Assembly: GCA_022793335.1 (NCBI GenBank)
Contig: JAAWCQ010000009.1
Coordinates: forward strand, 1 to 64,000
Reading direction: 5' to 3'
Source: Clostridia bacterium
GTDB lineage: Bacteria; Bacillota; Clostridia; Christensenellales; UBA1242
Length of the DNA: 64,000 bases
This document shows positions 1 through 64,000 of this stretch, piece after piece. Made by a program: the position numbers and the translations under genes. Below the pieces are notes generated by a model, which was not told where the DNA came from, did not search any database, and saw nothing but the letters and a program-made list of their open reading frames with translations. The first letter of the stretch is position 1; each line of letters starts with the position of its first letter.

Positions 1-22
1 AAAGCTTTTAGATAAAAATATT

Positions 23-53
23 AAAATCACATCATTTAAGATGTGATTTTTTT
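23..53 (+). terminator. Rho-independent terminator of an upstream gene
   Basis: An 11-bp perfect stem (23-33 with 40-50) and a 6-nt loop are followed by a T-run. It closes a transcription unit that lies outside the window to the left. Confidence 0.75.
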
Positions 54-177
54 ATATCTTTTTTAAGCAATATTTATACTTTTCTCTTGATTTTATCAAT
101 TTAAAGCAATATTTTTTCAAATTTGTTTGCATATTATATTAAAATGTGATAATATACTTGTGTAAAAGGAGGCGGCT

Positions 178-591
178 ATGATTCAATTTCTTCTTGCAGC
201 AGAACAATGGGTCGGAAATTATTCTTGGCTTAATGATGTTTATAAAACCTTGCCAAATATTCTTTATGCCATTTTAGCAGCTGTTGGTGGCGCGGGAATG
301 GTTTATTCTATTGTTCTTGGCGTCAATCTTGCCAAAAGTGAAAATGACGAAAAGCGTAGATATGCGGCATACAGAATTAGAAACACTCTTATTGGCGTGG
401 CTTGCCTTATCGTTCTTGTTTTATTTATAAATTTAGGTCTACCTGCCCTCATTAAAGCAATTGATCCAAATAGTTACGGCGACCCAGATAAACTTTTAAA
501 TGTCCCTGACGAGGACGACAGTGAAAGCACAGCTTCTATAATCCAAAATCTTAAGCTTATGGCACAACCACTTAAGCTTCTGTTCATTTAA
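178..591 (+). CDS. Small two-helix membrane protein, pilin-like (Mbov_0395/VirB2-like organisation)
   Basis: A 137-residue protein with a short N-terminal segment, a hydrophobic helix at about 27-50, a short charged loop (KSENDEKRRYAAYRIR) and a second helix at about 70-92. A polar tail rich in Asp, Glu and Ser follows. Two helices joined by a basic loop is the layout of small pilin-like conjugation proteins (TrbC/VirB2, Mbov_0395 type), but no other transfer gene lies nearby, so that link is weak. The start is set by AGGAGG at 167-172, 5 nt before the ATG. A weak promoter-like pair (TTTGCA/TAATAT) lies at about 126-155. It may simply be an unclassified membrane protein. Confidence 0.6.
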   Translation: MIQFLLAAEQWVGNYSWLNDVYKTLPNILYAILAAVGGAGMVYSIVLGVNLAKSENDEKRRYAAYRIRNTLIGVACLIVLVLFINLGLPALIKAIDPNSYGDPDKLLNVPDEDDSESTASIIQNLKLMAQPLKLLFI

Positions 592-643
592 TTTCACAAA
601 AACATAATTTAAAACATATAAACTTGTGTAAAGGAGATATACT

Positions 644-1054
644 ATGCACAAGTTTTTTTGTAATTACAACAACCTCACAGAAAGATATGAGCTTTCAATA
701 AACAGAGGCATGGCTTTTAAAAACAATGCTCAAATTCAAGCTGAAAACACCCTTTTGCCCGAAATCCAAAATGCCATTCAAGAGCTTTATGAAAACATTG
801 TTGAGCTTAAAGAGAAAGAAACAAATGAAGACAGATTAAATTTGCTTGACGAAACTGAGCTTATGATTTCAAACTTATATTATTCATTATTTTCCTCCCC
901 TCTTGAATTGCCAGAAAAGAAGGAAAATAAAAGTTTTAGCATTCAACATGGAATAGAGCTTGCAAATGGGCTGTTAAAAGTAATAAATATTCCAGAATAT
1001 TCCCGTCTTTGCAGTCTTATAAAAAATAATCTGGAAAGTCTCTTAAAAAATTAA
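644..1054 (+). CDS. Hypothetical helical cytoplasmic protein
   Basis: 136 residues, mostly predicted helix with a Glu/Lys-rich middle (about 40-70). It has no signal peptide or membrane segment and matches no family I recognise. The start has a good ribosome site (AAAGGAG, 7 nt before the ATG). It lies 52 nt after the small membrane protein on the same strand, so the two may be co-transcribed. Codon use resembles the neighbours. Confidence 0.6.
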   Translation: MHKFFCNYNNLTERYELSINRGMAFKNNAQIQAENTLLPEIQNAIQELYENIVELKEKETNEDRLNLLDETELMISNLYYSLFSSPLELPEKKENKSFSIQHGIELANGLLKVINIPEYSRLCSLIKNNLESLLKN

Positions 1055-1128
1055 GATATTATGAGCAAAGCAAGTAATTTTTACATAGTATGTTTATGGG
1101 GCAACCGCTCCATACAAAAGAGGTAAAT

Positions 1129-2139
1129 ATGTCTTGCTTTTTTCATAATCACAACAATCATTGTTGTCCTGGCAATAGACGACCAATTATTATAAATACT
1201 GGCGGAGGCGTTGGCCCTCAAGGATCTATGGGACCTGCTGGCCCTGTAGGTAATACTGGCCCAACTGGACCTCAAGGACCTTTTGGCCCAACTGGACCTA
1301 CTGGTTTAACAGGACCAACCGGACCAACTGGGCCTACTGGGCCTACTGGTTTAAGCATTACTGGGCCTACTGGACCTACTGGTCCAACTGGAGCTACTGG
1401 GGCCACTGGTATAACCGGACCTACTGGCATTGGGATAACTGGAGCAACTGGCCCAACAGGTCCTACTGGTCCAACCGGTGCGACAGGTCCTACAGGAGCG
1501 ACTGGAGCCACAGGCGCAACAGGCTTAAGTATCACTGGACCTACTGGGGCTACAGGAGCTACTGGGGCTACAGGTCCTACTGGTGCAACTGGGGCTACTG
1601 GAATTGATGGACTTTCAATAACCGGCCCAACGGGAGCTACCGGCGCGACTGGGGCTACTGGTGCTACCGGCCCAACTGGACCAACCGGAACAGCTGGTTT
1701 AAGTGCCTATGGTGGTCTTTATAACAGTGCACCACAAACAGCAGTTTTTCCTGCAGCAAACACCTTTATTCAAGTTGCACTTAATACTGCTCTGCCACTT
1801 TTAAACACTACAACTGCAGCAAATGCAGTCACTGTTTCAACTGCTGGCGTCTACGAGATTTTTTATAACCTCGAGCTTACAAATCCAAGTCAGCAATCTT
1901 ATGCTGCCGCAGCAAGAATTAACGGAACAAACATTCCTCAAACACTTGTGCTTTTAGACGGAAACTCAATTGGCGCTGTCGGAGGTAACTATACAGCAAA
2001 GATTTCAACCTCTGCACTTGTTACACTTGCAGCTGGAAATGTAATCGACCTTGCCATTTCAACAACCGATGCACCCGCTGGAACAAACACCATTGGTGCA
2101 AACGGAAATGCTATATTGACGGTAAAACGACTCAATTAA
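1129..2139 (+). CDS. Collagen-like surface protein with BclA-type C-terminal domain
   Basis: 336 residues in three parts. The head (1-26) is Cys/His rich. A collagen-like region of uninterrupted Gly-X-Y triplets, mostly GPT and GAT, runs to about residue 195 and is broken only by short GLSITGPTG-type phase units. The 140-residue C-terminal domain looks like the TNF-like trimerisation head of Bacillus exosporium protein BclA (motifs [24 protein letters not shown]). Such proteins trimerise into hair-like filaments on spores or cells, and the Thr residues of GPT triplets are glycosylation sites in BclA. An ATG lies 39 nt upstream in frame, but AGAGG at 1119-1123 sits correctly before ATG 1129, so I use 1129. 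There is no classical signal peptide, as in spore-coat collagens. Confidence 0.85.
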
Positions 2140-2175
2140 AAAAACAAACAACTTAATAATTAAAAAACTTACGCT

Positions 2176-2218
2176 TTAAAAAAAGCTTCTAGGATTTTTC
2201 CTAGAAGTTTTTTGTTTT
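2176..2218 (+). terminator. Terminator of the collagen-like gene
   Basis: A long stem (about 15 bp, one mismatch) around CTTCTAGGA/TCCTAGAAG with a T-rich loop is followed by TTTTTTG. It lies 40 nt after the stop codon and is the only terminator before the opposite-strand rdgB. Confidence 0.8.
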
Positions 2219-2258
2219 TTATTAACTGTCATGTAAAATAAATAATTACATAAAAATT

Positions 2259-2846
2259 TTAATTTAAATCAATTTTCAACAACTCAATTGCTCTTCCCCT
2301 ATGCGAAACAGCATTTTTTTCTTCAGATGTTGCTTCACCAAAAGATTTTTGCAAATCGTCAGAAAAGAATACTGCATCATATCCAAAACTTGTATCTCCA
2401 CGCTCTTCATTCAAAATCTGTCCGTAAGTTTTTCCTTCAAAAACTTTATATGTGCCATCCATTTCCATTTTAATCAGCGTGCATTGAAAATAAGCACTTC
2501 TCTTTTCTTTGCCATTCATTTCTTGTAAAAGTTTCTGCCTGTTTTTCTTGCTGTCATGCTCGCTTGCATATCTTGCACTATACACCCCTGGTTGACCATT
2601 TAATGCATCAACGCACAGACCACTATCATCGGCAATGACAATCGCACTTAAACCTTTTTCAAGCAAATAATTTCTTATAGTCTTTGCTTTAATAAGTGAA
2701 TTATCAAAAAATGTCTCTCCGTCTTCAATTATATCTTCATAAAAACCAATGTCATTTAATGCCAAAATCTCATAGCCTGAAAACATTTGTCTAAATTCTC
2801 TGATTTTATGTTCATTATTTGAAGCTAAAACTATTCTTTTTTCCAT
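2259..2846 (-). CDS. rdgB: Non-canonical purine NTP pyrophosphatase (RdgB/HAM1)
   Basis: 195 residues. It hydrolyses dITP, ITP and XTP to monophosphates, clearing deaminated purines from the nucleotide pool. Family motifs seen are the N-terminal (V)LASNNEHKIREF nucleotide-binding segment, ADDSGLCVDALNGQPGVYSAR in the middle, GYDAVFF, and SHRGRAIELL at the C-terminus, all in the usual order and length. An 11-codon upstream extension is possible, but AGAGGTG lies just before the ATG whose first base is 2846, and that start follows directly on the stop of the upstream methyltransferase-like gene, so the two are probably translationally coupled. Confidence 0.93.
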   Translation of the reverse strand: MEKRIVLASNNEHKIREFRQMFSGYEILALNDIGFYEDIIEDGETFFDNSLIKAKTIRNYLLEKGLSAIVIADDSGLCVDALNGQPGVYSARYASEHDSKKNRQKLLQEMNGKEKRSAYFQCTLIKMEMDGTYKVFEGKTYGQILNEERGDTSFGYDAVFFSDDLQKSFGEATSEEKNAVSHRGRAIELLKIDLN

Positions 2847-2848
2847 AA

Positions 2849-3604
2849 TCACCTCTTTTTTGGACTGCCTACAATCCAATTATCAATATTCTGTGTATTT
2901 TCAAGAAGCTCTTTTCCAAGATATCGCTCGTCCTCTCCAAAAGGATGAAAAGTAAGAGCCTCTTTAGCCCAATCGTCAAAATAAAAGAATGCTTTCAAGT
3001 TGTCAAAAGTTTTTCTTACAATTTTTTCAATGCACTCATCTTGCCCTTGATAAAACAAATTGCTTTTATATTGACTTAAAATAACCTTTCCAACATTCTT
3101 TTCATTAAAAAGTTTCACGAAAGTCTTGTTTAATTCATTTGTAATTTCTTGTATTGATTTTTTATCTTGGCTGAAATTATTCCAAACAGATAAATATCTT
3201 TCCCTATCCTTATTATTTGACAATAATTGATTATAATATGACTTGTTTACGTAACTCTCAAGCATTAAATCATCTATCACATGATTAGCAAGGAAAATGT
3301 CAATATTTTGAGGAAGAACATCAATCGCTTTTTCAAAAGTTTTGCAAATGCACTCTATTTTTGCGTTGGGTAAAATTTGTTTATACTTAAATTTGATATA
3401 TTCAGCAACATCTTTATTTGCATCAATGACAAAAAGCGTTCCGTCAAAGCCAAGTTCTGAAAGTGCTAAAGCAATTTTATAGCGAAAACCGGGTGCCAAC
3501 TCTACCGCCACTTTAGGCTTAGGCATATTTTCAATCAATTTAAAATATAATTGGCCTAAATACCACTCCCATTCGTCATCAACTTTTATTTCTTCAATAT
3601 TCAT
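2849..3604 (-). CDS. Hypothetical protein with a methyltransferase-like Rossmann core
   Basis: 251 residues. Around residues 30-110 it has VAVELAPGFRYKIALALSEL, then FVIDANKDVAEYIKFKY, then IDIFLANHVIDDLML. The spacing resembles motifs I, II and IV of class I SAM-dependent methyltransferases, but the glycine motif is degenerate (ELAPGF rather than E/DxGxGxG). The C-terminal half has no recognisable domain. It lies directly upstream of rdgB, 2 nt apart. A hairpin terminator separates it from the Ser-rich gene upstream, so it is probably not part of that operon unless read through. Function unknown. Confidence 0.6.
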   Translation of the reverse strand: MNIEEIKVDDEWEWYLGQLYFKLIENMPKPKVAVELAPGFRYKIALALSELGFDGTLFVIDANKDVAEYIKFKYKQILPNAKIECICKTFEKAIDVLPQNIDIFLANHVIDDLMLESYVNKSYYNQLLSNNKDRERYLSVWNNFSQDKKSIQEITNELNKTFVKLFNEKNVGKVILSQYKSNLFYQGQDECIEKIVRKTFDNLKAFFYFDDWAKEALTFHPFGEDERYLGKELLENTQNIDNWIVGSPKKR

Positions 3605-3640
3605 AACTAAAACCCTTTTATTTTAAAGAGAAAAAATATT

Positions 3641-3663
3641 GAAAAACGACGCCAAAAAGGCGT
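3641..3663 (-). terminator. Terminator after the Ser-rich small protein gene
   Basis: On the minus strand an ACGCC-TTTTT-GGCGT hairpin (5 bp) is followed by cgTTTTT. It lies between the small Ser-rich gene and the methyltransferase-like gene and marks a likely 3' boundary of the SelO/radical SAM operon. The stem is short, so some read-through is likely. Confidence 0.55.
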
Positions 3664-3705
3664 AGAATTATTAAAACAATAATTGCAATAAATTTTCTTT
3701 AATGT

Positions 3706-4047
3706 TTATTCAAGTTCGTCATCTATATCTTCGAAAGGCTGTGTTTCTGATGCATCATTAAGCTTATCAAATCTTCCACTAACAAAGATAGATTTAAAAG
3801 TTGCAACGATTTCTGGATCTGAGCTTTCTTTAAATTCTTTTATAAAGCTTTCCTTCTCTTTTTCATACTTTTCTTTTGATTGAAGATATTCTGTTTTCTT
3901 CTGTTTCATTTCTTTTTCTGCGTTATTCAATTTTTGTAATGCATCAATCATCTTTTCAAGAGTTGTCTTTGAAGTCGAATAACTTGAACGACTTGATGAA
4001 CTTGAACTTCCCTTTCCACTATATGATGCTCTTCTATAGCCACCCAT
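3706..4047 (-). CDS. Small Ser/Tyr-rich coiled-coil protein; candidate substrate of the operon
   Basis: 113 residues. The first 30 are low complexity (GGY, RRAS, six consecutive Ser, then RSSYSTSK), holding about 15 Ser and 3 Tyr. Residues about 30-75 form a Lys/Glu coiled coil, and an acidic tail follows. There is no signal peptide. GGAGG lies 5 nt before the ATG at 4047; an in-frame upstream ATG overlaps that site and is less likely. It is the last gene of the operon with a GNAT, a radical SAM enzyme and a SelO-like protein. The hydroxyl-rich head is what an AMP-, phospho- or acyl-transferase would modify, so a substrate role is plausible but inferred. Alternatively it is an unrelated structural protein. 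Confidence 0.7.
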   Translation of the reverse strand: MGGYRRASYSGKGSSSSSSRSSYSTSKTTLEKMIDALQKLNNAEKEMKQKKTEYLQSKEKYEKEKESFIKEFKESSDPEIVATFKSIFVSGRFDKLNDASETQPFEDIDDELE

Positions 4048-4109
4048 AATTACCTCCATTTATTATAATTAAATTTTATCATAATACACATTAAAAGTCA
4101 AGATTTAAA

Positions 4110-5963
4110 TTATATAAAATCTTCAAAAGCCTCACATTTAAGCATATTTCCATTGACTTGAAATTGAACATCAAGCTCATCAACATCAACAAACCTTTTC
4201 AGCTTTATACTCTGGCTGATTAAATAGTTTTCTTCATGGCTTAAATAATAATCCTTACCATTGATAAACACTTTTGCAAAACTTGGCGATAGTGTATGAA
4301 AAGGTTTGAAAATTATTTTGATTTCATCCTTACAAACAGCAAAATAATATAGAAATTCTTTGCAAATTTTAAGGCCAAGTTTTGCCGAATATTGCAAATT
4401 ATTTTTGACAACCCTCTTGTTTGCTTCTATTACAGAATTTAAAATTAAATCTAAATCTATATTATCAAACAGCCCTCTTTCATAACACAAATAAAGATTG
4501 TCAAATACATTATTATTGTTGTAAAGATAGTGTCTGTCATAGTTTCTGACATAACAATTAAATTTAATCTTTTCAAGCTCTTTTTCACTGCATTGCTGGT
4601 AAATTTTTTCTACAAGATTTGTAATTTCTCTCACCTCTTCAAAAACATTTAAAGACATCTGTTCATCATCAACAGAAACAAGCTCTTTAAAATTTTCTTC
4701 AACAAACTCTTTCATAAAGCCAAGTTTTTCATAATTTATATTTATGGTTGAATTAACAAGAAGTGACAAAGCTGTCATAAAATCATTATTTTGACGCTTT
4801 TTTATCAAATATTTTGCAAAAAAACGCGAAAAATTGTAAATATAAGTGTTGTTTACATAATTTGAATTGACATTAAGCTCATTATAATTTGGCAAAAATT
4901 TTCTTGACAATGTAATGAATTTATTAAACAGCACCTCTATTTCATTTTTATTTTTCTTTAAAAAAACAGTATCATCAATTCCAAGCAGTTGGCAAAAACC
5001 TTTCTTGAGATGTTTATTATAAGACCTGTCAATTATCTTTTCTGCACTTTTATAATCATAGCCACCGACAAGAGTTGGACTGTATTCGATCATATTTTTC
5101 ATCATCAGTTTTTGTCCCAAAATTTCATAACCAAAATAGTTTGATTTATATTTATTGGTGTTTGAAAATTGTGGATGTCTGCCCTCTACAAAGCTGCAAG
5201 TGTCAAAATCAAGCATATTACTTTGTGTAGTCAAATTGCCTGATGACCAAGCGCCATGCAAAAAGCGGTCTATAAACTTATTTGCCTCCATCTTTCCAAT
5301 ATTCTTGCATAACAAAACAAAATCTTTTTCATTAAATTCAATGTTATCTGCTATTTTATTGCTTATTCGATAAAACTCTCCATTCTCATAATATCTTATT
5401 TCAATCGCCTCTTTAAGCGGATAAAACTCATCGCAAACATTATCATCTTCATCTTGATACTGCTGTCTAAAAATATATTTAACCCCCTTATCAAAAACTG
5501 CCAATGTTTTGAAATTGTTTATGGCAAAATCTTCTGCAAGTACATTTGACAGCACGCCTTCCTTAATTGCCGCCTGCAAGCAAAATTTTCCATCGCTGTA
5601 ATAGATATCTTTCGCTTTGGCAAGTGTTGTTTTTTCACCCTTTATGTTGAAATTTCTGCCGCAAAAGAAAGCTCTGCCAGAGCCGAGATTGCCACCAAGC
5701 GAAATTCCACTCGCATCTTTTTGCACATCCGCAAAGCCGCAAGCCAAAATTTCCCCACTCGACATATTTTTGTCTAATGTCAATGAAAAAAGTTTAGACA
5801 GCTTTTGCCAAGAATTTTCGTTGAATTTTTCTTTAAAAATTTTTTCATACAGCTTTTTATTGACAAACACAGGAACATAATCTCTTTTTGCCCTATAAAT
5901 CTCTTGAGCTGCAAGATTTTTTTCCTTTATGAAGTTTGCAATTATAGGTCTTTCATTTATCAT
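4110..5963 (-). CDS. Divergent SelO-like pseudokinase (possible AMPylase)
   Basis: 617 residues. Residues 90-160 follow the SelO/YdiU order: GSGRA (94-98, SelO GDGRA), IKGEKTT (107-113, SelO LKGAGKT), AAIKEGVL (131-138, SelO SSIREFL), then FKTLAVF. Residues 236-260 read HGAWSSGN then MLDFDTCSF, aligning with SelO HGVMNTDN and IDYGPFGF. The ion-pair Lys (K108) and Glu (E135) and the metal-binding Asn (N243) and Asp (D252) are kept with the usual 9-residue Asn-Asp spacing. The catalytic Asp before the Asn is Gly (G242). SelO transfers AMP from ATP to Ser/Thr/Tyr; this variant may be inactive, use another base, or do other chemistry. The C-terminal half is unrecognised. The gene lies between the radical SAM gene (49 nt) and the Ser-rich gene (62 nt). 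The match is by eye. Confidence 0.68.
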   Translation of the reverse strand: MINERPIIANFIKEKNLAAQEIYRAKRDYVPVFVNKKLYEKIFKEKFNENSWQKLSKLFSLTLDKNMSSGEILACGFADVQKDASGISLGGNLGSGRAFFCGRNFNIKGEKTTLAKAKDIYYSDGKFCLQAAIKEGVLSNVLAEDFAINNFKTLAVFDKGVKYIFRQQYQDEDDNVCDEFYPLKEAIEIRYYENGEFYRISNKIADNIEFNEKDFVLLCKNIGKMEANKFIDRFLHGAWSSGNLTTQSNMLDFDTCSFVEGRHPQFSNTNKYKSNYFGYEILGQKLMMKNMIEYSPTLVGGYDYKSAEKIIDRSYNKHLKKGFCQLLGIDDTVFLKKNKNEIEVLFNKFITLSRKFLPNYNELNVNSNYVNNTYIYNFSRFFAKYLIKKRQNNDFMTALSLLVNSTININYEKLGFMKEFVEENFKELVSVDDEQMSLNVFEEVREITNLVEKIYQQCSEKELEKIKFNCYVRNYDRHYLYNNNNVFDNLYLCYERGLFDNIDLDLILNSVIEANKRVVKNNLQYSAKLGLKICKEFLYYFAVCKDEIKIIFKPFHTLSPSFAKVFINGKDYYLSHEENYLISQSIKLKRFVDVDELDVQFQVNGNMLKCEAFEDFI

Positions 5964-6012
5964 AATTCCTCTTGATAATTCATCATATTGTTTTAAATAT
6001 CGTAAATTTTTA

Positions 6013-7113
6013 TTATTTTATTAAGTTGTGCTTTTGACAATATTTAATGCAAAACTCGCACGCCATACATGGCGTTTCAACTTGTTTTTCCTTCAACACT
6101 CTTTCGGTAATTACATCACGAAAACTTATTGTCCCATAATTCTGAATAAATTTTATGTATTTATTTGAGTTGTAGTTTTCAAGCACTTTCTCAATTCCAT
6201 CTGAAAATAAATTGCCAAGAAAGACATCTTTATGCATATTAAAAATTTCACAAGGATAACAATCTCCATTTACCTTCATAAATATCTTCGGACTTACAAA
6301 TTTTCCAATTTCTTGTGCGAATTTGTTGTCACACTGTCCTATTTTTTCAAAAACGCTTTCAGTCTCAACAACAAGTTTATCGCCTTGGCCTTCTACATAG
6401 TTTTTATATTCAGAAAGAGTAAGAAAAACTCTTTTTTCTGGAAAACTGCCATATTTATTCAAATAAGTTTCATAAAGCTGGCTAAGTTTATCTCCCGTCT
6501 TTTCACTCATTGTAAAAATAATTCCAAGATGAAGCTGCGACATAGAATAATTTTCAGAAACATACTTGATAATATTGCAAATGTATTCAAGAGGGACATC
6601 TTGTTCGCCAATCGACAATTGAATAGCTGGAATAAAAATGTTATTTTCAAAAAAGCCTGCATTTTTAAGGCCATCAAAATATTTTTCAACCTCTCTGCCC
6701 CAAAAACCATTTGAAATTAGCTTTATTGCATCAAGTTTTCCTTTGCAAAGTTTAATAAAATTGCACATATTTTCAAATTCCAAAAAAGGCTCGCCACCAG
6801 TAATCGCATAAGATGGAATGCCAGCCTGTTGACAAAAATCTGATATAGTTTTTAATTTTTCCATATTTAGTTTAGCCCTATTTATCCCTCTGCCTGCAGA
6901 CATTCCACAGTGCTCACAGCAGCAGTTGCACTGATTTGTAATTTCAAAGGTGAATTGTATTGGTCTGATAGAATATTTCTCGCACAACTTGCCTTTTTGA
7001 AAAATTTTGACAGCTTGATAAAAATTATTTGTTTTCGCGCTATATTTTCCCTCTGTCAGAGAGCTTTGGTCTATGGACAGAAATTTTTCAATCAATGTTT
7101 CGTCTAATTTCAT
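6013..7113 (-). CDS. Radical SAM/SPASM-type peptide- or protein-modifying enzyme
   Basis: 366 residues. The radical SAM cluster motif CX3CX2C is C62, C66 and C69 within QCNCCCEHC, followed by AITGGEPFLEF (GGEP, SAM binding). The C-terminal part has NGDCYPCEIF with a following FLGNLF, and a final CX2CX2CX3C group (C349, C352, C355, C359). This is the auxiliary-cluster layout of SPASM/twitch proteins, most of which modify peptides or enzymes (PqqE, anSME and sactipeptide-maturase relatives). The start overlaps the stop of the GNAT gene by ATGA, so the two are translationally coupled. The SelO-like gene follows after 49 nt. The substrate is unknown; the Ser-rich protein in the same operon is the obvious candidate (inference). 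Confidence 0.88.
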   Translation of the reverse strand: MKLDETLIEKFLSIDQSSLTEGKYSAKTNNFYQAVKIFQKGKLCEKYSIRPIQFTFEITNQCNCCCEHCGMSAGRGINRAKLNMEKLKTISDFCQQAGIPSYAITGGEPFLEFENMCNFIKLCKGKLDAIKLISNGFWGREVEKYFDGLKNAGFFENNIFIPAIQLSIGEQDVPLEYICNIIKYVSENYSMSQLHLGIIFTMSEKTGDKLSQLYETYLNKYGSFPEKRVFLTLSEYKNYVEGQGDKLVVETESVFEKIGQCDNKFAQEIGKFVSPKIFMKVNGDCYPCEIFNMHKDVFLGNLFSDGIEKVLENYNSNKYIKFIQNYGTISFRDVITERVLKEKQVETPCMACEFCIKYCQKHNLIK

Positions 7114-7568
7114 TTTAAATCCTTTAAAAGCCAGTGTTCAATTTCTTCTTCTATTTTATAAAGCTTGAAACCTTGTTTTTTATAAAATTCATTGGCTGTT
7201 TTAAATCTTTCATAAGTGCAAAGTATCATCTGTTTAAAATTGTGTTTTTTGGCAAAATCTTCTATTAAACTATACATTCTGCTTCCAAGTTTGCAATTTC
7301 TCATATTTTTTGCGACATAAAAACTGTTGAGCTTTATGACATTGTCATCAACTTTAAGCCCTCCACAGCTGCCGACCATCTCATCATTTTCATCAACAGC
7401 TATAAGAAATAAGCTTTCACCTTTTTCATAACTTGAAAAATCTTTATTGTCAAGATAATCCTTCCATGCCGTAAACCCAAACTCTTCTATTGCAATACTT
7501 TTAATAAAAGCGATTATATCTTGTCTTAAGCTTTTATCATAAGTAATTATTCTTATATTATCAATCAT
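7110..7568 (-). CDS. GNAT-family N-acetyltransferase
   Basis: 152 residues with a complete GNAT fold: beta strands with FLIAVDENDEMVGSCGGL, the acetyl-CoA binding stretch SFYVAKNMRNCKLGSRMY (R/Q-x-x-G-x-G/A variant: NCKLGS), and a C-terminal KTANEFYKKQGFKLY signature. It moves an acetyl group from acetyl-CoA to an amine; the substrate cannot be told. It is the first gene of the operon and its stop overlaps the radical SAM start. A sigma-A promoter with TATAAT ends only 6 nt before the ATG, so the mRNA is probably leaderless or nearly so. Confidence 0.88.
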   Translation of the reverse strand: MIDNIRIITYDKSLRQDIIAFIKSIAIEEFGFTAWKDYLDNKDFSSYEKGESLFLIAVDENDEMVGSCGGLKVDDNVIKLNSFYVAKNMRNCKLGSRMYSLIEDFAKKHNFKQMILCTYERFKTANEFYKKQGFKLYKIEEEIEHWLLKDLK

Positions 7569-7574
7569 TCTTTA

Positions 7575-7604
7575 ATTATAATATTACTCCCCCTTTTATG
7601 TCAA
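7575..7604 (-). promoter_or_regulatory. Sigma-A promoter of the GNAT/radical SAM/SelO operon
   Basis: On the minus strand TTGACA (7604-7599), an 18-bp spacer and TATAAT (7580-7575) match the consensus in both boxes. The ATG starts at 7568, so transcription should begin at or within a base or two of the start codon. Confidence 0.7.
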
Positions 7605-7623
7605 TTTTTATCGTTAAATTTAA

Positions 7624-7648
7624 AATAAAAAAGCCTTTGGCTTTTACT
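7624..7648 (-). terminator. Terminator after the deleted FAD oxidoreductase
   Basis: The minus strand reads AAAAGCC-AAA-GGCTTTTTT, a 7-bp stem with T-run, 70 nt beyond the stop of the remnant gene. It separates that gene from the operon promoter just downstream. Confidence 0.7.
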
Positions 7649-7718
7649 TTTATGAATAAAAAAATAATAAATATTTAATTTTTAAAAAGACTGTTGACAA
7701 AAGCTCAACCATCAAAGC

Positions 7719-8450
7719 CTATTGGCGCATAGGCGAAAACAGATTTTTTAAAGGATTTTCTCTATTTTTAAGCAAATCTTCAATCAATTTTGCCCCACTC
7801 ATAGCATTTATTATTCCATTTGCGCCAGCACTTAAAAAATATAAAATATTGGGGTTTTCGCTTCTTCCAATCAAGCCAAGATTGTTTGGAGTAGAGCCAA
7901 ATACACCACAAAACTCGTATTCAGTCTCAATCAAATCTTCATATTTTGGAAGCATTTTCTTCAAATCTTTAAGGAGTTTATCATACTTTTTCTTAGCAAG
8001 CTTTAAATCTATTTCTTTTTCTTTAAAAGTGGTATCTTCTCCGCCAAAAATAAGTCGATTATCTGGCAATATCCGCAAATAGTGATAGGGCTCTTTATCA
8101 TCTTGAACAAGTGCGTTTTCTTTCCAAGACAGGTTTTCAATAGGTTTGGTTACAATTGAATAAGACACCACCCTGTCAATCAAATTCTTCTCTTTCATAA
8201 GTGAAAAGTCAAAGCCAGTGGAAAGAATAAGATTTTTGCAAGTTATCATATTTCCAAACATTATATTTCTGAGACAGATAAAATTAAGTATGGCGCCATC
8301 TATACCACCACCTATTATCAAAATATCACTTTTTATGTTTTGATTTAAATAAGGATACTGTTTTATTCTATCCTCAGCCTTACAAAAATAAGCATCACCT
8401 GCAATGTATTTCATATAATTAGCATTTTCCAATTGCATTTTTATATTCAA
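7719..8450 (-). pseudogene. FAD-dependent oxidoreductase (DAO/glycine oxidase family) with internal deletion
   Basis: The frame is open but the protein is only about 240 residues. The N-terminus has the family's YPYLN lead-in and the dinucleotide motif DILIIGGGIDGA. After a few residues it jumps to KNLILSTGFD, which in intact relatives follows the whole FAD-domain middle, then gives the normal C-terminal half (SIVTKPI, YHYLRILPDNRLIFGGED, FLSAGANGIINA). Roughly 140-150 residues are missing without loss of frame. The remainder cannot form a complete FAD domain, so the gene is probably non-functional. The start is uncertain: TTG at 8450 or ATG at 8438, neither with a clear ribosome site. Confidence 0.75.
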
Positions 8451-8517
8451 TTCAAAGGTTTTTATTTGAAATAAGTAAAATCAATAAAATTGCCATAGTT
8501 AAATAAATTTCACTTAA

Positions 8518-8591
8518 ATTTTAACAAAATTGAAATAATTCAAAGATTTTTGGTCATTTTGTTTTTAAAAAATGAAAAATTTTGTTAAAAT
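8518..8591 (+). promoter_or_regulatory. adhE upstream region with a 14-bp inverted repeat
   Basis: ATTTTAACAAAATT (8518-8531) and its exact reverse complement (8578-8591) flank 46 bp of AT-rich DNA ahead of adhE. The TTAACAA/TTGTTAA half-sites resemble those of the redox repressor Rex, which controls adhE in clostridia, but here they are spread apart rather than in one 18-bp palindrome. No clear -10/-35 pair was found. Confidence 0.4.
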
Positions 8592-8631
8592 CAATAGGTG
8601 TGAAATAAAACAATATGGGAGGAATTAAACA

Positions 8632-11241
8632 ATGAAAGATGAAAGCACAGATGTATTACAAGAAATAGACAGTCTTGTAAAAAATGGTAAAAAGGCTTTG
8701 GAAGAATTTAGAAAGCTTAATCAAGAGCAAATTGACTTCATTGTTGCAAAGTGCAGCGTTGCAGGTCTTGACAGGCATGGCGAGCTTGCATTGGCAGCTA
8801 TTGAAGAAACAAAGCGAGGCGTATTTGAAGATAAAGCGACAAAAAATCTCTACGCCTGTGAATATGTAGTAAACAACATGCGTCACCTTAAAACTGTAGG
8901 CGTGATAAGTGAAGACCCAGTCACTGGAATTATTGAGGTGGCCGACCCTGTCGGTGTTGTCTGCGGCATTACACCTGTCACAAATCCTACTTCTACAGTT
9001 TTATTTAAGTGTCTTATCAGTTTAAAGACAAGAAATCCAATCATATTTGCCTTTCATCCTTCTGCTCAAAATTGTTCTAAAAAGGCAGCACAGGTTATGC
9101 TTGACGCTGCGGTAAAAGCTGGAGCGCCTGCAAATTGCATTCAATGGATTGAACATCCATCTATGGACGCGACAAGTGCACTTATGAAGCATGATGGCAT
9201 TGCAACTATTTTGGCCACAGGCGGAAACAGCATGGTTAAGTCAGCTTATTCTTGTGGAAAGCCAGCACTTGGAGTTGGCGCGGGAAATGTGCCTGCATAT
9301 ATTGAAAAGTCTGCCGATATCAAACAGGCTGTAAATGACATTGTTCTAAGCAAAGCATTTGACAATGGCATGATTTGTGCATCTGAACAAGCGGTCATTA
9401 TTGATAGTGAAATTTATGATGAAGTAATTGAAGAATTTAAAAAATTTAATGTTCATTTTGCGACTAAAAAGCAAAAAGACATGCTTGAGCGTTTTATGTT
9501 TGGAATAGACGAAAAGCGTGCAAATCTTGACGAGGCAAGGTTAAACCCAAATATCGTTGGCCATTCAGCATTTGATATTGCAAAAGAAGCTGGTTTTAAG
9601 ATTGATGAAAGAACACCTGTTCTTTGCGTTGAATGTGACGAAGTGGGCATAAAAGAGCCACTCACTCGCGAAAAATTATCGCCAGTGCTTGCAGTTTTGA
9701 AGGCAAACTCTCTTGAAGAAGGCTTTGACCTTTCTTGCAAAATGGTTGAATTTAATGGACTTGGTCACAGTGGCTGCATTCATACAAAAAGCAAGGAAAT
9801 TTCTGAAGAATTTGGAAGGCGCGTTAAAGCTATGAGAATTATCTGGAATTCCCCTGCAACCTTTGGCGGAATTGGAAATATATACAACTCTTTTCTTCCT
9901 TCTCTTACTCTTGGCTGTGGAAGCTATGGAAATAACTCGGTTGGTGGCAATATCAGTGCCATAAACCTGCTTAACATCAAAAAAATAGGAAAAAGGAGAA
10001 ACACAATGCAGTGGTTTAAAGTCCCACCAAAGATTTATTTTGAAAGAAACTCTATTCAATATTTGCGTGATATGAAAAAGGTCAACAAGGTATTTATTGT
10101 CACTGATAGAACAATGCTTGACCTTGGCTTTGTCAATAAGATTACCGAACAGCTCAACCTTAGACGCGATAAGGTGCAAGTTTCACTATTTTGTGATGTA
10201 GAACCAGATCCAGATATTTCAACAGTAAGAAAAGGTCTTGAAGTAATGAAAGCCTTCCAACCTGACACTATTATTGCGCTCGGCGGCGGCTCACCTATGG
10301 ACTGCGCAAAGGGTATGTGGCTGTTTTATGAAAATGAAGACATTGACTTTGATGACCTTAAACAAAAATTTATGGATATAAGAAAGCGTGCCTTCCGTTA
10401 TCCTGAAGTTGGCAGAAAAGCAAAGTTGGTCTGCATCCCAACCACTTCAGGCACTGGAAGTGAAGTGACACCTTTTGCAGTTATTTCAGACAAAGAAAAT
10501 AATAAGAAATACCCTCTTGCAGACTATGCCCTTACTCCAAAAGTAGCGATTATTGACAGTGAATTTACAACAATGCTTCCACCTTCTGTAACTGCTGACA
10601 CAGGCATGGATGTGCTCACTCATGCCCTTGAAGCTTATGTTTCAGTGCTGTCAAATGACTATACAGATGGGCTTGCTCTTCAAGCAATTCAAATGGTGTT
10701 TAAATATCTTCCAAGAGCTGTCAAAAACGGCAAAAATGACCTTGAAGCAAGAGAGAAAATGCACAATGCATCCACTATTGCTGGCATGGCTTTTGCAAAC
10801 GCTTTCTTAGGAATGAATCACTCGCTCGCACATAAAGTTGGTGCTGTTTTCCATACTCCACACGGTCGAGCAAATGCTATTTTACTTCCACATGTAATAA
10901 GATATAACGGGCAAGTGCCTGACAAACTTCAAGCATGGCCAAAATATAATCACTATGTTGCGCATGAAAAATATCAAACTGTGGCAAGGCTTCTTGGGCT
11001 TGCTGCTTCCACCCCTGCTGAAGGTGTAGAAAGTCTTGCAAATGCTGTTATGGCTCTTGGAAAACAAGTGGGCATAAAGATGAATTTTGCCGAGCAAAAT
11101 ATTACCGAAAAAGACTGGATTGACAAACTTAATGAAATCGCATACATGGCTTATGAAGACCAATGTTCACCTGCCAATCCAAGAGTGCCAATGGTGGAAG
11201 ATATGAAACAAATTCTGCTTAAAAGTTTTAAAGGAAACTAA
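8632..11241 (+). CDS. adhE: Bifunctional aldehyde/alcohol dehydrogenase AdhE
   Basis: 869 residues, the usual AdhE length. The N-terminal half is a CoA-acylating aldehyde dehydrogenase (PVGVVCGITPVTNPTST; catalytic Cys in FDNGMICASEQ). The C-terminal half is an iron-dependent alcohol dehydrogenase (GGGSPMDCAKGMW, TTSGTGSEVTPFAV, and the metal-binding segments AFLGMNHSLAHKVGA and FHTPHGRANAILLPH). Together they reduce acetyl-CoA to ethanol with two NADH, the standard redox sink of fermenting anaerobes; the enzyme forms spirosome filaments. GGGAGG lies 9 nt before the ATG. The gene is monocistronic and converges with aspartase on a shared terminator. Confidence 0.97.
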   Translation: MKDESTDVLQEIDSLVKNGKKALEEFRKLNQEQIDFIVAKCSVAGLDRHGELALAAIEETKRGVFEDKATKNLYACEYVVNNMRHLKTVGVISEDPVTGIIEVADPVGVVCGITPVTNPTSTVLFKCLISLKTRNPIIFAFHPSAQNCSKKAAQVMLDAAVKAGAPANCIQWIEHPSMDATSALMKHDGIATILATGGNSMVKSAYSCGKPALGVGAGNVPAYIEKSADIKQAVNDIVLSKAFDNGMICASEQAVIIDSEIYDEVIEEFKKFNVHFATKKQKDMLERFMFGIDEKRANLDEARLNPNIVGHSAFDIAKEAGFKIDERTPVLCVECDEVGIKEPLTREKLSPVLAVLKANSLEEGFDLSCKMVEFNGLGHSGCIHTKSKEISEEFGRRVKAMRIIWNSPATFGGIGNIYNSFLPSLTLGCGSYGNNSVGGNISAINLLNIKKIGKRRNTMQWFKVPPKIYFERNSIQYLRDMKKVNKVFIVTDRTMLDLGFVNKITEQLNLRRDKVQVSLFCDVEPDPDISTVRKGLEVMKAFQPDTIIALGGGSPMDCAKGMWLFYENEDIDFDDLKQKFMDIRKRAFRYPEVGRKAKLVCIPTTSGTGSEVTPFAVISDKENNKKYPLADYALTPKVAIIDSEFTTMLPPSVTADTGMDVLTHALEAYVSVLSNDYTDGLALQAIQMVFKYLPRAVKNGKNDLEAREKMHNASTIAGMAFANAFLGMNHSLAHKVGAVFHTPHGRANAILLPHVIRYNGQVPDKLQAWPKYNHYVAHEKYQTVARLLGLAASTPAEGVESLANAVMALGKQVGIKMNFAEQNITEKDWIDKLNEIAYMAYEDQCSPANPRVPMVEDMKQILLKSFKGN

Positions 11242-11305
11242 AGAAAATTCCAATTAAAAATTACTGAAAAATTTAAATAATATTGCAAAAAATGCGAAAA
11301 AATCA

Positions 11306-11335
11306 AAAAATCTTAGGAAAATTCCTAAGATTTTT
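11306..11335. terminator. Bidirectional terminator between adhE and aspartase
   Basis: A 14-bp perfect stem (11306-11319 with 11322-11335), A-rich on one arm and T-rich on the other, gives a T-run on both strands. It serves adhE on plus and aspA on minus. Confidence 0.85.
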
Positions 11336-11374
11336 GTATTTTTAGTTAAATTATCTCAATTTTTTTAAAATTTA

Positions 11375-12787
11375 TTACTTAGCCTTTTTCATGTGGTGAG
11401 GCTCTGTAACTTCAAATGGGGACATGATTTCTTCAAGTTTATTTTCGTCTAAAAGCCCAGCTTCAAGCACAAGTTTTCGAAGTGGAATACCTGTTTTTAA
11501 AGCTTCTTTTGCAAGTCGAGCAGCCTCTTTATATCCGATATATGGAGTAAGTGCAGTTGCCATTCCTACGCTATGCTCAAGCAGGTCATTACACCTGTTT
11601 GGATTGGCTGTTATGCCAACTATACAATTATCAATCAAAGTTGAAATTGCACTTGTTAGGCATTCGATACTTTCAAAAAGCGAATAGAAAATCACCGGCT
11701 CAAAAGCATTCAATTCAAGTTGCCCCGCCTCAGCTGAGAAATTGACAGTCACATCATTTCCAAACACCTTATATGCAACTTGGGAAACAACTTCTGGTAT
11801 AACAGGGTTGACCTTTCCTGGCATGATTGAAGAACCGTTTTGTTTTGCTGGCAAATTGATTTCATTGAGTCCTGTCCTTGGCCCACTTGACATGAGTCTT
11901 AAGTCATTGCACATCTTTGAAAGTGTGACTGCAAGCGTTTTAAGAGCACCTGAGAGTTTTACATAAACCTCGATATTTGATGTTCCGTCAAACAGGTCTT
12001 CAGTCTGCTTGAAATCCTCTCCACACACCGAGCAAATTGAAGAAACAATATTATCAAGATAAAAGCCGTCAACAGTGATTGCACTGCCAATTGCACTTGC
12101 ACCCATATTTAAAAAATGAATGTCTTCTTCGGCAAGCATAATATTATTTGTATCGCGTTTTACTGCAGTGGCAAAGGCATGAAAACTTTGACCAAGCCTC
12201 ATTGGCACAGCATCTTGTAATTGCGTTCTACCCATTTTCAATATGCCGTCAAACTCTTTCGCCTTGTTCATAAGTGACAAATAAAGCCTGTCCAGCTGTT
12301 GATATAATGGCTTCAATAGAGCTATCAATGCCAGCTTTCCAGCAGATGGATATATGTCATTTGTAGATTGCGACATATTTACATGGTCATTTGGATGAAC
12401 GATTGAATAGTCGCCCTTTTCTCCACCTAAAATTTCAATTGCCCTGTTTGCAATCACCTCATTTGCATTCATGTTTGCAGAGGTGCCAGCCCCTCCTTGA
12501 ATTGCATCCACAATAAATTGGTCATGCCACATTCCATCAATAATTTCATCACAAGCTTTGACAATTGCCCCTTCAATTTCACTTGAAAGCCTGCCTGATG
12601 CATAGTTTGTCATAGCACAGCTTTTTTTAAGTTTTGCAAGCGCGACAACAAGCTGCGAGTGAATGTTTTTGCCTGTAATATTGAAATTTTGATTTGCCCT
12701 TAAAGATTGTATTCCATAATAAGCACATTTAGGGACATTTAAATTGCCAATAGAGTCCCCTTCTTCTCTAAACGCCATTTTATCCAT
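11375..12787 (-). CDS. aspA: Aspartate ammonia-lyase (aspartase)
   Basis: 470 residues. It converts L-aspartate to fumarate and ammonia. The fumarase/aspartase superfamily signature GSSIMPGKVNPVIPE is intact, as are the N-terminal YYGIQSLRA, the substrate-binding GGAGTSANMNANEV, NMSQSTNDIYPSA and the GRTQLQDAVPMRLGQ block. YYGIQ and TNDIYPSA favour aspartase over fumarase (which has TNDxxPTA). The start is the ATG at 12787, with GAGG 6 nt upstream; an earlier in-frame ATG would contain the ribosome site. It lies convergent to adhE, supplying fumarate or ammonia in fermentative metabolism. Confidence 0.93.
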   Translation of the reverse strand: MDKMAFREEGDSIGNLNVPKCAYYGIQSLRANQNFNITGKNIHSQLVVALAKLKKSCAMTNYASGRLSSEIEGAIVKACDEIIDGMWHDQFIVDAIQGGAGTSANMNANEVIANRAIEILGGEKGDYSIVHPNDHVNMSQSTNDIYPSAGKLALIALLKPLYQQLDRLYLSLMNKAKEFDGILKMGRTQLQDAVPMRLGQSFHAFATAVKRDTNNIMLAEEDIHFLNMGASAIGSAITVDGFYLDNIVSSICSVCGEDFKQTEDLFDGTSNIEVYVKLSGALKTLAVTLSKMCNDLRLMSSGPRTGLNEINLPAKQNGSSIMPGKVNPVIPEVVSQVAYKVFGNDVTVNFSAEAGQLELNAFEPVIFYSLFESIECLTSAISTLIDNCIVGITANPNRCNDLLEHSVGMATALTPYIGYKEAARLAKEALKTGIPLRKLVLEAGLLDENKLEEIMSPFEVTEPHHMKKAK

Positions 12788-12958
12788 AAAAAACCTCATT
12801 TAATTTTCACAAGCATTATTACATATTACTTGCAAAAAATCAAGCCCTTTTTTGAAAAATGATTTAACCATTTTTTATATTTATTTATTATTTATTGCAT
12901 ATATATTATTAGCTTCATATATTACTATATGAATGTTCTAAATTTTGTTAAGAAATTA

Positions 12959-12987
12959 TTGACAAATCAAGAAAAGTATTATATATT
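12959..12987 (+). promoter_or_regulatory. Sigma-A promoter of the transglutaminase-like surface protein
   Basis: TTGACA (12959-12964), a 17-bp spacer and TATATT (12982-12987) lie 57 nt before the start codon in an AT-rich gap. A perfect AAGGAGGT ribosome site precedes the ATG at 13045. Confidence 0.75.
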
Positions 12988-13044
12988 ATCATTGTGACAA
13001 AAGGAATTTGTTGCAAATAAAAAGTCAAAAAAAAGGAGGTAATA

Positions 13045-16000
13045 ATGACTTTTATAAAAAAACGTTTTCTAATTCTTTTTGTAGCATTGTTTTCCATTGT
13101 TTCACTGATTTTTGGTGCAACATTCTTAAAAACGGATAGCAAAGCTATAGCAAGCACAGAAAACACAAATGAGGATAATTATTTTTATAATAATTTGACT
13201 ACAGAAGACAGCAAAGGAAACAAAGTCCAATATACTCTTGCTAAAAAATTCTATGAAATTTTAGAAGAAATCAATGAGGCAGGAGATTTCAAAAAAGGAA
13301 AAGTTTCTTATGCACTTACTGATGTTGTTTCATCAAACCAAATTAAAGCTTGGGTAAGAGATGGAAATTTGGAAATTCCAAAAGCATTCAGTGCTGCTCG
13401 TGACGCTTTCTTAATGGATCATCCAGAATTATTCTATGTTGATATGTATAAACTTACTATCAGCGCAGGATACTCAAGCGGCGTTTACTCTGCTTTTGTT
13501 GACACTGGCAGAGAAGCAAATGTTTTCAGAGATAAAACATTTAAAACTGAAGAAGATGTGCAAACAGCCATTGTTAGATTCAACAATAAGGTTGAAGAAA
13601 TTGCTGAAAAGGCAGTTTTAAATGCACAAAAAGATACAACTAATGTTGGCGAAGACCTTAAGCTCGCTAAAGCTGTAAACGAACAAATTGCAAAAGATGT
13701 ATTCTATGATTTCAATACATTAAACGACGCACTCGGCGGTCAAGATGTTATGGTTTCAAACATGACTTTCTCAGCTTATGGTGCATTGGTTTATAATTCA
13801 GCTGTATGTTCTGGCTTCTCTTCTGCTTACAAAGTAGTTATGGATTATTTAAATATTCCTTGCGTTATGGTAAGCGGATACAGCCAAGGAAAAGATAAGA
13901 ATGGCAACTACACAAAGAATAATGTAGGTCACTCTTGGAATTATGTTTGGCTTGAAACAGCAGAAAAAGAAAGTGTTGAACAAACATATTCTATAAAAAC
14001 TGCTGAAAAGAAAGGCGAATGGTTTGCTTTTGACACTACTTGGAACAGTTTGTCTTCAAATAAAAACAAATATTCGGCTATGGATGCACTAACAGAATCT
14101 CAAGAACATATTACTGACGGAGTTATTTCATCTTCTGGTTATAAACTCACATACCCTGCTCTTTCAAGCATTAGTTATAAAGAAGCAACAAACCCAGATG
14201 TTATGAATCGCGAAATCGAATCTCTCGGTTTATTATACAAAAGTGAATATCAATATTCTGTAGATTCTGATGCTTACAATATCTTTGAATATATCAGCTA
14301 TAATGGTAAAAATTCAGCAGAATTGTTGGCTCAAGATGGCATGCGTATGATTACTCGCTATCATTTTATGAAAGATGGTAAATTAACTTGGTCTAGATGG
14401 CAAGATATTCCAAACAGTGTTCCTTTCTATGATGAAGGTTCAGGAATCATTGATGAAGAGGGAAGTACTTCTTTATACATCAATCAAAATATATATCAAA
14501 CTCAATATGCTATAGTAAAAGACATCGAACCTGATGTTGATGCACTCGCTTGGGAAAATATTTATTATAGTGATGCTGATGTTGTTGAAGAACATTTGGT
14601 AATTAAAAGCCAAACTTTTGTAAACCAAGCTTATGGAACATACACAGCCCCACCTTACATTGTCAATTCTAAATCATTACCTTACAACGGCACCAGCGTC
14701 TTTATCAATGATGGTATGGCTGAATCAGCTTCAAGTGGAATTATGGCAGACAGACATGCTATTCCATTCAAAATAGTTTATGATGAACCATTGCATGTTC
14801 TTGATAAAACACAACCAATTGGCGTGGAATTTACTCCAGACCATGAAAATGCAAGAAAATATGCAAGTTTCGTTCCTTACTCAGATGGAAGCAATATTCA
14901 ATTGCTTGCAGATGAAAATGGTGTAATGAATACATTAGTGTTCAAATTCAAACCAAGTCTTATGTATGAACACAATATGGAAGGTTATATTTTCTCTTTC
15001 ACAAATATTGGCTCTGCAAAAATTGTTGACAAAAAAATAAATGGCGAATTTATAAGAACAACTTCTGACAAAGCACCAAACAATGCTTATTTCAGCTTCG
15101 ACCGCCTTTATATGGCATGTCCAAATGTATTTGGAGATGGAAGATTATGGGTTGACTGCTGCGCACAACCTGTACTTGTTGACAACTCTGACTTATCAGA
15201 AATGAATTTCAAAGATGAAGAAGACAACAGCACCTTCACTGAAAATTCAAGAAGTCAAATGATGCTTGTTGCAAATAAAGTTTCTTCAGATGTTGAAAAC
15301 ACTATGATGAACGAAATCAGTGACGAGAGCTCAATCAATATCAACAAAAATGACATTAAATCAAGTGAAACTTATGACATAAATCTTCAAATCTGTGGAA
15401 AATTCCAAAAAATTCCAGATGGAAGCTATGTAAAAATTGCGCTTGGTTTCCCTGAAGGTTATGGTCCTAATGATGAAGGCGTTTCGTTCAAACTCTTCCA
15501 CCGCAAACATGTTGGCGGAGACAATTATATCATTGAAGAAGTGCCTTGCGTTGTAACTAAATTTGGTATTGTTGCAACAGTTACAAGCTTCTCACCTTAC
15601 ATGGTAGCTGCCGTTCCTACAAGCAAAATTACAGACAAGACAATCTATGCATCTATTGATGGCAAAGGTGGAAAACTTACTCTTGAAGATGGAAAGATTA
15701 GAACAATTGAAGAAGGCGGAGAATATACTTACACTATCAATCCAGATGAAGGATACAAACTTTACAATGTTTCATTGAATGGTCAAAACATTACTGAAAG
15801 AGTAGTTGAAGGTAAACTTACTATTTCTTATGACGAAATCAAAAACAACAATGAATTGACTATTCAATATATCGCTGAAGAAGCTGTTGAAAGATTTGAA
15901 ACAAACAATATTGTAGATCCTGTTAAAGTTGTAGTTTCAACTGAAGGAAAATCTGAAAAATATGACTACAATACTGATGGCTTAGAAAGCGAAAAATCAA

Positions 16001-16098
16001 ATTCTACTATTATTATTGTTGTATCAGTAGTAGCAGCTGTTGCTGTAATCGCTGCAGCATCTGTGCTTATTATTAAAAAGAAAAAGAATTCTATTTAA
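13045..16098 (+). CDS. Membrane-anchored surface protein with a transglutaminase-like (papain-fold) domain
   Basis: 1017 residues. An N-terminal signal peptide (KKR then a hydrophobic stretch to about 28) leads to an exported body. Residues about 235-335 form a transglutaminase-like domain: C255 in SAVCSGFSSAYK, H296 in VGHSWNYVWL and D330 in WFAFDTTWN give the Cys-His-Asp triad. The C-terminal end is a single hydrophobic helix (about 988-1010) followed by KKKKNSI, a stop-transfer anchor. There is no LPXTG sortase motif. Such enzymes cross-link proteins or act as peptidases on the cell surface. The middle (340-980) is beta-rich and unclassified. It has its own promoter and terminator. Confidence 0.8.
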   Translation: MTFIKKRFLILFVALFSIVSLIFGATFLKTDSKAIASTENTNEDNYFYNNLTTEDSKGNKVQYTLAKKFYEILEEINEAGDFKKGKVSYALTDVVSSNQIKAWVRDGNLEIPKAFSAARDAFLMDHPELFYVDMYKLTISAGYSSGVYSAFVDTGREANVFRDKTFKTEEDVQTAIVRFNNKVEEIAEKAVLNAQKDTTNVGEDLKLAKAVNEQIAKDVFYDFNTLNDALGGQDVMVSNMTFSAYGALVYNSAVCSGFSSAYKVVMDYLNIPCVMVSGYSQGKDKNGNYTKNNVGHSWNYVWLETAEKESVEQTYSIKTAEKKGEWFAFDTTWNSLSSNKNKYSAMDALTESQEHITDGVISSSGYKLTYPALSSISYKEATNPDVMNREIESLGLLYKSEYQYSVDSDAYNIFEYISYNGKNSAELLAQDGMRMITRYHFMKDGKLTWSRWQDIPNSVPFYDEGSGIIDEEGSTSLYINQNIYQTQYAIVKDIEPDVDALAWENIYYSDADVVEEHLVIKSQTFVNQAYGTYTAPPYIVNSKSLPYNGTSVFINDGMAESASSGIMADRHAIPFKIVYDEPLHVLDKTQPIGVEFTPDHENARKYASFVPYSDGSNIQLLADENGVMNTLVFKFKPSLMYEHNMEGYIFSFTNIGSAKIVDKKINGEFIRTTSDKAPNNAYFSFDRLYMACPNVFGDGRLWVDCCAQPVLVDNSDLSEMNFKDEEDNSTFTENSRSQMMLVANKVSSDVENTMMNEISDESSININKNDIKSSETYDINLQICGKFQKIPDGSYVKIALGFPEGYGPNDEGVSFKLFHRKHVGGDNYIIEEVPCVVTKFGIVATVTSFSPYMVAAVPTSKITDKTIYASIDGKGGKLTLEDGKIRTIEEGGEYTYTINPDEGYKLYNVSLNGQNITERVVEGKLTISYDEIKNNNELTIQYIAEEAVERFETNNIVDPVKVVVSTEGKSEKYDYNTDGLESEKSNSTIIIVVSVVAAVAVIAAASVLIIKKKKNSI

Positions 16099-16118
16099 TA
16101 AACAACATAAATTAAAAG

Positions 16119-16147
16119 AAAATCCACGATAATTCGTGGATTTTTTT
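16119..16147 (+). terminator. Terminator of the transglutaminase-like gene
   Basis: An 11-bp perfect stem (16119-16129 with 16134-16144), a TAAT loop and a T-run start 20 nt past the stop codon. Confidence 0.85.
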
Positions 16148-16221
16148 ATTCCCTACCCTACAAATAACTTAAACTAAATTTGTATATTGTCAACTTTACC
16201 TTGCCTGAATTGATATTTTTT

Positions 16222-16251
16222 ATAAAAAAACGCACCAAAAACCTATGGTGC
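16222..16251 (-). terminator. Terminator of the tRNA-Ser gene
   Basis: The minus strand reads GCACC, a 10-nt loop, GGTGC, then GTTTTTTT, 13 nt past the tRNA 3' end. Confidence 0.7.
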
Positions 16252-16264
16252 ATTAAAAAACTTT

Positions 16265-16355
16265 TGGCGGAGACGAAGGGATTCGAACCCTTGTGCCAGT
16301 TTCCCGACAAACGCATTTCGAGTGCGTCCCGTTGCGACCTCTTCGGTACGTCTCC
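16265..16355 (-). tRNA. tRNA-Ser (anticodon CGA)
   Basis: 91 nt including an encoded CCA. The acceptor stem is GGAGACG/CGTCTCC (7 bp) with discriminator G. The anticodon stem ACGCA/TGCGT encloses CTCGAAA, giving anticodon CGA for UCG codons. A long variable arm (type II tRNA) and a T-arm with GGTTCGAATCC confirm Ser. The promoter lies at 16404-16432. Confidence 0.95.
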
Positions 16356-16403
16356 ATTTTTACATATATTAAATTCAACGATTTTTACATTTTTCGTAAT
16401 CGG

Positions 16404-16432
16404 ATTATAGCATAAAAGAATTATTTTTGCAA
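16404..16432 (-). promoter_or_regulatory. Promoter of tRNA-Ser
   Basis: On the minus strand TTGCAA (16432-16427), a 17-bp spacer and TATAAT (16409-16404), 48 nt before the mature tRNA 5' end. Confidence 0.65.
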
Positions 16433-16449
16433 TAAAAATAACAAAACAT

Positions 16450-16599
16450 TTGCTTTTTATCCTTCTTTTGTATATACTATTTTAGTGAGAATTGTAGAAG
16501 TAAAGCATTATTTTTGCTTAGACTATGGTTTTGGACTTTAAGCAAACTCTTCTCATAGGAAAGCTTCTGCATTTTTATTGCTTTTAAAAGGATGTGCTT
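16450..16599 (+). promoter_or_regulatory. Promoter and about 115-nt structured leader of the nucleoside hydrolase gene
   Basis: TTGCTT (16450-16455), a 17-bp spacer and TATACT (16473-16478) predict a start near 16485, so the leader is about 115 nt. It contains an AAGCA...TGCTT hairpin (about 16501-16518) inside a possible AGAAG...CTTCT pairing and a second AAGCTTCTGCA segment that could compete. I recognise no known riboswitch consensus and see no terminator in it. Confidence 0.4.
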
Positions 16600-17538
16600 A
16601 TGAATAAAGAAAAGATTAAAAAAGTAATTATTGATACAGACCCTGGCGTTGATGATGCGGCATGCCTCGTTTATGCCCTGTTTGACAAAAGCATCGATAT
16701 TAAACTTATCACTACAGTGTCTGGTAATATAAGTGTTGAAAAAAATACACGCAACATGCTTCATATTTTGGATAAATTTGGAGTTGACATTCCTGTAGCC
16801 AAAGGCTGTGCAAAGGCTATGAATAGAATAAGTCCTTATGCAGAACATATTCACTCTGTTGAAGGTTTAGGCGGCTATATCCCTCCAGTTTCAGTTTCTC
16901 GCCCACTTCATGAGCTTGACGCAGTTGAAGCAATGTATAAAGTTTTGAGTGAAGGCGACGGCGATATTGAAATTCTTCTTCTTGGCCCTCAAACCAATAT
17001 GGGAACACTGTTGCAGCGTCACCCTGACATCATCAAGAAAATTCCAAACATCATCTTCATGGGTGGTTGCCCTTATGGAATTGAAGGATATCCAAAACAC
17101 ATTTCTTTCAACATATCTTCTGACCCTGAGGCATTCAAAATCGTGCTTGAAAGTGGCATTCCTCTTACAATGGTGCCTTCAGATTTAGGCAGAAATAAAG
17201 CTCATCTTGATGAGGAATTTGTAATAGAAAAAATCAAAAATGTAAACGCAGTTGGCAATTTTATTTTCCAAATGTATGATAAGTATTGGGAGCCTGGCTA
17301 CCCTGACAAACGCGTTGCCACAAATGATACTTGCGCCTATATTTACTTTGTTGCACCAGAGCTTTTCACAACTCAAAAAGTTGATATGGATGTTGACCTT
17401 GTTGAAGCTCCTGGAAAGACAATTATCGAATTTAAAGAAGATGGAAAATATGATTTCGTAACAGGCGTAAACAGAAAAGGATTCCTTGATTTCCTTTACA
17501 CAAAACTTAGAGATTTTGACAATTTCGATTTAAAATAA
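16600..17538 (+). CDS. Inosine/uridine-preferring nucleoside hydrolase family protein
   Basis: 312 residues. It cleaves the N-glycosidic bond of ribonucleosides to base and ribose, a salvage step. The N-terminal calcium- and ribose-binding motif IIDTDPGVDDA is complete, followed by TTVSGNISVEKNTRN, the GGYIPP segment, LLGPQTNMG, the FNISSDPEAFKIV block and the C-terminal ATNDTCAYIYF with its calcium-binding Asp. Length fits the family. Base preference cannot be read. AGGA at 16589-16592 precedes ATG 16600; a GTG two codons upstream is possible. The gene is followed by a strong terminator and is monocistronic. Confidence 0.92.
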   Translation: MNKEKIKKVIIDTDPGVDDAACLVYALFDKSIDIKLITTVSGNISVEKNTRNMLHILDKFGVDIPVAKGCAKAMNRISPYAEHIHSVEGLGGYIPPVSVSRPLHELDAVEAMYKVLSEGDGDIEILLLGPQTNMGTLLQRHPDIIKKIPNIIFMGGCPYGIEGYPKHISFNISSDPEAFKIVLESGIPLTMVPSDLGRNKAHLDEEFVIEKIKNVNAVGNFIFQMYDKYWEPGYPDKRVATNDTCAYIYFVAPELFTTQKVDMDVDLVEAPGKTIIEFKEDGKYDFVTGVNRKGFLDFLYTKLRDFDNFDLK

Positions 17539-17544
17539 AAGTTT

Positions 17545-17573
17545 AAAAAAGAGCATAAATTATGCTCTTTTTT
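17545..17573 (+). terminator. Terminator of the nucleoside hydrolase gene
   Basis: A 13-bp perfect stem AAAAAAGAGCATA/TATGCTCTTTTTT with a 3-nt loop lies 7 nt beyond the stop. Confidence 0.88.
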
Positions 17574-17773
17574 CTTATTATTTTAGTTTGATTTCAATAA
17601 TATAAATGCTGTAATTTTATTATTTTTGCCTTTATTTTTTATTATAAACTGCCTTGTTTTTCAATATAATCTTAAAATCAAATCATGCTTTAATTTAAAT
17701 AATTTGGTAAAATTATTATAAAAATGCCATTTTTTTTGTGAAATAAAGCCATTTTTCATGATTTTTATGAAAA

Positions 17774-18862
17774 TTATTTCAAATCCGCTTTATTTTTAAG
17801 GCTGGCAAAATATTCTTCATTAAAGAGCACAGACTTGTCAAAAGGATTGAAAGCTTTTGCAATTTCATGATAATGATAAGCCTCTTGCAAATTGCCAATT
17901 TTATCATAGCATAAACACAAATTTATGGCTGGCAATATTGTGCAGGTATCCATATTCACAAAGCCTCCATTTGACAGGCTTGGCTTAAAGTCAAGGGCTT
18001 GTTTAAACCAATAAATTGCATTGTTGTAATTTTCGGTAGCAAGATAAACATTGCCTATTTCATAAAGTACTTCGCTTCTTGGAGTGTCATACATAAATGA
18101 CCCATAAAGTGCCGTCAAAGCGTTTGTATATTTCTTTTTTATTTGATAACATTTTGCAAGATTGAGACAAGCTTCAATGTTGTTTTCGCTCCACCCTTTT
18201 CCGTCGGCAAGAAAACGAGAAAACTCATGAATTGCCTCATCTATGAAATTATTAAAATAAAGCTCTCTTGCAAAATAGAACATCCCTCTTGGGCTTAGCA
18301 TTCCTTCTTCTTTTAATATTTGTCTGTATATCAAAAGGTTTCGGTCTGACTTTTCTTTTTTAGTCTTTCCGTGAAAGATTTTAATGTCTTCATTATTGAC
18401 GATTTTTCCACTTGGAATTATCACTTCATGCACCCTATCATGCCAGCGTAGAGCAGGAGTATTTTTTACTATACGCTCTCTTAAATATTGAAACACTGGC
18501 TTATAATTTTCATCAAAGCTTGCTACATAGGGGCACATAACAACATCAACATCATTTTCACTTTCTTTCCAAGCATTTATTACCTTGACTGTATCGTCAG
18601 TCAGAATGTCATCAGCATCAAGCCACATTATATATTCCAGCGTTGCCTTATCAAAAGAAAAATTTCTTGCTTTTGAAAAGTCATAATTCCATTCAAAATC
18701 AAATATATTCTCTGTAAATTTTTTTGCCACTTCTTTGGTTTTATCCTGCGAGCCTGTATCGACAATAATAATTTCATCTGCATAATTTTTGGCATTTTTC
18801 AGCGCTCTTGGCAATGTTTTTTCTTCGTTTTTTACAATCATACAAAGGGATAACTTTTTCAT
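17774..18862 (-). CDS. Family 2 glycosyltransferase with TPR-like C-terminal half
   Basis: 362 residues. The GT2 (GT-A fold) domain opens with LSLCMIVKNEEKTLPRAL, then EIIIVDTGSQDKTKEVA, FSKARNFSFD and the metal-binding WLDADD (about residues 90-95), and RWHDRVHEVI later. From about residue 215 helical repeats such as YNNAIYWFKQAL indicate TPRs. This layout occurs in SunS-type S-glycosyltransferases and many uncharacterised protein glycosyltransferases; the acceptor is unknown. The start has AGAGGT 5 nt before the ATG. Two very large surface proteins lie on either side on the other strand, and glycosylation of such proteins is possible (inference). Confidence 0.87.
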   Translation of the reverse strand: MKKLSLCMIVKNEEKTLPRALKNAKNYADEIIIVDTGSQDKTKEVAKKFTENIFDFEWNYDFSKARNFSFDKATLEYIMWLDADDILTDDTVKVINAWKESENDVDVVMCPYVASFDENYKPVFQYLRERIVKNTPALRWHDRVHEVIIPSGKIVNNEDIKIFHGKTKKEKSDRNLLIYRQILKEEGMLSPRGMFYFARELYFNNFIDEAIHEFSRFLADGKGWSENNIEACLNLAKCYQIKKKYTNALTALYGSFMYDTPRSEVLYEIGNVYLATENYNNAIYWFKQALDFKPSLSNGGFVNMDTCTILPAINLCLCYDKIGNLQEAYHYHEIAKAFNPFDKSVLFNEEYFASLKNKADLK

Positions 18863-19063
18863 AAATACCTCTTAACATATTTATGAAAAAAAAGCCTTCT
18901 TTGACAACTAAATAAAAAGGAATTATTTTTTTATTGTATTAAGAGTAAAAATTATCTTTATGTATAAAATATATATAGTATTTTATTAAATATATTTAAT
19001 TTAATTACATAATTTTATTTTGTTTTTTATGACGCTTATGATAAAATATTCTTGAGGTGTTTT

Positions 19064-22000
19064 ATGAAAAAATTATCTAATTTATTTAAGAAAATTTCCT
19101 TGCCTTTAGTGCTTATACTTTCGCTTAGCTTTGGAGGCATTATTTCTATAAACGGATGGAACATGGGCTCCAGCATTTCTCATGCAGATTTTAGTCAAAC
19201 ACAAAAGTTTACAAACAATCTGCCAGACTATATGAAGATTAAATCATCAAAAGAAGCGGCGATTGCAGTTTCTAATGTTGATGACACTGTTTATCTTTTT
19301 CAAAATGGCAGTTACAACGACATAGTCATTGCTGACCAAACATTGACGAAAGAGGTAACAAGCTCTGGTGGAAGTGCAACTCAAGAAGAAACACACTATT
19401 ATTATTCACCTAATCCATCAAACAGTCAGGTATTTTATTATTTCGATTTCACCACCTCACTTTCACTTTTTTATGATATGACCGCCGCCGACATTGCAGC
19501 AGGCAAAACAGGCGAAAATCTTTTAAAAGACAGAAGCATTGAAAATTACACCCTCGCTTATTCTGAAAGCTTCAATCAATCAAACACCATTTCAACTCTT
19601 CCAAAACAATTCAATCTTAGATTTAAACTTAACACCTTAAATGAACAAATTGAATTTGGAGTTGGAGACAAACCAGAAGGTTATCCTGAAAAAGACAAAG
19701 ATAAAGAAAATCAAATCACTTTGAATAAAGAAGGTATTTACACCCTTGTTATTCCAGTGCTTGAATATTATACAACCAATGGTGGAATTACTTTCTCACT
19801 TACTACAAGAGAAATATATTATAATTTCATGATTTTCAACGCTAATACATATTTTGATACAGTGACAGGCAAGCCAAGAATTTCAACTTCAAGCAACATT
19901 CAAGAAACAACTCTTACTGCATCAAGCACCTATTCAACTTACTATTTTTACAACTTTGCTTATTCTAAAACAGAGACTAACACCCTTCCAACTATTGATT
20001 TTGACCCACTTAAGTTTTCTCTTGAAATAGACTACTCTGACATAGAGCTTAACACTAAAAAGACAATTCTTGAATATCAGAACGGAAAAGTTGTTCAACT
20101 TGACGAAAATGGCGCAGAGCTTTCAGAAAACAACCAATTTATTCGAGTTATCACAAACGACAATGGCACAAATTCAGTTGTATTTTCTGATATAGGAAGT
20201 TATGACATTCATTTCTCTTATCTTTACACTATTGAGCGTGAAGGTCAAACAACTCTTTATGATTTAAATCTTGAAAATCTTTCAAAAGGGTCTGCTTTCT
20301 CAAACAAGGCACAAAGAGTATACATTTATGGCTATCAAACTGTTTATAGCGATTATGAAAACATCAATCCTGATACAAATCAGCCTTACACTAAAGACAT
20401 AAAGAGTTATGATGATAAAAATGGCTATTACAATTCAGCTGATATTACAAGTCAGGTAAATAAAAACATCATTGACAGAAACAATAATAACGAATTTGAT
20501 AATACTGAAGAGAATACAGAAAATTCTGTAAGAAAGGATATAGCTCAAAAGCTGAGTGAAACAAACCCTGTAAACAATGTGGAGTTTAATGTAAGCACCT
20601 TAAAAAATCTTGTGCTTGAGGCAATCAACAATCCAACATTAAATATATTGCCTGCTTCAACCAACCAAACACCAATTAAATTTTTGACAAATGCAAAAAA
20701 TACAAGTTTCAGCAAGTTTTATAAATTAAAAAAAGTGACTACTAAAGATGAGGCAACTGGTATTGAAACTACACAAATGGTGATTGATAATGGTGAAGGT
20801 ACATCTTTCCAAGGCTTCAACCAAAATGATGACGGAACATATCTTTACATAATTCAATATCAATTTGACTCATATATGTCTGCATCAGGCACATTACAAT
20901 CTGCACTTTATCACTATCAAGTATTCTATTTCACTATTACAAATTCATCACCTACTGTTGCCGTGCTTGATGGCAATTTCAATGAAGTTTACACAAATGG
21001 ATTTACAAACAAAAATGTTTATATTTTAAATGACGCTGAAAACAACATTTATGATGCAAAAGTAAACATCACCCTTTCAGCTCAAAACTATAACGACAAC
21101 ACATACTATTTCCAAGATGTAAGCATCAAAGAGCTTTCTTCATACGGCTTTGCATATAGACAATTTGTTGAATCTTCTGAAAATAGTGAGTTTGATGACA
21201 AATATAATGAAAATATAGCTGGAAAATATGGAATTTTGATTGAAAATAACAATAACTATGCAAATGCAAAGTTTACAATCAAAATCACTTCTGCAAACTC
21301 AAACAAGCCAAGCACCAGAACATTCACAATTGATACAAGTGAAATCAAAAACATCACTTCAAAGAATGTAACCCTGCTCTCTTCAACAACCTATCAAGTA
21401 GGAGATGCGTTCTCATCATTCAATACAAATCAGCCTATGATTATGTCTTGGGATGAAAAGAAGAGTGGCGCTACAACTTATGGCTATGTGACTTATATTC
21501 CAACAAAAGCCATCAATTATTACTCATCTCAAAGTGGAGATGACCTTTCAGAGCTTTTAAACAGGCTTATTGCAAACGATGTATTGCCAGTTTCTTACAA
21601 AATTGACCTTGCTTCTCGCTCTCAATGGACAGAATATTCAAATGCTGCAACCTTTGGCTCTACAATTCCAGCAACTTATGTAAAAAATAATGATGGATTT
21701 TATATCTTACAAGTTTACGACCAAGCTGGAAACTCAGCATTTAAACTGTTTATGATTGACACCTCAACCCCTATTTTCATTCAAGAAACACAGGGAAATC
21801 AGGTGCTTAGAAGTCTTTTCTCAAACAGTGACAGCATTTCGCTTCCTGAAACAAATGTTGAAATTTATATCAGATGGTCAAGCAGAAAGGCAATTTATCT
21901 TGAAAATATTGACAAAATTGGCGAAATAACCTCTTATCAATATTCGACAGATGTTGCAGGTGCTGACTTAAAATTAAAAGAGCTTGTTGATGAATTTTTC

Positions 22001-25000
22001 AAGACTGAAAACAATGCAAACATAATGCAAATCAACGATATTACAACCGACGCAAAACTTGAAAATGATACAGAAACAACTAAAGACGGAACAACGACCT
22101 CAATCGTGACAGGCATTTCGTCTTATAATGGAAACTATCTTATCATTCCAATAAATGAAAGAGTTTATATCAAAGATGGTTTCTCATCAGAGTTTTCTCC
22201 TTATGACCTTAATTCATATCAAATTCGCTTCTTTGACGACAATGGAAACTCTGCCGATAATACAACTTTTAAAATTCTTATTCGTGACAAATCAAACACC
22301 TACTATGCTGACAACGAGTCTATGCTTTACAGAAACTTCCCAAGCGGATATGTTTCATTCAATGTGACAGCAGACGCTTCAAAACTTAAGCTTTCAAGTG
22401 CATCAGGCGACCTTGACTTCTCAAGTTTTAGTTTCAGTGGAAACCTTTACACTTATCAAGATGATCAAGGAAAATATATTTACACTCATATTAAAGGCGA
22501 CAACGACTACACAGAGACTTCAAGACAATATAAATTCTCTTATTACACCCCAGTTAGTGGAAAAGAGGCTTTGACTTTAAGTTATATTCCAGTTGCCGTA
22601 AACGGCTCTAAACTTGAAACTGTGACACTTTATTACTATCCTTATGAGAAAAAACTTGCTAAGTTTGAAGGAAACAACAACTATTATTACTACTATGATC
22701 TTGCTGAAGATTATACTCAAAAAATCAATGTATTCCCAAATTCTACTAAAGAATATGATGTTGGCGCAATTGAGACTTTCGAGCTTGCTATGGGGTCAAA
22801 CACCCTTCCACTTGCCGGAAAGTATATGATTGAGAGAACATACAAAGAAGACTCTGGTCTTGACCAATATGACTATTTCAGAAGATTTTTGACAATTATC
22901 GTTGACGATAAGGGCTTGATAACCAAGCTTGAGCCAGTTGTGGCAGTTGATGATGAAGGAAATGCTTTGACTGACGATGACGGCAAAACAATTTCTTCTC
23001 TTGAAAGTATTGTTGGTGGAGACATATTACTTAGCCTTTACAGCGGAAACGGAAATTCTTCTATTGAAATTTCCTTCCCTAAATACACAAGTGACGGCTT
23101 AAACAGCGGCTCATTCTTCACTAAAGATTCTTATGGTGAGAATGACAACCTTTCAAGTTTCGCCGTTCAAGGAAATAAATTGCCTATTTCCCTTCATATA
23201 CCTAAATATAAATATACTGTTTCAAACGAGCAATCAATAAACTCATCAAATGGCAAAGAATATTCAGTAAACAAGAATGACAACCTTTCTTATTATGGAA
23301 ATGCCTACTATCAATTCAACCGTTCAACCAGCCTATATGATGTCTATATTGAAGGCGCACTTGTTCAAAGCTTTGGCAGAGAACAGCAAGCAAAAGATTA
23401 TATTGAAACTTCTTCTATTAAAGAATATCAAATTCTTACAGAAGTGCGAGCAACCGTTGTTGAAAACGGCAGAGAAGTGGTGAAATATTACTACTCTGAC
23501 GGCACTGAAAAAAATGGATATTTGACACTTTATGAAGCAAGTGGAAAAAATGGCATTCTCAACAAAAATGCAGAGCTTGAATTTTTCTACCTGAAAGGAA
23601 ATTATGTTGTAACTATCTATCAAGCTTCAAATATCGGAGCTACAAGCAGTTTCTACAGCCTTTATAAGTTTGGCTTTGAAATCATTTCACAGGCACCAGA
23701 CTTTGAAATTATAGGCTCGGACGGCTATAACCTCACAGAAACTGACACACCAAATACTTACTACACAAATTCTCATTCATTAAAAGTGCAATGGGAAGTG
23801 CCTACAAGTGAATATGAAGCAAAGATTGATGAAAACAACATTTCAATCAGATACAACCCTTCTTCAATTGTTGGCGAAAAGTCTGAAATTGTGGATGAAG
23901 GCACTTCAAAATACTTCACTATAGACACTGAAAGGCTTTTAAATGTGGCTAATAGTTATGTTGAAATAACTATGCAGTATGAAGGTCACAACAGAGATTA
24001 TTATTCAACAATTACAAAGAGAATTTATTTTGATAAGTCAATGCCATATCAAAATGTGCAAAATCTCATGTCAACCACAGAGATTTCTACACAAAATTCA
24101 TTCCCAATGAATTATCAACTTCTTTATATGCGAAAATATTTTGACTATAACAACAGAGAAGTTGAAAATCCAGCTATTGCAGACATTCCAAACCTCAGTT
24201 ATTCTTATTCAACTGACAGCGGAAACTTCAAATATTACAGCTATAATGTAAACATTGATTATTTCAATACTACCCTCACCTCAACACTTGCAAACAAGGC
24301 TTCAAACCCTTATGATACTCAATTCATCTATTACAACCGAATTGAAAATATCAAAACATACACACAGGTAGACAAAGCTTCCTTCTCATCAGGCAATTAT
24401 CTTCACATGACAACTGATGGAGACTTGCAGCTCCCTTGCGGATATTATGAGATTGTTGAAATGGACTATGCTGGAAATATGGTTGTTTATGTGGTCGAGC
24501 TTACTTCATCAAATGTAAACAACGACCCTCTTGCAAGAACAGATGCAATCACCTACACAAATACAAATCTCAATCGTGATGTAGTGGTTGAAAACGATCA
24601 AATTCAAAACGGTTTCAATATCTATTCAACAAAAGGCTTTGAAATCAAAGATATCAATTATCAATCTGACTCTTGGCAATTCTTAACATTAAAGCTTGCC
24701 GGTCAAGGTGAAGTGCGTTATATGAAATCACCTTGGATTGACGATACACAGATTTATAAGGTTATTTTCTCAGCAAACGGTGTTGAATTTAATCAAGTAA
24801 GTCTATTAAGTCTGTTTGAAAATGTCGAGGCTTCTTCAAACAAGCACAAGATGACACTTTCAAATAGAATTGACGGAAGCTTTGCTTCAATCTTCATTTC
24901 TGTTATGGAAGCATCACTTTCTACACAGAAAGTTGAAGACCCAACACAGACTTCAGCTATTCTCAACATTACAGTGCCTACTAAAGCACAAGTGCAAAGT

Positions 25001-27631
25001 GAAACAACAAGTTATATCTTCCCAAAAAGCATAACTATTTCTCAGTTTGACAGCTCGGTGACTGCAATAAACAAATGGAAAACCATATATAAGGCTGACC
25101 AATTTGATTATGGAACATGGACACCTTCAGAAGAGTTTGCTGGTGCTTCTTATATAACCTTCAAAACTCTGCCTGGTGACACCACCCTTCAAATTGCAAT
25201 CAATCTTGGTGCAAATGCTTCACAGAAGGTTAAATTTGAAATTATTGACAACTTTGAAAAGACCACAACTGTCATTCAGCTTGCAAACGAAGTGAGCTAT
25301 AAGGAAATTTCTGGGCCAAATGCCATATATAAATTCTCTGAAGGAGAAAAAGAAACAACCTATCTCTCTTCTGGCACAATCAACTATTCATATAATGTAC
25401 TCCTTTACAGCGTGAAAGTTTATGATCGCGACGGAAATGAAATAAGAGTTGACCAAAGTCATAACACAAGCACAAACATTTCAGTGATGAAGTTTAATCC
25501 AAGTTTTGACTCGTTCTATGATGATTATTACAAACTTGTAATAAGCGATGTTGAATCGGAAGAATACATCAACACAATTCATTTAAGACTTTACAACAAG
25601 CTTCCATCAAGAGTGACAAATCCAAATGATGTTTCTAAGGGCGGAATTATCTTCAATGATAAAAACCAACAACCTATTGACGAGGCAAACATTGGTATTA
25701 AGCCAAATGTAACTGTTTCATTCAATGGAAAAGATTACACAGCTACATCAGAGATTATCACAACATTCTCAAGAAATGTCACTGTTCGCTTCTTCAACGG
25801 CCAAAGCTTAGCTTATGATGGCTCTTACAACTATCAAAAGGGCTATACTTATAGTGTTTATCTTTCAAAAGACAATGGCACTACTTGGGAAAACATAAAC
25901 AGTGCAAATTCTGATGTAAATGGTTACACAATCTCAGGCGTTGGCGATTATATCGTGCTTATCAAGTATGACAGTGATGAATATTTTACAGACCTTTGCA
26001 AAATTTTCAACATATCAATACTTGACTCATCTACATCCTATTATTACATTACTGTTGATGGTTTAACTGTTGACAAGAGCGATGTATATTACACATCTCT
26101 TGCTGGACAGGGTTATGAAACCAACTATATCGTAAGTGTAGACTACGCTGACAGAGACAACAGACGCCGAATTACAACCAATGAAGAGCTTAATGTTAAG
26201 CTTGACCTCATTGCAGTTGACAGCACTGGAAGCAATGTCACAGTTGAAATTTATAGGTACGAATGCAGTGAATCTGCCGGTGAATTTACTATAATTTACA
26301 TTGCTGAGACAAACAACATTATAAGCACCTTCACTTATGAATCATCTGTTGGTACACCAGAAAATATTAAGAATAAAAGCTTTGTAACTGTGGTTGCAAA
26401 CAGTGATTCTGCGGCAAACTTCAACAAACTTAAAATCAATTTCTCTTCATATTATGGAATCGTATCAAACAAAATCAATATTGAAGTAACAAAGCAGTTT
26501 AACGGCTCTTATGTAAAAATTGACACCCCTGTTTATACAGACGGAATTGATTCATTCATATACTTAAATCGTCAAGGCTCTTACAGACTGAAAGTGTATG
26601 ACTCTTGCTCACCTGCCAATGTTCAAACTTTTGGCACAAGCAAATATATTGACATTGTATTCTTAAGTTCAGTGCCTTTCACAGTGACTACCACAAATGC
26701 TGAAGGCGAAGAGATTATCACTGAGCCTATCCAAAAAGCAATCTACAATGGCAAAGTTGTGCTTAAACCAACAAACATTCAAAGCTATTATCAAGGCTCT
26801 GGAACACCTACAATCCACGCAAAACGAAATGGCTATGATTATACAGGTTTCACAACTTCAGGCAAGAAAGACAGCTTTACATTCACTGCTTCAGGCTTCT
26901 ATACAGTGTATTTCACAGCAGTTTCTCTCGCTGAAGGAAAAGCTATCCGAACAGAAGAATTTAGTTTTACTATCATCAACAAAAACGAATCAAGATATGC
27001 TTTTGAATATTCAGAATATGAACAATATTATATTAAAGCAATCGAAAAAGATGGCGTTGATATTACTGAAAACTTACTCACAATCGGAAACTTCCCTTCT
27101 GTGATAATTGATGACCAAAAATATCTTTCTGGTATTACAATCAACTATCTTGATGAAAAGACTGGCGGCGGAAGATATAAAGTGACCATTTGTCCTAATA
27201 ATAAAGAGCTTTTAAACACCATTGGTGAAAGTTTCGCTTTTGAATTTTGGATAAATATGGCAACTCCTCCAATCAGTGTTTCACTCCCTGAAGGCGAAAA
27301 AACAAAAGACCAAATTACAGTGACATTAAATGTTCAAAACCTCCATGACGCTGTGGGTGACTGCTATTTGATTGTTGGCGGTACAACAAGATATTACAAT
27401 ACTGAAAACCTTTCAAGCTATGGCACAAATGACACAGTAAGAATTACAGGCAATGGCACTTATTACATTCAAATTTACACTTCAAGCGGCTATCTCCTCT
27501 ATTCTTATAAGGTGACAAAGACAGAGCCATTAAACGCATTCGCAATTATTGCAATTGTGCTTGGCTGCGTAGCTGCTGTTGCAATTGTGACAATTACAAT
27601 CTTGCTTAGAAAGCGTCAAAAAGTTAAATAA
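19064..27631 (+). CDS. Giant C-terminally anchored surface protein (2855 residues) with Ig-like repeats
   Basis: The longest gene here. The N-terminus is KKLSNLFKK followed by a hydrophobic signal segment (to about residue 30). The ectodomain is Ser/Thr/Asn/Tyr-rich and beta-predicted. Recurring segments ending in Y.I.V.D.AGN (for example FYILQVYDQAGN near 880 and YYEIVEMDYAGN near 1795) are typical of bacterial Ig-like/cadherin-like stalk domains. The last 35 residues are a hydrophobic helix followed by RKRQKVK, a stop-transfer anchor; there is no LPXTG. This suggests an adhesin or stalk on the outer face of the membrane. TTG and GAGG lie just upstream; ATG 19064 is the start with GAGG 6 nt before it. 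No enzymatic domain was recognised. Confidence 0.8.
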   Translation: MKKLSNLFKKISLPLVLILSLSFGGIISINGWNMGSSISHADFSQTQKFTNNLPDYMKIKSSKEAAIAVSNVDDTVYLFQNGSYNDIVIADQTLTKEVTSSGGSATQEETHYYYSPNPSNSQVFYYFDFTTSLSLFYDMTAADIAAGKTGENLLKDRSIENYTLAYSESFNQSNTISTLPKQFNLRFKLNTLNEQIEFGVGDKPEGYPEKDKDKENQITLNKEGIYTLVIPVLEYYTTNGGITFSLTTREIYYNFMIFNANTYFDTVTGKPRISTSSNIQETTLTASSTYSTYYFYNFAYSKTETNTLPTIDFDPLKFSLEIDYSDIELNTKKTILEYQNGKVVQLDENGAELSENNQFIRVITNDNGTNSVVFSDIGSYDIHFSYLYTIEREGQTTLYDLNLENLSKGSAFSNKAQRVYIYGYQTVYSDYENINPDTNQPYTKDIKSYDDKNGYYNSADITSQVNKNIIDRNNNNEFDNTEENTENSVRKDIAQKLSETNPVNNVEFNVSTLKNLVLEAINNPTLNILPASTNQTPIKFLTNAKNTSFSKFYKLKKVTTKDEATGIETTQMVIDNGEGTSFQGFNQNDDGTYLYIIQYQFDSYMSASGTLQSALYHYQVFYFTITNSSPTVAVLDGNFNEVYTNGFTNKNVYILNDAENNIYDAKVNITLSAQNYNDNTYYFQDVSIKELSSYGFAYRQFVESSENSEFDDKYNENIAGKYGILIENNNNYANAKFTIKITSANSNKPSTRTFTIDTSEIKNITSKNVTLLSSTTYQVGDAFSSFNTNQPMIMSWDEKKSGATTYGYVTYIPTKAINYYSSQSGDDLSELLNRLIANDVLPVSYKIDLASRSQWTEYSNAATFGSTIPATYVKNNDGFYILQVYDQAGNSAFKLFMIDTSTPIFIQETQGNQVLRSLFSNSDSISLPETNVEIYIRWSSRKAIYLENIDKIGEITSYQYSTDVAGADLKLKELVDEFFKTENNANIMQINDITTDAKLENDTETTKDGTTTSIVTGISSYNGNYLIIPINERVYIKDGFSSEFSPYDLNSYQIRFFDDNGNSADNTTFKILIRDKSNTYYADNESMLYRNFPSGYVSFNVTADASKLKLSSASGDLDFSSFSFSGNLYTYQDDQGKYIYTHIKGDNDYTETSRQYKFSYYTPVSGKEALTLSYIPVAVNGSKLETVTLYYYPYEKKLAKFEGNNNYYYYYDLAEDYTQKINVFPNSTKEYDVGAIETFELAMGSNTLPLAGKYMIERTYKEDSGLDQYDYFRRFLTIIVDDKGLITKLEPVVAVDDEGNALTDDDGKTISSLESIVGGDILLSLYSGNGNSSIEISFPKYTSDGLNSGSFFTKDSYGENDNLSSFAVQGNKLPISLHIPKYKYTVSNEQSINSSNGKEYSVNKNDNLSYYGNAYYQFNRSTSLYDVYIEGALVQSFGREQQAKDYIETSSIKEYQILTEVRATVVENGREVVKYYYSDGTEKNGYLTLYEASGKNGILNKNAELEFFYLKGNYVVTIYQASNIGATSSFYSLYKFGFEIISQAPDFEIIGSDGYNLTETDTPNTYYTNSHSLKVQWEVPTSEYEAKIDENNISIRYNPSSIVGEKSEIVDEGTSKYFTIDTERLLNVANSYVEITMQYEGHNRDYYSTITKRIYFDKSMPYQNVQNLMSTTEISTQNSFPMNYQLLYMRKYFDYNNREVENPAIADIPNLSYSYSTDSGNFKYYSYNVNIDYFNTTLTSTLANKASNPYDTQFIYYNRIENIKTYTQVDKASFSSGNYLHMTTDGDLQLPCGYYEIVEMDYAGNMVVYVVELTSSNVNNDPLARTDAITYTNTNLNRDVVVENDQIQNGFNIYSTKGFEIKDINYQSDSWQFLTLKLAGQGEVRYMKSPWIDDTQIYKVIFSANGVEFNQVSLLSLFENVEASSNKHKMTLSNRIDGSFASIFISVMEASLSTQKVEDPTQTSAILNITVPTKAQVQSETTSYIFPKSITISQFDSSVTAINKWKTIYKADQFDYGTWTPSEEFAGASYITFKTLPGDTTLQIAINLGANASQKVKFEIIDNFEKTTTVIQLANEVSYKEISGPNAIYKFSEGEKETTYLSSGTINYSYNVLLYSVKVYDRDGNEIRVDQSHNTSTNISVMKFNPSFDSFYDDYYKLVISDVESEEYINTIHLRLYNKLPSRVTNPNDVSKGGIIFNDKNQQPIDEANIGIKPNVTVSFNGKDYTATSEIITTFSRNVTVRFFNGQSLAYDGSYNYQKGYTYSVYLSKDNGTTWENINSANSDVNGYTISGVGDYIVLIKYDSDEYFTDLCKIFNISILDSSTSYYYITVDGLTVDKSDVYYTSLAGQGYETNYIVSVDYADRDNRRRITTNEELNVKLDLIAVDSTGSNVTVEIYRYECSESAGEFTIIYIAETNNIISTFTYESSVGTPENIKNKSFVTVVANSDSAANFNKLKINFSSYYGIVSNKINIEVTKQFNGSYVKIDTPVYTDGIDSFIYLNRQGSYRLKVYDSCSPANVQTFGTSKYIDIVFLSSVPFTVTTTNAEGEEIITEPIQKAIYNGKVVLKPTNIQSYYQGSGTPTIHAKRNGYDYTGFTTSGKKDSFTFTASGFYTVYFTAVSLAEGKAIRTEEFSFTIINKNESRYAFEYSEYEQYYIKAIEKDGVDITENLLTIGNFPSVIIDDQKYLSGITINYLDEKTGGGRYKVTICPNNKELLNTIGESFAFEFWINMATPPISVSLPEGEKTKDQITVTLNVQNLHDAVGDCYLIVGGTTRYYNTENLSSYGTNDTVRITGNGTYYIQIYTSSGYLLYSYKVTKTEPLNAFAIIAIVLGCVAAVAIVTITILLRKRQKVK

Positions 27632-27758
27632 AATTAAATCGACAAAATTTTGGTTTAATTTAACAAAAAATACCTCTATTTTCTTAGAGGTATTTTTTTT
27701 CGTCTTGTTTTAACTTTAAAATGCTTAGAATATTTGCTTAGAAAGCGTCAAAAAGTTA
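27602..27758 (+). repeat. 25-bp direct repeat duplicating the 3' end of the giant gene
   Basis: The 25 bp at 27602-27626, which encode the basic tail of the giant protein, recur exactly at 27734-27758 in non-coding DNA, 132 bp further on. The gene's terminator lies between the two copies. Confidence 0.9.
27665..27700 (+). terminator. Terminator of the giant surface protein gene
   Basis: A 13-bp stem (AAAAAATACCTCT with AGAGGTATTTTTT) and T-run start 34 nt past the stop codon, between the two copies of the 25-bp repeat. Confidence 0.88.
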
Positions 27759-27933
27759 GTCACTTATAAATAATATAAATACAGCGAATATAAGTATAAA
27801 ATCAAAAAATCTTGCACATTTAAATGTTAAGCTTTATTTGAGAAGATACGATTTATATAGATAAGATTTTCAAAAATTCATAAAGATACGATTTTCAAAA
27901 ATAAGATATATTTTATAATCAAAAATTTCATTA
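27701..27933. other. Gene-free AT-rich stretch between the giant gene and the rplA terminator
   Basis: Apart from the second copy of the 25-bp repeat it holds two AGATACGATTT direct repeats (near 27845 and 27885) and related GATAAGATTTTC / GATACGATTTTC segments. I see no reading frame, promoter or RNA gene. Confidence 0.6.
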
Positions 27934-27963
27934 CAACAAAAAAAGCAGATTTTCATCTGCTTT
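27934..27963 (-). terminator. Terminator of the rplK-rplA unit
   Basis: On the minus strand AAAGCAGAT-GAAA-ATCTGCTTTTTTTG, a 9-bp stem with T-run, 18 nt beyond the rplA stop. It ends the unit before any rplJ/rplL. Confidence 0.85.
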
Positions 27964-27980
27964 ATATTGTCAAACTATCA

Positions 27981-28664
27981 TTACATAGTTACATTGATTT
28001 TAAGTCCAGGACCCATTGTTGAACAAATAGTAACATTTCTGAAATATTGTCCTTTTGCTGCTGCTGGCTTAGCTTTGATAAGCGCTTCAATAACTGTATT
28101 GAAGTTTTCAGTAAGTTTTTCTTTACCGAAGCTTACCTTTCCTAAAATTACATGGACATTGTTTGTCTTATCAAGTCTGTATTCAACTTTACCAGCCTTA
28201 GCATCTGTGATAGCTTTTGCTACATCCATAGTAACTGTTCCGCTCTTTGGGTTTGGCATAAGACCTTTAGGTCCAAGCACTCTAGCAACTCTACCTACAA
28301 CGCCCATCATATCTGGAGTTGTGATACAAACATCAAAATCAAGCCATCCGCCTTGAATTTTAGCAACCATTTCTTCAGCGCCAACATAGTCAGCACCTGC
28401 TTTAACAGCATCATCAGCCTTGTCACCTTTTGCGATAACAAGAATTTTTACGCTCTTACCTGTACCATGAGGAAGTACGCAAACACCTCTTACTTGTTGA
28501 TCAGCATTCTTTCCATCAACACCAAGTCTTACATGAAGCTCAACTGATTCGTCAAACTTTGCTTTTGGAAGTGTAAGAAGAGTGTCAAGTCCACTGCCGA
28601 TATCGTATGCTTTTTGCTCAACCATAGCAGCTGCTTGAGCATATTTCTTAGCTAATTTTTTCAT
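27981..28664 (-). CDS. rplA: 50S ribosomal protein L1
   Basis: 227 residues. It forms the mobile L1 stalk beside the ribosomal E site and in many bacteria represses its own operon by binding the leader mRNA. Motifs include [31 protein letters not shown], the [32 protein letters not shown] block (the L1 signature) and the C-terminal [13 protein letters not shown]. Length is standard. It lies 11 nt after rplK and a terminator follows directly, so the usual rplJ-rplL continuation is absent. Confidence 0.97.
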
Positions 28665-28675
28665 AACTGCCCTCC

Positions 28676-29107
28676 TTAGTCATCAACCACTGTAACGCCC
28701 ATACTACGAGCGGCACCAGCAACCATAGACATTGCAGATTCAATAGATGTGCAGTTAAGGTCTGGCATCTTTGTCTGTGCGATTTGTCTAATTTGAGACT
28801 TTGTTATGCTTCCGACTTTTGTTTTGTTTGGTACTGCAGAGCCTCTGTCAAGACCAATAGCTTTCTTAATAAGAATAGCTGTTGGTGGAGTCTTAAGTAC
28901 GAATGAGAAACTTCTATCTGCATAGATAGTAACAACTACAGGAATAACAAGTCCTGCTTCTTTAGCTGTCTTCTCGTTGAATTCTTTGGTAAATGCACCC
29001 AGGTTGATACCATGAGGTCCAAGAGTTGAACCAACTGGAGGTCCCGGTGTGGCTTTACCAGCTTCGAGTTGTAATTTTACAACTGCTGTGATTTTCTTTT
29101 CTGCCAT
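28676..29107 (-). CDS. rplK: 50S ribosomal protein L11
   Basis: 143 residues. It binds the GTPase-associated region of 23S rRNA together with L10. Typical sequence is [20 protein letters not shown], then ILIKKAIG and the C-terminal [14 protein letters not shown]. It is co-transcribed with rplA. A good ribosome site (GGAGG) precedes the ATG, and a long structured leader lies between nusG and this gene. Confidence 0.97.
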
Positions 29108-29374
29108 TTTTTCCTCCTTCTGTGGTTTGATGAACGGTTGCAGTTCCGTCCTCCCACGATTTCAAAGCAGTTTTATGTCATACTTTTAGGACAATATTTC
29201 AAGTGACATAAGCCACGAAATATCGAAATTCAAATGATTGTCAAATATTTTAATCCAGCATTTATCTATGCCTATTTTAATTTGCCTTTTCACTTCTACT
29301 TGGATAGAGATTTTTAACAATCAATTTTCAGCGCTTTACTATAACTTTTTTAGTAAAAATTGATTTTATTTGAA
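29108..29374 (-). promoter_or_regulatory. rplK leader: possible L1-binding autoregulatory RNA
   Basis: The 267-nt nusG-rplK gap holds, on the minus strand, a TTATGTCA...TGACATAA hairpin (arms at 29204-29211 and 29173-29180). Close to the gene is GTGGGAGGACGG...CCGT...CCAC (29121-29158), in which GTGG pairs with CCAC and ACGG with CCGT. An internal GGGAG loop beside a short helix resembles L1-binding sites known from L11-L1 mRNAs of other bacteria (inference). A poor promoter (TTGACA near 29240 with a weak -10) may add transcription. A perfect 10-bp inverted repeat, AATCAATTTT/AAAATTGATT, lies just after nusG (about 29309-29366). Confidence 0.45.
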
Positions 29375-30034
29375 TTAAGCTTGAATTTTATGAATTTGTG
29401 AAAGTGGAACATCAACTGTTGTATCTCTTCCAAACATTTCAACACTTACTGAAGCAACTCCTTCTTCAACATTAACAGAAACAACTGTTCCTATCATGCT
29501 GTTGAGAGCACCTTCAATAATTTCAACGCGGTCACCAGCGACAATGTCAACTTCAACCTTGATTTTTTCAAGTCTAAGCTTGATTACCTCTTCCTCAGTG
29601 AGAGCAAGTGGTCTGCCTTTTGGGCCAACAAAGCCGGTAATTCCACGAGTGCGAGTAACATTGTGCCAAAGGTCATCAGCATATTTCATTTTTACAAGAA
29701 TATAGCAAGGCATAGCTTTTCTTTGAACAAGTTTTTTCTTGCCATTTTTTTCTTCAACAACATCTTCCATTGGAATGACAACATCAAAAATTCTGTCTTG
29801 AAGACTGAATTTCTCAATAACTGTTTCAAGGTTTTCTTTAGCTACATTTTCATATCCAGAAAATGTGTGAAGAACATACCATTTTTCTTCCAAACTGTCA
29901 ACAAATTCTTTATAACCAAGCTCGTCCTCGCTGAGCTCTCTTTCAATCTCAGTTTGAGGCTGGATAGTTTTGTTTTCAGCTGTTTCTTCGCTTTTCATTT
30001 CACCGTCTGATGCCAAAATTTCTTTTTCTTCCAT
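29375..30034 (-). CDS. nusG: Transcription elongation/antitermination factor NusG
   Basis: 219 residues. An acidic extension of about 45 residues precedes the NGN domain (KWYVLHTFSGYENVAKENLE; PCYILVKMKYADDLWHNVTRTRGITGFVG), and a C-terminal KOW domain (GDRVEIIEGALNSMIGTVVSVN) follows. NusG binds RNA polymerase and couples it to Rho or the ribosome. The extension makes it longer than the usual 175-180 residues. AAAGGTGG lies just before the ATG at 30034; a GTG three codons upstream overlaps that site. It lies 11 nt after secE in the rpmG-secE-nusG cluster. Confidence 0.96.
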   Translation of the reverse strand: MEEKEILASDGEMKSEETAENKTIQPQTEIERELSEDELGYKEFVDSLEEKWYVLHTFSGYENVAKENLETVIEKFSLQDRIFDVVIPMEDVVEEKNGKKKLVQRKAMPCYILVKMKYADDLWHNVTRTRGITGFVGPKGRPLALTEEEVIKLRLEKIKVEVDIVAGDRVEIIEGALNSMIGTVVSVNVEEGVASVSVEMFGRDTTVDVPLSQIHKIQA

Positions 30035-30045
30035 AAAAGCCACCT

Positions 30046-30375
30046 TTATCTCTTAGTAAGAAGCCCCATAAGTGCTCCTAAACCATAATCCATGCCAAAT
30101 ATAATTACTGCAAAAATGAGGACAACTACCAGGACTACGCCTGTCTTCTTGCAAACTTCACCAAAGGTTGGCCAAACAACTTTTTTAAGTTCTGAAACGG
30201 TCTCTTTTGCTTTTTTGCTAAGCTTAACCCCTTCATTTTTGTTTTTTTTGCCACCTTTTTGATTTTTTGCTTTTTTGTTGTTCTCTTTTTGTTTAATTTT
30301 TTCGGTTTTTGAAGTGTCTTTATTTATAGCCTCTTCTTCTGTAACAATTTGGCTATTATTTTTATTTTTAGACAT
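30046..30375 (-). CDS. secE: Preprotein translocase subunit SecE
   Basis: 109 residues. The C-terminal 55 are the SecE core (SKKAKETVSELKKVVWPTFGEV, then one membrane helix VVLVVVLIFAVIIFGMDYGLG). The first 50 residues are a Lys/Glu/Asn-rich extension not found in minimal 60-residue SecE proteins. SecE clamps SecY in the translocon. It lies between rpmG and nusG in the canonical order. A GGGGG ribosome site lies 5 nt before the ATG. Confidence 0.94.
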   Translation of the reverse strand: MSKNKNNSQIVTEEEAINKDTSKTEKIKQKENNKKAKNQKGGKKNKNEGVKLSKKAKETVSELKKVVWPTFGEVCKKTGVVLVVVLIFAVIIFGMDYGLGALMGLLTKR

Positions 30376-30386
30376 AAAACCCCCAA

Positions 30387-30548
30387 TTATTTTGTTTCTT
30401 TATGAACAGTTCTTTTTCCGCATCTTGAGCAAAATTTTGTAATTTCAATTCTTTCAGGATTTGCTGCTGTGTTTTTGCTTGTTGCATAGTTTCTTTCTTG
30501 ACACTCAGTACAAGCCAAGATAATTTGTTTGCGTTTTGGTAATGCCAT
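30387..30548 (-). CDS. rpmG: 50S ribosomal protein L33
   Basis: 53 residues with both zinc-ribbon pairs (CTECQ and CSRCG), so this is the zinc-binding C+ form. The motifs [22 protein letters not shown] are typical of L33. The start is the ATG at 30548, preceded by AGGAGAAGG; an upstream in-frame extension of 12 codons has no support. It is the first gene of rpmG-secE-nusG. Confidence 0.95.
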
Positions 30549-30563
30549 TATTCCTTCTCCTAA

Positions 30564-30596
30564 CAAAAAAACTAACACCCCCACAAGAGATGTTAG
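30564..30596 (-). terminator. Hairpin with T-run in front of rpmG
   Basis: On the minus strand CTAACATCTC pairs with GGGGTGTTAG (10 bp with two G-T pairs), followed by TTTTTTT. It lies between the predicted rpmG promoter and rpmG. It may terminate the upstream HicB-like transcript or attenuate the rpmG operon; the predicted transcription start falls inside the first arm. Confidence 0.6.
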
Positions 30597-30599
30597 CCT

Positions 30600-30628
30600 A
30601 TTTTAACACATTGGCATATAATTGTCAA
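30600..30628 (-). promoter_or_regulatory. Sigma-A promoter of rpmG-secE-nusG
   Basis: On the minus strand TTGACA (30628-30623), a 17-bp spacer and TAAAAT (30605-30600). Transcription would start near 30593, inside the arm of the hairpin that follows. Confidence 0.7.
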
Positions 30629-30666
30629 CTCATTTTTTAAAATATTATATATTATTTTTGTAGATT

Positions 30667-30945
30667 TTAGTCTTTTTCTTTCCCTTCTATTTCAGCATCA
30701 ACAAGCATTACAATGTCACCTTCTTCGCATGATTTTTTAACTATGTCAAAATCAGTAGGCTGGTTGAAATCAAGGTCATATTTTTCAATATATGTGAAAT
30801 ATGCTTTCAGCATTTCTTTTGCAAAAAGATATGCCTCTTCAATGAAAGAGCCATCAGTAGTAAGCTCAAGATCTGGGAATAATACACGAACAACTTCCTC
30901 GTCATCATCCTTTATAAAAATAGCCGGGTAAACAAAACTTTTCAT
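30667..30945 (-). CDS. Orphan HicB-like protein
   Basis: 92 residues with the HicB partial RNase H-like fold: FVYPAIFIKDDDEEVVRVLFPDLELTTDGSFIEEAYLFAKEML, with the family's F-P-D-L and helix. In toxin-antitoxin pairs HicB neutralises the mRNA endonuclease HicA, and a HicA gene of about 60-80 codons would adjoin it; none is present on either side. No DNA-binding C-terminal domain (HTH or RHH) is visible, so it is more likely a stand-alone HicB-domain protein. AAGGAG lies 6 nt before the ATG. Confidence 0.75.
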   Translation of the reverse strand: MKSFVYPAIFIKDDDEEVVRVLFPDLELTTDGSFIEEAYLFAKEMLKAYFTYIEKYDLDFNQPTDFDIVKKSCEEGDIVMLVDAEIEGKEKD

Positions 30946-31136
30946 GCAAAGCTCCTTGAATATATTCTAGCATAATTTTCAATGTTTTCAAAACAAAACG
31001 AGGTATTTTTTTTATTTTTTTCACAATTTGTAGTGCTTAAAACATTGAATATTCGGTCGTCAATTTTAATATATGCATTTTTTAACCTACAATTCATCGA
31101 GTTTTTTAAATAGTGATATTTTTGAAATATTTAAAT

Positions 31137-32042
31137 TCAACCCCAAAGTTTATTTGGATATACCTTCATTTGCTTTTGAGTTTTAATGAAATTTTCAAAC
31201 ATTTCAAGGTCATCTTTATAGGTTATACCCTGCCATTTTGCGTCTGTTTTAATCATTTTCACTGATATTCTTTGCTGGTCAATCAACTGGTCTACAAGGG
31301 CTGGTAAAAGATATTCAACACTTGAAAGATCGTCTTTATTTTTCTCAAGAAACTGAGCAAAACCTTCATTTAGATAACTGAAAAAGTCTTTACTAAAACC
31401 AAATATATTTGTAGATGTTGTCTCGTCACCACTCAAAGTTGCCCAAGCCAAATCCTTCCTTTCAAGAGGTCTTGCAACAATGTTATTTTGCTCGTCATAG
31501 CCAACTTCTGACTCAGTGATTTTGCTTAAAAATCCATCCTTTTCTTGACATAGTCCACGCTTAACTTTGCCCTTATCAGACAGGGTTTCGCGAAGGTTGT
31601 AACCAAGCATAAAATACTCATTTCCTTTCATCTTTTTTGACAACAATTCCGCTGCGGCTTTATATGCTTGCTGTCCATAAAAATCATCAGCATTTATCAC
31701 CAAAAAGTTATCGTCAATTTTATCTTCTGCAGCAAGCAAAGCATGCGCAGTGCCAAAAGGTTTTACTCTAGTTTCTGGTACGACATAACTGTCTGGAATG
31801 TTGTCATTTTTTTGAAAAGCATATTCTGTTTTAACCTTCTTTTCAATGCGTTTGCCAACCGTCTCTCTGAAAGCTTCATAGTTTTCTTCTTTTATAATAA
31901 AAACCACCTTATCAAAGCCAGCTTTTATGGCATCATATATTGAATAATCCAATATAAAATTGCCGTCTTCGTCAACTGGAGTAAGCTGTTTAAGCCCTCC
32001 AAAACGACTACCCATTCCACCTGCCAAAATTACAAGATTCAT
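31137..32042 (-). CDS. Sugar-phosphate nucleotidyltransferase family protein
   Basis: 301 residues. The N-terminus MNLVILAGGMGSRFGGLKQL is the nucleotide-binding signature of GT-A fold NTP transferases (G-x-G-x-R with a following K), and VINADDFYG supplies the metal-binding Asp. These enzymes couple a sugar 1-phosphate to an NTP. The second half (ERKDLAWATL, then NIFGFSKDFFSYL) matches a subfamily of unassigned specificity often seen in gut Clostridia and Bacteroidetes. GAGAGG lies 5 nt before the ATG. It is downstream of secA but separated by a terminator. Confidence 0.85.
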   Translation of the reverse strand: MNLVILAGGMGSRFGGLKQLTPVDEDGNFILDYSIYDAIKAGFDKVVFIIKEENYEAFRETVGKRIEKKVKTEYAFQKNDNIPDSYVVPETRVKPFGTAHALLAAEDKIDDNFLVINADDFYGQQAYKAAAELLSKKMKGNEYFMLGYNLRETLSDKGKVKRGLCQEKDGFLSKITESEVGYDEQNNIVARPLERKDLAWATLSGDETTSTNIFGFSKDFFSYLNEGFAQFLEKNKDDLSSVEYLLPALVDQLIDQQRISVKMIKTDAKWQGITYKDDLEMFENFIKTQKQMKVYPNKLWG

Positions 32043-32207
32043 ATTCACCTCTCTTCTTTATATGTTATATTTTTATAAATTCTGCAATTTTTTCATCTTT
32101 TCAACGCATTTTTGCTGATTTTTACGCATTTTTTAATATATTTGCATGATTTATCAAATAAATTATAATAAATTTAAAAACCATTTGTCAACTTTAATTC
32201 AAGCAAT

Positions 32208-32241
32208 AAAAAACACCGTCTCATTTAAAACAGTGTTTTTT
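32208..32241 (-). terminator. Terminator of secA
   Basis: A 9-bp AAAAAACAC/GTGTTTTTT stem with a partly paired interior and a T-run on the minus strand, about 50 nt past the secA stop. Confidence 0.75.
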
Positions 32242-32288
32242 ATAATTACCTTTCATATATTGATTAAATTCATTATTTTTTTCAGCAT

Positions 32289-35015
32289 TTATTCAGCGTT
32301 AAGCCCACAGCAGTTTTTGTATTTCTTACCACTACCACAAGGGCAAGGGTCATTTCTACCAATCTTTGGTTTATCATTGTAAACCGTTTTTTGCACTTTA
32401 AGTTTGCCTTTAGCCTTTTGAGCTGCCCTCTCCTCTGGAGTAAGCTCTTTGCCTGTAAATGTGATTTTTACAGGTTGAGGCTCTGGCTCGGCTGGAGCGT
32501 GCTGAATTGGAGCATTAAGCAAGATTTTGCAGGTATTTTCTCTGATTGTTCCAATCATCTTATCAAACATATCAAAGCCCTCTTTTTTATATGCAAGGAC
32601 TGGATCTTGTTGGCCAAATTGACGAGAGATGATTTCATCTTTCATAATTTGCATGTCTTCAATTTGACTCATCCAGTTGATGTCAACCATTCTAAGCAGA
32701 ACATTTCTTTCAATCTCTTCAAAGTCAATTCCGATTTCCGCCACCATTTTTTGACGCTCTTGATATCTTCGTTCAATGTCTTCAAGCAGTTTTTTAATCA
32801 CATCATCGACATCACAATCTTCAACAAATTCTTCTGTGATGAGGTTGCTGTCTTTTTCAATAAGTCCATTTTCCAGTTCTTTAGTAAGCGCTTTCAAATC
32901 CCATTCAAAATATGGTTTATCATCGCTTATTATTTTATATACGCTCTTTGAAACAACCCCTGGAAACATGCTCATAATTTGGTCATGAATAGGCTCTCCA
33001 TCAAGCACCTTATTTCTTTCAGCATAGATGATTTCTCTTTGTTTGTTCATAACATCGTCAAACTGAATTACACTCTTTCTTATACCGAAGTTTTGAAGTT
33101 CTATTTTTCTTTGCGCTCTTTCTACGCAGTTTGCAATCATTTTTACTTGGAAAGGAGTGTCTTCGTCAACTTTAAACATAGTAAAAATTCTTTTAAGTTT
33201 TTGGTCAGCAAAACGCACAAGCAAATCATCTTCTGGAGAAAGGAAGAATACGCTTGAGCCTTGGTCGCCTTGACGGCCTGCACGACCGCGAAGCTGATTG
33301 TCAATTCGTCTTGACTCATGGCGTTCTGTTCCAATAATATGCAAGCCACCCGCCTCTTTAACTTCCTCTTTTTCTGCATCGGTGATTTTCTTAAACTTTT
33401 CATAAAGTTGCCTATAAACTTCTCTTGCATGATTGAGTTTTTCATCGTCAACATTATTAAAAGCTGTCGCGTAAGAGATTTCTTCTTCAGAGAAATCCAT
33501 GTTTCTCATCTCTTTAGTCGCCATAAACTCAGGGTTTCCACCAAGCAAAATATCGGTACCACGACCAGCCATGTTTGTTGCAATAGTAATCGCACCCTTT
33601 CTGCCCGCCTGAGCAACAATTTCACTTTCTTTTTCATTGTTTTTGGCGTTTAACACCTGATGCTTTATTCCCTCAGTTTTCAAAGCATGAGAAAGCATTT
33701 CTGACTTGTCAATATTGATTGTACCAACAAGCACAGGTTGTCCTTTCTTTGCACATTCTCGAATTTCTTCAATAATTGCTTTGATTTTTCCTTTTTCAGA
33801 TGGATACATAATATCAGGATAATCAATTCTGCGTTTTGGTCGGTTGGTAGGAATTACCACAACGTCAAGGTTATAAATCGTTCTAAATTCACCCTCTTCT
33901 GTCTTTGCTGTACCAGTCATACCAGAGAGTTTATTATAAAGGCGGAAGAAATTTTGGAAAGTTATTGTCGCATAAGTTTGGTTTTCATCCTTGATATCAA
34001 CACCTTCTTTTGCCTCAATTGCTTGGTGCAAGCCAGACGAAAATCTTCTTCCAATTGAAAGACGGCCAGTAAATTCGTCAACAATGATTACCTCTCCATC
34101 TTTTACCACATAGTTTTCATCAATGTGCATGATAAAATTTGCTTTTAAAGCATTGTTGATATAGTGTGTAAGCTCAAGATTGTCAATATCAGCAAGGTTT
34201 TCAATCTTAAAGAAAGCCTCGGCTTTAGCCACACCCTTTTCAGTAAGGTTGATTTGTTTTGTTTTTTCATCAATTTCAACATCATCTTCTTTTTTAAGTG
34301 TTTTTGCAAACTTTTGAGCATTTACATAACCATCAGAAGACTTGCCACCCCTTCCGCTTATGATAAGAGGCGTTCTGGCTTCATCAATTAAGATACTATC
34401 TACTTCATCGACAACAGCAAAATTGAGCCCTCTAAGCACTCTTTCTTTTTTGCTGTTTGCCATGTTGTCACGAAGATAGTCAAAGCCAAGCTCATTGTTT
34501 GTACAATAGGTAATATCACAAAGATAAGCTGCCTTTTTTTGTTTATCGCTCTGACCAGAAAGAGCAACACCAACACTCAGCCCCAAAAATTTATAAACTT
34601 TTCCCATCCACTCTGCGTCACGCTTAGCAAGATAGTCATTGACTGTAACTACATGCACGCCTTTTCCAGTAAGAGCGTTGAGATAAACTGGCAAAGTCGC
34701 CACCAAAGTTTTACCTTCACCAGTTGCCATTTCAGCAATTCTTCCTTGGTGAAGTGCAATTCCGCCAAGCACCTGAGAATAGAAATGACGCATATTAAGC
34801 ACCCTCGCAGATGCCTCTCTCACTACGGCAAAAGCCTCTGGCAACAAATCGTTTGTAGTCTCGCCTGTTTTTAATCTATTTTTAAATTCCTCGCTGCAAG
34901 CAGCCAATTCTTCATTGGAAAAACTCTTATATTTTTCTTCCAATTTCATTACCTTATCAGCAATTTTTTTAAGTTTTCTTATTTGAAAATTGTTTTCACT
35001 TCCAAAAAGTCCCAT
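32289..35015 (-). CDS. secA: Preprotein translocase ATPase SecA
   Basis: 908 residues. It drives unfolded proteins through SecYEG by ATP hydrolysis. Walker A is [17 protein letters not shown], the DEAD-type box is [17 protein letters not shown], and [18 protein letters not shown] with [15 protein letters not shown] are the helicase-2 motifs. The C-terminal zinc tail is [18 protein letters not shown], the SecB/ribosome-binding SEC-C module. Length is typical. AAGGAGA precedes the ATG. The gene stands alone, with a terminator after it. Confidence 0.98.
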
Positions 35016-35188
35016 TATTTCTCCTTTATTTTAAGCACTAGTAATAAGTATTTTAACAAATTTTAAGCAAATGTCAAAGTAATTTTTGTAATACTACACA
35101 AATAAAACAAAGATTTTGTCAAAATAAACACATATAGGAGAATTATTGCCAAAAAAAGATAATTTAAGCCTAAACCGCCGCGTAAATC

Positions 35189-35218
35189 TTGACATCTCTT
35201 ATAATAATGAGGTATAAT
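35189..35218 (+). promoter_or_regulatory. Sigma-A promoter of the 2169-residue protein gene
   Basis: TTGACA (35189-35194), an 18-bp spacer and TATAAT (35213-35218), both perfect. GAGGAG lies 8 nt before the ATG at 35256. Confidence 0.8.
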
Positions 35219-35255
35219 AAAATATATGTATTATATATAAGAGGAGAAATCTTTA

Positions 35256-38200
35256 ATGGCAGAAACAAATAAGCGTCAAGAAGTTGTCAATCATATTAAG
35301 CTGTTAAACCAACACAAACAGCCTATTTTGGATGAAACCAAAAATCCTATTGTTATTGACCAAAAAATAAGCTTAGACACAGAGTCTAAACATTTTATTG
35401 ATTTTAAGGGCTCTTTCACAAACGAAAGTGGCAAAGAGACCAAATCTGTTTTGACAGTTGATAAAGATCAAGCTGGCAATTTTTCAGTTGGCATTCCAAA
35501 CTTAAATTTGTTTGTATCAGAAACTGGCGAATCGCTTGCTTCCGTTTTAGGTGCTGAAGGCAATTCAATTTCTTTAACTCCATTAAACACTCCTCCAAGC
35601 AAGATTGCAACCTTCCAAAATGGAGATGAAACCTGCTTTGAAATTTTGGCGGAAAGTGGTCAAATTCTTTTAATAACCACAAATGGAAACAGCGTTTCAA
35701 TTCAGACCAAAGAAAATGAAAACGCCCCTGCCAAAGATTTTATTTATCAAGTTGAAAAAGGCAGTGGACTTGACATTGACCTGCAACCTGAAGCGGTTGA
35801 AGCCTTTTTTGACCCAAGCAATGAATTTTTTCATACTGACATAAAACAAATTACAGATTTCCCTACAAACATTTTGGCAATGTATGCAAAATTGAAGACT
35901 GGCGTAAATGAGCAAACAAGAATTGGCAAATTTACTATGACGGTAATTTCTCAGAATGAAAATGCCGAGCCTTTCTTCTTTATGACAAGACACTCTCAGC
36001 GTGCAAATGCTCAAGACAACAATTATTTATTATTTGAAAATAAATTTTATTCTGTTGAAAAACTTCTCTTTCAAAAAGACCCTTCTGATGGAAAGTTGAG
36101 AATGGTTTTTCAAATTCAACCAAGGACTGGCAATAAAAAATCTGAAACAAACAAAAGAGCTGTTGCTTATGACCTCGAAGTTGATGAAAATGGAAGGCTT
36201 ACACCTCAGTCATTAAAAGTTGTAAATTATATGAGAAGTGTTTGTGCTTATGCTGAGCCTACTACTCATAATGAAGGCGATATTGAAGTTGAAACTGATG
36301 ACGGAAAAATTGTTTTTGAGCAAAAAGACAGAAGAGATTATTCAAACTATCAATATTATGTAGCTTCAAACAATTCAAACAGAACAGTTTACACCGAAGA
36401 CCCACAAAATGGCAAAGATGGCAAGAGTGCTTATGAGATTGCCGTTGAACATGGCTTTAGTGGCACCGAAGAGGAATGGCTTGAAAGTTTAAAAGGTCAG
36501 GACGGCAAAAGTGCTTATGATATTGCAAAAGAACATGGTTTTCAAGGCAGTGAAGAAGAGTGGCTTGAAAGTTTAAAAGGCACGCCTGGACTTCCTGGTA
36601 TCAATGGTCAAGATGGCAAAGATGGTAAAGATGGCAAGAGTGCCTATGAAATTGCTGTTGAACATGGCTTTACTGGCTCACCTGCCGAATGGCTTGACAG
36701 CTTAAAGGGTGAAAAAGGCGAAAGTCTTTATGACATTGCTAAGCGAAATGGTTTCACTGGCAGTGAAAAGGACTTTATTGAAAGCTTAAGAGGCGCAGAA
36801 GGCAAAAGCGCTTACGAGATTGCACAAGAGCTTGGTTTTAAAGGCTCTAAACAAGAATGGCTTGACAGTTTGAAAGGTCAGGCTGGCAAAGATGGCGAAA
36901 ATGGCAAGAGTGCCTATGATGTTGCTAAAGAACACGGCTTTGAAGGCAGTGAAGAAGATTGGCTGAGAAGTTTAAAAGGCGCACCTGGCAAAAATGGTAA
37001 AAATGGTAAAAATGCCTATGAATTGGCGGTAGAAAATGGTTTTAAAGGCTCACCTGCCGAGTGGCTTGACAGTTTGAGAGGAGAACAAGGCCAGCAAGGC
37101 GAAAAGGGCGAAAGTTTATATGACATTGCCAAACGAAATGGTTTTACTGGCAGTGAGGCTGACTTTATCGCCAGCTTAAGAGGCAAAAGTGCTTATGATA
37201 TTGCAAGAGATCACGGTTTTGAAGGCAGTGAAGAAGATTGGCTGAGAAGTTTAAAAGGTCAGGACGGAAGTGATGGAAGCGACGGCGGTGACGGAAGCGA
37301 TGTAAATGCCGGTGAAAATGGAAAAGATGGCGAGAATGGTCGTGATGGAAGAAATGGCCGTGATGGAGAAAACGGAAGAGATGGTAATGATGGAAGAGAT
37401 AGCGAAGATAATTCTTTAAATCCACCACAAAACGACATCGAAGATTTAGAGCAAGAACAGCCTGAAGAAAAGAAGGAAAAACCTGCTCCAAAGCCTGCTG
37501 AAGCCCCTCCTGCTGAAAAGAATTTTACTAAACTTGCTGACGCTTTTGGAACAGCCTTTGCATATCTTGGCGTGTTTATTGCAATTGGCGCAATACTTAT
37601 ACCTGGTTTTGCTGCCCTCGCAATAGTGGGCTGTCTCGTTTCACTCGCTGGTGTGACAACTTCAACTTTAAGTGACAAATTTAAATTTACTCCATTCAAA
37701 GCTGCTGAAAAGAAAATCAAAGAGCTTGAAGATCAAGAAAAAGAAGACAAAGAATTTGAAGAAGATTTCCTTTCAAATGAAAAAGATCTTGACAAAGCTG
37801 CAGATCTTACTGATGCAAAAGCAAAAGAGCTTAATGATTATTTAAGAGAGTTTTATACAGATCCAAACAATGAATTATCTCAATTCACTGGAATTTTTGA
37901 AGAATATGGTATAGGTTTTTCAGATATTAAAGATGCTGAAAGGGCTAAGCCAGCAGAAGAACGAAACAATTATGCAAGAACAGAGGCTATGGTTGGTCGC
38001 GACGGACTTGAAATAAGGCGTCAAATGGCAACCGATTTAAGAAATATTCAGGCCTCTCAAGATGCCGCTGTAAGAGCGCAAATGATAGATCAATTTATTG
38101 ATACAAACTTCAGACCAATGCCTCAACCTGTTAGGACCGCTTTACTTGACAACTTGTTTGGTGGCGGCGCTGAAGGCAATGAAAGACTCACCGCTTTTGT

Positions 38201-41200
38201 AACTAAACTTGAAGAAACTGTCTCTTATGGAGACCAAGAAAGAAAAATTCTTGATATTCAACATAAGGCAATTGACAATGCAAAAGACAGCAGTGTTAAC
38301 AGGCTTATAAATTCTTCTAAGATAAATGCAGAACAGAGAGCTCGTATTGTTAAAAGATATTCACATCAGCTTGTAAGACGCTATGCAAACGACCAAAATA
38401 TGAACGAAGAAAAGCTTAATAAGACACTTGAAAAGCTTCCAGAAGAAGAACAACAAGTGATTATTGACACTTTGATAAATGCTCAAGAACAAATCGAACA
38501 AGAAACTGCCCATATTGAAGAAGTTGCTCACGACAATCGCGAGCTTGTTGCAAATGCGAATGAAGCTGGAAGATATATTAAAGCTGTTTATGCTATCGAA
38601 AACGGGCCAGTAAGCACCTATAATGAAGCTACATCGGCTGTAATTGATATGCTTAAAGAGCGCACTGCCCTTGCACACAAAACCAGCATTTCTATTGCTT
38701 CTATAAGAAAAGCTACTAAAAATGCTCAAACAGATTTGGATGTAAATTCTTCAGCATATAAAATTGTAGAACATACTGCCGAAATGGTGGGAAGCTTTTC
38801 AAATATGGCAAACTCTAAAGAGGTGTCAACAAGTTATCAAAACATGATGAATATCTTGTTTACAGAATTTCCTGAGGTTGCAAGCTCTTATTTGGGAAAT
38901 GACATTCCTGCCCCTACTGGAAATAAACAACACAATATTGATCAGATGATTGAAAATATCGCTGCATGTCCTGGTGAAAAGGCTGATAGGTTAAAAACCG
39001 CACTCGAGGCTTATAGGAATGCAAGAAAAACTGCTGGAAGCGTCATGAGAACGCATCTTAGCAAACCTATAGAAAGTATACTTGCACAAGTATTCACACA
39101 AGAAATCAGAGATACTTTACAAACTGATGAAGCTCGAGCAGCCTTTAATGCGCGCATCACTAAAAAAGTAACCGAGCTTAACAAAGAAAGTTTCTTCCGT
39201 AATCATATTTACAATGATAAAAATGCCCAACTTCATACAAGATTGGCAACAGCAATTATGCTTATTGAAGATAAGCTTAGCGACAAAAATCTTCCTAAAA
39301 ATGAAAAAGACGCACTTAACAGAACATTGAAGTCATTGTCTAGTGTTGTAAATGGAACGCTTGCTGAAGTTGCCCTTGAGAGTTGTGTAATAACTGCTAT
39401 TGACGGCAAGAGTGGTGTTAAACATGATGAAAAAACACTGGAAGAAAAAACAAATATTGCAAATGGCAAAATTAAAGGCTATAAAAGAGCTTTAGATATT
39501 ATTACGAACATGAAATTGCCAACTGAAAAAGATGAAAATGGCAAGACTGCTACACAAAGAATAATTGAAAGCTTTAAAGCCATTACTTCAGTTAAGGACG
39601 CCTCTGCCACAACTCAACTTTTAAACATATTGAATGAAACAGTTGTTGGTGGTGAAAAATTAGGCTCAAAAGTTATCGAAGAAAACGAACCTTCATTTAA
39701 AGAGATTTATGAAGCTTCAAGAATGACTTCTGATTTGATTGGCAAAAAAGTTGATAAGCTTGGAAACCTTTCTCAAGCGGAAAAAGACTCTGTCAAAGCA
39801 AAAATTAAAACTGACTATCAAGTGATTTCCGCTGACCCTAAATCATCTAGAAAAGACATTGAAACAGCTATCAAAGCTGCCTTTGGAAATTCTGGGCTTG
39901 ACGATAAGACACTGAAAAAGATTAAAAAAGATATTGAAGACATTGCAAAATATGGTGCTCAACCTATCGATATTCAACATGCTGAAAAACAGATCAGAGA
40001 CAAAATACAAAGTCTCAATAAGCGTGCAAATAAGGAAGTGCATTGCCACGACGAGAGAGTGGGTCAAGCACAGGCTGAAAGAGAATATGCTCATCATAGA
40101 GCAAAACTCAGTCGAAAAGACAAAGATTTTGCTTATGAAACTGTTTATGATATGATTTTTGCTCTTGCTGATAAAGAGAAATTTAAAGAAGAATACAATA
40201 AAACTTGCGAAGAAAGCGAGAAAATTACAAATGAAGAAGAGCTTCTTGCAAAACTTCAAGAGGACATTGACAAACAAAGCAAAAAACTTGCACCAAAGAA
40301 GCTTGCTGCCCGTTATGGAATTTCTAAAGAAACTTACGCTAAGAAAGAAAACAAGCTTCAAATTTATGAAAATGTTTACGAGCTTTTAGAGGCTATTGCT
40401 CCTGACAAAACAGCTGAAGAAGTTGAAGAGATTATTCGCACTGAATTTCTTAACAACCCTAAGATTACACCTGCTAAACTTGCAAAAACATTAAATATTC
40501 CAAAAGCATTCTTTAAAGACAGTCTTGCACAGCTTTCTTCAAGAGGAGTTACTGAAGAAGGTCAAAAGAAACTTTGGCTTAAGAAGAAAGAAATGGATGA
40601 GTTTAATGATGTTGCTGACGAATTTACTACTGCATGGAAAAAACTTGTGGAAGCTGAAACAGCTGAGGAATTGGACAACAGCAGTATATTGGCAATTGAA
40701 GCGTTTGTTGAAAATGCCAAAAATGAGAGTTATCGAAGGGCTGAAAGGGCAAAAGAACATAAAGAAAACCTCAAAGGTGCAACTGGCGCTGAAAGAAGCA
40801 GAAGAAAGAAAGAAAATCAAGCTGATGAAAAAGCGAATAAAAAGAAAGGCAAAGAAAGAAAAGCTATTGACGAAAGAGCAACCCACTATGCAGATGTTCT
40901 TGCTCGCATTGGCTTGAGCATTGAGGCTCTTGATAAGATTGTCAAAGAAGCTAAGTCTTCTGACCCTGCTACTAGAGAAATCGCTGTTAAACAGCTTGCC
41001 GAAATCAATGCCACCCTTCAACCAGAAAAGAAAATTGAAGGCGCAAAACTTGATATTCAAAATGACTATGAAACTATTGCTGTATTAAACAATACACAAT
41101 TCTCAAATCAAGACAAAGCTTTAGTTTCGGCTATGCAACAACTTGACGAATTTGTAAAAGCAAGTGAAGACTTGACTAAAAAGCTTGACTTCCTTGCATC

Positions 41201-41765
41201 ATTACAAGGCAAATATAACATGCCACCAGAAATGGTTGAAAAAGCTTATGCAGCCTTTGCCGCTGGTGACCAGTCATTCTTTGAGCAAACGAAAGTTGGC
41301 GAAAATGGTGACAGACTTGCACTTCTTATTGAAGGTGCCGAGTTTAGCACTGAGGACCTTGCCCTGCTTAGACAGCTTGGCATTAAACCAGAAGAGCTTA
41401 CAGACAGCAAAAAACGTGATAAAAAGCTTAAAGACATCAGAAAAAATCTTGAGTTGCAACAACAGCAAAAACAAGCTGAGGTTGACAAGGCAAAGAAAGT
41501 TGCAAATGACAATAAAGCAGACAAAACTTCTGATATGTCAAAACAAAGCCGCAAAAAGAATCGCGAAGGCTGGAATTTCTTCAAGAAATTGTTTGGAAAG
41601 AAAAAACAACAAGTTGATGCAAAAGTCAACGAAAAGAAGGCAGAACAAGCTAGAATTGAGGAAGCTAAAAAACAGGCTGAAGACGAACGCAATAGAGAAA
41701 AACCTGCTGAAAAAAATAGAGACAAATCTGAGCCTTCCAACGAAGCTCCTGAAGCTGGTGCATAA
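35256..41765 (+). CDS. Giant 2169-residue protein: nine 26-residue repeats, collagen-like spacers, central membrane hairpin, long coiled-coil tail
   Basis: Residues 1-380 are soluble-looking and unrecognised, with no signal peptide. From about 385 to 667 there are nine copies of a 26-residue unit of form GKSAYDIAKEHGFxGSxEEWLxSLKG, alternating between GKSAY and GESLY types. They are joined by collagen-like Gly-X-Y spacers (GKDGKDGKD, GRDGRNGRDGEN). Proline- and Glu-rich sequence follows, then a hydrophobic double segment (about 766-800), then about 1370 residues of charged, mostly helical sequence ending in a Lys/Glu-rich tail. The GKSAYEIA...WLxSLKG unit accompanies collagen-like repeats in phage tail and surface proteins. 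With no signal peptide and a central membrane anchor, topology is unclear. The gene has a strong promoter and terminator. Confidence 0.8.
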   Translation: MAETNKRQEVVNHIKLLNQHKQPILDETKNPIVIDQKISLDTESKHFIDFKGSFTNESGKETKSVLTVDKDQAGNFSVGIPNLNLFVSETGESLASVLGAEGNSISLTPLNTPPSKIATFQNGDETCFEILAESGQILLITTNGNSVSIQTKENENAPAKDFIYQVEKGSGLDIDLQPEAVEAFFDPSNEFFHTDIKQITDFPTNILAMYAKLKTGVNEQTRIGKFTMTVISQNENAEPFFFMTRHSQRANAQDNNYLLFENKFYSVEKLLFQKDPSDGKLRMVFQIQPRTGNKKSETNKRAVAYDLEVDENGRLTPQSLKVVNYMRSVCAYAEPTTHNEGDIEVETDDGKIVFEQKDRRDYSNYQYYVASNNSNRTVYTEDPQNGKDGKSAYEIAVEHGFSGTEEEWLESLKGQDGKSAYDIAKEHGFQGSEEEWLESLKGTPGLPGINGQDGKDGKDGKSAYEIAVEHGFTGSPAEWLDSLKGEKGESLYDIAKRNGFTGSEKDFIESLRGAEGKSAYEIAQELGFKGSKQEWLDSLKGQAGKDGENGKSAYDVAKEHGFEGSEEDWLRSLKGAPGKNGKNGKNAYELAVENGFKGSPAEWLDSLRGEQGQQGEKGESLYDIAKRNGFTGSEADFIASLRGKSAYDIARDHGFEGSEEDWLRSLKGQDGSDGSDGGDGSDVNAGENGKDGENGRDGRNGRDGENGRDGNDGRDSEDNSLNPPQNDIEDLEQEQPEEKKEKPAPKPAEAPPAEKNFTKLADAFGTAFAYLGVFIAIGAILIPGFAALAIVGCLVSLAGVTTSTLSDKFKFTPFKAAEKKIKELEDQEKEDKEFEEDFLSNEKDLDKAADLTDAKAKELNDYLREFYTDPNNELSQFTGIFEEYGIGFSDIKDAERAKPAEERNNYARTEAMVGRDGLEIRRQMATDLRNIQASQDAAVRAQMIDQFIDTNFRPMPQPVRTALLDNLFGGGAEGNERLTAFVTKLEETVSYGDQERKILDIQHKAIDNAKDSSVNRLINSSKINAEQRARIVKRYSHQLVRRYANDQNMNEEKLNKTLEKLPEEEQQVIIDTLINAQEQIEQETAHIEEVAHDNRELVANANEAGRYIKAVYAIENGPVSTYNEATSAVIDMLKERTALAHKTSISIASIRKATKNAQTDLDVNSSAYKIVEHTAEMVGSFSNMANSKEVSTSYQNMMNILFTEFPEVASSYLGNDIPAPTGNKQHNIDQMIENIAACPGEKADRLKTALEAYRNARKTAGSVMRTHLSKPIESILAQVFTQEIRDTLQTDEARAAFNARITKKVTELNKESFFRNHIYNDKNAQLHTRLATAIMLIEDKLSDKNLPKNEKDALNRTLKSLSSVVNGTLAEVALESCVITAIDGKSGVKHDEKTLEEKTNIANGKIKGYKRALDIITNMKLPTEKDENGKTATQRIIESFKAITSVKDASATTQLLNILNETVVGGEKLGSKVIEENEPSFKEIYEASRMTSDLIGKKVDKLGNLSQAEKDSVKAKIKTDYQVISADPKSSRKDIETAIKAAFGNSGLDDKTLKKIKKDIEDIAKYGAQPIDIQHAEKQIRDKIQSLNKRANKEVHCHDERVGQAQAEREYAHHRAKLSRKDKDFAYETVYDMIFALADKEKFKEEYNKTCEESEKITNEEELLAKLQEDIDKQSKKLAPKKLAARYGISKETYAKKENKLQIYENVYELLEAIAPDKTAEEVEEIIRTEFLNNPKITPAKLAKTLNIPKAFFKDSLAQLSSRGVTEEGQKKLWLKKKEMDEFNDVADEFTTAWKKLVEAETAEELDNSSILAIEAFVENAKNESYRRAERAKEHKENLKGATGAERSRRKKENQADEKANKKKGKERKAIDERATHYADVLARIGLSIEALDKIVKEAKSSDPATREIAVKQLAEINATLQPEKKIEGAKLDIQNDYETIAVLNNTQFSNQDKALVSAMQQLDEFVKASEDLTKKLDFLASLQGKYNMPPEMVEKAYAAFAAGDQSFFEQTKVGENGDRLALLIEGAEFSTEDLALLRQLGIKPEELTDSKKRDKKLKDIRKNLELQQQQKQAEVDKAKKVANDNKADKTSDMSKQSRKKNREGWNFFKKLFGKKKQQVDAKVNEKKAEQARIEEAKKQAEDERNREKPAEKNRDKSEPSNEAPEAGA

Positions 41766-41800
41766 TCAAGTTTTACTTGAAAACTCAATTTAACGAAATA

Positions 41801-41836
41801 AAAGGTTTAACTCTTTGTTTAAGAGTTAAACTTTTT
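41801..41836 (+). terminator. Terminator of the 2169-residue protein gene
   Basis: A 15-bp stem around GTTTAACTCTT/AAGAGTTAAAC with one G-T pair, loop TGTTT, and a T-run, 36 nt beyond the stop. Confidence 0.85.
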
Positions 41837-41938
41837 AAAGTAGTCCCCTTTTTATATTATTGATTTAAATAATATTATCTTAATATAAAAAAACAATTTA
41901 TTAAATAAACAAAAAAACACATTTTAAAAGGAAAAATT

Positions 41939-43033
41939 ATGAAAATTGGTGTTGTAGGCTTGCCAAATGTTGGCAAAAGTACATTATTTAACGCTATAAC
42001 AAATGCAGGTGCAGAAAGTGCAAACTATCCATTTTGCACCATCGAGCCCAATGTTGGAATAGTTGATGTGCCAGATGAAAGGCTTCAAGTGCTTGGAAAT
42101 TTGTATTCAACACAAAAAATTACTCCAGCGGCAATAGAATTTGTTGATATTGCAGGGCTGGTTGCTGGCGCAAGCAAAGGCGAAGGACTTGGAAACAAAT
42201 TTTTAAGTCATATTCGTGAAGTAGACGCCATTGTGCATGTAGTAAGATGCTTTGAAAACGACAAAATTATCCATGTAAATGGCTCAATTGACCCTATTCG
42301 TGACATTGAAATAATAAATTTAGAGCTTGCGCTTGCCGACCTTGAGCAGATTACCAAAAAATATGAGCGTGACGCAAAACTGGTCAAAACTGGCGACAAA
42401 AGTCTTATTGCTGGCGTAAATCTTATGGAAAAAATAAAAACAGCTCTTGAAAACAATCTTCCTGCCCGCTCTGTTGAGATTGATGGTGAGGAAGAGGAAA
42501 AGATTATGAAAAATCTTCAACTTCTCACAGCAAAGCCTGTAATTTATGTTGCCAACATCAGTGAAGATGACATAAGCAAACCTGAAAATGAATTTGTAGC
42601 AAAAGTCCGCGATTTTGCCGATAAGGAAGGTGCAAAAGTCATAAGTCTTTCTGCAAAGATAGAAGAAGAGCTTGCTGGGCTTGACGCTGAAGAGAAAGCA
42701 ATGTTTAAAGAAGAGCTTGGCATAAACGAAAGCGGTCTTGAAAAACTTGTAAAGGCAAGTTATGACCTTCTGGGACTAATGAGTTATCTTACTGCTGGTG
42801 AAAAGGAAGTTAGAGCCTGGACAATCAAAAAAGGTACAAAAGCACCTCAAGCGGCTGGAAAAATTCACACTGACTTCGAAAAAGGGTTTATTAAAGCGGA
42901 AATCGTATCTTATAATGACCTTATTGAAGCTGGCACTTACCTTAAAGCAAAAGAAAAAGGCAAGGTCAGAATGGAAGGAAAAGAATATGTTGTTCAAGAC
43001 GGTGATGTAATTCTTTTCAGATTTAATGTTTAA
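41939..43033 (+). CDS. ychF: Redox-regulated ATPase YchF (Obg-family)
   Basis: 364 residues, the standard length. Nucleotide-binding motifs: G1 GLPNVGKST (residues about 7-15), G3 DIAGLVAGAS, and NxxE in place of NKxD, which explains its ATP over GTP preference. The C-terminal TGS domain ends in AYVVQDGDVILFRFNV-like sequence. YchF binds the ribosome and is a conserved stress and translation factor. GGAAAA lies before the ATG. It begins a plus-strand run, ychF-mrnC, with mrnC 12 nt downstream. Confidence 0.96.
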   Translation: MKIGVVGLPNVGKSTLFNAITNAGAESANYPFCTIEPNVGIVDVPDERLQVLGNLYSTQKITPAAIEFVDIAGLVAGASKGEGLGNKFLSHIREVDAIVHVVRCFENDKIIHVNGSIDPIRDIEIINLELALADLEQITKKYERDAKLVKTGDKSLIAGVNLMEKIKTALENNLPARSVEIDGEEEEKIMKNLQLLTAKPVIYVANISEDDISKPENEFVAKVRDFADKEGAKVISLSAKIEEELAGLDAEEKAMFKEELGINESGLEKLVKASYDLLGLMSYLTAGEKEVRAWTIKKGTKAPQAAGKIHTDFEKGFIKAEIVSYNDLIEAGTYLKAKEKGKVRMEGKEYVVQDGDVILFRFNV

Positions 43034-43045
43034 TTGAAGGCTGCC

Positions 43046-43447
43046 ATGGAAAAAGTAAACTTAGAAAAATTATTACAAACCAATCTTCTTCCACTTGCCT
43101 TTATAGGCGACGGCGTTCACACCCTGTTTGTGCGTGAACATTGTCTTAGAAATGGAGCTTTAAAACTTGAAAATTATCATATTGAAGCTTCTTCCTATTG
43201 CAAAGCTTCCTCACAAGCAGCCGCTCTTGAGGGAATTATGCCCATTTTAAATGAAGAAGAGCTTAATATTGTTAGGCGTGCAAGAAATGCAAAACCAAAG
43301 CATCACGCAAAGAATGCATCAAGTGGTGATTACTCTCATGCAACCGCCTTTGAAGCGCTTATTGGTTTTCTTTATTTAAAAGAAGACAAAGCGAGACTGG
43401 AAGAAATTTTGCTTCTATCATTAAACAGCAATCAAAAAAAGAGCTGA
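43046..43447 (+). CDS. mrnC: Mini-ribonuclease III
   Basis: 133 residues. A catalytic RNase III domain without the dsRNA-binding domain; it matures 23S rRNA in Bacillota. The motif FIGDGVHTLFVREH, with the metal-binding Asp, and the C-terminal ATAFEALIGFLYL are those of the family, along with ARNAKPKHHAKNASSGDYSHATAFE. The start is ATG 43046 with GAAGG 5 nt upstream; an in-frame TTG at 43034 is less likely. In B. subtilis mrnC is followed by rlmB, yacP and sigH; here yacP is missing and rlmB follows after a 260-bp gap. Confidence 0.93.
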   Translation: MEKVNLEKLLQTNLLPLAFIGDGVHTLFVREHCLRNGALKLENYHIEASSYCKASSQAAALEGIMPILNEEELNIVRRARNAKPKHHAKNASSGDYSHATAFEALIGFLYLKEDKARLEEILLLSLNSNQKKS

Positions 43448-43463
43448 AATACAGCTCTTTTTT
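43435..43463 (+). terminator. Terminator of mrnC
   Basis: A 12-bp AAAAAAGAGCTG/CAGCTCTTTTTT stem with a 5-nt loop overlaps the mrnC stop codon. Confidence 0.85.
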
Positions 43464-43539
43464 ATGTTTTTGGAAATATTATTTTTAATTTAAGTCATTT
43501 TCTATTAAATTATTTTCTTTTAAATTATGAATTTAAAAC

Positions 43540-43695
43540 TTATTTATCTATTTCAAAATCAGGAAAGCACTCTGGCCAAACTCTCTCATACTCACATTCC
43601 TCTAATTTTTGGTCTTTTTCAGCAGTCAATATTAAATTTTCAATCTTTGCTAAAATAAATTGATATTTTAATGGTTTTGTGTTAAAATCTAGCAT
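43540..43695 (-). CDS. Possible 51-residue small protein, antisense to the rlmB leader
   Basis: An open frame of 51 codons on the minus strand fills the mrnC-rlmB gap. The protein starts MLDFNTKPLKYQF and ends ECFPDFEIDK, with two Cys, one Trp and typical codons for this genome. Its ATG is 12 bp from the rlmB start on the other strand. No ribosome site precedes it and no promoter is evident, so it could be chance. If real it would be transcribed divergently from rlmB. Confidence 0.3.
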   Translation of the reverse strand: MLDFNTKPLKYQFILAKIENLILTAEKDQKLEECEYERVWPECFPDFEIDK

Positions 43696-43706
43696 GGAGT
43701 AAATTT

Positions 43707-44429
43707 ATGTATATTGAAGGAAAAAATGCTGTAAGGCAGGTCATACTCAGTGACAAAACCATAAACAAAATTTTAGTTGACAAAAACTATGCCTCTCGCA
43801 AAGATGAAATTTTATCTTTGGCAGCACAGCACAAAATCAAAATTGAATTTTTACCAAAAGCCGCACTTGACTCTCGCTCACAAACTGGGCATCATCAAGG
43901 TTATATGGCAGAGACTGTAGACTTTAGTTATTCTTCAATTGAAGAAATTTTAAATGTCGCAAAAGAGCGCGAAGAGATGCCTTTCATAGTCATTTTAGAT
44001 GGAATTGAAGACCCTCATAATTTTGGTGCAATCATCCGTTCTTGTGAATGCGGTGGAGTGCATGGAATTATTATTTCTCAAGACAGAGCTTGTCAAGTCA
44101 ATGAGACAGTCATTCGCACAAGCACTGGCGCAATAAGTGAAATGAAAATTGCAAAAGTTGTCAACATCAAAAGAGCAATTGAAGAGCTTAAAAAACAAGA
44201 TATTTGGGTTTTCGCTGCCGAAATTGGTGGCAATGACATCTACAAACAAAATCTAAACTTGCCAATCGCGCTTGTAATTGGCTCAGAAGGCTTTGGAATT
44301 AAAAAGACAGTGCAAGCTTGTTGTGATGACGTGCTTACCCTACCACTTAAAGGAAAAGTCAATTCACTTAATGCCTCTGTCGCCTGTGGCATTGTTGTAT
44401 TTGAAGCGTTGAGACAGAGGTCAAAATGA
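43707..44429 (+). CDS. rlmB: 23S rRNA (guanosine 2'-O)-methyltransferase RlmB (SpoU family)
   Basis: 240 residues. The N-terminal L30e-like substrate-binding domain (IEGKNAVRQVI, then HKIKIEFLP, GHHQGYMAE) is followed by the SPOUT knot: ILDGIEDPHNFGAIIRSCECGG (motif 1), then ALVIGSEGFGI (motif 2) and LPLKGKVNSLNASVACGIVVFEALRQR (motif 3 with the SAM-binding knot). It methylates a 23S rRNA guanosine; YacO in B. subtilis is the ortholog. GGAG lies 7 nt before the ATG. It overlaps sigH by ATGA. Confidence 0.95.
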   Translation: MYIEGKNAVRQVILSDKTINKILVDKNYASRKDEILSLAAQHKIKIEFLPKAALDSRSQTGHHQGYMAETVDFSYSSIEEILNVAKEREEMPFIVILDGIEDPHNFGAIIRSCECGGVHGIIISQDRACQVNETVIRTSTGAISEMKIAKVVNIKRAIEELKKQDIWVFAAEIGGNDIYKQNLNLPIALVIGSEGFGIKKTVQACCDDVLTLPLKGKVNSLNASVACGIVVFEALRQRSK

Positions 44430-45028
44430 GTGAGCTCTTAGACGAACAGCTTGCCATGCAGGCTCAAAATGGAGATGAAGAAAGTGTTGACGAGTTGCTT
44501 AGCAGATATAAAAATCTTGTAAACAAGCTTTCAAGGCGATATTTCCTTATTGGCGGTGACATTGAAGATATTGTTCAAGAAGGTATGATTGGACTTTATA
44601 AAGCAATCATCCACTTTTCTGCTCAGAAAAATGCAACTTTTAAAACTTTTGCCGCAACCTGCATCAAAAATCAAATTCAAAACGCAATAAAAGTGGCAAG
44701 CTCAGAGAAAAACAAAGTGCTTTCATCCGCTCTTTCAATCGCTGATGCTCCAACTTTTGATGACGAAAATAAACTTGGCTTTGAGCTTTTTAATGAGCTG
44801 CCTTCCCCTGATGACGAGCTTTTAGAAAAAGAAAAGCTTGAAGAGCTTAAGAAAATTGTTGAAAAAACCTTATCTCCTCTTGAAATTAAGATTTTTTCGC
44901 TATACCTAAATGGCTATAGCTATAATGAAATATCAAAATTTGCAGGGATAAGCAAAAAAAGCATTGACAACGGGCTTTCAAGAATAAAACACAAATTGTC
45001 ATTTTTGAAAAATGATTTAAAAAATTGA
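44426..45028 (+). CDS. sigH: RNA polymerase sigma factor, SigH-like
   Basis: 200 residues. Region 2 is present (EDIVQEGMIGLYKAIIHFSAQKNATFKTFAATCIKNQIQNAIK), as is region 4 with its helix-turn-helix (LNGYSYNEISKFAGISKKSIDNGLSRIKHKL). Overlap with rlmB and the mrnC-rlmB-sigH order of B. subtilis point to SigH (Spo0H), which directs transition-phase and early sporulation genes; the family also includes non-sporulating relatives, so sporulation cannot be inferred. GAGG lies 6 nt before the ATG. A mild extension and acidic spacer (DDENKLGFELFNE) sit between regions 2 and 4. Confidence 0.85.
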   Translation: MSELLDEQLAMQAQNGDEESVDELLSRYKNLVNKLSRRYFLIGGDIEDIVQEGMIGLYKAIIHFSAQKNATFKTFAATCIKNQIQNAIKVASSEKNKVLSSALSIADAPTFDDENKLGFELFNELPSPDDELLEKEKLEELKKIVEKTLSPLEIKIFSLYLNGYSYNEISKFAGISKKSIDNGLSRIKHKLSFLKNDLKN

Positions 45029-45167
45029 AATAAAACCAAATTAAAAACTTAAAAAATTATCGAAAATAAAAAATATTATTTTTAACTTAAAAATAAAAAG
45101 ATTAAAATTAAAATTATAAAATTAAAAATCAAAAAAATACGGATAAACTTTTCTTATGGAGGAAAAT

Positions 45168-47177
45168 ATGGAAAATTTTGTTAGACCAAGACCAGTCTTT
45201 CCTAAAAAAGCAGTGGTCACAAGTGGAATGCCTTATGGCAATAAAGAGTTGCACTTTGCACATGTTGGGCTTGACCTTCGTGCAGATACATTTGCTCAAT
45301 TCTTGCGTGACCGCATTGGAGAAGAAAATGTGGTGTTTGTTTCAGGCACAGATTGCTATGGCTCACCTGCCATGGAATATTTTAGAGCCAAGTCTGCTTC
45401 TGGCGAAATAAACGACGCAAGTGTTGCTGATTTTGTTGAAAGAAATCACAAAAGTCATGTTGATACACTTAAAGCTTTTGGAGTGCGTTTCAACCTTTTT
45501 GCAGCTTCTGCTCTTGGAAGAGCGGGCGAAATCCACAAAGAAACCAGCAAATATTTTATTGAAAAACTCAATTCAAGCAAGATGGTTTCAAAACATTCTT
45601 CTTGGCAATTTTACGATGAAGAATTTGGCTCTCTTTTAAATGGAAGACAGGTAATTGGAAAATGCCCTATCGACAATTGTAAGAGCGAGAAAGGTTACGC
45701 TGACGAATGCGACCTTGGCCATCAGTATCTTCCACAAGACCTTATTGACCCAATCAGCAATTTAAGTGGCAAAAAGCCAAAGCTTGTCAAAATTGAAAAT
45801 CTTTATTTTGACCTTGAAAAATGTGGTGGCATATTAAACGACTGGATAAACTCAATTGAAAAAGAAAATGGAACACCTGCCTTTTTGGTAAAAGACATTC
45901 GTGAATTTTTCAAGGCGCCAGAAGTCTTTATCAAAAAAGATTTTTGGGATAAATTCAACGAAATCAAAAGCACTCTTCCTCATTTTGAAGAGCTTGAGCG
46001 CAAACCAAACAATCCAAGTATGACAATAGTGTTTGACTCTTTGACAGACCGTGAAAAAGCCTGTGAAATCTTGGCAAACAATGGAGTGCGTTATCGCACT
46101 GGCAAAACTCTCACACCATTTAGACTGTCTGGCGACATTTCTTGGGGTGTGCCATGTCCTGAAATTTTGGGAGTAAAAGACCAAACTTTCTATGTTTGGC
46201 CAGAAAGTCTTTGGGCACCTATATCTTTCACTAAAGCTTATCTTGAGTCAATTGGAAAAGAAGAGAATGAATGGAAGAAATATTGGTGCAGCCCAGATGG
46301 CAAAGTTTTCCAATTTTTAGGTGAAGACAACATATATTTCTATGGCCCAGCACAGCAGGCAATTTGGCTTTATACTCAAGGCGAAAGACCTGTTTACCCT
46401 GCCCCAGTCGGTCAGCTTCAAACCACGACTATTGTGCCAATTAAGTTTTTATTATATCTCAATAGTGTGGCTTCATCTTCAGGTCAAATTAAGCCACCTC
46501 TTGCAAAAGAGCTTTTAAACTATTACACTCCAGACCAATTCAGACTTCATTTCCTTGCAATGAATCTTGGAAACAACACCGTTTCTTTCAATCCAAAGCC
46601 ATTCAACCCAGAAGCAAAGGACGATGACATTGACCCTGTAACTGTTGAAGGCAATCTTCTTACAAATGTATACAATCGAATTTTAAGAACGGTATTTTAT
46701 TCAACTCAAAATGCTTTCGATGGCGTGCTTCCTTCTTGCGAAATTGATGATAATGTAATGGAAGAATGCAAAAAAGCCATTTTAAACTATGAAAGATTTA
46801 TGTATGAACGCAAATTTCATCAGGCATACAACACCGTGGATGTGTTTGTAAGAAATATCAATAAATATTGGGTGAAAGAAATCAAGAACAATCTTGACAC
46901 TGAAGCCCTTAAAAAACTCACTGTAAACACCATGCAATATATCTTTGTTGCCAATGCGCTGCTTCACCCTATGACTGCTGGAACAGAGAATGTGGCTGAT
47001 TATATTGGCTTTGACAAGACAAAATGCTTCAGTTGGGATTATATTTTTGAAAAATTTGACAAAGTTATGCTTAAAGAGCGAAACAGAAAGCTCACCTTCC
47101 TTAAAGAAAGAGAAGACTTTTTCAAGAGACATCAGTCACAGCTTGACGAACTTGCCAAAAAAAATGAAAATTTATAA
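45168..47177 (+). CDS. Methionyl-tRNA synthetase-like protein with altered HIGH and KMSKS motifs
   Basis: 669 residues. Overall layout follows class I MetRS: N-terminal VTSGMPYGNKELHFAHVGLDLRAD, FVSGTDCYGSPA, a zinc-knuckle-like CPIDNC...CDLGH, RLSGDISWGVPCPE, the WPESLWAPISF and DNIYFYGPAQQAIW region, then the helical anticodon-binding domain with NLLTNVYNRILR and NYERFMYERKFHQAYN. HIGH is HFAH (H29-H32). Where KMSKS is expected (about 434-438) it reads VASSS, followed by G and then QFRLHFL, so both Lys residues that stabilise the adenylate transition state are lost. It could be a compensated synthetase or a non-canonical paralogue. GGAGG at 45158-45162 sits 5 nt before ATG 45168; an ATG at 45156 overlaps that site. 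Confidence 0.85.
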   Translation: MENFVRPRPVFPKKAVVTSGMPYGNKELHFAHVGLDLRADTFAQFLRDRIGEENVVFVSGTDCYGSPAMEYFRAKSASGEINDASVADFVERNHKSHVDTLKAFGVRFNLFAASALGRAGEIHKETSKYFIEKLNSSKMVSKHSSWQFYDEEFGSLLNGRQVIGKCPIDNCKSEKGYADECDLGHQYLPQDLIDPISNLSGKKPKLVKIENLYFDLEKCGGILNDWINSIEKENGTPAFLVKDIREFFKAPEVFIKKDFWDKFNEIKSTLPHFEELERKPNNPSMTIVFDSLTDREKACEILANNGVRYRTGKTLTPFRLSGDISWGVPCPEILGVKDQTFYVWPESLWAPISFTKAYLESIGKEENEWKKYWCSPDGKVFQFLGEDNIYFYGPAQQAIWLYTQGERPVYPAPVGQLQTTTIVPIKFLLYLNSVASSSGQIKPPLAKELLNYYTPDQFRLHFLAMNLGNNTVSFNPKPFNPEAKDDDIDPVTVEGNLLTNVYNRILRTVFYSTQNAFDGVLPSCEIDDNVMEECKKAILNYERFMYERKFHQAYNTVDVFVRNINKYWVKEIKNNLDTEALKKLTVNTMQYIFVANALLHPMTAGTENVADYIGFDKTKCFSWDYIFEKFDKVMLKERNRKLTFLKEREDFFKRHQSQLDELAKKNENL

Positions 47178-47186
47178 AAAATACTA

Positions 47187-47215
47187 TTGACAAATAAAGA
47201 AATTTGCTTTATTCT
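47187..47215 (+). promoter_or_regulatory. Sigma-A promoter of the 27-codon mini-gene
   Basis: TTGACA (47187-47192), a 17-bp spacer and TATTCT (47210-47215) start 10 nt beyond the MetRS-like stop codon. Confidence 0.65.
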
Positions 47216-47264
47216 TTAAAGGTCGAAATTAAAAACAAAAATTTAATAAAAGGAGAATAGAACA

Positions 47265-47348
47265 ATGAACGCAAAATTTTCAACTAAAAATAAAACAATT
47301 ATTTATGCGAATGGACTTAAATATTCTTCTTTTGAGGATAAATTTTAG
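47265..47348 (+). CDS. 27-residue small protein or leader peptide
   Basis: An ATG with a strong AAAGGAG site 9 nt upstream starts 27 codons that end at TAG 47346-47348. The peptide begins MNAKFSTKNK and ends SSFEDKF; it is basic and has no membrane segment. It has its own promoter at 47187-47215 and a terminator at 47356-47389, followed by an ABC exporter gene. Promoter, short frame, hairpin and efflux gene in that order is the layout of translational attenuators of drug-resistance transporters, but it could also be an independent small protein. No stall motif is evident. Confidence 0.6.
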   Translation: MNAKFSTKNKTIIYANGLKYSSFEDKF

Positions 47349-47355
47349 TATTTTT

Positions 47356-47389
47356 AAAAACTTCGCATAAATTTTTGCGGAGTTTTTTG
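47356..47389 (+). terminator. Terminator between the mini-gene and the ABC exporter
   Basis: A 12-bp stem AAAAACTTCGCA/TGCGGAGTTTTT with one G-T pair and a T-run begins 8 nt past the mini-gene stop. It would stop transcription before the exporter unless ribosomes or antisense pairing prevent folding. Confidence 0.75.
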
Positions 47390-47447
47390 TTGAAATTGTC
47401 AATTAAAAGTGTTTCCACAACAAAATTTTAAAAATATGGAGAAATTT

Positions 47448-49388
47448 ATGAAAAAGAAAAAAAATCAAGTTTCAACAACTGAAGAAACCCAAAATCTTGA
47501 AAATCAAGAAAAAGAAAGTATTGTAGTTGTTGAAAACAAAAATGAAAAGAAAAAAACTAAAGTAAAAAAGCAAAAGAAAGACAAGCCTGGCATTTGGCCT
47601 TACTTAAAACAACACAAGCTTGGTATAGCTGCATATATAATTATTTACGCGCTTTCTGGCGCTTGTGGCGTCATTTCCACCCTTCTTTACGCTCAGATGG
47701 TGGTAGCAGTCAGCTCAACCGAGTTTTTAAAAGGAATTTATATTCTTTTGATTGCACTGGGAGTAACTCTATTAAGGCGTGCTTGTTGGTATTTGACGGG
47801 ACTGATTTACCAAAAGGTGTCAAACAGAATTATGGCAGACTTGAATTATGACCTTTCATTGCAAGCATTTAAATTAAATTCTAAGACTTATTCTGACCAC
47901 AATACTGGCACTTTTGTGCAAAGGCTGGTCAGCGACCCAGAGCGAATTGTAAGCAATCTTGCAGACATTGTTGATATACTCACTGATATTGTTTCAACTT
48001 TTGTAATCATTATATATATTACCACCCTCAACATTTATATCGGGCTTATTGTTGCTGTCGTTCTTGTTATTGGCATCTTGCTGGAACGCTATCGTGTCAA
48101 ATTCCGTTATAAAAACAGAAGGGATGTAAGAAAAAAATCTGACAAAGTAAATTCTCTTACAACTGAGATTGTCAAGAGTGAAAAAGATATAAAGTCGCTC
48201 GGGCTTGAAGAAAAGCTCAGCGAAGTTGCAAGAAACAACTTTGAAGAATACAAAAAGACAAGTTATCATGCCTATATGACTGATATGAATTTCTATTCGG
48301 TAAGAAATTTGGTGATAGAAATTGCAAGCATTGGAATTTTAATTCTTGGCATATATCTTCTTGACCATTCACTTATCACCCTTGCAACCTTCATGATTAT
48401 TTATTCTTATGATAATGACCTCTATCGCTTTGTTTGGTGCATTGGAAACATATTAAGTTTCTTCAGTGAAATCAAGCTTTGCAGTGAAAGAATGTTTGGT
48501 CTTTTTGATGAAAACGAATTTGTAACCGAAAAATTTGGAAAAGTGCATCTTGAAAATGTCAAAGGGCTCATCGAATTTAAAAATGTTGATTATTCCTATA
48601 TAGAATATGAAGATAATGATAGTAAGCAAGACGAAAACAAAAAGTTGTCTCGAAAAGAGCGCAGAGCGCTTAAAAAGGCCAAAAAAGAGCGTAAAATCAA
48701 ATCTACAAATCATATATTTGACAATTTATCTTTTAAGATAGAGCCAAACACAACTGTCGCCTTCGTAGGACGAAGCGGAAGCGGAAAATCAACCATTTTA
48801 AATCTTATGTCAAAGATGTATGATGTTGATGGTGGTGAAGTTTTGATTGACCACACAAACATAAATGACCTTGACAAAGACACATTAAGAAAAACCATTT
48901 CGCTTGTAAACCAATTCCCTTACATCTTTGATATGACCATTCGAGAAAACCTCATGCTTGCCAAAAAGGATGCAACAGAAGAAGAAATCAATGAAGCAAT
49001 CAAAAGCGCCTCTCTTTCTGAGTTTATTGCCGGTTTAAATGACGGCTTAGACACCAAGGTTGGAGAAAGCGGAATAAAGCTCTCTGGTGGTCAAAAACAA
49101 AGACTGGCAATTGCAAGAGCCCTTCTTAGAAACTCTTCAATCATCATTTTTGACGAAAGTACAAGCTCTCTTGATAATTTCGCTCAAGAGGAAATCAAGC
49201 ACAGCATTGATGCCTTGAAAGGAAAAAGCACTATTGTCATTGTTGCTCACCGTCTTTCAACAATCCGCAATGTTGACACTATATTCTTCCTTGATGAAGG
49301 AAAAATTGAAGACATTGGCACCTTTGATTATTTATTCGAAAACAATGTTAAATTCAAAAATATGTTCTTTGCAGAAAATTTAAGTTGA
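47448..49388 (+). CDS. ABC exporter (half transporter, MDR-type)
   Basis: 646 residues. A 45-residue Lys/Glu-rich head precedes a six-helix transmembrane domain (about 50-350), then a nucleotide-binding domain: Walker A GRSGSGKST (about 441-449), Q-loop, signature LSGGQKQRLAIARALL (about 545), Walker B IIIFDESTSSLD and the H-loop VAHRLST. Between the two domains is an unusual Lys/Arg-rich insertion of about 30 residues (about 384-414, KLSRKERRALKKAKKER). It works as a homo- or heterodimer. Substrate unknown. The ATG at 47448 has GGAG 6 nt upstream; an ATG at 47436 is in frame. It is preceded by the 27-codon unit. Confidence 0.92.
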   Translation: MKKKKNQVSTTEETQNLENQEKESIVVVENKNEKKKTKVKKQKKDKPGIWPYLKQHKLGIAAYIIIYALSGACGVISTLLYAQMVVAVSSTEFLKGIYILLIALGVTLLRRACWYLTGLIYQKVSNRIMADLNYDLSLQAFKLNSKTYSDHNTGTFVQRLVSDPERIVSNLADIVDILTDIVSTFVIIIYITTLNIYIGLIVAVVLVIGILLERYRVKFRYKNRRDVRKKSDKVNSLTTEIVKSEKDIKSLGLEEKLSEVARNNFEEYKKTSYHAYMTDMNFYSVRNLVIEIASIGILILGIYLLDHSLITLATFMIIYSYDNDLYRFVWCIGNILSFFSEIKLCSERMFGLFDENEFVTEKFGKVHLENVKGLIEFKNVDYSYIEYEDNDSKQDENKKLSRKERRALKKAKKERKIKSTNHIFDNLSFKIEPNTTVAFVGRSGSGKSTILNLMSKMYDVDGGEVLIDHTNINDLDKDTLRKTISLVNQFPYIFDMTIRENLMLAKKDATEEEINEAIKSASLSEFIAGLNDGLDTKVGESGIKLSGGQKQRLAIARALLRNSSIIIFDESTSSLDNFAQEEIKHSIDALKGKSTIVIVAHRLSTIRNVDTIFFLDEGKIEDIGTFDYLFENNVKFKNMFFAENLS

Positions 49389-49421
49389 TAATCATTATAA
49401 AATCAATTTAAATCGTAAATT

Positions 49422-49452
49422 AAGTGAAGTAAGATTATACTTCACTTTTTTT
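49422..49452 (+). terminator. Terminator of the ABC exporter
   Basis: A 10-bp AAGTGAAGTA/TACTTCACTT stem and a T-run of 8, 33 nt beyond the stop. Confidence 0.85.
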
Positions 49453-49534
49453 TAGCTTTATCAAGAAAATTTTGCCGAATTGTTTTATTTATTTTTATAT
49501 TTTTGATACAATATAATAGAATAAAGGAGATTTT

Positions 49535-50908
49535 ATGAAAAAGTTATGGAATAATAAAAATACCAAAGACATATTTGCTTTTTGTGAAGAATATAAAGAC
49601 TTTTTGTCAAACAATAAAACCGAGCGTGAGTGCGTGATTTCTATTCGCGAAATGGCTAAAAAAGCGGGCTATCAAGACCTTAAGGAATTGATAGAAAAAG
49701 GGGAAAAACTCAAAACTGGAGATAAAGTTTATGCAAGCAATCTTGATAAATGCATATTTTTATTTCATATAGACAAACGCCCTATTTCTGACGGTTTGAG
49801 AATTTTAGGAGCGCACATTGACAGCCCAAGACTTGATTTAAAACCAAATCCACTTTATGAAAATTCGGCAACCAACATTGTGCTTTTCGACACCCACTAT
49901 TATGGAGGCATTAAGAAATATCAATGGACTGCCCTTCCGCTTGCTCTGCATGGTGTGGTATGCAAGAAAGACGGCAGCACTGTCAAAGTAAATATTGGCG
50001 AAAAAGATGATGATCCTGTTTTCTGCATTTCTGACCTTCTACCTCACCTTGACCGAGATCTTTCAAAATCGGCAGAAAACAAAATAATAGGCGAAAACTT
50101 GAATGTAATTATTGGTGGAATGCCTGTTTCAAATGATAATAAAGAAGCTGTCAAGGCTGGAATTATTAAACTTCTTAAATCAATGAATATTGAAGAAGAT
50201 GATTTTATTTCAGCTGAGATTGAAGTAGTGCCAGCTGGAAAAGCTCGAGATATGGGCTTAGACCGCAGTTTTGTGCTTGGCTATGGTCAAGATGACAGAA
50301 TTTGCGCTTACACCTCTTTAAAAGCCATGCTTGAGATAGAAAAACCGGAATACACTCTTGCCGGCATGTTTGTTGACAAAGAAGAAGTGGGATCTCAAGG
50401 CGCAAGTGGCATGCAAAGCCTGTTCTTTGAAGATATGATTGCAGAAATTTCTGTTTTGATGGGTGAAAACTCTCATCTTTCTGTAAGAAGAGCTTTGAGA
50501 AATTCATTCATGCTTTCAAGTGATGTCACTGCTGGCTATGACCCAAACTATGAAGGTGCTTTTGACAAAAACAACGACGCTTTTCTCGGCAAAGGCATTT
50601 CTTTCAATAAATATACAGGCAGTCGCGGCAAAAGCGGCGCAAATGATGCAAGCCCAGAATATATTGCAAAATTGCGAAAAATTCTTGACGATAAAGATAT
50701 AAACTATCAACTTACTGAAATGGGCAAGATTGACCAAGGAGGCGGCGGCACAATTGCATATATCACCGCAAACTATGGCATGAATGTAATCGATTGCGGA
50801 TGCCCACTTCTCAATATGCATGCACCTTGGGAAATTTCTTCAAAATCTGATATTTATGAAGCTTATAAGTGTTATAAAGAATTTCTCTCAAGCAAAATTT
50901 TAAAATAA
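49535..50908 (+). CDS. apeB: M18-family aminopeptidase
   Basis: 457 residues, the usual length. The zinc ligands and signature segments are LGAHIDSPRLDLKPNPLYE (His and Asp), GYGQDDRICAYTSL, MFVDKEEVGSQGASGM (Glu pair) and the C-terminal CPLLNMHAPWEISSKSD (His). M18 enzymes are dodecameric, di-zinc, cytosolic and remove acidic or neutral N-terminal residues from peptides. AAAGGAG lies 5 nt before the ATG. It is monocistronic and shares a terminator with the small regulator downstream. The symbol is a family-level assignment. Confidence 0.9.
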   Translation: MKKLWNNKNTKDIFAFCEEYKDFLSNNKTERECVISIREMAKKAGYQDLKELIEKGEKLKTGDKVYASNLDKCIFLFHIDKRPISDGLRILGAHIDSPRLDLKPNPLYENSATNIVLFDTHYYGGIKKYQWTALPLALHGVVCKKDGSTVKVNIGEKDDDPVFCISDLLPHLDRDLSKSAENKIIGENLNVIIGGMPVSNDNKEAVKAGIIKLLKSMNIEEDDFISAEIEVVPAGKARDMGLDRSFVLGYGQDDRICAYTSLKAMLEIEKPEYTLAGMFVDKEEVGSQGASGMQSLFFEDMIAEISVLMGENSHLSVRRALRNSFMLSSDVTAGYDPNYEGAFDKNNDAFLGKGISFNKYTGSRGKSGANDASPEYIAKLRKILDDKDINYQLTEMGKIDQGGGGTIAYITANYGMNVIDCGCPLLNMHAPWEISSKSDIYEAYKCYKEFLSSKILK

Positions 50909-50938
50909 AAAAAGACTTACTTTTGTAAGCCTTTTTTA
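50907..50938. terminator. Bidirectional terminator between apeB and the XRE gene
   Basis: A 13-bp stem, AAAAAAGACTTAC/GTAAGCCTTTTTT, with one mismatch. T-runs on both strands serve both genes; it overlaps the last codon of the XRE gene. Confidence 0.75.
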
Positions 50939-51178
50939 TTGAACAACTTCGTCAAAATCATTGAAATAATCTCTATTGTAAAATTCACTAAGAGTTATAC
51001 CTGCCCCATAGCAAATTTTTTTGACTGTGAAAGAGCTTAATGTTTTTGTCCTGCCCTTCATAAAGTCAAACACTGTGGATGGCGTAAGTACAGCATTTAA
51101 ACATAGTGCCGTCAAACTTATCTTTTTTTCTTTAGCCAATTCCGTAATTCTTTTCCTAGTTGCCTCATCAAGATTCAT
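50936..51178 (-). CDS. Small XRE-family helix-turn-helix regulator
   Basis: 80 residues, nearly all HTH: RKRITELAKEKKISLTALCLNAVLTPSTVFDFMKG followed by SSFTVKKICYGAGITLSEFY, the classic five-helix XRE domain. It would bind an operator as a dimer. A 9-bp inverted repeat lies over its ribosome site (see 51181-51204), which suggests autoregulation. Its only neighbours are apeB (convergent) and tRNA-fMet. Confidence 0.85.
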   Translation of the reverse strand: MNLDEATRKRITELAKEKKISLTALCLNAVLTPSTVFDFMKGRTKTLSSFTVKKICYGAGITLSEFYNRDYFNDFDEVVQ

Positions 51179-51180
51179 AA

Positions 51181-51204
51181 CTTTTTACGACCCTCCGTAA
51201 AAAG
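51181..51204 (-). promoter_or_regulatory. Perfect 9-bp inverted repeat with the XRE ribosome site in its loop
   Basis: CTTTTTACG (51181-51189) and CGTAAAAAG (51196-51204) flank a 6-nt centre. In the mRNA of the XRE gene this folds into a hairpin whose loop is GAGGGT, the apparent Shine-Dalgarno element, ending 2 nt before the start codon. As DNA it is a palindrome suited to a dimeric repressor. Confidence 0.6.
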
Positions 51205-51432
51205 TTTATTTCCTTTTTTTTAATAAGTATTACGGGTGGCCGTGATTTCGACAAAGTTTTCACATTTAAAACCTAAAAAATGGGAATTTTAGATGGATTT
51301 TTATAGAAAAAATCAAAAATTTTTCAAATTCAAATATAACATTAAATAAAGAAAAAAGAAGAAGTTGCCACTATAAATTCATAAAATTCGACAAAAGTAG
51401 ACAAAATATTACATAATTTTTATAAAAAGGTA

Positions 51433-51461
51433 TTGACAAATAGGAGTAAAAAGCATATACT
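51433..51461 (+). promoter_or_regulatory. Promoter of tRNA-fMet
   Basis: TTGACA (51433-51438), a 17-bp spacer and TATACT (51456-51461), 10 nt before the tRNA 5' end. Confidence 0.85.
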
Positions 51462-51471
51462 ATAAAGGTAT

Positions 51472-51548
51472 CGCGGGATAGAGCAGCTCGGAAGCTCGTC
51501 GGGCTCATAACCCGAAGGTCGTTGGTTCAAATCCAACTCCCGCAACCA
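51472..51548 (+). tRNA. Initiator tRNA-fMet (anticodon CAT)
   Basis: 77 nt with encoded CCA. The acceptor stem pairs GCGGGA with TCCCGC while C1 faces A72, the mismatch that marks initiator tRNA. The anticodon stem carries three G-C pairs (GGG/CCC) around CTCATAA, also initiator-specific. T-loop TTCAAAT is normal. Confidence 0.96.
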
Positions 51549-51787
51549 GAGTGAAGTAAGTCGTTAGACTTACTTTTTTTTTACCTTCGGGATATATCGT
51601 AAGATATAACCCTCGTTCTCGGGAGTGTCAAATCCAACTCCCGCAACCAAAGTAGAGTAAGTCGTTAGACTTACTTTTTTTTTACCTTCGGGATATATCG
51701 CAAGATATAACCCTCGTTCTCGGGAGTGTCAAATCCAACTCCCGCAACCAGAGTGAAGTAAGTCGTTAGGCTTACTTTTTTTATGAT
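51527..51787 (+). repeat. 101-bp tandem repeat array carrying the tRNA-fMet 3' end and terminator
   Basis: The last 22 nt of the tRNA (51527-51548) recur exactly at 51628-51649 and 51729-51750, each 101 bp apart. Between them each unit has an AAGTAAGTC-GTTA-GACTTACTT terminator-like hairpin with a T-run, then CTTCGGGATATATC, GATATAACCC and CTCGGGAGT segments. The two full units differ at only a few positions (GAGTGAAG vs AAGTAGAG; a T/C change), and a third partial unit ends in a terminator with GGCTTACTT. No extra anticodon arm is present in the copies, so they are not tRNAs. Confidence 0.92.
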
Positions 51788-51839
51788 GAGGCTGCATCAT
51801 TTTAAGTTTCAAATTTTATGCTTGGAATATAATTAAATG
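51788..51839. other. Gap between the repeat array and the next promoter
   Basis: A short AT-rich stretch with an ATGATGAGGCTGCATCAT partial palindrome at 51783-51800. No gene seen. Confidence 0.5.
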
Positions 51840-51867
51840 TTGACAATATTAAAAAAACTGCTATACT
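51840..51867 (+). promoter_or_regulatory. Sigma-A promoter of the 198-residue protein gene
   Basis: TTGACA (51840-51845), a 16-bp spacer and TATACT (51862-51867), 48 nt before the ATG, which has AAAGGAGG 5 nt upstream. Confidence 0.75.
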
Positions 51868-51915
51868 ATAATTAAAGAAAAACATGTTGATTTTAAATCA
51901 ATAAAGGAGGCCATT

Positions 51916-52512
51916 ATGGAAAAAGAAATATTGGATATTCCAAAAAGATTCGTTTGTTTAGAGTTGAAAGGATCCAGCAAAGTCACCGTAATTGATGTAT
52001 GTCATTTCGTAAGAATGCTTAATGATAGGCAAGCAAAAGTAAAGCTTGACTATGCATCCGTTCTTTTAAAGTCAGCAAAATATTTTGAAAGTATGCCAGC
52101 TGCTGTAGAATATATGGCAGAGGTTTTAAAAACAGATTCCCAGCCACAGTATGAGGGTGTTGCCACTATAGCTTGTGATAAAGAAAAAGAATATAGTTTT
52201 CTTATTCATGCGATAAACAATATTACAGACAATTATTCTGTTCATGAAATTGAATCTGTAGTTTTCTCTGCTGAAACTGACATCAATGATCAACTTATAT
52301 TCCCAATATTTATGCATCTTGAAAAAGTAAACAGCCTTCTCAATGTCAGCAAAGTTGAAAACAATAAAGAAAATAAAGATGATAATTTAAACAAAATTTT
52401 GCTTGTGGAATTAAACCCTCAAAAAAATGGTTTATTCAATAAAGAAACTCGCTTTGAAAAAATGCCAATTCAAGAAGAACGCCCTCTTGAAGAACAAGAA
52501 ATTGATAGATAA
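51916..52512 (+). CDS. Hypothetical protein, 198 residues
   Basis: A soluble protein without signal peptide or membrane helix. The first 65 residues (PKRFVCLELKGSSKVTVIDV, then RMLNDRQAKVKLDYASVLLKSAKYF) alternate strand and helix. An Asn/Lys/Glu-rich linker near 145-160 leads to a short acidic tail. I recognise no family. It has its own strong promoter, ribosome site and terminator, so it is surely expressed. It lies after the tRNA-fMet repeat array. Confidence 0.7.
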   Translation: MEKEILDIPKRFVCLELKGSSKVTVIDVCHFVRMLNDRQAKVKLDYASVLLKSAKYFESMPAAVEYMAEVLKTDSQPQYEGVATIACDKEKEYSFLIHAINNITDNYSVHEIESVVFSAETDINDQLIFPIFMHLEKVNSLLNVSKVENNKENKDDNLNKILLVELNPQKNGLFNKETRFEKMPIQEERPLEEQEIDR

Positions 52513-52516
52513 ACAA

Positions 52517-52547
52517 AAAAACAAGACGCTTTTTTAGTCTTGTTTTT
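52517..52547. terminator. Bidirectional terminator
   Basis: An 11-bp AAAAACAAGAC/GTCTTGTTTTT stem with T-runs on both strands, between the 198-residue gene (plus) and the polytopic membrane protein gene (minus). Confidence 0.82.
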
Positions 52548-52555
52548 ATTTTTCA

Positions 52556-53221
52556 CTAAAACAAATAAATTGTGATTGTCAGCAGCAGCAATGACAAAAC
52601 ATAAAGTGCATTTGAGATATATTCAAAAACTTTATTATTTGATGCAAACTTTTCAATAAGTTTATATGCCAGCATGAAGACTGCACCGAGAAGCATGAAT
52701 ACTGAGCTTAGTAAATGTTTTGAAGTCAATACAGCAGTCATAGCAAAGCCTAACAATAATCCAACGCCCAGCCAAACCAGTACTTCCATCACAATCGACC
52801 ACACTGACCAATCTTTTTTCACTGCACAAACAATTAGTCCAAGTCCAACGCCCGTCAAAATTCCGCCTACAAGCGACAAAATATTAAATTGCGAAAGAGT
52901 TATCGCACCTACAGCTAAAAGCGTCGTAGAGGCAAAACTAAGCACGCTGTAGATAATTAAATTGGCTCTACCCTCTATTTTTTGAGTTGTTTTGATTGTT
53001 TCTGTAATAAAAAGCACGCCAAGAGCAAGTATGAAAAATATAGGCAAAGCATTATTTAATTCTTTCAAATTTGCAGAGACAATTGCAAGTGCCAACAAAG
53101 ACAATATGGTAAGCCCTCTTACCAACAGTCCCTGCCAATCATTGCGTTTGTGAAAAATCGTGTAAATAACACCCATTCCGACGCATAAAACAACCAACAA
53201 AATAAAGGAAGCAAGTTTCAT
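52556..53221 (-). CDS. Polytopic membrane protein (about 8 helices)
   Basis: 221 residues, almost entirely hydrophobic, with about eight predicted membrane helices and short charged loops (HKRNDWQG, ETIKTTQKIEGRAN, KKDWSVW). It has a general resemblance to YhhN/TMEM86-type membrane proteins but lacks a motif I would trust. Function unknown. It is divergent from the next gene with a 77-bp gap. Confidence 0.65.
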   Translation of the reverse strand: MKLASFILLVVLCVGMGVIYTIFHKRNDWQGLLVRGLTILSLLALAIVSANLKELNNALPIFFILALGVLFITETIKTTQKIEGRANLIIYSVLSFASTTLLAVGAITLSQFNILSLVGGILTGVGLGLIVCAVKKDWSVWSIVMEVLVWLGVGLLLGFAMTAVLTSKHLLSSVFMLLGAVFMLAYKLIEKFASNNKVFEYISNALYVLSLLLLTITIYLF

Positions 53222-53298
53222 AGTTATATTGTAACCGAAATTTTAAATAAAACAAAGCAAATTTTAATATTTTTTTATATTTTATTCAAAATAAATAT

Positions 53299-53874
53299 AT
53301 GGACAAATTTAAAAAACTTTTAAAAGACTTTTCGCTATTTTTATCAGCCTTTGTGCCTATGTTTGTTTTAATTCTTGTCAAACTTGTCATCGACATGCTC
53401 AACAACAATTTATCTTTTAATGTTTTAAACTCTTTAAACTTTTCCACCCTTTTGCTTTTAATAGCAAGTGGAATAGGCGGGCTTATTTGGAACATTAAAT
53501 CAAATGGAAGCAGGCATGAAATTGAGATAATCGAAAGAGAAAATATTACTGACAAGCATTTTTTAGGTTATTTCTCCCTTTTTGTATTATTTGCATTGCA
53601 GTTTGACCTTTCACTTGTAAGCGGATATTGCATATTTGTTTTAATCATGATTTTTATAGGCATTGTGTATATTAAAAACTCGCTTTATTATATAAATCCG
53701 CTTTTGAATATTCTTGGCTATAACTTTTATGATGTAAAATACACTATTGTGGGAAGTGAGCAAATAAGAGAGGCAAAAATCTTTCATAAAGGTAATCTTG
53801 AAGCAAACTCGCGCCATTTTGTAAATATCAAAAATGACAACTTTACTTTTATAAACAACAAGAAAAAATCATAA
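53299..53874 (+). CDS. Four-helix membrane protein with a C-terminal soluble tail, possibly KwaA-like
   Basis: 191 residues: helices at about 10-32, 48-65, 88-104 and 108-130, followed by YYINPLLNILGYNFYDVKY and a beta-rich cytoplasmic tail. The NPL...LGY.FY motif after the last helix recalls the membrane subunit KwaA of the Kiwa phage-defence system, but the partner KwaB is not next to it. That similarity is by memory and weak. No ribosome site is visible before the ATG, so the start is uncertain. Confidence 0.6.
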   Translation: MDKFKKLLKDFSLFLSAFVPMFVLILVKLVIDMLNNNLSFNVLNSLNFSTLLLLIASGIGGLIWNIKSNGSRHEIEIIERENITDKHFLGYFSLFVLFALQFDLSLVSGYCIFVLIMIFIGIVYIKNSLYYINPLLNILGYNFYDVKYTIVGSEQIREAKIFHKGNLEANSRHFVNIKNDNFTFINNKKKS

Positions 53875-53894
53875 CAGATTTGTTATGATTTTTT
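53863..53894. terminator. Bidirectional terminator between convergent genes
   Basis: A 14-bp perfect stem AAAAAATCATAACA/TGTTATGATTTTTT with loop GATT. It overlaps the stop codons of both flanking genes. Confidence 0.88.
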
Positions 53895-54461
53895 GTTTAA
53901 TTCCGCATAGTTTATTTTCGCTTTCATGAGTGCATAAGAACGATATTGAGCATGTTTTATTTTAGGTCGTTGAAAGAAGAATATATCAACAGCTTCCCAC
54001 AGAAACACCCAACCTGCAATGGATAGCATTTCAAGAATGATGTCATAATCGAAAAATAGAGAAATTGCTACAATCACCCCAAAATAAACAATTCCAATTA
54101 AAGTAAGAAGCAAGGTCAACCACAAATTATGTTTAAGCTCTCTTTGATGAGCCAAAAATGAATTTTCATAATAATTGCGTATTCCCTTTTCATAAAGCAC
54201 TTTTTCACGATCGTCAATCACATTGCTGTAAAATTGCAAGGTCAAATCTTTTTTATGATGAATTGCCTTGGTCGAATGCTCCAAAAATGCTGCTGTTTCG
54301 CTGCTTATTAAAATATCATTGTCTTCACCATAAGGCGACAAAAAGCCCCTATCATCCAACACGGTGAGAGTGATTACCACCCGTCCTTCATCATCATAAA
54401 CTTGCTTTTCTTCTTTTGCAAGCTCTTTTGTCTTATCTCTTAATTGCTTTCGACTTATCAT
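53883..54461 (-). CDS. Two-helix membrane protein of unknown function
   Basis: 192 residues. A soluble N-terminal half (residues about 1-100) has VVITLTVLDDRGFLSPYGEDNDILISSETAAFLE, and two membrane helices (about 115-138 and 145-165, LWLTLLLTLIGIVYFGVIVAI and LEMLSIAGWVFLWEAVDIFFF) precede a basic tail. No family recognised. AGGAGA lies 5 nt before the ATG at 54461; a longer in-frame start has no support. Confidence 0.65.
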   Translation of the reverse strand: MISRKQLRDKTKELAKEEKQVYDDEGRVVITLTVLDDRGFLSPYGEDNDILISSETAAFLEHSTKAIHHKKDLTLQFYSNVIDDREKVLYEKGIRNYYENSFLAHQRELKHNLWLTLLLTLIGIVYFGVIVAISLFFDYDIILEMLSIAGWVFLWEAVDIFFFQRPKIKHAQYRSYALMKAKINYAELNKKS

Positions 54462-54523
54462 AATTTCTCCTGACATATATTTTAGCACATTTTAAGAAAA
54501 AACAAAATAATTTTAATAAAAAA

Positions 54524-54547
54524 ACATCTTATTTTTTGATGTTTTTG
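54524..54547 (-). terminator. Terminator-like hairpin
   Basis: On the minus strand AAACATC...GATGTTTTTTTA, a short stem with T-run. With another terminator upstream at 54652-54676 it frames about 100 nt that could be a small RNA, although no clear gene for it was found. Confidence 0.45.
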
Positions 54548-54651
54548 ATTTAACAATTGATGAGCAATTTTTAATTACTTACCACTGACACTATAACTTC
54601 CTATAATTCAAATTTATAATAAATACATCTTAAAACATGCAAACAGCAGAA

Positions 54652-54676
54652 TAAAAAAGGTGACCATCCGCCACCT
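54652..54676 (-). terminator. Terminator of the GtrA-like gene
   Basis: On the minus strand AGGTG...CACCT with inner pairing, followed by TTTTTTATT, 15 nt past the stop codon. Confidence 0.65.
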
Positions 54677-54690
54677 ATTTAAAAAACAAT

Positions 54691-55302
54691 TTATACTTTG
54701 CCCTCATTTTTTATATTTTTATCAGTTTTATTATGTATTTTTAAGACTTTTTCGATTTTCGACATAAATTTATCATTAAAAACCACAAATTTATCCCAAA
54801 CAAACTCAAGTACAAAATTGATAACCATCATAAGCGCTTCAACAAGAGTTCCGTTCCAGCCTATGTCTTTAAGTGCTTGACCACCGAAAACTGAAGCTGG
54901 TGTGAATGCGACATAAAATAGAAAAGCAAAGCTCATAGCCAGTGGAACATTGCTTGCAGACTTGAAAGTAAACTTTCTGTTGAAGGTGAAATTCCAAACA
55001 ACAGACAGTGCAAGGCTTATAAGATGACACGCCCACCAAACTTTCCAGCCAATAAGGTCAAACATAATTTCAAAAGAGACAATTTGAATTACACCGGCTG
55101 ATATAGAAAAACCCAAAAACTTTAAAAATTCAAAAAGCTCAAGCATTCTTGGTGAAAACTTTGATTTCTTCTCCTCTGTTTTTCCTTCATTATTGTCAAT
55201 AGTTTTTTCTTCTTTTTCTTGAATTTCTTCTCTTTCTTGAGGCAATTTTTCATCCTCTTTTTCCTCAATTTTATCTTCAAATTCTTCCATGACAATAATC
55301 AT
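54691..55302 (-). CDS. GtrA-like membrane protein
   Basis: 203 residues. A charged Glu/Lys-rich head (about 1-55) precedes four membrane helices with the GtrA pattern: FLKFLGFSISAGVIQIVSFEIMF, WWACHLISLALSVVWNFTFNRKFTF (the conserved WNFxxNRxFxF), a third helix and VEALMMVINFVLEFVWDKFVVF. GtrA proteins are thought to flip polyprenol-linked sugars for cell-envelope or teichoic acid glycosylation. The long acidic head is unusual. No clear ribosome site was found, so the start is not certain. Confidence 0.85.
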   Translation of the reverse strand: MIIVMEEFEDKIEEKEDEKLPQEREEIQEKEEKTIDNNEGKTEEKKSKFSPRMLELFEFLKFLGFSISAGVIQIVSFEIMFDLIGWKVWWACHLISLALSVVWNFTFNRKFTFKSASNVPLAMSFAFLFYVAFTPASVFGGQALKDIGWNGTLVEALMMVINFVLEFVWDKFVVFNDKFMSKIEKVLKIHNKTDKNIKNEGKV

Positions 55303-55432
55303 AGCACAAAATTATTGAAAAAGCAACAAATTTTTGTTTTTAACCCTTTCTGACAAACATTTTTTCTTAAAAACACTTGCCTTTATATTGTTTATTATAT
55401 ATAATATATATATATCTATTTAATATATATAA

Positions 55433-57436
<2,004 letters not shown>

Positions 57437-57444
57437 GGTGAGCC

Positions 57445-57966
57445 ATGAAAACTTCTTATTATACAAGATTAAATAAAATCGACCTTGAAAATTATAAACC
57501 AATTGCTATATCAGGCGATGAGGGAAGAATGGTGGGTTTCACAGGAGAAGGAATGAGAAAGCTTTCCCCTTATCCTTTCTTTAGAAAATGGAAAGCATTT
57601 GAAGATGAAATTGAAAACAAATTTAAAAATGGCCTACTTACAAAAGATGAGTACGGCCAATTGAAAGAAAAAAATCAACAAAGTTATATCGAAAAATTTT
57701 ATAATATAGTTTTAAAACCACTTGATGCTAAAGAAATTTACAATCAACTTGGTGAAAATGCAGTTTTGTTATGTTTTGAAAAACCTACAGAATTTTGTCA
57801 TAGATTTTTAGTTGCTGGATGGCTTGAATTAAATCTTGATTTACAAATTGATGAATTGGGCTTTGAAAATAATGATAAAGTGATTAAAAACAAACAAAAT
57901 TTAAAAGAAAAACTTAAAAATATAATCAAAAACGACAAAATGGAAGAAAAGGTTGATGATTTATGA
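57445..57966 (+). CDS. DUF488-family protein between the gyrase genes
   Basis: 173 residues. The core LLCFEKPTEFCHRFLVAGWLE matches the DUF488 C-terminal Cys/His motif (C-x-E-K-P-x-x-C-H-R). The family is small and its function unknown. The start follows gyrB by 8 nt (AAGGTGAGCC before the ATG) and its stop overlaps the next start (ATGA), so it is co-translated with both. Its lysine-rich C-terminal tail overlaps nothing else. Confidence 0.82.
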   Translation: MKTSYYTRLNKIDLENYKPIAISGDEGRMVGFTGEGMRKLSPYPFFRKWKAFEDEIENKFKNGLLTKDEYGQLKEKNQQSYIEKFYNIVLKPLDAKEIYNQLGENAVLLCFEKPTEFCHRFLVAGWLELNLDLQIDELGFENNDKVIKNKQNLKEKLKNIIKNDKMEEKVDDL

Positions 57967-58310
57967 TAGATGAAAAGAAATTTAATGAAATTTATGATAA
58001 GCTTGCTTCTGCTTTTGGAAAAGAGAGCGAAATGCGAATGTGCATTGAAGAAATGAGTGAGCTTACTAAAGAGCTTTGCAAGTTTATGCGTTACAGCCGC
58101 AACGACAAATCGGCTGAAAATGATGCAAAACTTGAACAAATAAAAAAGAATATCATAGAAGAAACTGCTGATGTGCTTATTACAGCCGGACAAATGAAAA
58201 GATTGTTTGGAGAGGCAGCGGTGGAAGAGATTATGAATTATAAAATTGAAAGAGGCGGCAAGATTGCTGATGATTATATTGCGTCGCACCAATTAGGAGA
58301 TAAAAAATGA
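57963..58310 (+). CDS. MazG-like nucleotide pyrophosphohydrolase
   Basis: 115 residues, all helical. Metal-binding motifs are [10 protein letters not shown] and EETADVLI (the EExxE...ExxD pattern of all-alpha NTP-PPases). It would hydrolyse a (d)NTP to the monophosphate and pyrophosphate; the base is not known. Its start overlaps the DUF488 gene by ATGA and its stop overlaps gyrA by ATGA, so the four genes form one tightly coupled unit. Confidence 0.85.
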
Positions 58311-60916
58311 AAGAACATCAAACTAAAAAATCACTCGAAGAGATTTTTAAAGAGACCAAAGTCGAAAAGGTTGACACTGTTGACAACCTCAAAAAATCGT
58401 TTATGTCTTATGCTATGGCCGTCAATGTCTCTCGTGCAATTCCTGATGTAAGAGATGGCCTTAAGCCTGTTCATAGAAGAATTTTGTTTGCTATGGGCGA
58501 AATGAACAACTTCTATGACAAGCAAACCAAGAAATGTGCTCGTATTGTCGGTGATGTTATGGGTAAATATCACCCTCATGGTGACAGCTCTATTTATGAC
58601 GCTCTTGTCCGCTTTGCTCAAGACTTTTCTATGCGTTATCCTCTTGTCGACGGACAAGGTAACTTTGGCTCTGTTGACGGCGACCCTCCAGCCGCTATGC
58701 GTTACACAGAAGCACGCCTTGCCAAGATTGCGGGACTTATGCTTCAAGACATTGACAAAGAAACAGTTGACTTTATGCCAAACTTTGACAATCAAAATGA
58801 AGAGCCTAAAGTGCTTCCTGCAAAAATTCCAAATCTTCTTGTAAATGGTGCTGACGGTATTGCTGTAGGTATGGCAACAAACATTCCACCTCACAACCTC
58901 ACCGAAGTTTTGACTGGACTTCAAGCACTTATTGACGATCCAGAGATTGACATTGATGAGCTTATTAAAATCATCCCTGCCCCTGACTACCCTACAGGCG
59001 GTATTATTATGGGCAGAACAGCTGTCAAGCACGCCTATAAGACAGGCCGCGGTGGTATAATTGTAAGAGGACGGGCTGAAATTGAAGAAAATGACAATGG
59101 CAGAAGCCGAATTATTGTAACCGAGCTTCCTTATCAGGTAAACAAGGCTCAACTTATCATTCAAATCGCAGACCTTGTAAAAAATAAGAGACTTGAAGGA
59201 ATTTCAAACATCAATGAAGAATCTGACAGAAATGGTATGAGAATTGTCATTGATGTAAAAAAAGATTTCAATGCTCAGGTAGTTTTAAACTCTCTTTACA
59301 AAATGACTCAACTTCAAAAAGGCTCGGGTATCATTTTCCTTGCCCTTGCTGATGGTCAACCAAAGATTTTAAATCTTAAGGAAATGCTTACCTACTATCT
59401 TGAACACCAAAAAGAAGTGCTTATAAGAAAAACTCAATTTGACCTTAATAAAGCCAAAGAGAGAGAGCATATTGTAAAAGGTCTTGTTATTGCCCTTGCA
59501 AATATTGATGAAGTCATCAAAATCATCAAATCTGCAGACGATAAAGCTGATGCTTGCGTAAAACTTACAGAGAATTTTGAGCTTGACGAAATTCAAGCAA
59601 ATGCAATTCTTGAAATGAAGCTTTCAAAGCTTACAAGTTTGGAAGTTGAAAAACTTAAAGAAGAGCTTAGAGTGCTTGACGAGTTTATTCTTGACCTTGA
59701 AGATATTCTTGCAACCCCTGCCCGCGTTCTCAAAATTTTAAGAGACAACTTTGAAGAAATTAAAAACAACTATGGAGACAAGCGTAAAACTGAAATCAGT
59801 CTTGACGCTGGCGGCATCGACATTGCCGACCTTATTGAGAAGGAAGATGTAATAATTTCTATGACTCATCAAGGCTATATTAAACGCATGTCAACCAGTG
59901 AATATAAGGCTCAGAATCGTGGTGGCGTGGGCATAACTGCTCATAAAACCAAGGAAGAGGACTACATTGAAAACATGTTTGTCACCTGCACGCATGATGA
60001 CCTTTTGTTCTTCACAAATAAAGGACGCGTTTATTGCATAAAGGCCTATGAAGTGCCTGAAGCGCAAAGAACGGCAAAAGGAAGAGCTATTATCAACCTT
60101 CTCATGCTTTCAACTGATGAGAAAGTCACCACCGTTATTCCACGAAAAGATGACGCTGAAGGCAATCTTATTATGGCAACTCGAAATGGTCTTATCAAGA
60201 AGACTTATTTATCAGAATTTGAGTCAATCAGAAAGGTGGGCAAGATTGCCATTCACCTACTTGAAAATGATGAGCTTATTGGCGTGGAAGTATCTTCTGG
60301 CGAAGATGATATACTTGTGGCTTCTCATAATGGAAAAGCCATCCGCTTCAACGAAACTGATGTAAGAAACATGGGGCGTGACAGTCAAGGCGTAAGAAGC
60401 ATGAAGCTTTCTAATGACGACTTTATTGTTGACCTTGCCGTAATTAAGCCTGACTCTCAAATAATCACCATCTCTTCAAAGGGTTATGGAAAACGCTCAA
60501 GTGTAAATGACTACCGCGTTCAAAGTCGTGGTGGTATGGGTGTTAAAGCCGGCGTATTCAATGAAAAAACTGGTCACCTTGTTGCGTTAAAACAAACTTA
60601 TGATGACAATGACATTCTTCTCATTGCCGACAATGGAATTATCATTCGCACCCCTCTTACTGGCATAAGCCAACTTTCAAGAGTAAGCCAAGGTGTGAAG
60701 ATTATGAGACTTAAAGATGAAAACGAAATTGTAAGTGCAGCTCTTGTCAAGAAAGAAGAAGAAAATGAAAACGAGTATGACGAAAATAACGCACTGCAAG
60801 CAAATGAGAATGACAGCGAAGAAATGGAGTTAAATAACTTGACAAAGGAAGAAAATTCTGATAATCTTGGTAATCAAGAAAACAATACTACAAATTCTAC
60901 AAATGATGAAGAGTAA
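58307..60916 (+). CDS. gyrA: DNA gyrase subunit A
   Basis: 869 residues. The breakage-reunion domain has the active-site Tyr in [10 protein letters not shown], and the region equivalent to the quinolone-resistance segment reads [14 protein letters not shown], the sensitive-type Ser and Asp. The C-terminal beta-pinwheel includes QNRGGVG, where the canonical GyrA box is QRRGGKG, so the DNA-wrapping motif is altered. An acidic, Asn-rich tail ends the protein. Together with GyrB it supercoils DNA. The start overlaps the MazG-like stop; GGAG precedes the ATG. The length (869) and the beta-pinwheel favour GyrA over ParC. Confidence 0.96.
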
Positions 60917-60940
60917 AGTTTACTCTAAGGGAGGCTTAAT

Positions 60941-63004
60941 TTGGAAATAAATGAACAACAATACCTCGAAGCAACTGAAAGGGTTTTGGAAAAGAAAGTT
61001 GGTTTAAGTGCTTCTAAACTCAAAAAAGCACGCGAAAAGCTTAAAAAAGGCATCAAAGAACAGGGCTCAAACTTTTCCGACCTTACTCGAGGTGAAGACC
61101 TTGCAAATTCTTACACCAGCCTTGGACTGCTGCAGGAAGAAGAAATGGAGCTTGAGCTTGAAAACAAGAGACTTGAGCTTCAATCTAAAAACCCCTACTT
61201 TGCAAGAATAGATTTCACGCCACATGGCAAAAAGAAAACACAAAATATCTATATTGGAATTGGCAATGTCATTGACGACAATAAGTTGTATGTTGCCGAC
61301 TGGCGCGCACCAATTTCAAGCATGTATTATGATTACAGTCTTGGTGATGCTTCTTTCTCAATCGCGGATGAAACATTTAATGGACGACTTGAACTTAAAC
61401 GACAATTCAAGATTGATGATGGAAACCTTGTATCTTATTTTGACACCGATTTGACAATCAATGACGATATTTTGCAAGAAATCTTGTCACAAAATGTTTC
61501 GATTAAGATGAAACAAATTGTCTCCACTATTCAAAAAGAACAAAATTCAATCGTTCGAAATGACACCAATGAAAATATGCTCGTTCAAGGCATAGCAGGC
61601 TCTGGAAAAACCTCTATTGCCCTGCACCGTGCAGCTTATCTTTTATATAAACACAGAAAAACTATAAAAAGCAGTGATATTACTATTGTTTCACCAAACA
61701 ATATATTCTCAAGCTATATTTCAGATGTTTTGCCTCAACTTGGTGAAGACAACCTTGTTGAAACCACTTTTGCTCAGCTTGCAAGGGCAGAGCTTAAAAA
61801 AGGCATACAAAATCGTGAAGAAATGCTTGATGAAATTGCAACCTCTCCTTCACAAGAGCTTTTAAATGAAATTTCATATAAATCTTCTTATGAATACCTT
61901 GATGACCTTCTCCGCTTTCTTAAAGGGCCTTTCCTTGAAACATATTCGCCTCAGACATTAAAATATCTTGTAAGCGAAAATATGGACGGAGAAAAGGAAT
62001 ATGTTGAATTTACTGCTGAGCAGACAAGTGAGCTTTTCTTTAAGACTTTCAAGGGTTATGACCTTTATGAGCGCATCAACAAGATTGCTTGGCAATATGC
62101 AATGTATTTCACAGAAAAAAGACATTATTCAAAAGAACAAAACAGAGCTTTAAAAGAGCGTTTTAAAAACATCCTATACAAATTTTTGCCTGTGAGAGAT
62201 ACAGATAAGGTTTTTGAGATATTTATGGCAAGAGAGGGCTATAAAGTTTCTAAAAATAAGAAAATAAGTTATATGGATAAAGGCACCTTCATGGCAATCA
62301 AGCATTTTATCTATGGAATAGACCACGATTTCTCAGCAAAATATCTCATTATTGATGAAATGCAAGATTTCACCCCTGTTGACTTTTATATGTTTAAAAA
62401 GATTTGGGCTTGTCCTAAAATTATGGTTGGCGATGTCCATCAATGCATTGAAAAAAATGTGACTGATGAATATCTTACAATCACTGCAGACTTTTTGGGC
62501 TGCAAACTGCTCAAGCTTAACAAAACTTATCGTTCTACTAAGGAAATTGCAAAATTTGCAAACCACCTTGTTGGACTTGATAATATTGAATTTGTAAACA
62601 GAAGCGGAAGTGAGCCTGCAATTTATCAAACTGAAAACCAAGCAAAAGCTATTAAAGAAATAATTGAAAAAGAGTGCAAAAATCTTGAACACATTGCAAT
62701 CGTTTGCAAATGCCACAAAGAAGCTGAATTATTGCACAAAAAACTTCATGAAATCATTGATTGCAAATTGCTTGTAAATCCAGAAGACTACTCAAGTCGT
62801 GTGCTTATCACCTCTTGTGCAACCGCGAAAGGCATTGAATTTGATGCTGTAATTATTCCAAACTGCGACAACGAAAACTATCGAAACACAGTTGATAAGA
62901 ATATTATCTATGTATCAAGCACTCGTGCCCTTCACAAACTCTACTTTACTTGCAGCAAAACACCTTCAACTTTCATTAAAGACCTTAATGTGATAAATTG
63001 TTAA
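60941..63004 (+). CDS. helD: HelD-like UvrD/Rep-type DNA helicase
   Basis: 687 residues starting at TTG, chosen because GGGAGG ends 6 nt before it. An N-terminal coiled coil (LKKAREKLKKG, then EEEMELELENKRLEL) inserts in RNA polymerase channels in known HelD proteins. Helicase motifs: Walker A GIAGSGKTSIALHRAAYLL, motif II IIDEMQDFTPVDFYMFKKIW, GDVHQCI, motif IV LNKTYRST and motif V-VI ATAKGIEFDAVIIPN with YVSSTRALHKLY. HelD releases stalled RNA polymerase from DNA in Bacillota. The gene follows gyrA by 24 nt. The symbol is a family-level assignment. Confidence 0.85.
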   Translation: MEINEQQYLEATERVLEKKVGLSASKLKKAREKLKKGIKEQGSNFSDLTRGEDLANSYTSLGLLQEEEMELELENKRLELQSKNPYFARIDFTPHGKKKTQNIYIGIGNVIDDNKLYVADWRAPISSMYYDYSLGDASFSIADETFNGRLELKRQFKIDDGNLVSYFDTDLTINDDILQEILSQNVSIKMKQIVSTIQKEQNSIVRNDTNENMLVQGIAGSGKTSIALHRAAYLLYKHRKTIKSSDITIVSPNNIFSSYISDVLPQLGEDNLVETTFAQLARAELKKGIQNREEMLDEIATSPSQELLNEISYKSSYEYLDDLLRFLKGPFLETYSPQTLKYLVSENMDGEKEYVEFTAEQTSELFFKTFKGYDLYERINKIAWQYAMYFTEKRHYSKEQNRALKERFKNILYKFLPVRDTDKVFEIFMAREGYKVSKNKKISYMDKGTFMAIKHFIYGIDHDFSAKYLIIDEMQDFTPVDFYMFKKIWACPKIMVGDVHQCIEKNVTDEYLTITADFLGCKLLKLNKTYRSTKEIAKFANHLVGLDNIEFVNRSGSEPAIYQTENQAKAIKEIIEKECKNLEHIAIVCKCHKEAELLHKKLHEIIDCKLLVNPEDYSSRVLITSCATAKGIEFDAVIIPNCDNENYRNTVDKNIIYVSSTRALHKLYFTCSKTPSTFIKDLNVINC

Positions 63005-63249
63005 GTTTTGCTGGAAATATTTGCAAAAATCGCAAAATTTCAATGAAAACAACTTAAATTTTATAAAAAATTCTTGCTGGCGGGCTGTTTAAAAAAAGTT
63101 TGTCCAGCAAGATTATATTTGTAAATAATTTTACAAAATAAAAACCAAAAATATTCATTAAATATACAAATATTCACCACTTTCGTATTTTTATACATTT
63201 TGGCTTATAAATAACTCGGACATGATTATATAAACATAATCTTATATCA
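63005..63249 (+). other. Gene-free AT-rich gap after helD
   Basis: Holds one hairpin, TCTTGCTGG (63072-63080) with CCAGCAAGA (63104-63112), a 9-bp perfect stem with a 23-nt loop and no following T-run; it probably ends the gyrB-helD transcript weakly. Otherwise A/T-rich with no open frame, and no promoter that I trust. Confidence 0.5.
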
Positions 63250-63450
63250 AATTTTGACACAAATTTTTCATTAAAATTACACACAACTTGAAAATTTATT
63301 AAAAAAAGATGGCAAAAATAGCCAAATTTTTAAAAATTTGTGTGTGTAAATGTGTATAACTTAGGGAGTTATCCACATAAATAGCCAAAATGAATAAAAA
63401 TTAACACAAATGTATAAATATTTACTTGTGTAAATGTGGATAACTTTATG
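63250..63450. other. Candidate replication origin (oriC): DnaA-box cluster
   Basis: Three sites fit TTATNCACA within 93 bp: TGTGTATAA at 63351-63359 (minus), TTATCCACA at 63369-63377 (plus, perfect) and TGTGGATAA at 63435-63443 (minus, perfect). Weaker variants such as TTACACACA (63277-63285) and TGTGTGTAA (63341-63349) are near. The surroundings are AT-rich and the region has no reading frame. It follows gyrB-gyrA, which often lie near oriC in Bacillota. dnaA is not in the window, so this is suggestive only. Confidence 0.5.
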
Positions 63451-63625
63451 GGTATAACTTTTTTGGAAAAAATGCTGTTTTTACCCATTTTTTATCTTAT
63501 AAATGAAATAAAGTATATAGGAAAGCAAAGTCAAATTTTGATTTTTTATTTATAATTAAACTGAAAAAATCAAAAATTATGCAAATTAGCTTTCTTTAAT
63601 AGAATATTTGAAAAAAGGAGAATTT

Positions 63626-64000
63626 ATGAGCGAGAAAAAACTGATTACTCCTCGAAAATTGTCAGGCTTTATGGAACTTGAGCCAAGCAAGCAGATGATA
63701 TTTGACCAGATGAAAGAAAAAATCAAATCTGTATATCAAAAATTTGCTTTTATGCCTCTAGATACCCCTGTTTTAGAGCTTAGCGAAATCCTTCTTGCAA
63801 AGTCTGGCGGAGAGATTGACAAAGAGCTTTACGCTTTCACAAAAGGCGACACTGCTGTTTGTATGAGATATGACCTCACCGTTCCACTTGCAAGATTTGT
63901 GGCTATGAATGAGCCAAACCTCACCTTCCCTTTCAAGCGTTATCAAATAGGAAAGGTATTTAGAGGCGAGCGCGCTCAAAAAGGCCGTTTCAGAGAATTT
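63626..64000 (+). CDS. hisS: Histidyl-tRNA synthetase (5' part, truncated by window end)
   Basis: The first 125 codons, from ATG 63626 with AAAGGAG 5 nt upstream. Residues seen include RKLSGFMELEPSKQMIFDQM, then the class II motif region VCMRYDLTVPLARFVA and FRGERAQKGRFREF (motif 2 with its Arg). HisRS charges tRNA-His. The frame runs off the window edge. It lies after the candidate oriC gap. Confidence 0.93.
   Translation, partial: MSEKKLITPRKLSGFMELEPSKQMIFDQMKEKIKSVYQKFAFMPLDTPVLELSEILLAKSGGEIDKELYAFTKGDTAVCMRYDLTVPLARFVAMNEPNLTFPFKRYQIGKVFRGERAQKGRFREF

Follow-up and report, generated by a model that had tools for sequence, protein, structure and literature searches.

A putative Clostridia operon joining a remote SelO relative to a YydG-like radical SAM enzyme and an acetyltransferase, with a small Ser/Tyr-rich protein as a possible substrate

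Two of the genes described here have their closest described relatives in the SelO/YdiU family and in the peptide epimerase family YydG/EpeE. In E. coli SelO, the substitution D256A abolishes activity and V242A raises it (excerpts of PMC12375108), and in the SelO-related NiRAN domain the Asp beside the metal Asn has been proposed as the base (excerpts of PMC8863163). For EpeE, excerpts of PMC5682303 give Cys223 as the hydrogen donor. The open-license literature yielded no description of a gene set that combines a SelO-type protein, a radical SAM enzyme and acetyltransferase or peptide-modification functions.

A set of this composition is encoded in a Clostridia bacterium (GCA_022793335.1; 1.4 Mb in 17 contigs), within the window analyzed here, which comprises 64,000 nucleotides (positions 1 to 64,000 of contig JAAWCQ010000009.1; Table 1). 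All four minus-strand reading frames named in an earlier sequence-only reading are present at the positions it gave. In the order of transcription, a GNAT gene is followed by genes for a radical SAM enzyme, a 617-residue SelO-like protein and a 113-residue Ser-rich protein, then by a hairpin terminator, a methyltransferase-like gene and rdgB. A 4-base overlap joins the GNAT gene to the radical SAM gene, while gaps of 49 and 62 bases precede the SelO-like and the small gene, respectively; the gene set includes no export or peptidase gene. Recent foreign DNA was considered and dropped, as the four genes have codon scores inside the range of 14 reference genes of the window, though their G+C content is lower (29-32% versus 35-41%). 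An RNA element was likewise dropped, Rfam giving no match in positions 1-12000.

Table 1. Coordinates of the predicted genes and signals at the locus, in the order of transcription
Feature	Position	Strand	Evidence
Promoter TTGACA-18-TATAAT	7575..7604	-	12/12 consensus match, -10 box ending 6 bases before GNAT ATG
GNAT acetyltransferase, 152 aa	7110..7568	-	Pfam Acetyltransf_1 E 9.3e-15
Radical SAM enzyme, 366 aa	6013..7113	-	NCBIfam YydG E 3.7e-14; YydG structures E 1.4e-12; CX3CX2C and Cys-rich C-terminus
Remote SelO-like protein, 617 aa	4110..5963	-	SelO profile 16.4 bits; hhalign P 1.3e-5
Promoter-like site of 113-aa gene, TTGACT-17-TAAAAT	4073..4101	-	10/12 match, TG before -10
Small Ser/Tyr-rich protein, 113 aa	3706..4047	-	ORF and composition; no match above curated cut-off
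Hairpin terminator	3649..3663	-	5-pair stem, then T run; fold z -2.0
Methyltransferase-like protein, 251 aa, beyond terminator	2849..3604	-	Weak matches only, EgtD E 0.018
rdgB, abutting the methyltransferase-like gene	2259-2846	-	ORF position

In positions 2200-8700, only the GNAT promoter reaches the full 12/12 score, and because it lies only 6 bases before the ATG, a near-leaderless GNAT mRNA, as previously proposed, is plausible. The further proposal that this one promoter drives four genes needs qualifying: the 113-aa gene has a promoter-like site of its own at 4101-4073 and is preceded by GGAGG, and one promoter therefore need not drive all four. The terminator noted after the four genes is a 5-pair stem at 3663-3649, although 7 of 200 shuffles fold equally well. 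A scan of this AT-rich stretch yields 49 promoter-like sites where 31.6 are expected and 5 terminator-like sites where 2.6 are expected; single sites are therefore weak evidence, and among the predicted promoters we regard only the GNAT match as compelling.

The relation of the 617-residue protein to SelO is distant. The Pfam SelO model gives no match to it at E values up to 10, nor to any part of the genome, and NCBIfam YdiU reaches only E 0.0042, its 16.2 bits falling short of the 431-bit cut-off. With a profile built from six SelO sequences (A4), the protein obtains 14.1 bits where the top score among 2,000 shuffles is 7.3, but five of these six sequences had been picked by their similarity to the protein itself. 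For this reason a new profile was built from eight SelO proteins, comprising that of E. coli and seven from viral contigs that were found through A4 and not directly by the 617-residue protein. This profile gives 16.4 bits, while none of 2,019 controls (2,000 shuffles, the reversed protein and 18 window frames) exceeds 5.3; in hhalign it scores 41.7, and the highest of 319 control scores is 26.3. With A4, hhalign aligns residues 67-360 at P 1.3e-5 and a probability of 80.5. From these sequence comparisons we conclude that the nucleotide-binding core of the protein and that of SelO have a remote common ancestor. The frame is intact, with ordinary codon use and a chance of about 1e-22 that 617 codons would stay open at its base composition.

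Aligned with six SelO proteins, the 617-residue protein keeps Gly94, Gly96, Arg97, Glu135, Asn243 and Asp252. The last three correspond to E130 (which we take to be the alpha-C Glu), N247 and D256 of E. coli SelO, and the Mg-binding Asn and Asp of SelO are thereby retained. Ala238 occupies the position of V242. Gly242, however, stands opposite D246, the Asp proposed as base; there is a gap where SelO has its SHxR segment; and Ala115, adjoined by Lys116, lies opposite the invariant beta-3 Lys. Among six SelO proteins 78 columns are invariant, and in a separate alignment that includes the 617-residue protein 29 are. AMP transfer to Ser or Tyr, the activity first envisaged, is weakened because the proposed base position holds Gly. 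AlphaFold models do not sharpen the picture: mean pLDDT is 34.5 for the protein alone and 42.9 when 12 SelO rows, including two partial ones, are added, and although SelO/YdiU structures take ranks 1-7 in a PDB fold search with the latter model, their E values are 0.24 or worse and the result is circular, as the alignment held SelO rows. The sequence-only reading of a divergent SelO-like protein thus stands as to homology above controls, whereas the Pfam SelO model misses the protein and many SelO-invariant residues are altered.

Pfam Radical_SAM matches the radical SAM enzyme slightly below the model's cut-off (E 3.1e-6; 27.9 bits versus 29.5), NCBIfam YydG scores 52.9 bits against a cut-off of 300, YydG structures match residues 56-218, and identity to a Macrococcoides YydG is 27%. 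These matches support the peptide epimerases YydG/EpeE, a peptide-modifying family, as its nearest relatives. The enzyme and the Macrococcoides protein share CX3CX2C, SNGFWG, YPC and a C-terminal CX2C, but the YPCC of the Macrococcoides protein is YPCE here, without the aligned second Cys. We infer that this second Cys is EpeE Cys223 from near-equal numbering (221-222 in the 320-residue Macrococcoides YydG, EpeE itself being outside the alignment); if it is the hydrogen donor, the donor is missing, and plain epimerization is therefore not expected. Auxiliary-cluster cysteines, claimed together with a SPASM domain, are plausible given six Cys among residues 285-366, whereas Pfam SPASM has no match at E values up to 1; in NCBIfam, PapB matches residues 262-364 with its C-terminal part. 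In another genome of the class (L038), a relative with 25% identity lies near a LanM-like gene, in keeping with peptide modification generally. In that stretch (L038:6891-10941, + strand), the YydG-like gene is two genes before the LanM-like gene, and several more radical SAM genes lie downstream.

Two other assignments were dropped. Anti-phage defense had been suggested by a PADLOC viperin match (9.5e-7), which covers only residues 56-137, the radical SAM core; the PADLOC matches of the small protein and the GNAT are weak (5e-4 to 7e-4). Elp3, a radical SAM-GNAT fusion, differs from the radical SAM enzyme in its Cys spacing.

The 113-residue protein consists of a basic head (residues 1-33, pI 10.3) and an acidic remainder (residues 34-113, pI 4.7); serine accounts for 12 of the first 32 residues. 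The Ser-rich head that had been pointed out is borne out by comparison: at 12 Ser in 20 residues, it is the densest Ser stretch among the 91 ATG-started window frames of at least 60 residues, the next two frames having 11 and 10. No Pfam or NCBIfam model matches the protein above its curated cut-off, and the weak matches are of coiled-coil type (Pfam BBS1, E 0.0019; PADLOC LmuB, 5.4e-4; PHROG 15369, 2e-4). No relatives were found in 60 other genomes, or in plasmids, phages or viral contigs. CotH-type kinases act on Ser-rich coat proteins; this parallel was dropped, as there is no Pfam match. The role of the 113-residue protein as substrate is our inference from adjacency and composition only. 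Two repetitive proteins are also encoded in the window: a collagen-like protein at 1090-2139 (+), which carries long GPTGPT repeats and whose C-terminal domain we take to resemble that of exosporium BclA proteins, and a 2,169-residue protein at 35256-41765 (+), in which collagen-like GKDGK repeats occur along with recurring units of the SAYEIAVEHGF type.

Conserved co-occurrence had been named beforehand as the test of a shared pathway, and no second copy of the set was found in the genomes, phages, plasmids and viral contigs sampled. The class, order, phylum and relative samples of genomes overlap. Relatives of the SelO-like protein were found in none of 100 other relatives' genomes, in none of 397 other genomes of the phylum, and in no phages, plasmids or viral contigs. 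In 390 other genomes of the class there were three weak matches (E 0.003-0.008), two of them canonical SelO (L003, L004) and the third (L005), a 262-aa frame, read as an unrelated reductase matching by chance. Profile A3 matched two canonical SelO proteins in 296 other genomes of the order; a third match (E 0.006), to a short frame with internal stops, was set aside as chance. A genome-contig scan with the SelO-like protein alone, which relies on exact 8-residue patterns and has low sensitivity, gave no match, and the same scan with alignment A2 had four SelO proteins among the matches listed. Radical SAM matches occur in 12 of 100 other relatives at E values up to 1e-3 and in 2 of 390 other class genomes at up to 1e-9, and neither the YydG plasmid locus nor ten stretches around such matches (one only 3.3 kb long) encode a SelO-like, small or methyltransferase-like relative.

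For rdgB, 13 of the 45 other genus genomes gave a match; at eight of these loci the neighbors differ, and none is related to the radical SAM, SelO-like or methyltransferase-like proteins, though a GNAT lies about 3 kb off at one of them. The methyltransferase-like gene lies beyond the terminator; its product has two weak matches in 60 other genomes, so that its membership in the set is unsupported. An adhE-like gene (8632-11241, +) adjoins the set on its other side, and just 1 of the 45 other genus genomes has a match to it at E 1e-100, so that conservation is lacking on this flank too. A DAO-type FAD oxidoreductase gene at 7719-8450 (-; 243 aa) appears internally shortened, with an N-terminal dinucleotide-binding start followed by Pfam profile positions 195-352 of 353, and is probably decayed.

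Taken together, the data lead us to favor, tentatively and with considerable reservation, a lineage-specific operon that modifies a protein or peptide, the neighboring 113-residue protein being the likeliest substrate. As read from the sequence, the overlapping GNAT and radical SAM genes follow, with the SelO-like gene, one strong promoter match. The radical SAM enzyme would alter a peptide or protein by carbon-radical chemistry, the SelO-like protein would bind Mg and a nucleotide and then transfer the nucleotide or activate a group, and the GNAT would acylate an amine; the Ser/Tyr-rich head of the small protein would offer acceptor side chains, and its charged tail could aid recognition. Gene order, the 4-base overlap, the predicted GNAT promoter, the SelO relation relative to controls and YydG as the nearest radical SAM family speak for such an operon, as do the 25%-identity radical SAM relative beside a LanM-like gene and the conserved Glu135, Asn243 and Asp252, the equivalent change D256A inactivating E. 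coli SelO (excerpts of PMC12375108). Against it stand the single occurrence of the set among the samples, the possible separate transcription of the small gene, the lack of an export or peptidase gene, the missing base Asp and SHxR segment, Ala115 at the invariant Lys and the low pLDDT of both models. The own promoter-like site and the 62-base gap of the small gene, together with its weak coiled-coil-like matches (BBS1, PHROG 15369), would also fit a possible but doubtful alternative, in which the three enzyme genes form one unit whose target is some other protein or a small molecule, the 113-residue protein being a separately transcribed, unrelated coiled-coil protein; its place on the same strand, in the same gene run ahead of one terminator, and its extreme Ser head argue otherwise.

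Since the base position is lost, the SelO-like protein might serve as a scaffold, AMPylate by means of another base, or activate a carboxylate as SidJ does. It could be a pseudoenzyme or decaying orphan that binds a nucleotide or partner without catalysis, the radical SAM enzyme and GNAT working with or without it; Gly at the proposed base, the loss of invariant columns and the lack of relatives in the sampled genomes agree with this, but we consider it unlikely given the intact 617-codon frame, ordinary codon use and retained Mg-site residues. Very unlikely, in our estimate, is activation of a carboxylate as an acyl-adenylate in the manner of SidJ, which would need no acceptor base and might draw on free glutamate or on the small protein's acidic tail. 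The loss of the base position with retention of the Mg site and the tail pI of 4.7 are consistent with it, and SidJ transiently AMPylates glutamate (excerpts of PMC8548325), but the likeness is by analogy only. Within the favored operon reading, it would be a bold and rather improbable extension to propose a new protein or peptide modification pathway whose single dedicated target, a Ser/Tyr-rich protein, is modified by three enzymes: a SelO derivative lacking the usual base, a radical SAM enzyme and an acetyltransferase. The groups activated might, for instance, be carboxylates and not hydroxyls. If true, a far-diverged SelO that keeps its metal site without the proposed base, beside a peptide-type radical enzyme, would represent reuse of the fold in a dedicated pathway, and a set of only four short genes lends itself to joint testing.

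A yyd-type plasmid locus has the YydF peptide, a peptidase and an ABC transporter, none of which is among the genes of the set by ORF, Pfam or NCBIfam analysis. The 617-residue protein shares with SelO/YdiU (~480 residues, ~20% identity) the glycine-loop LGxGRA, the Glu at E. coli E130, HG....xN and the Asp at D256, but has Gly at D246, and the GHQFG and SHxR segments are changed or missing. With SidJ, a pseudokinase acting as a protein glutamylase, the likeness would be one of analogy: there, too, a kinase-like protein is used for adenylylation chemistry.
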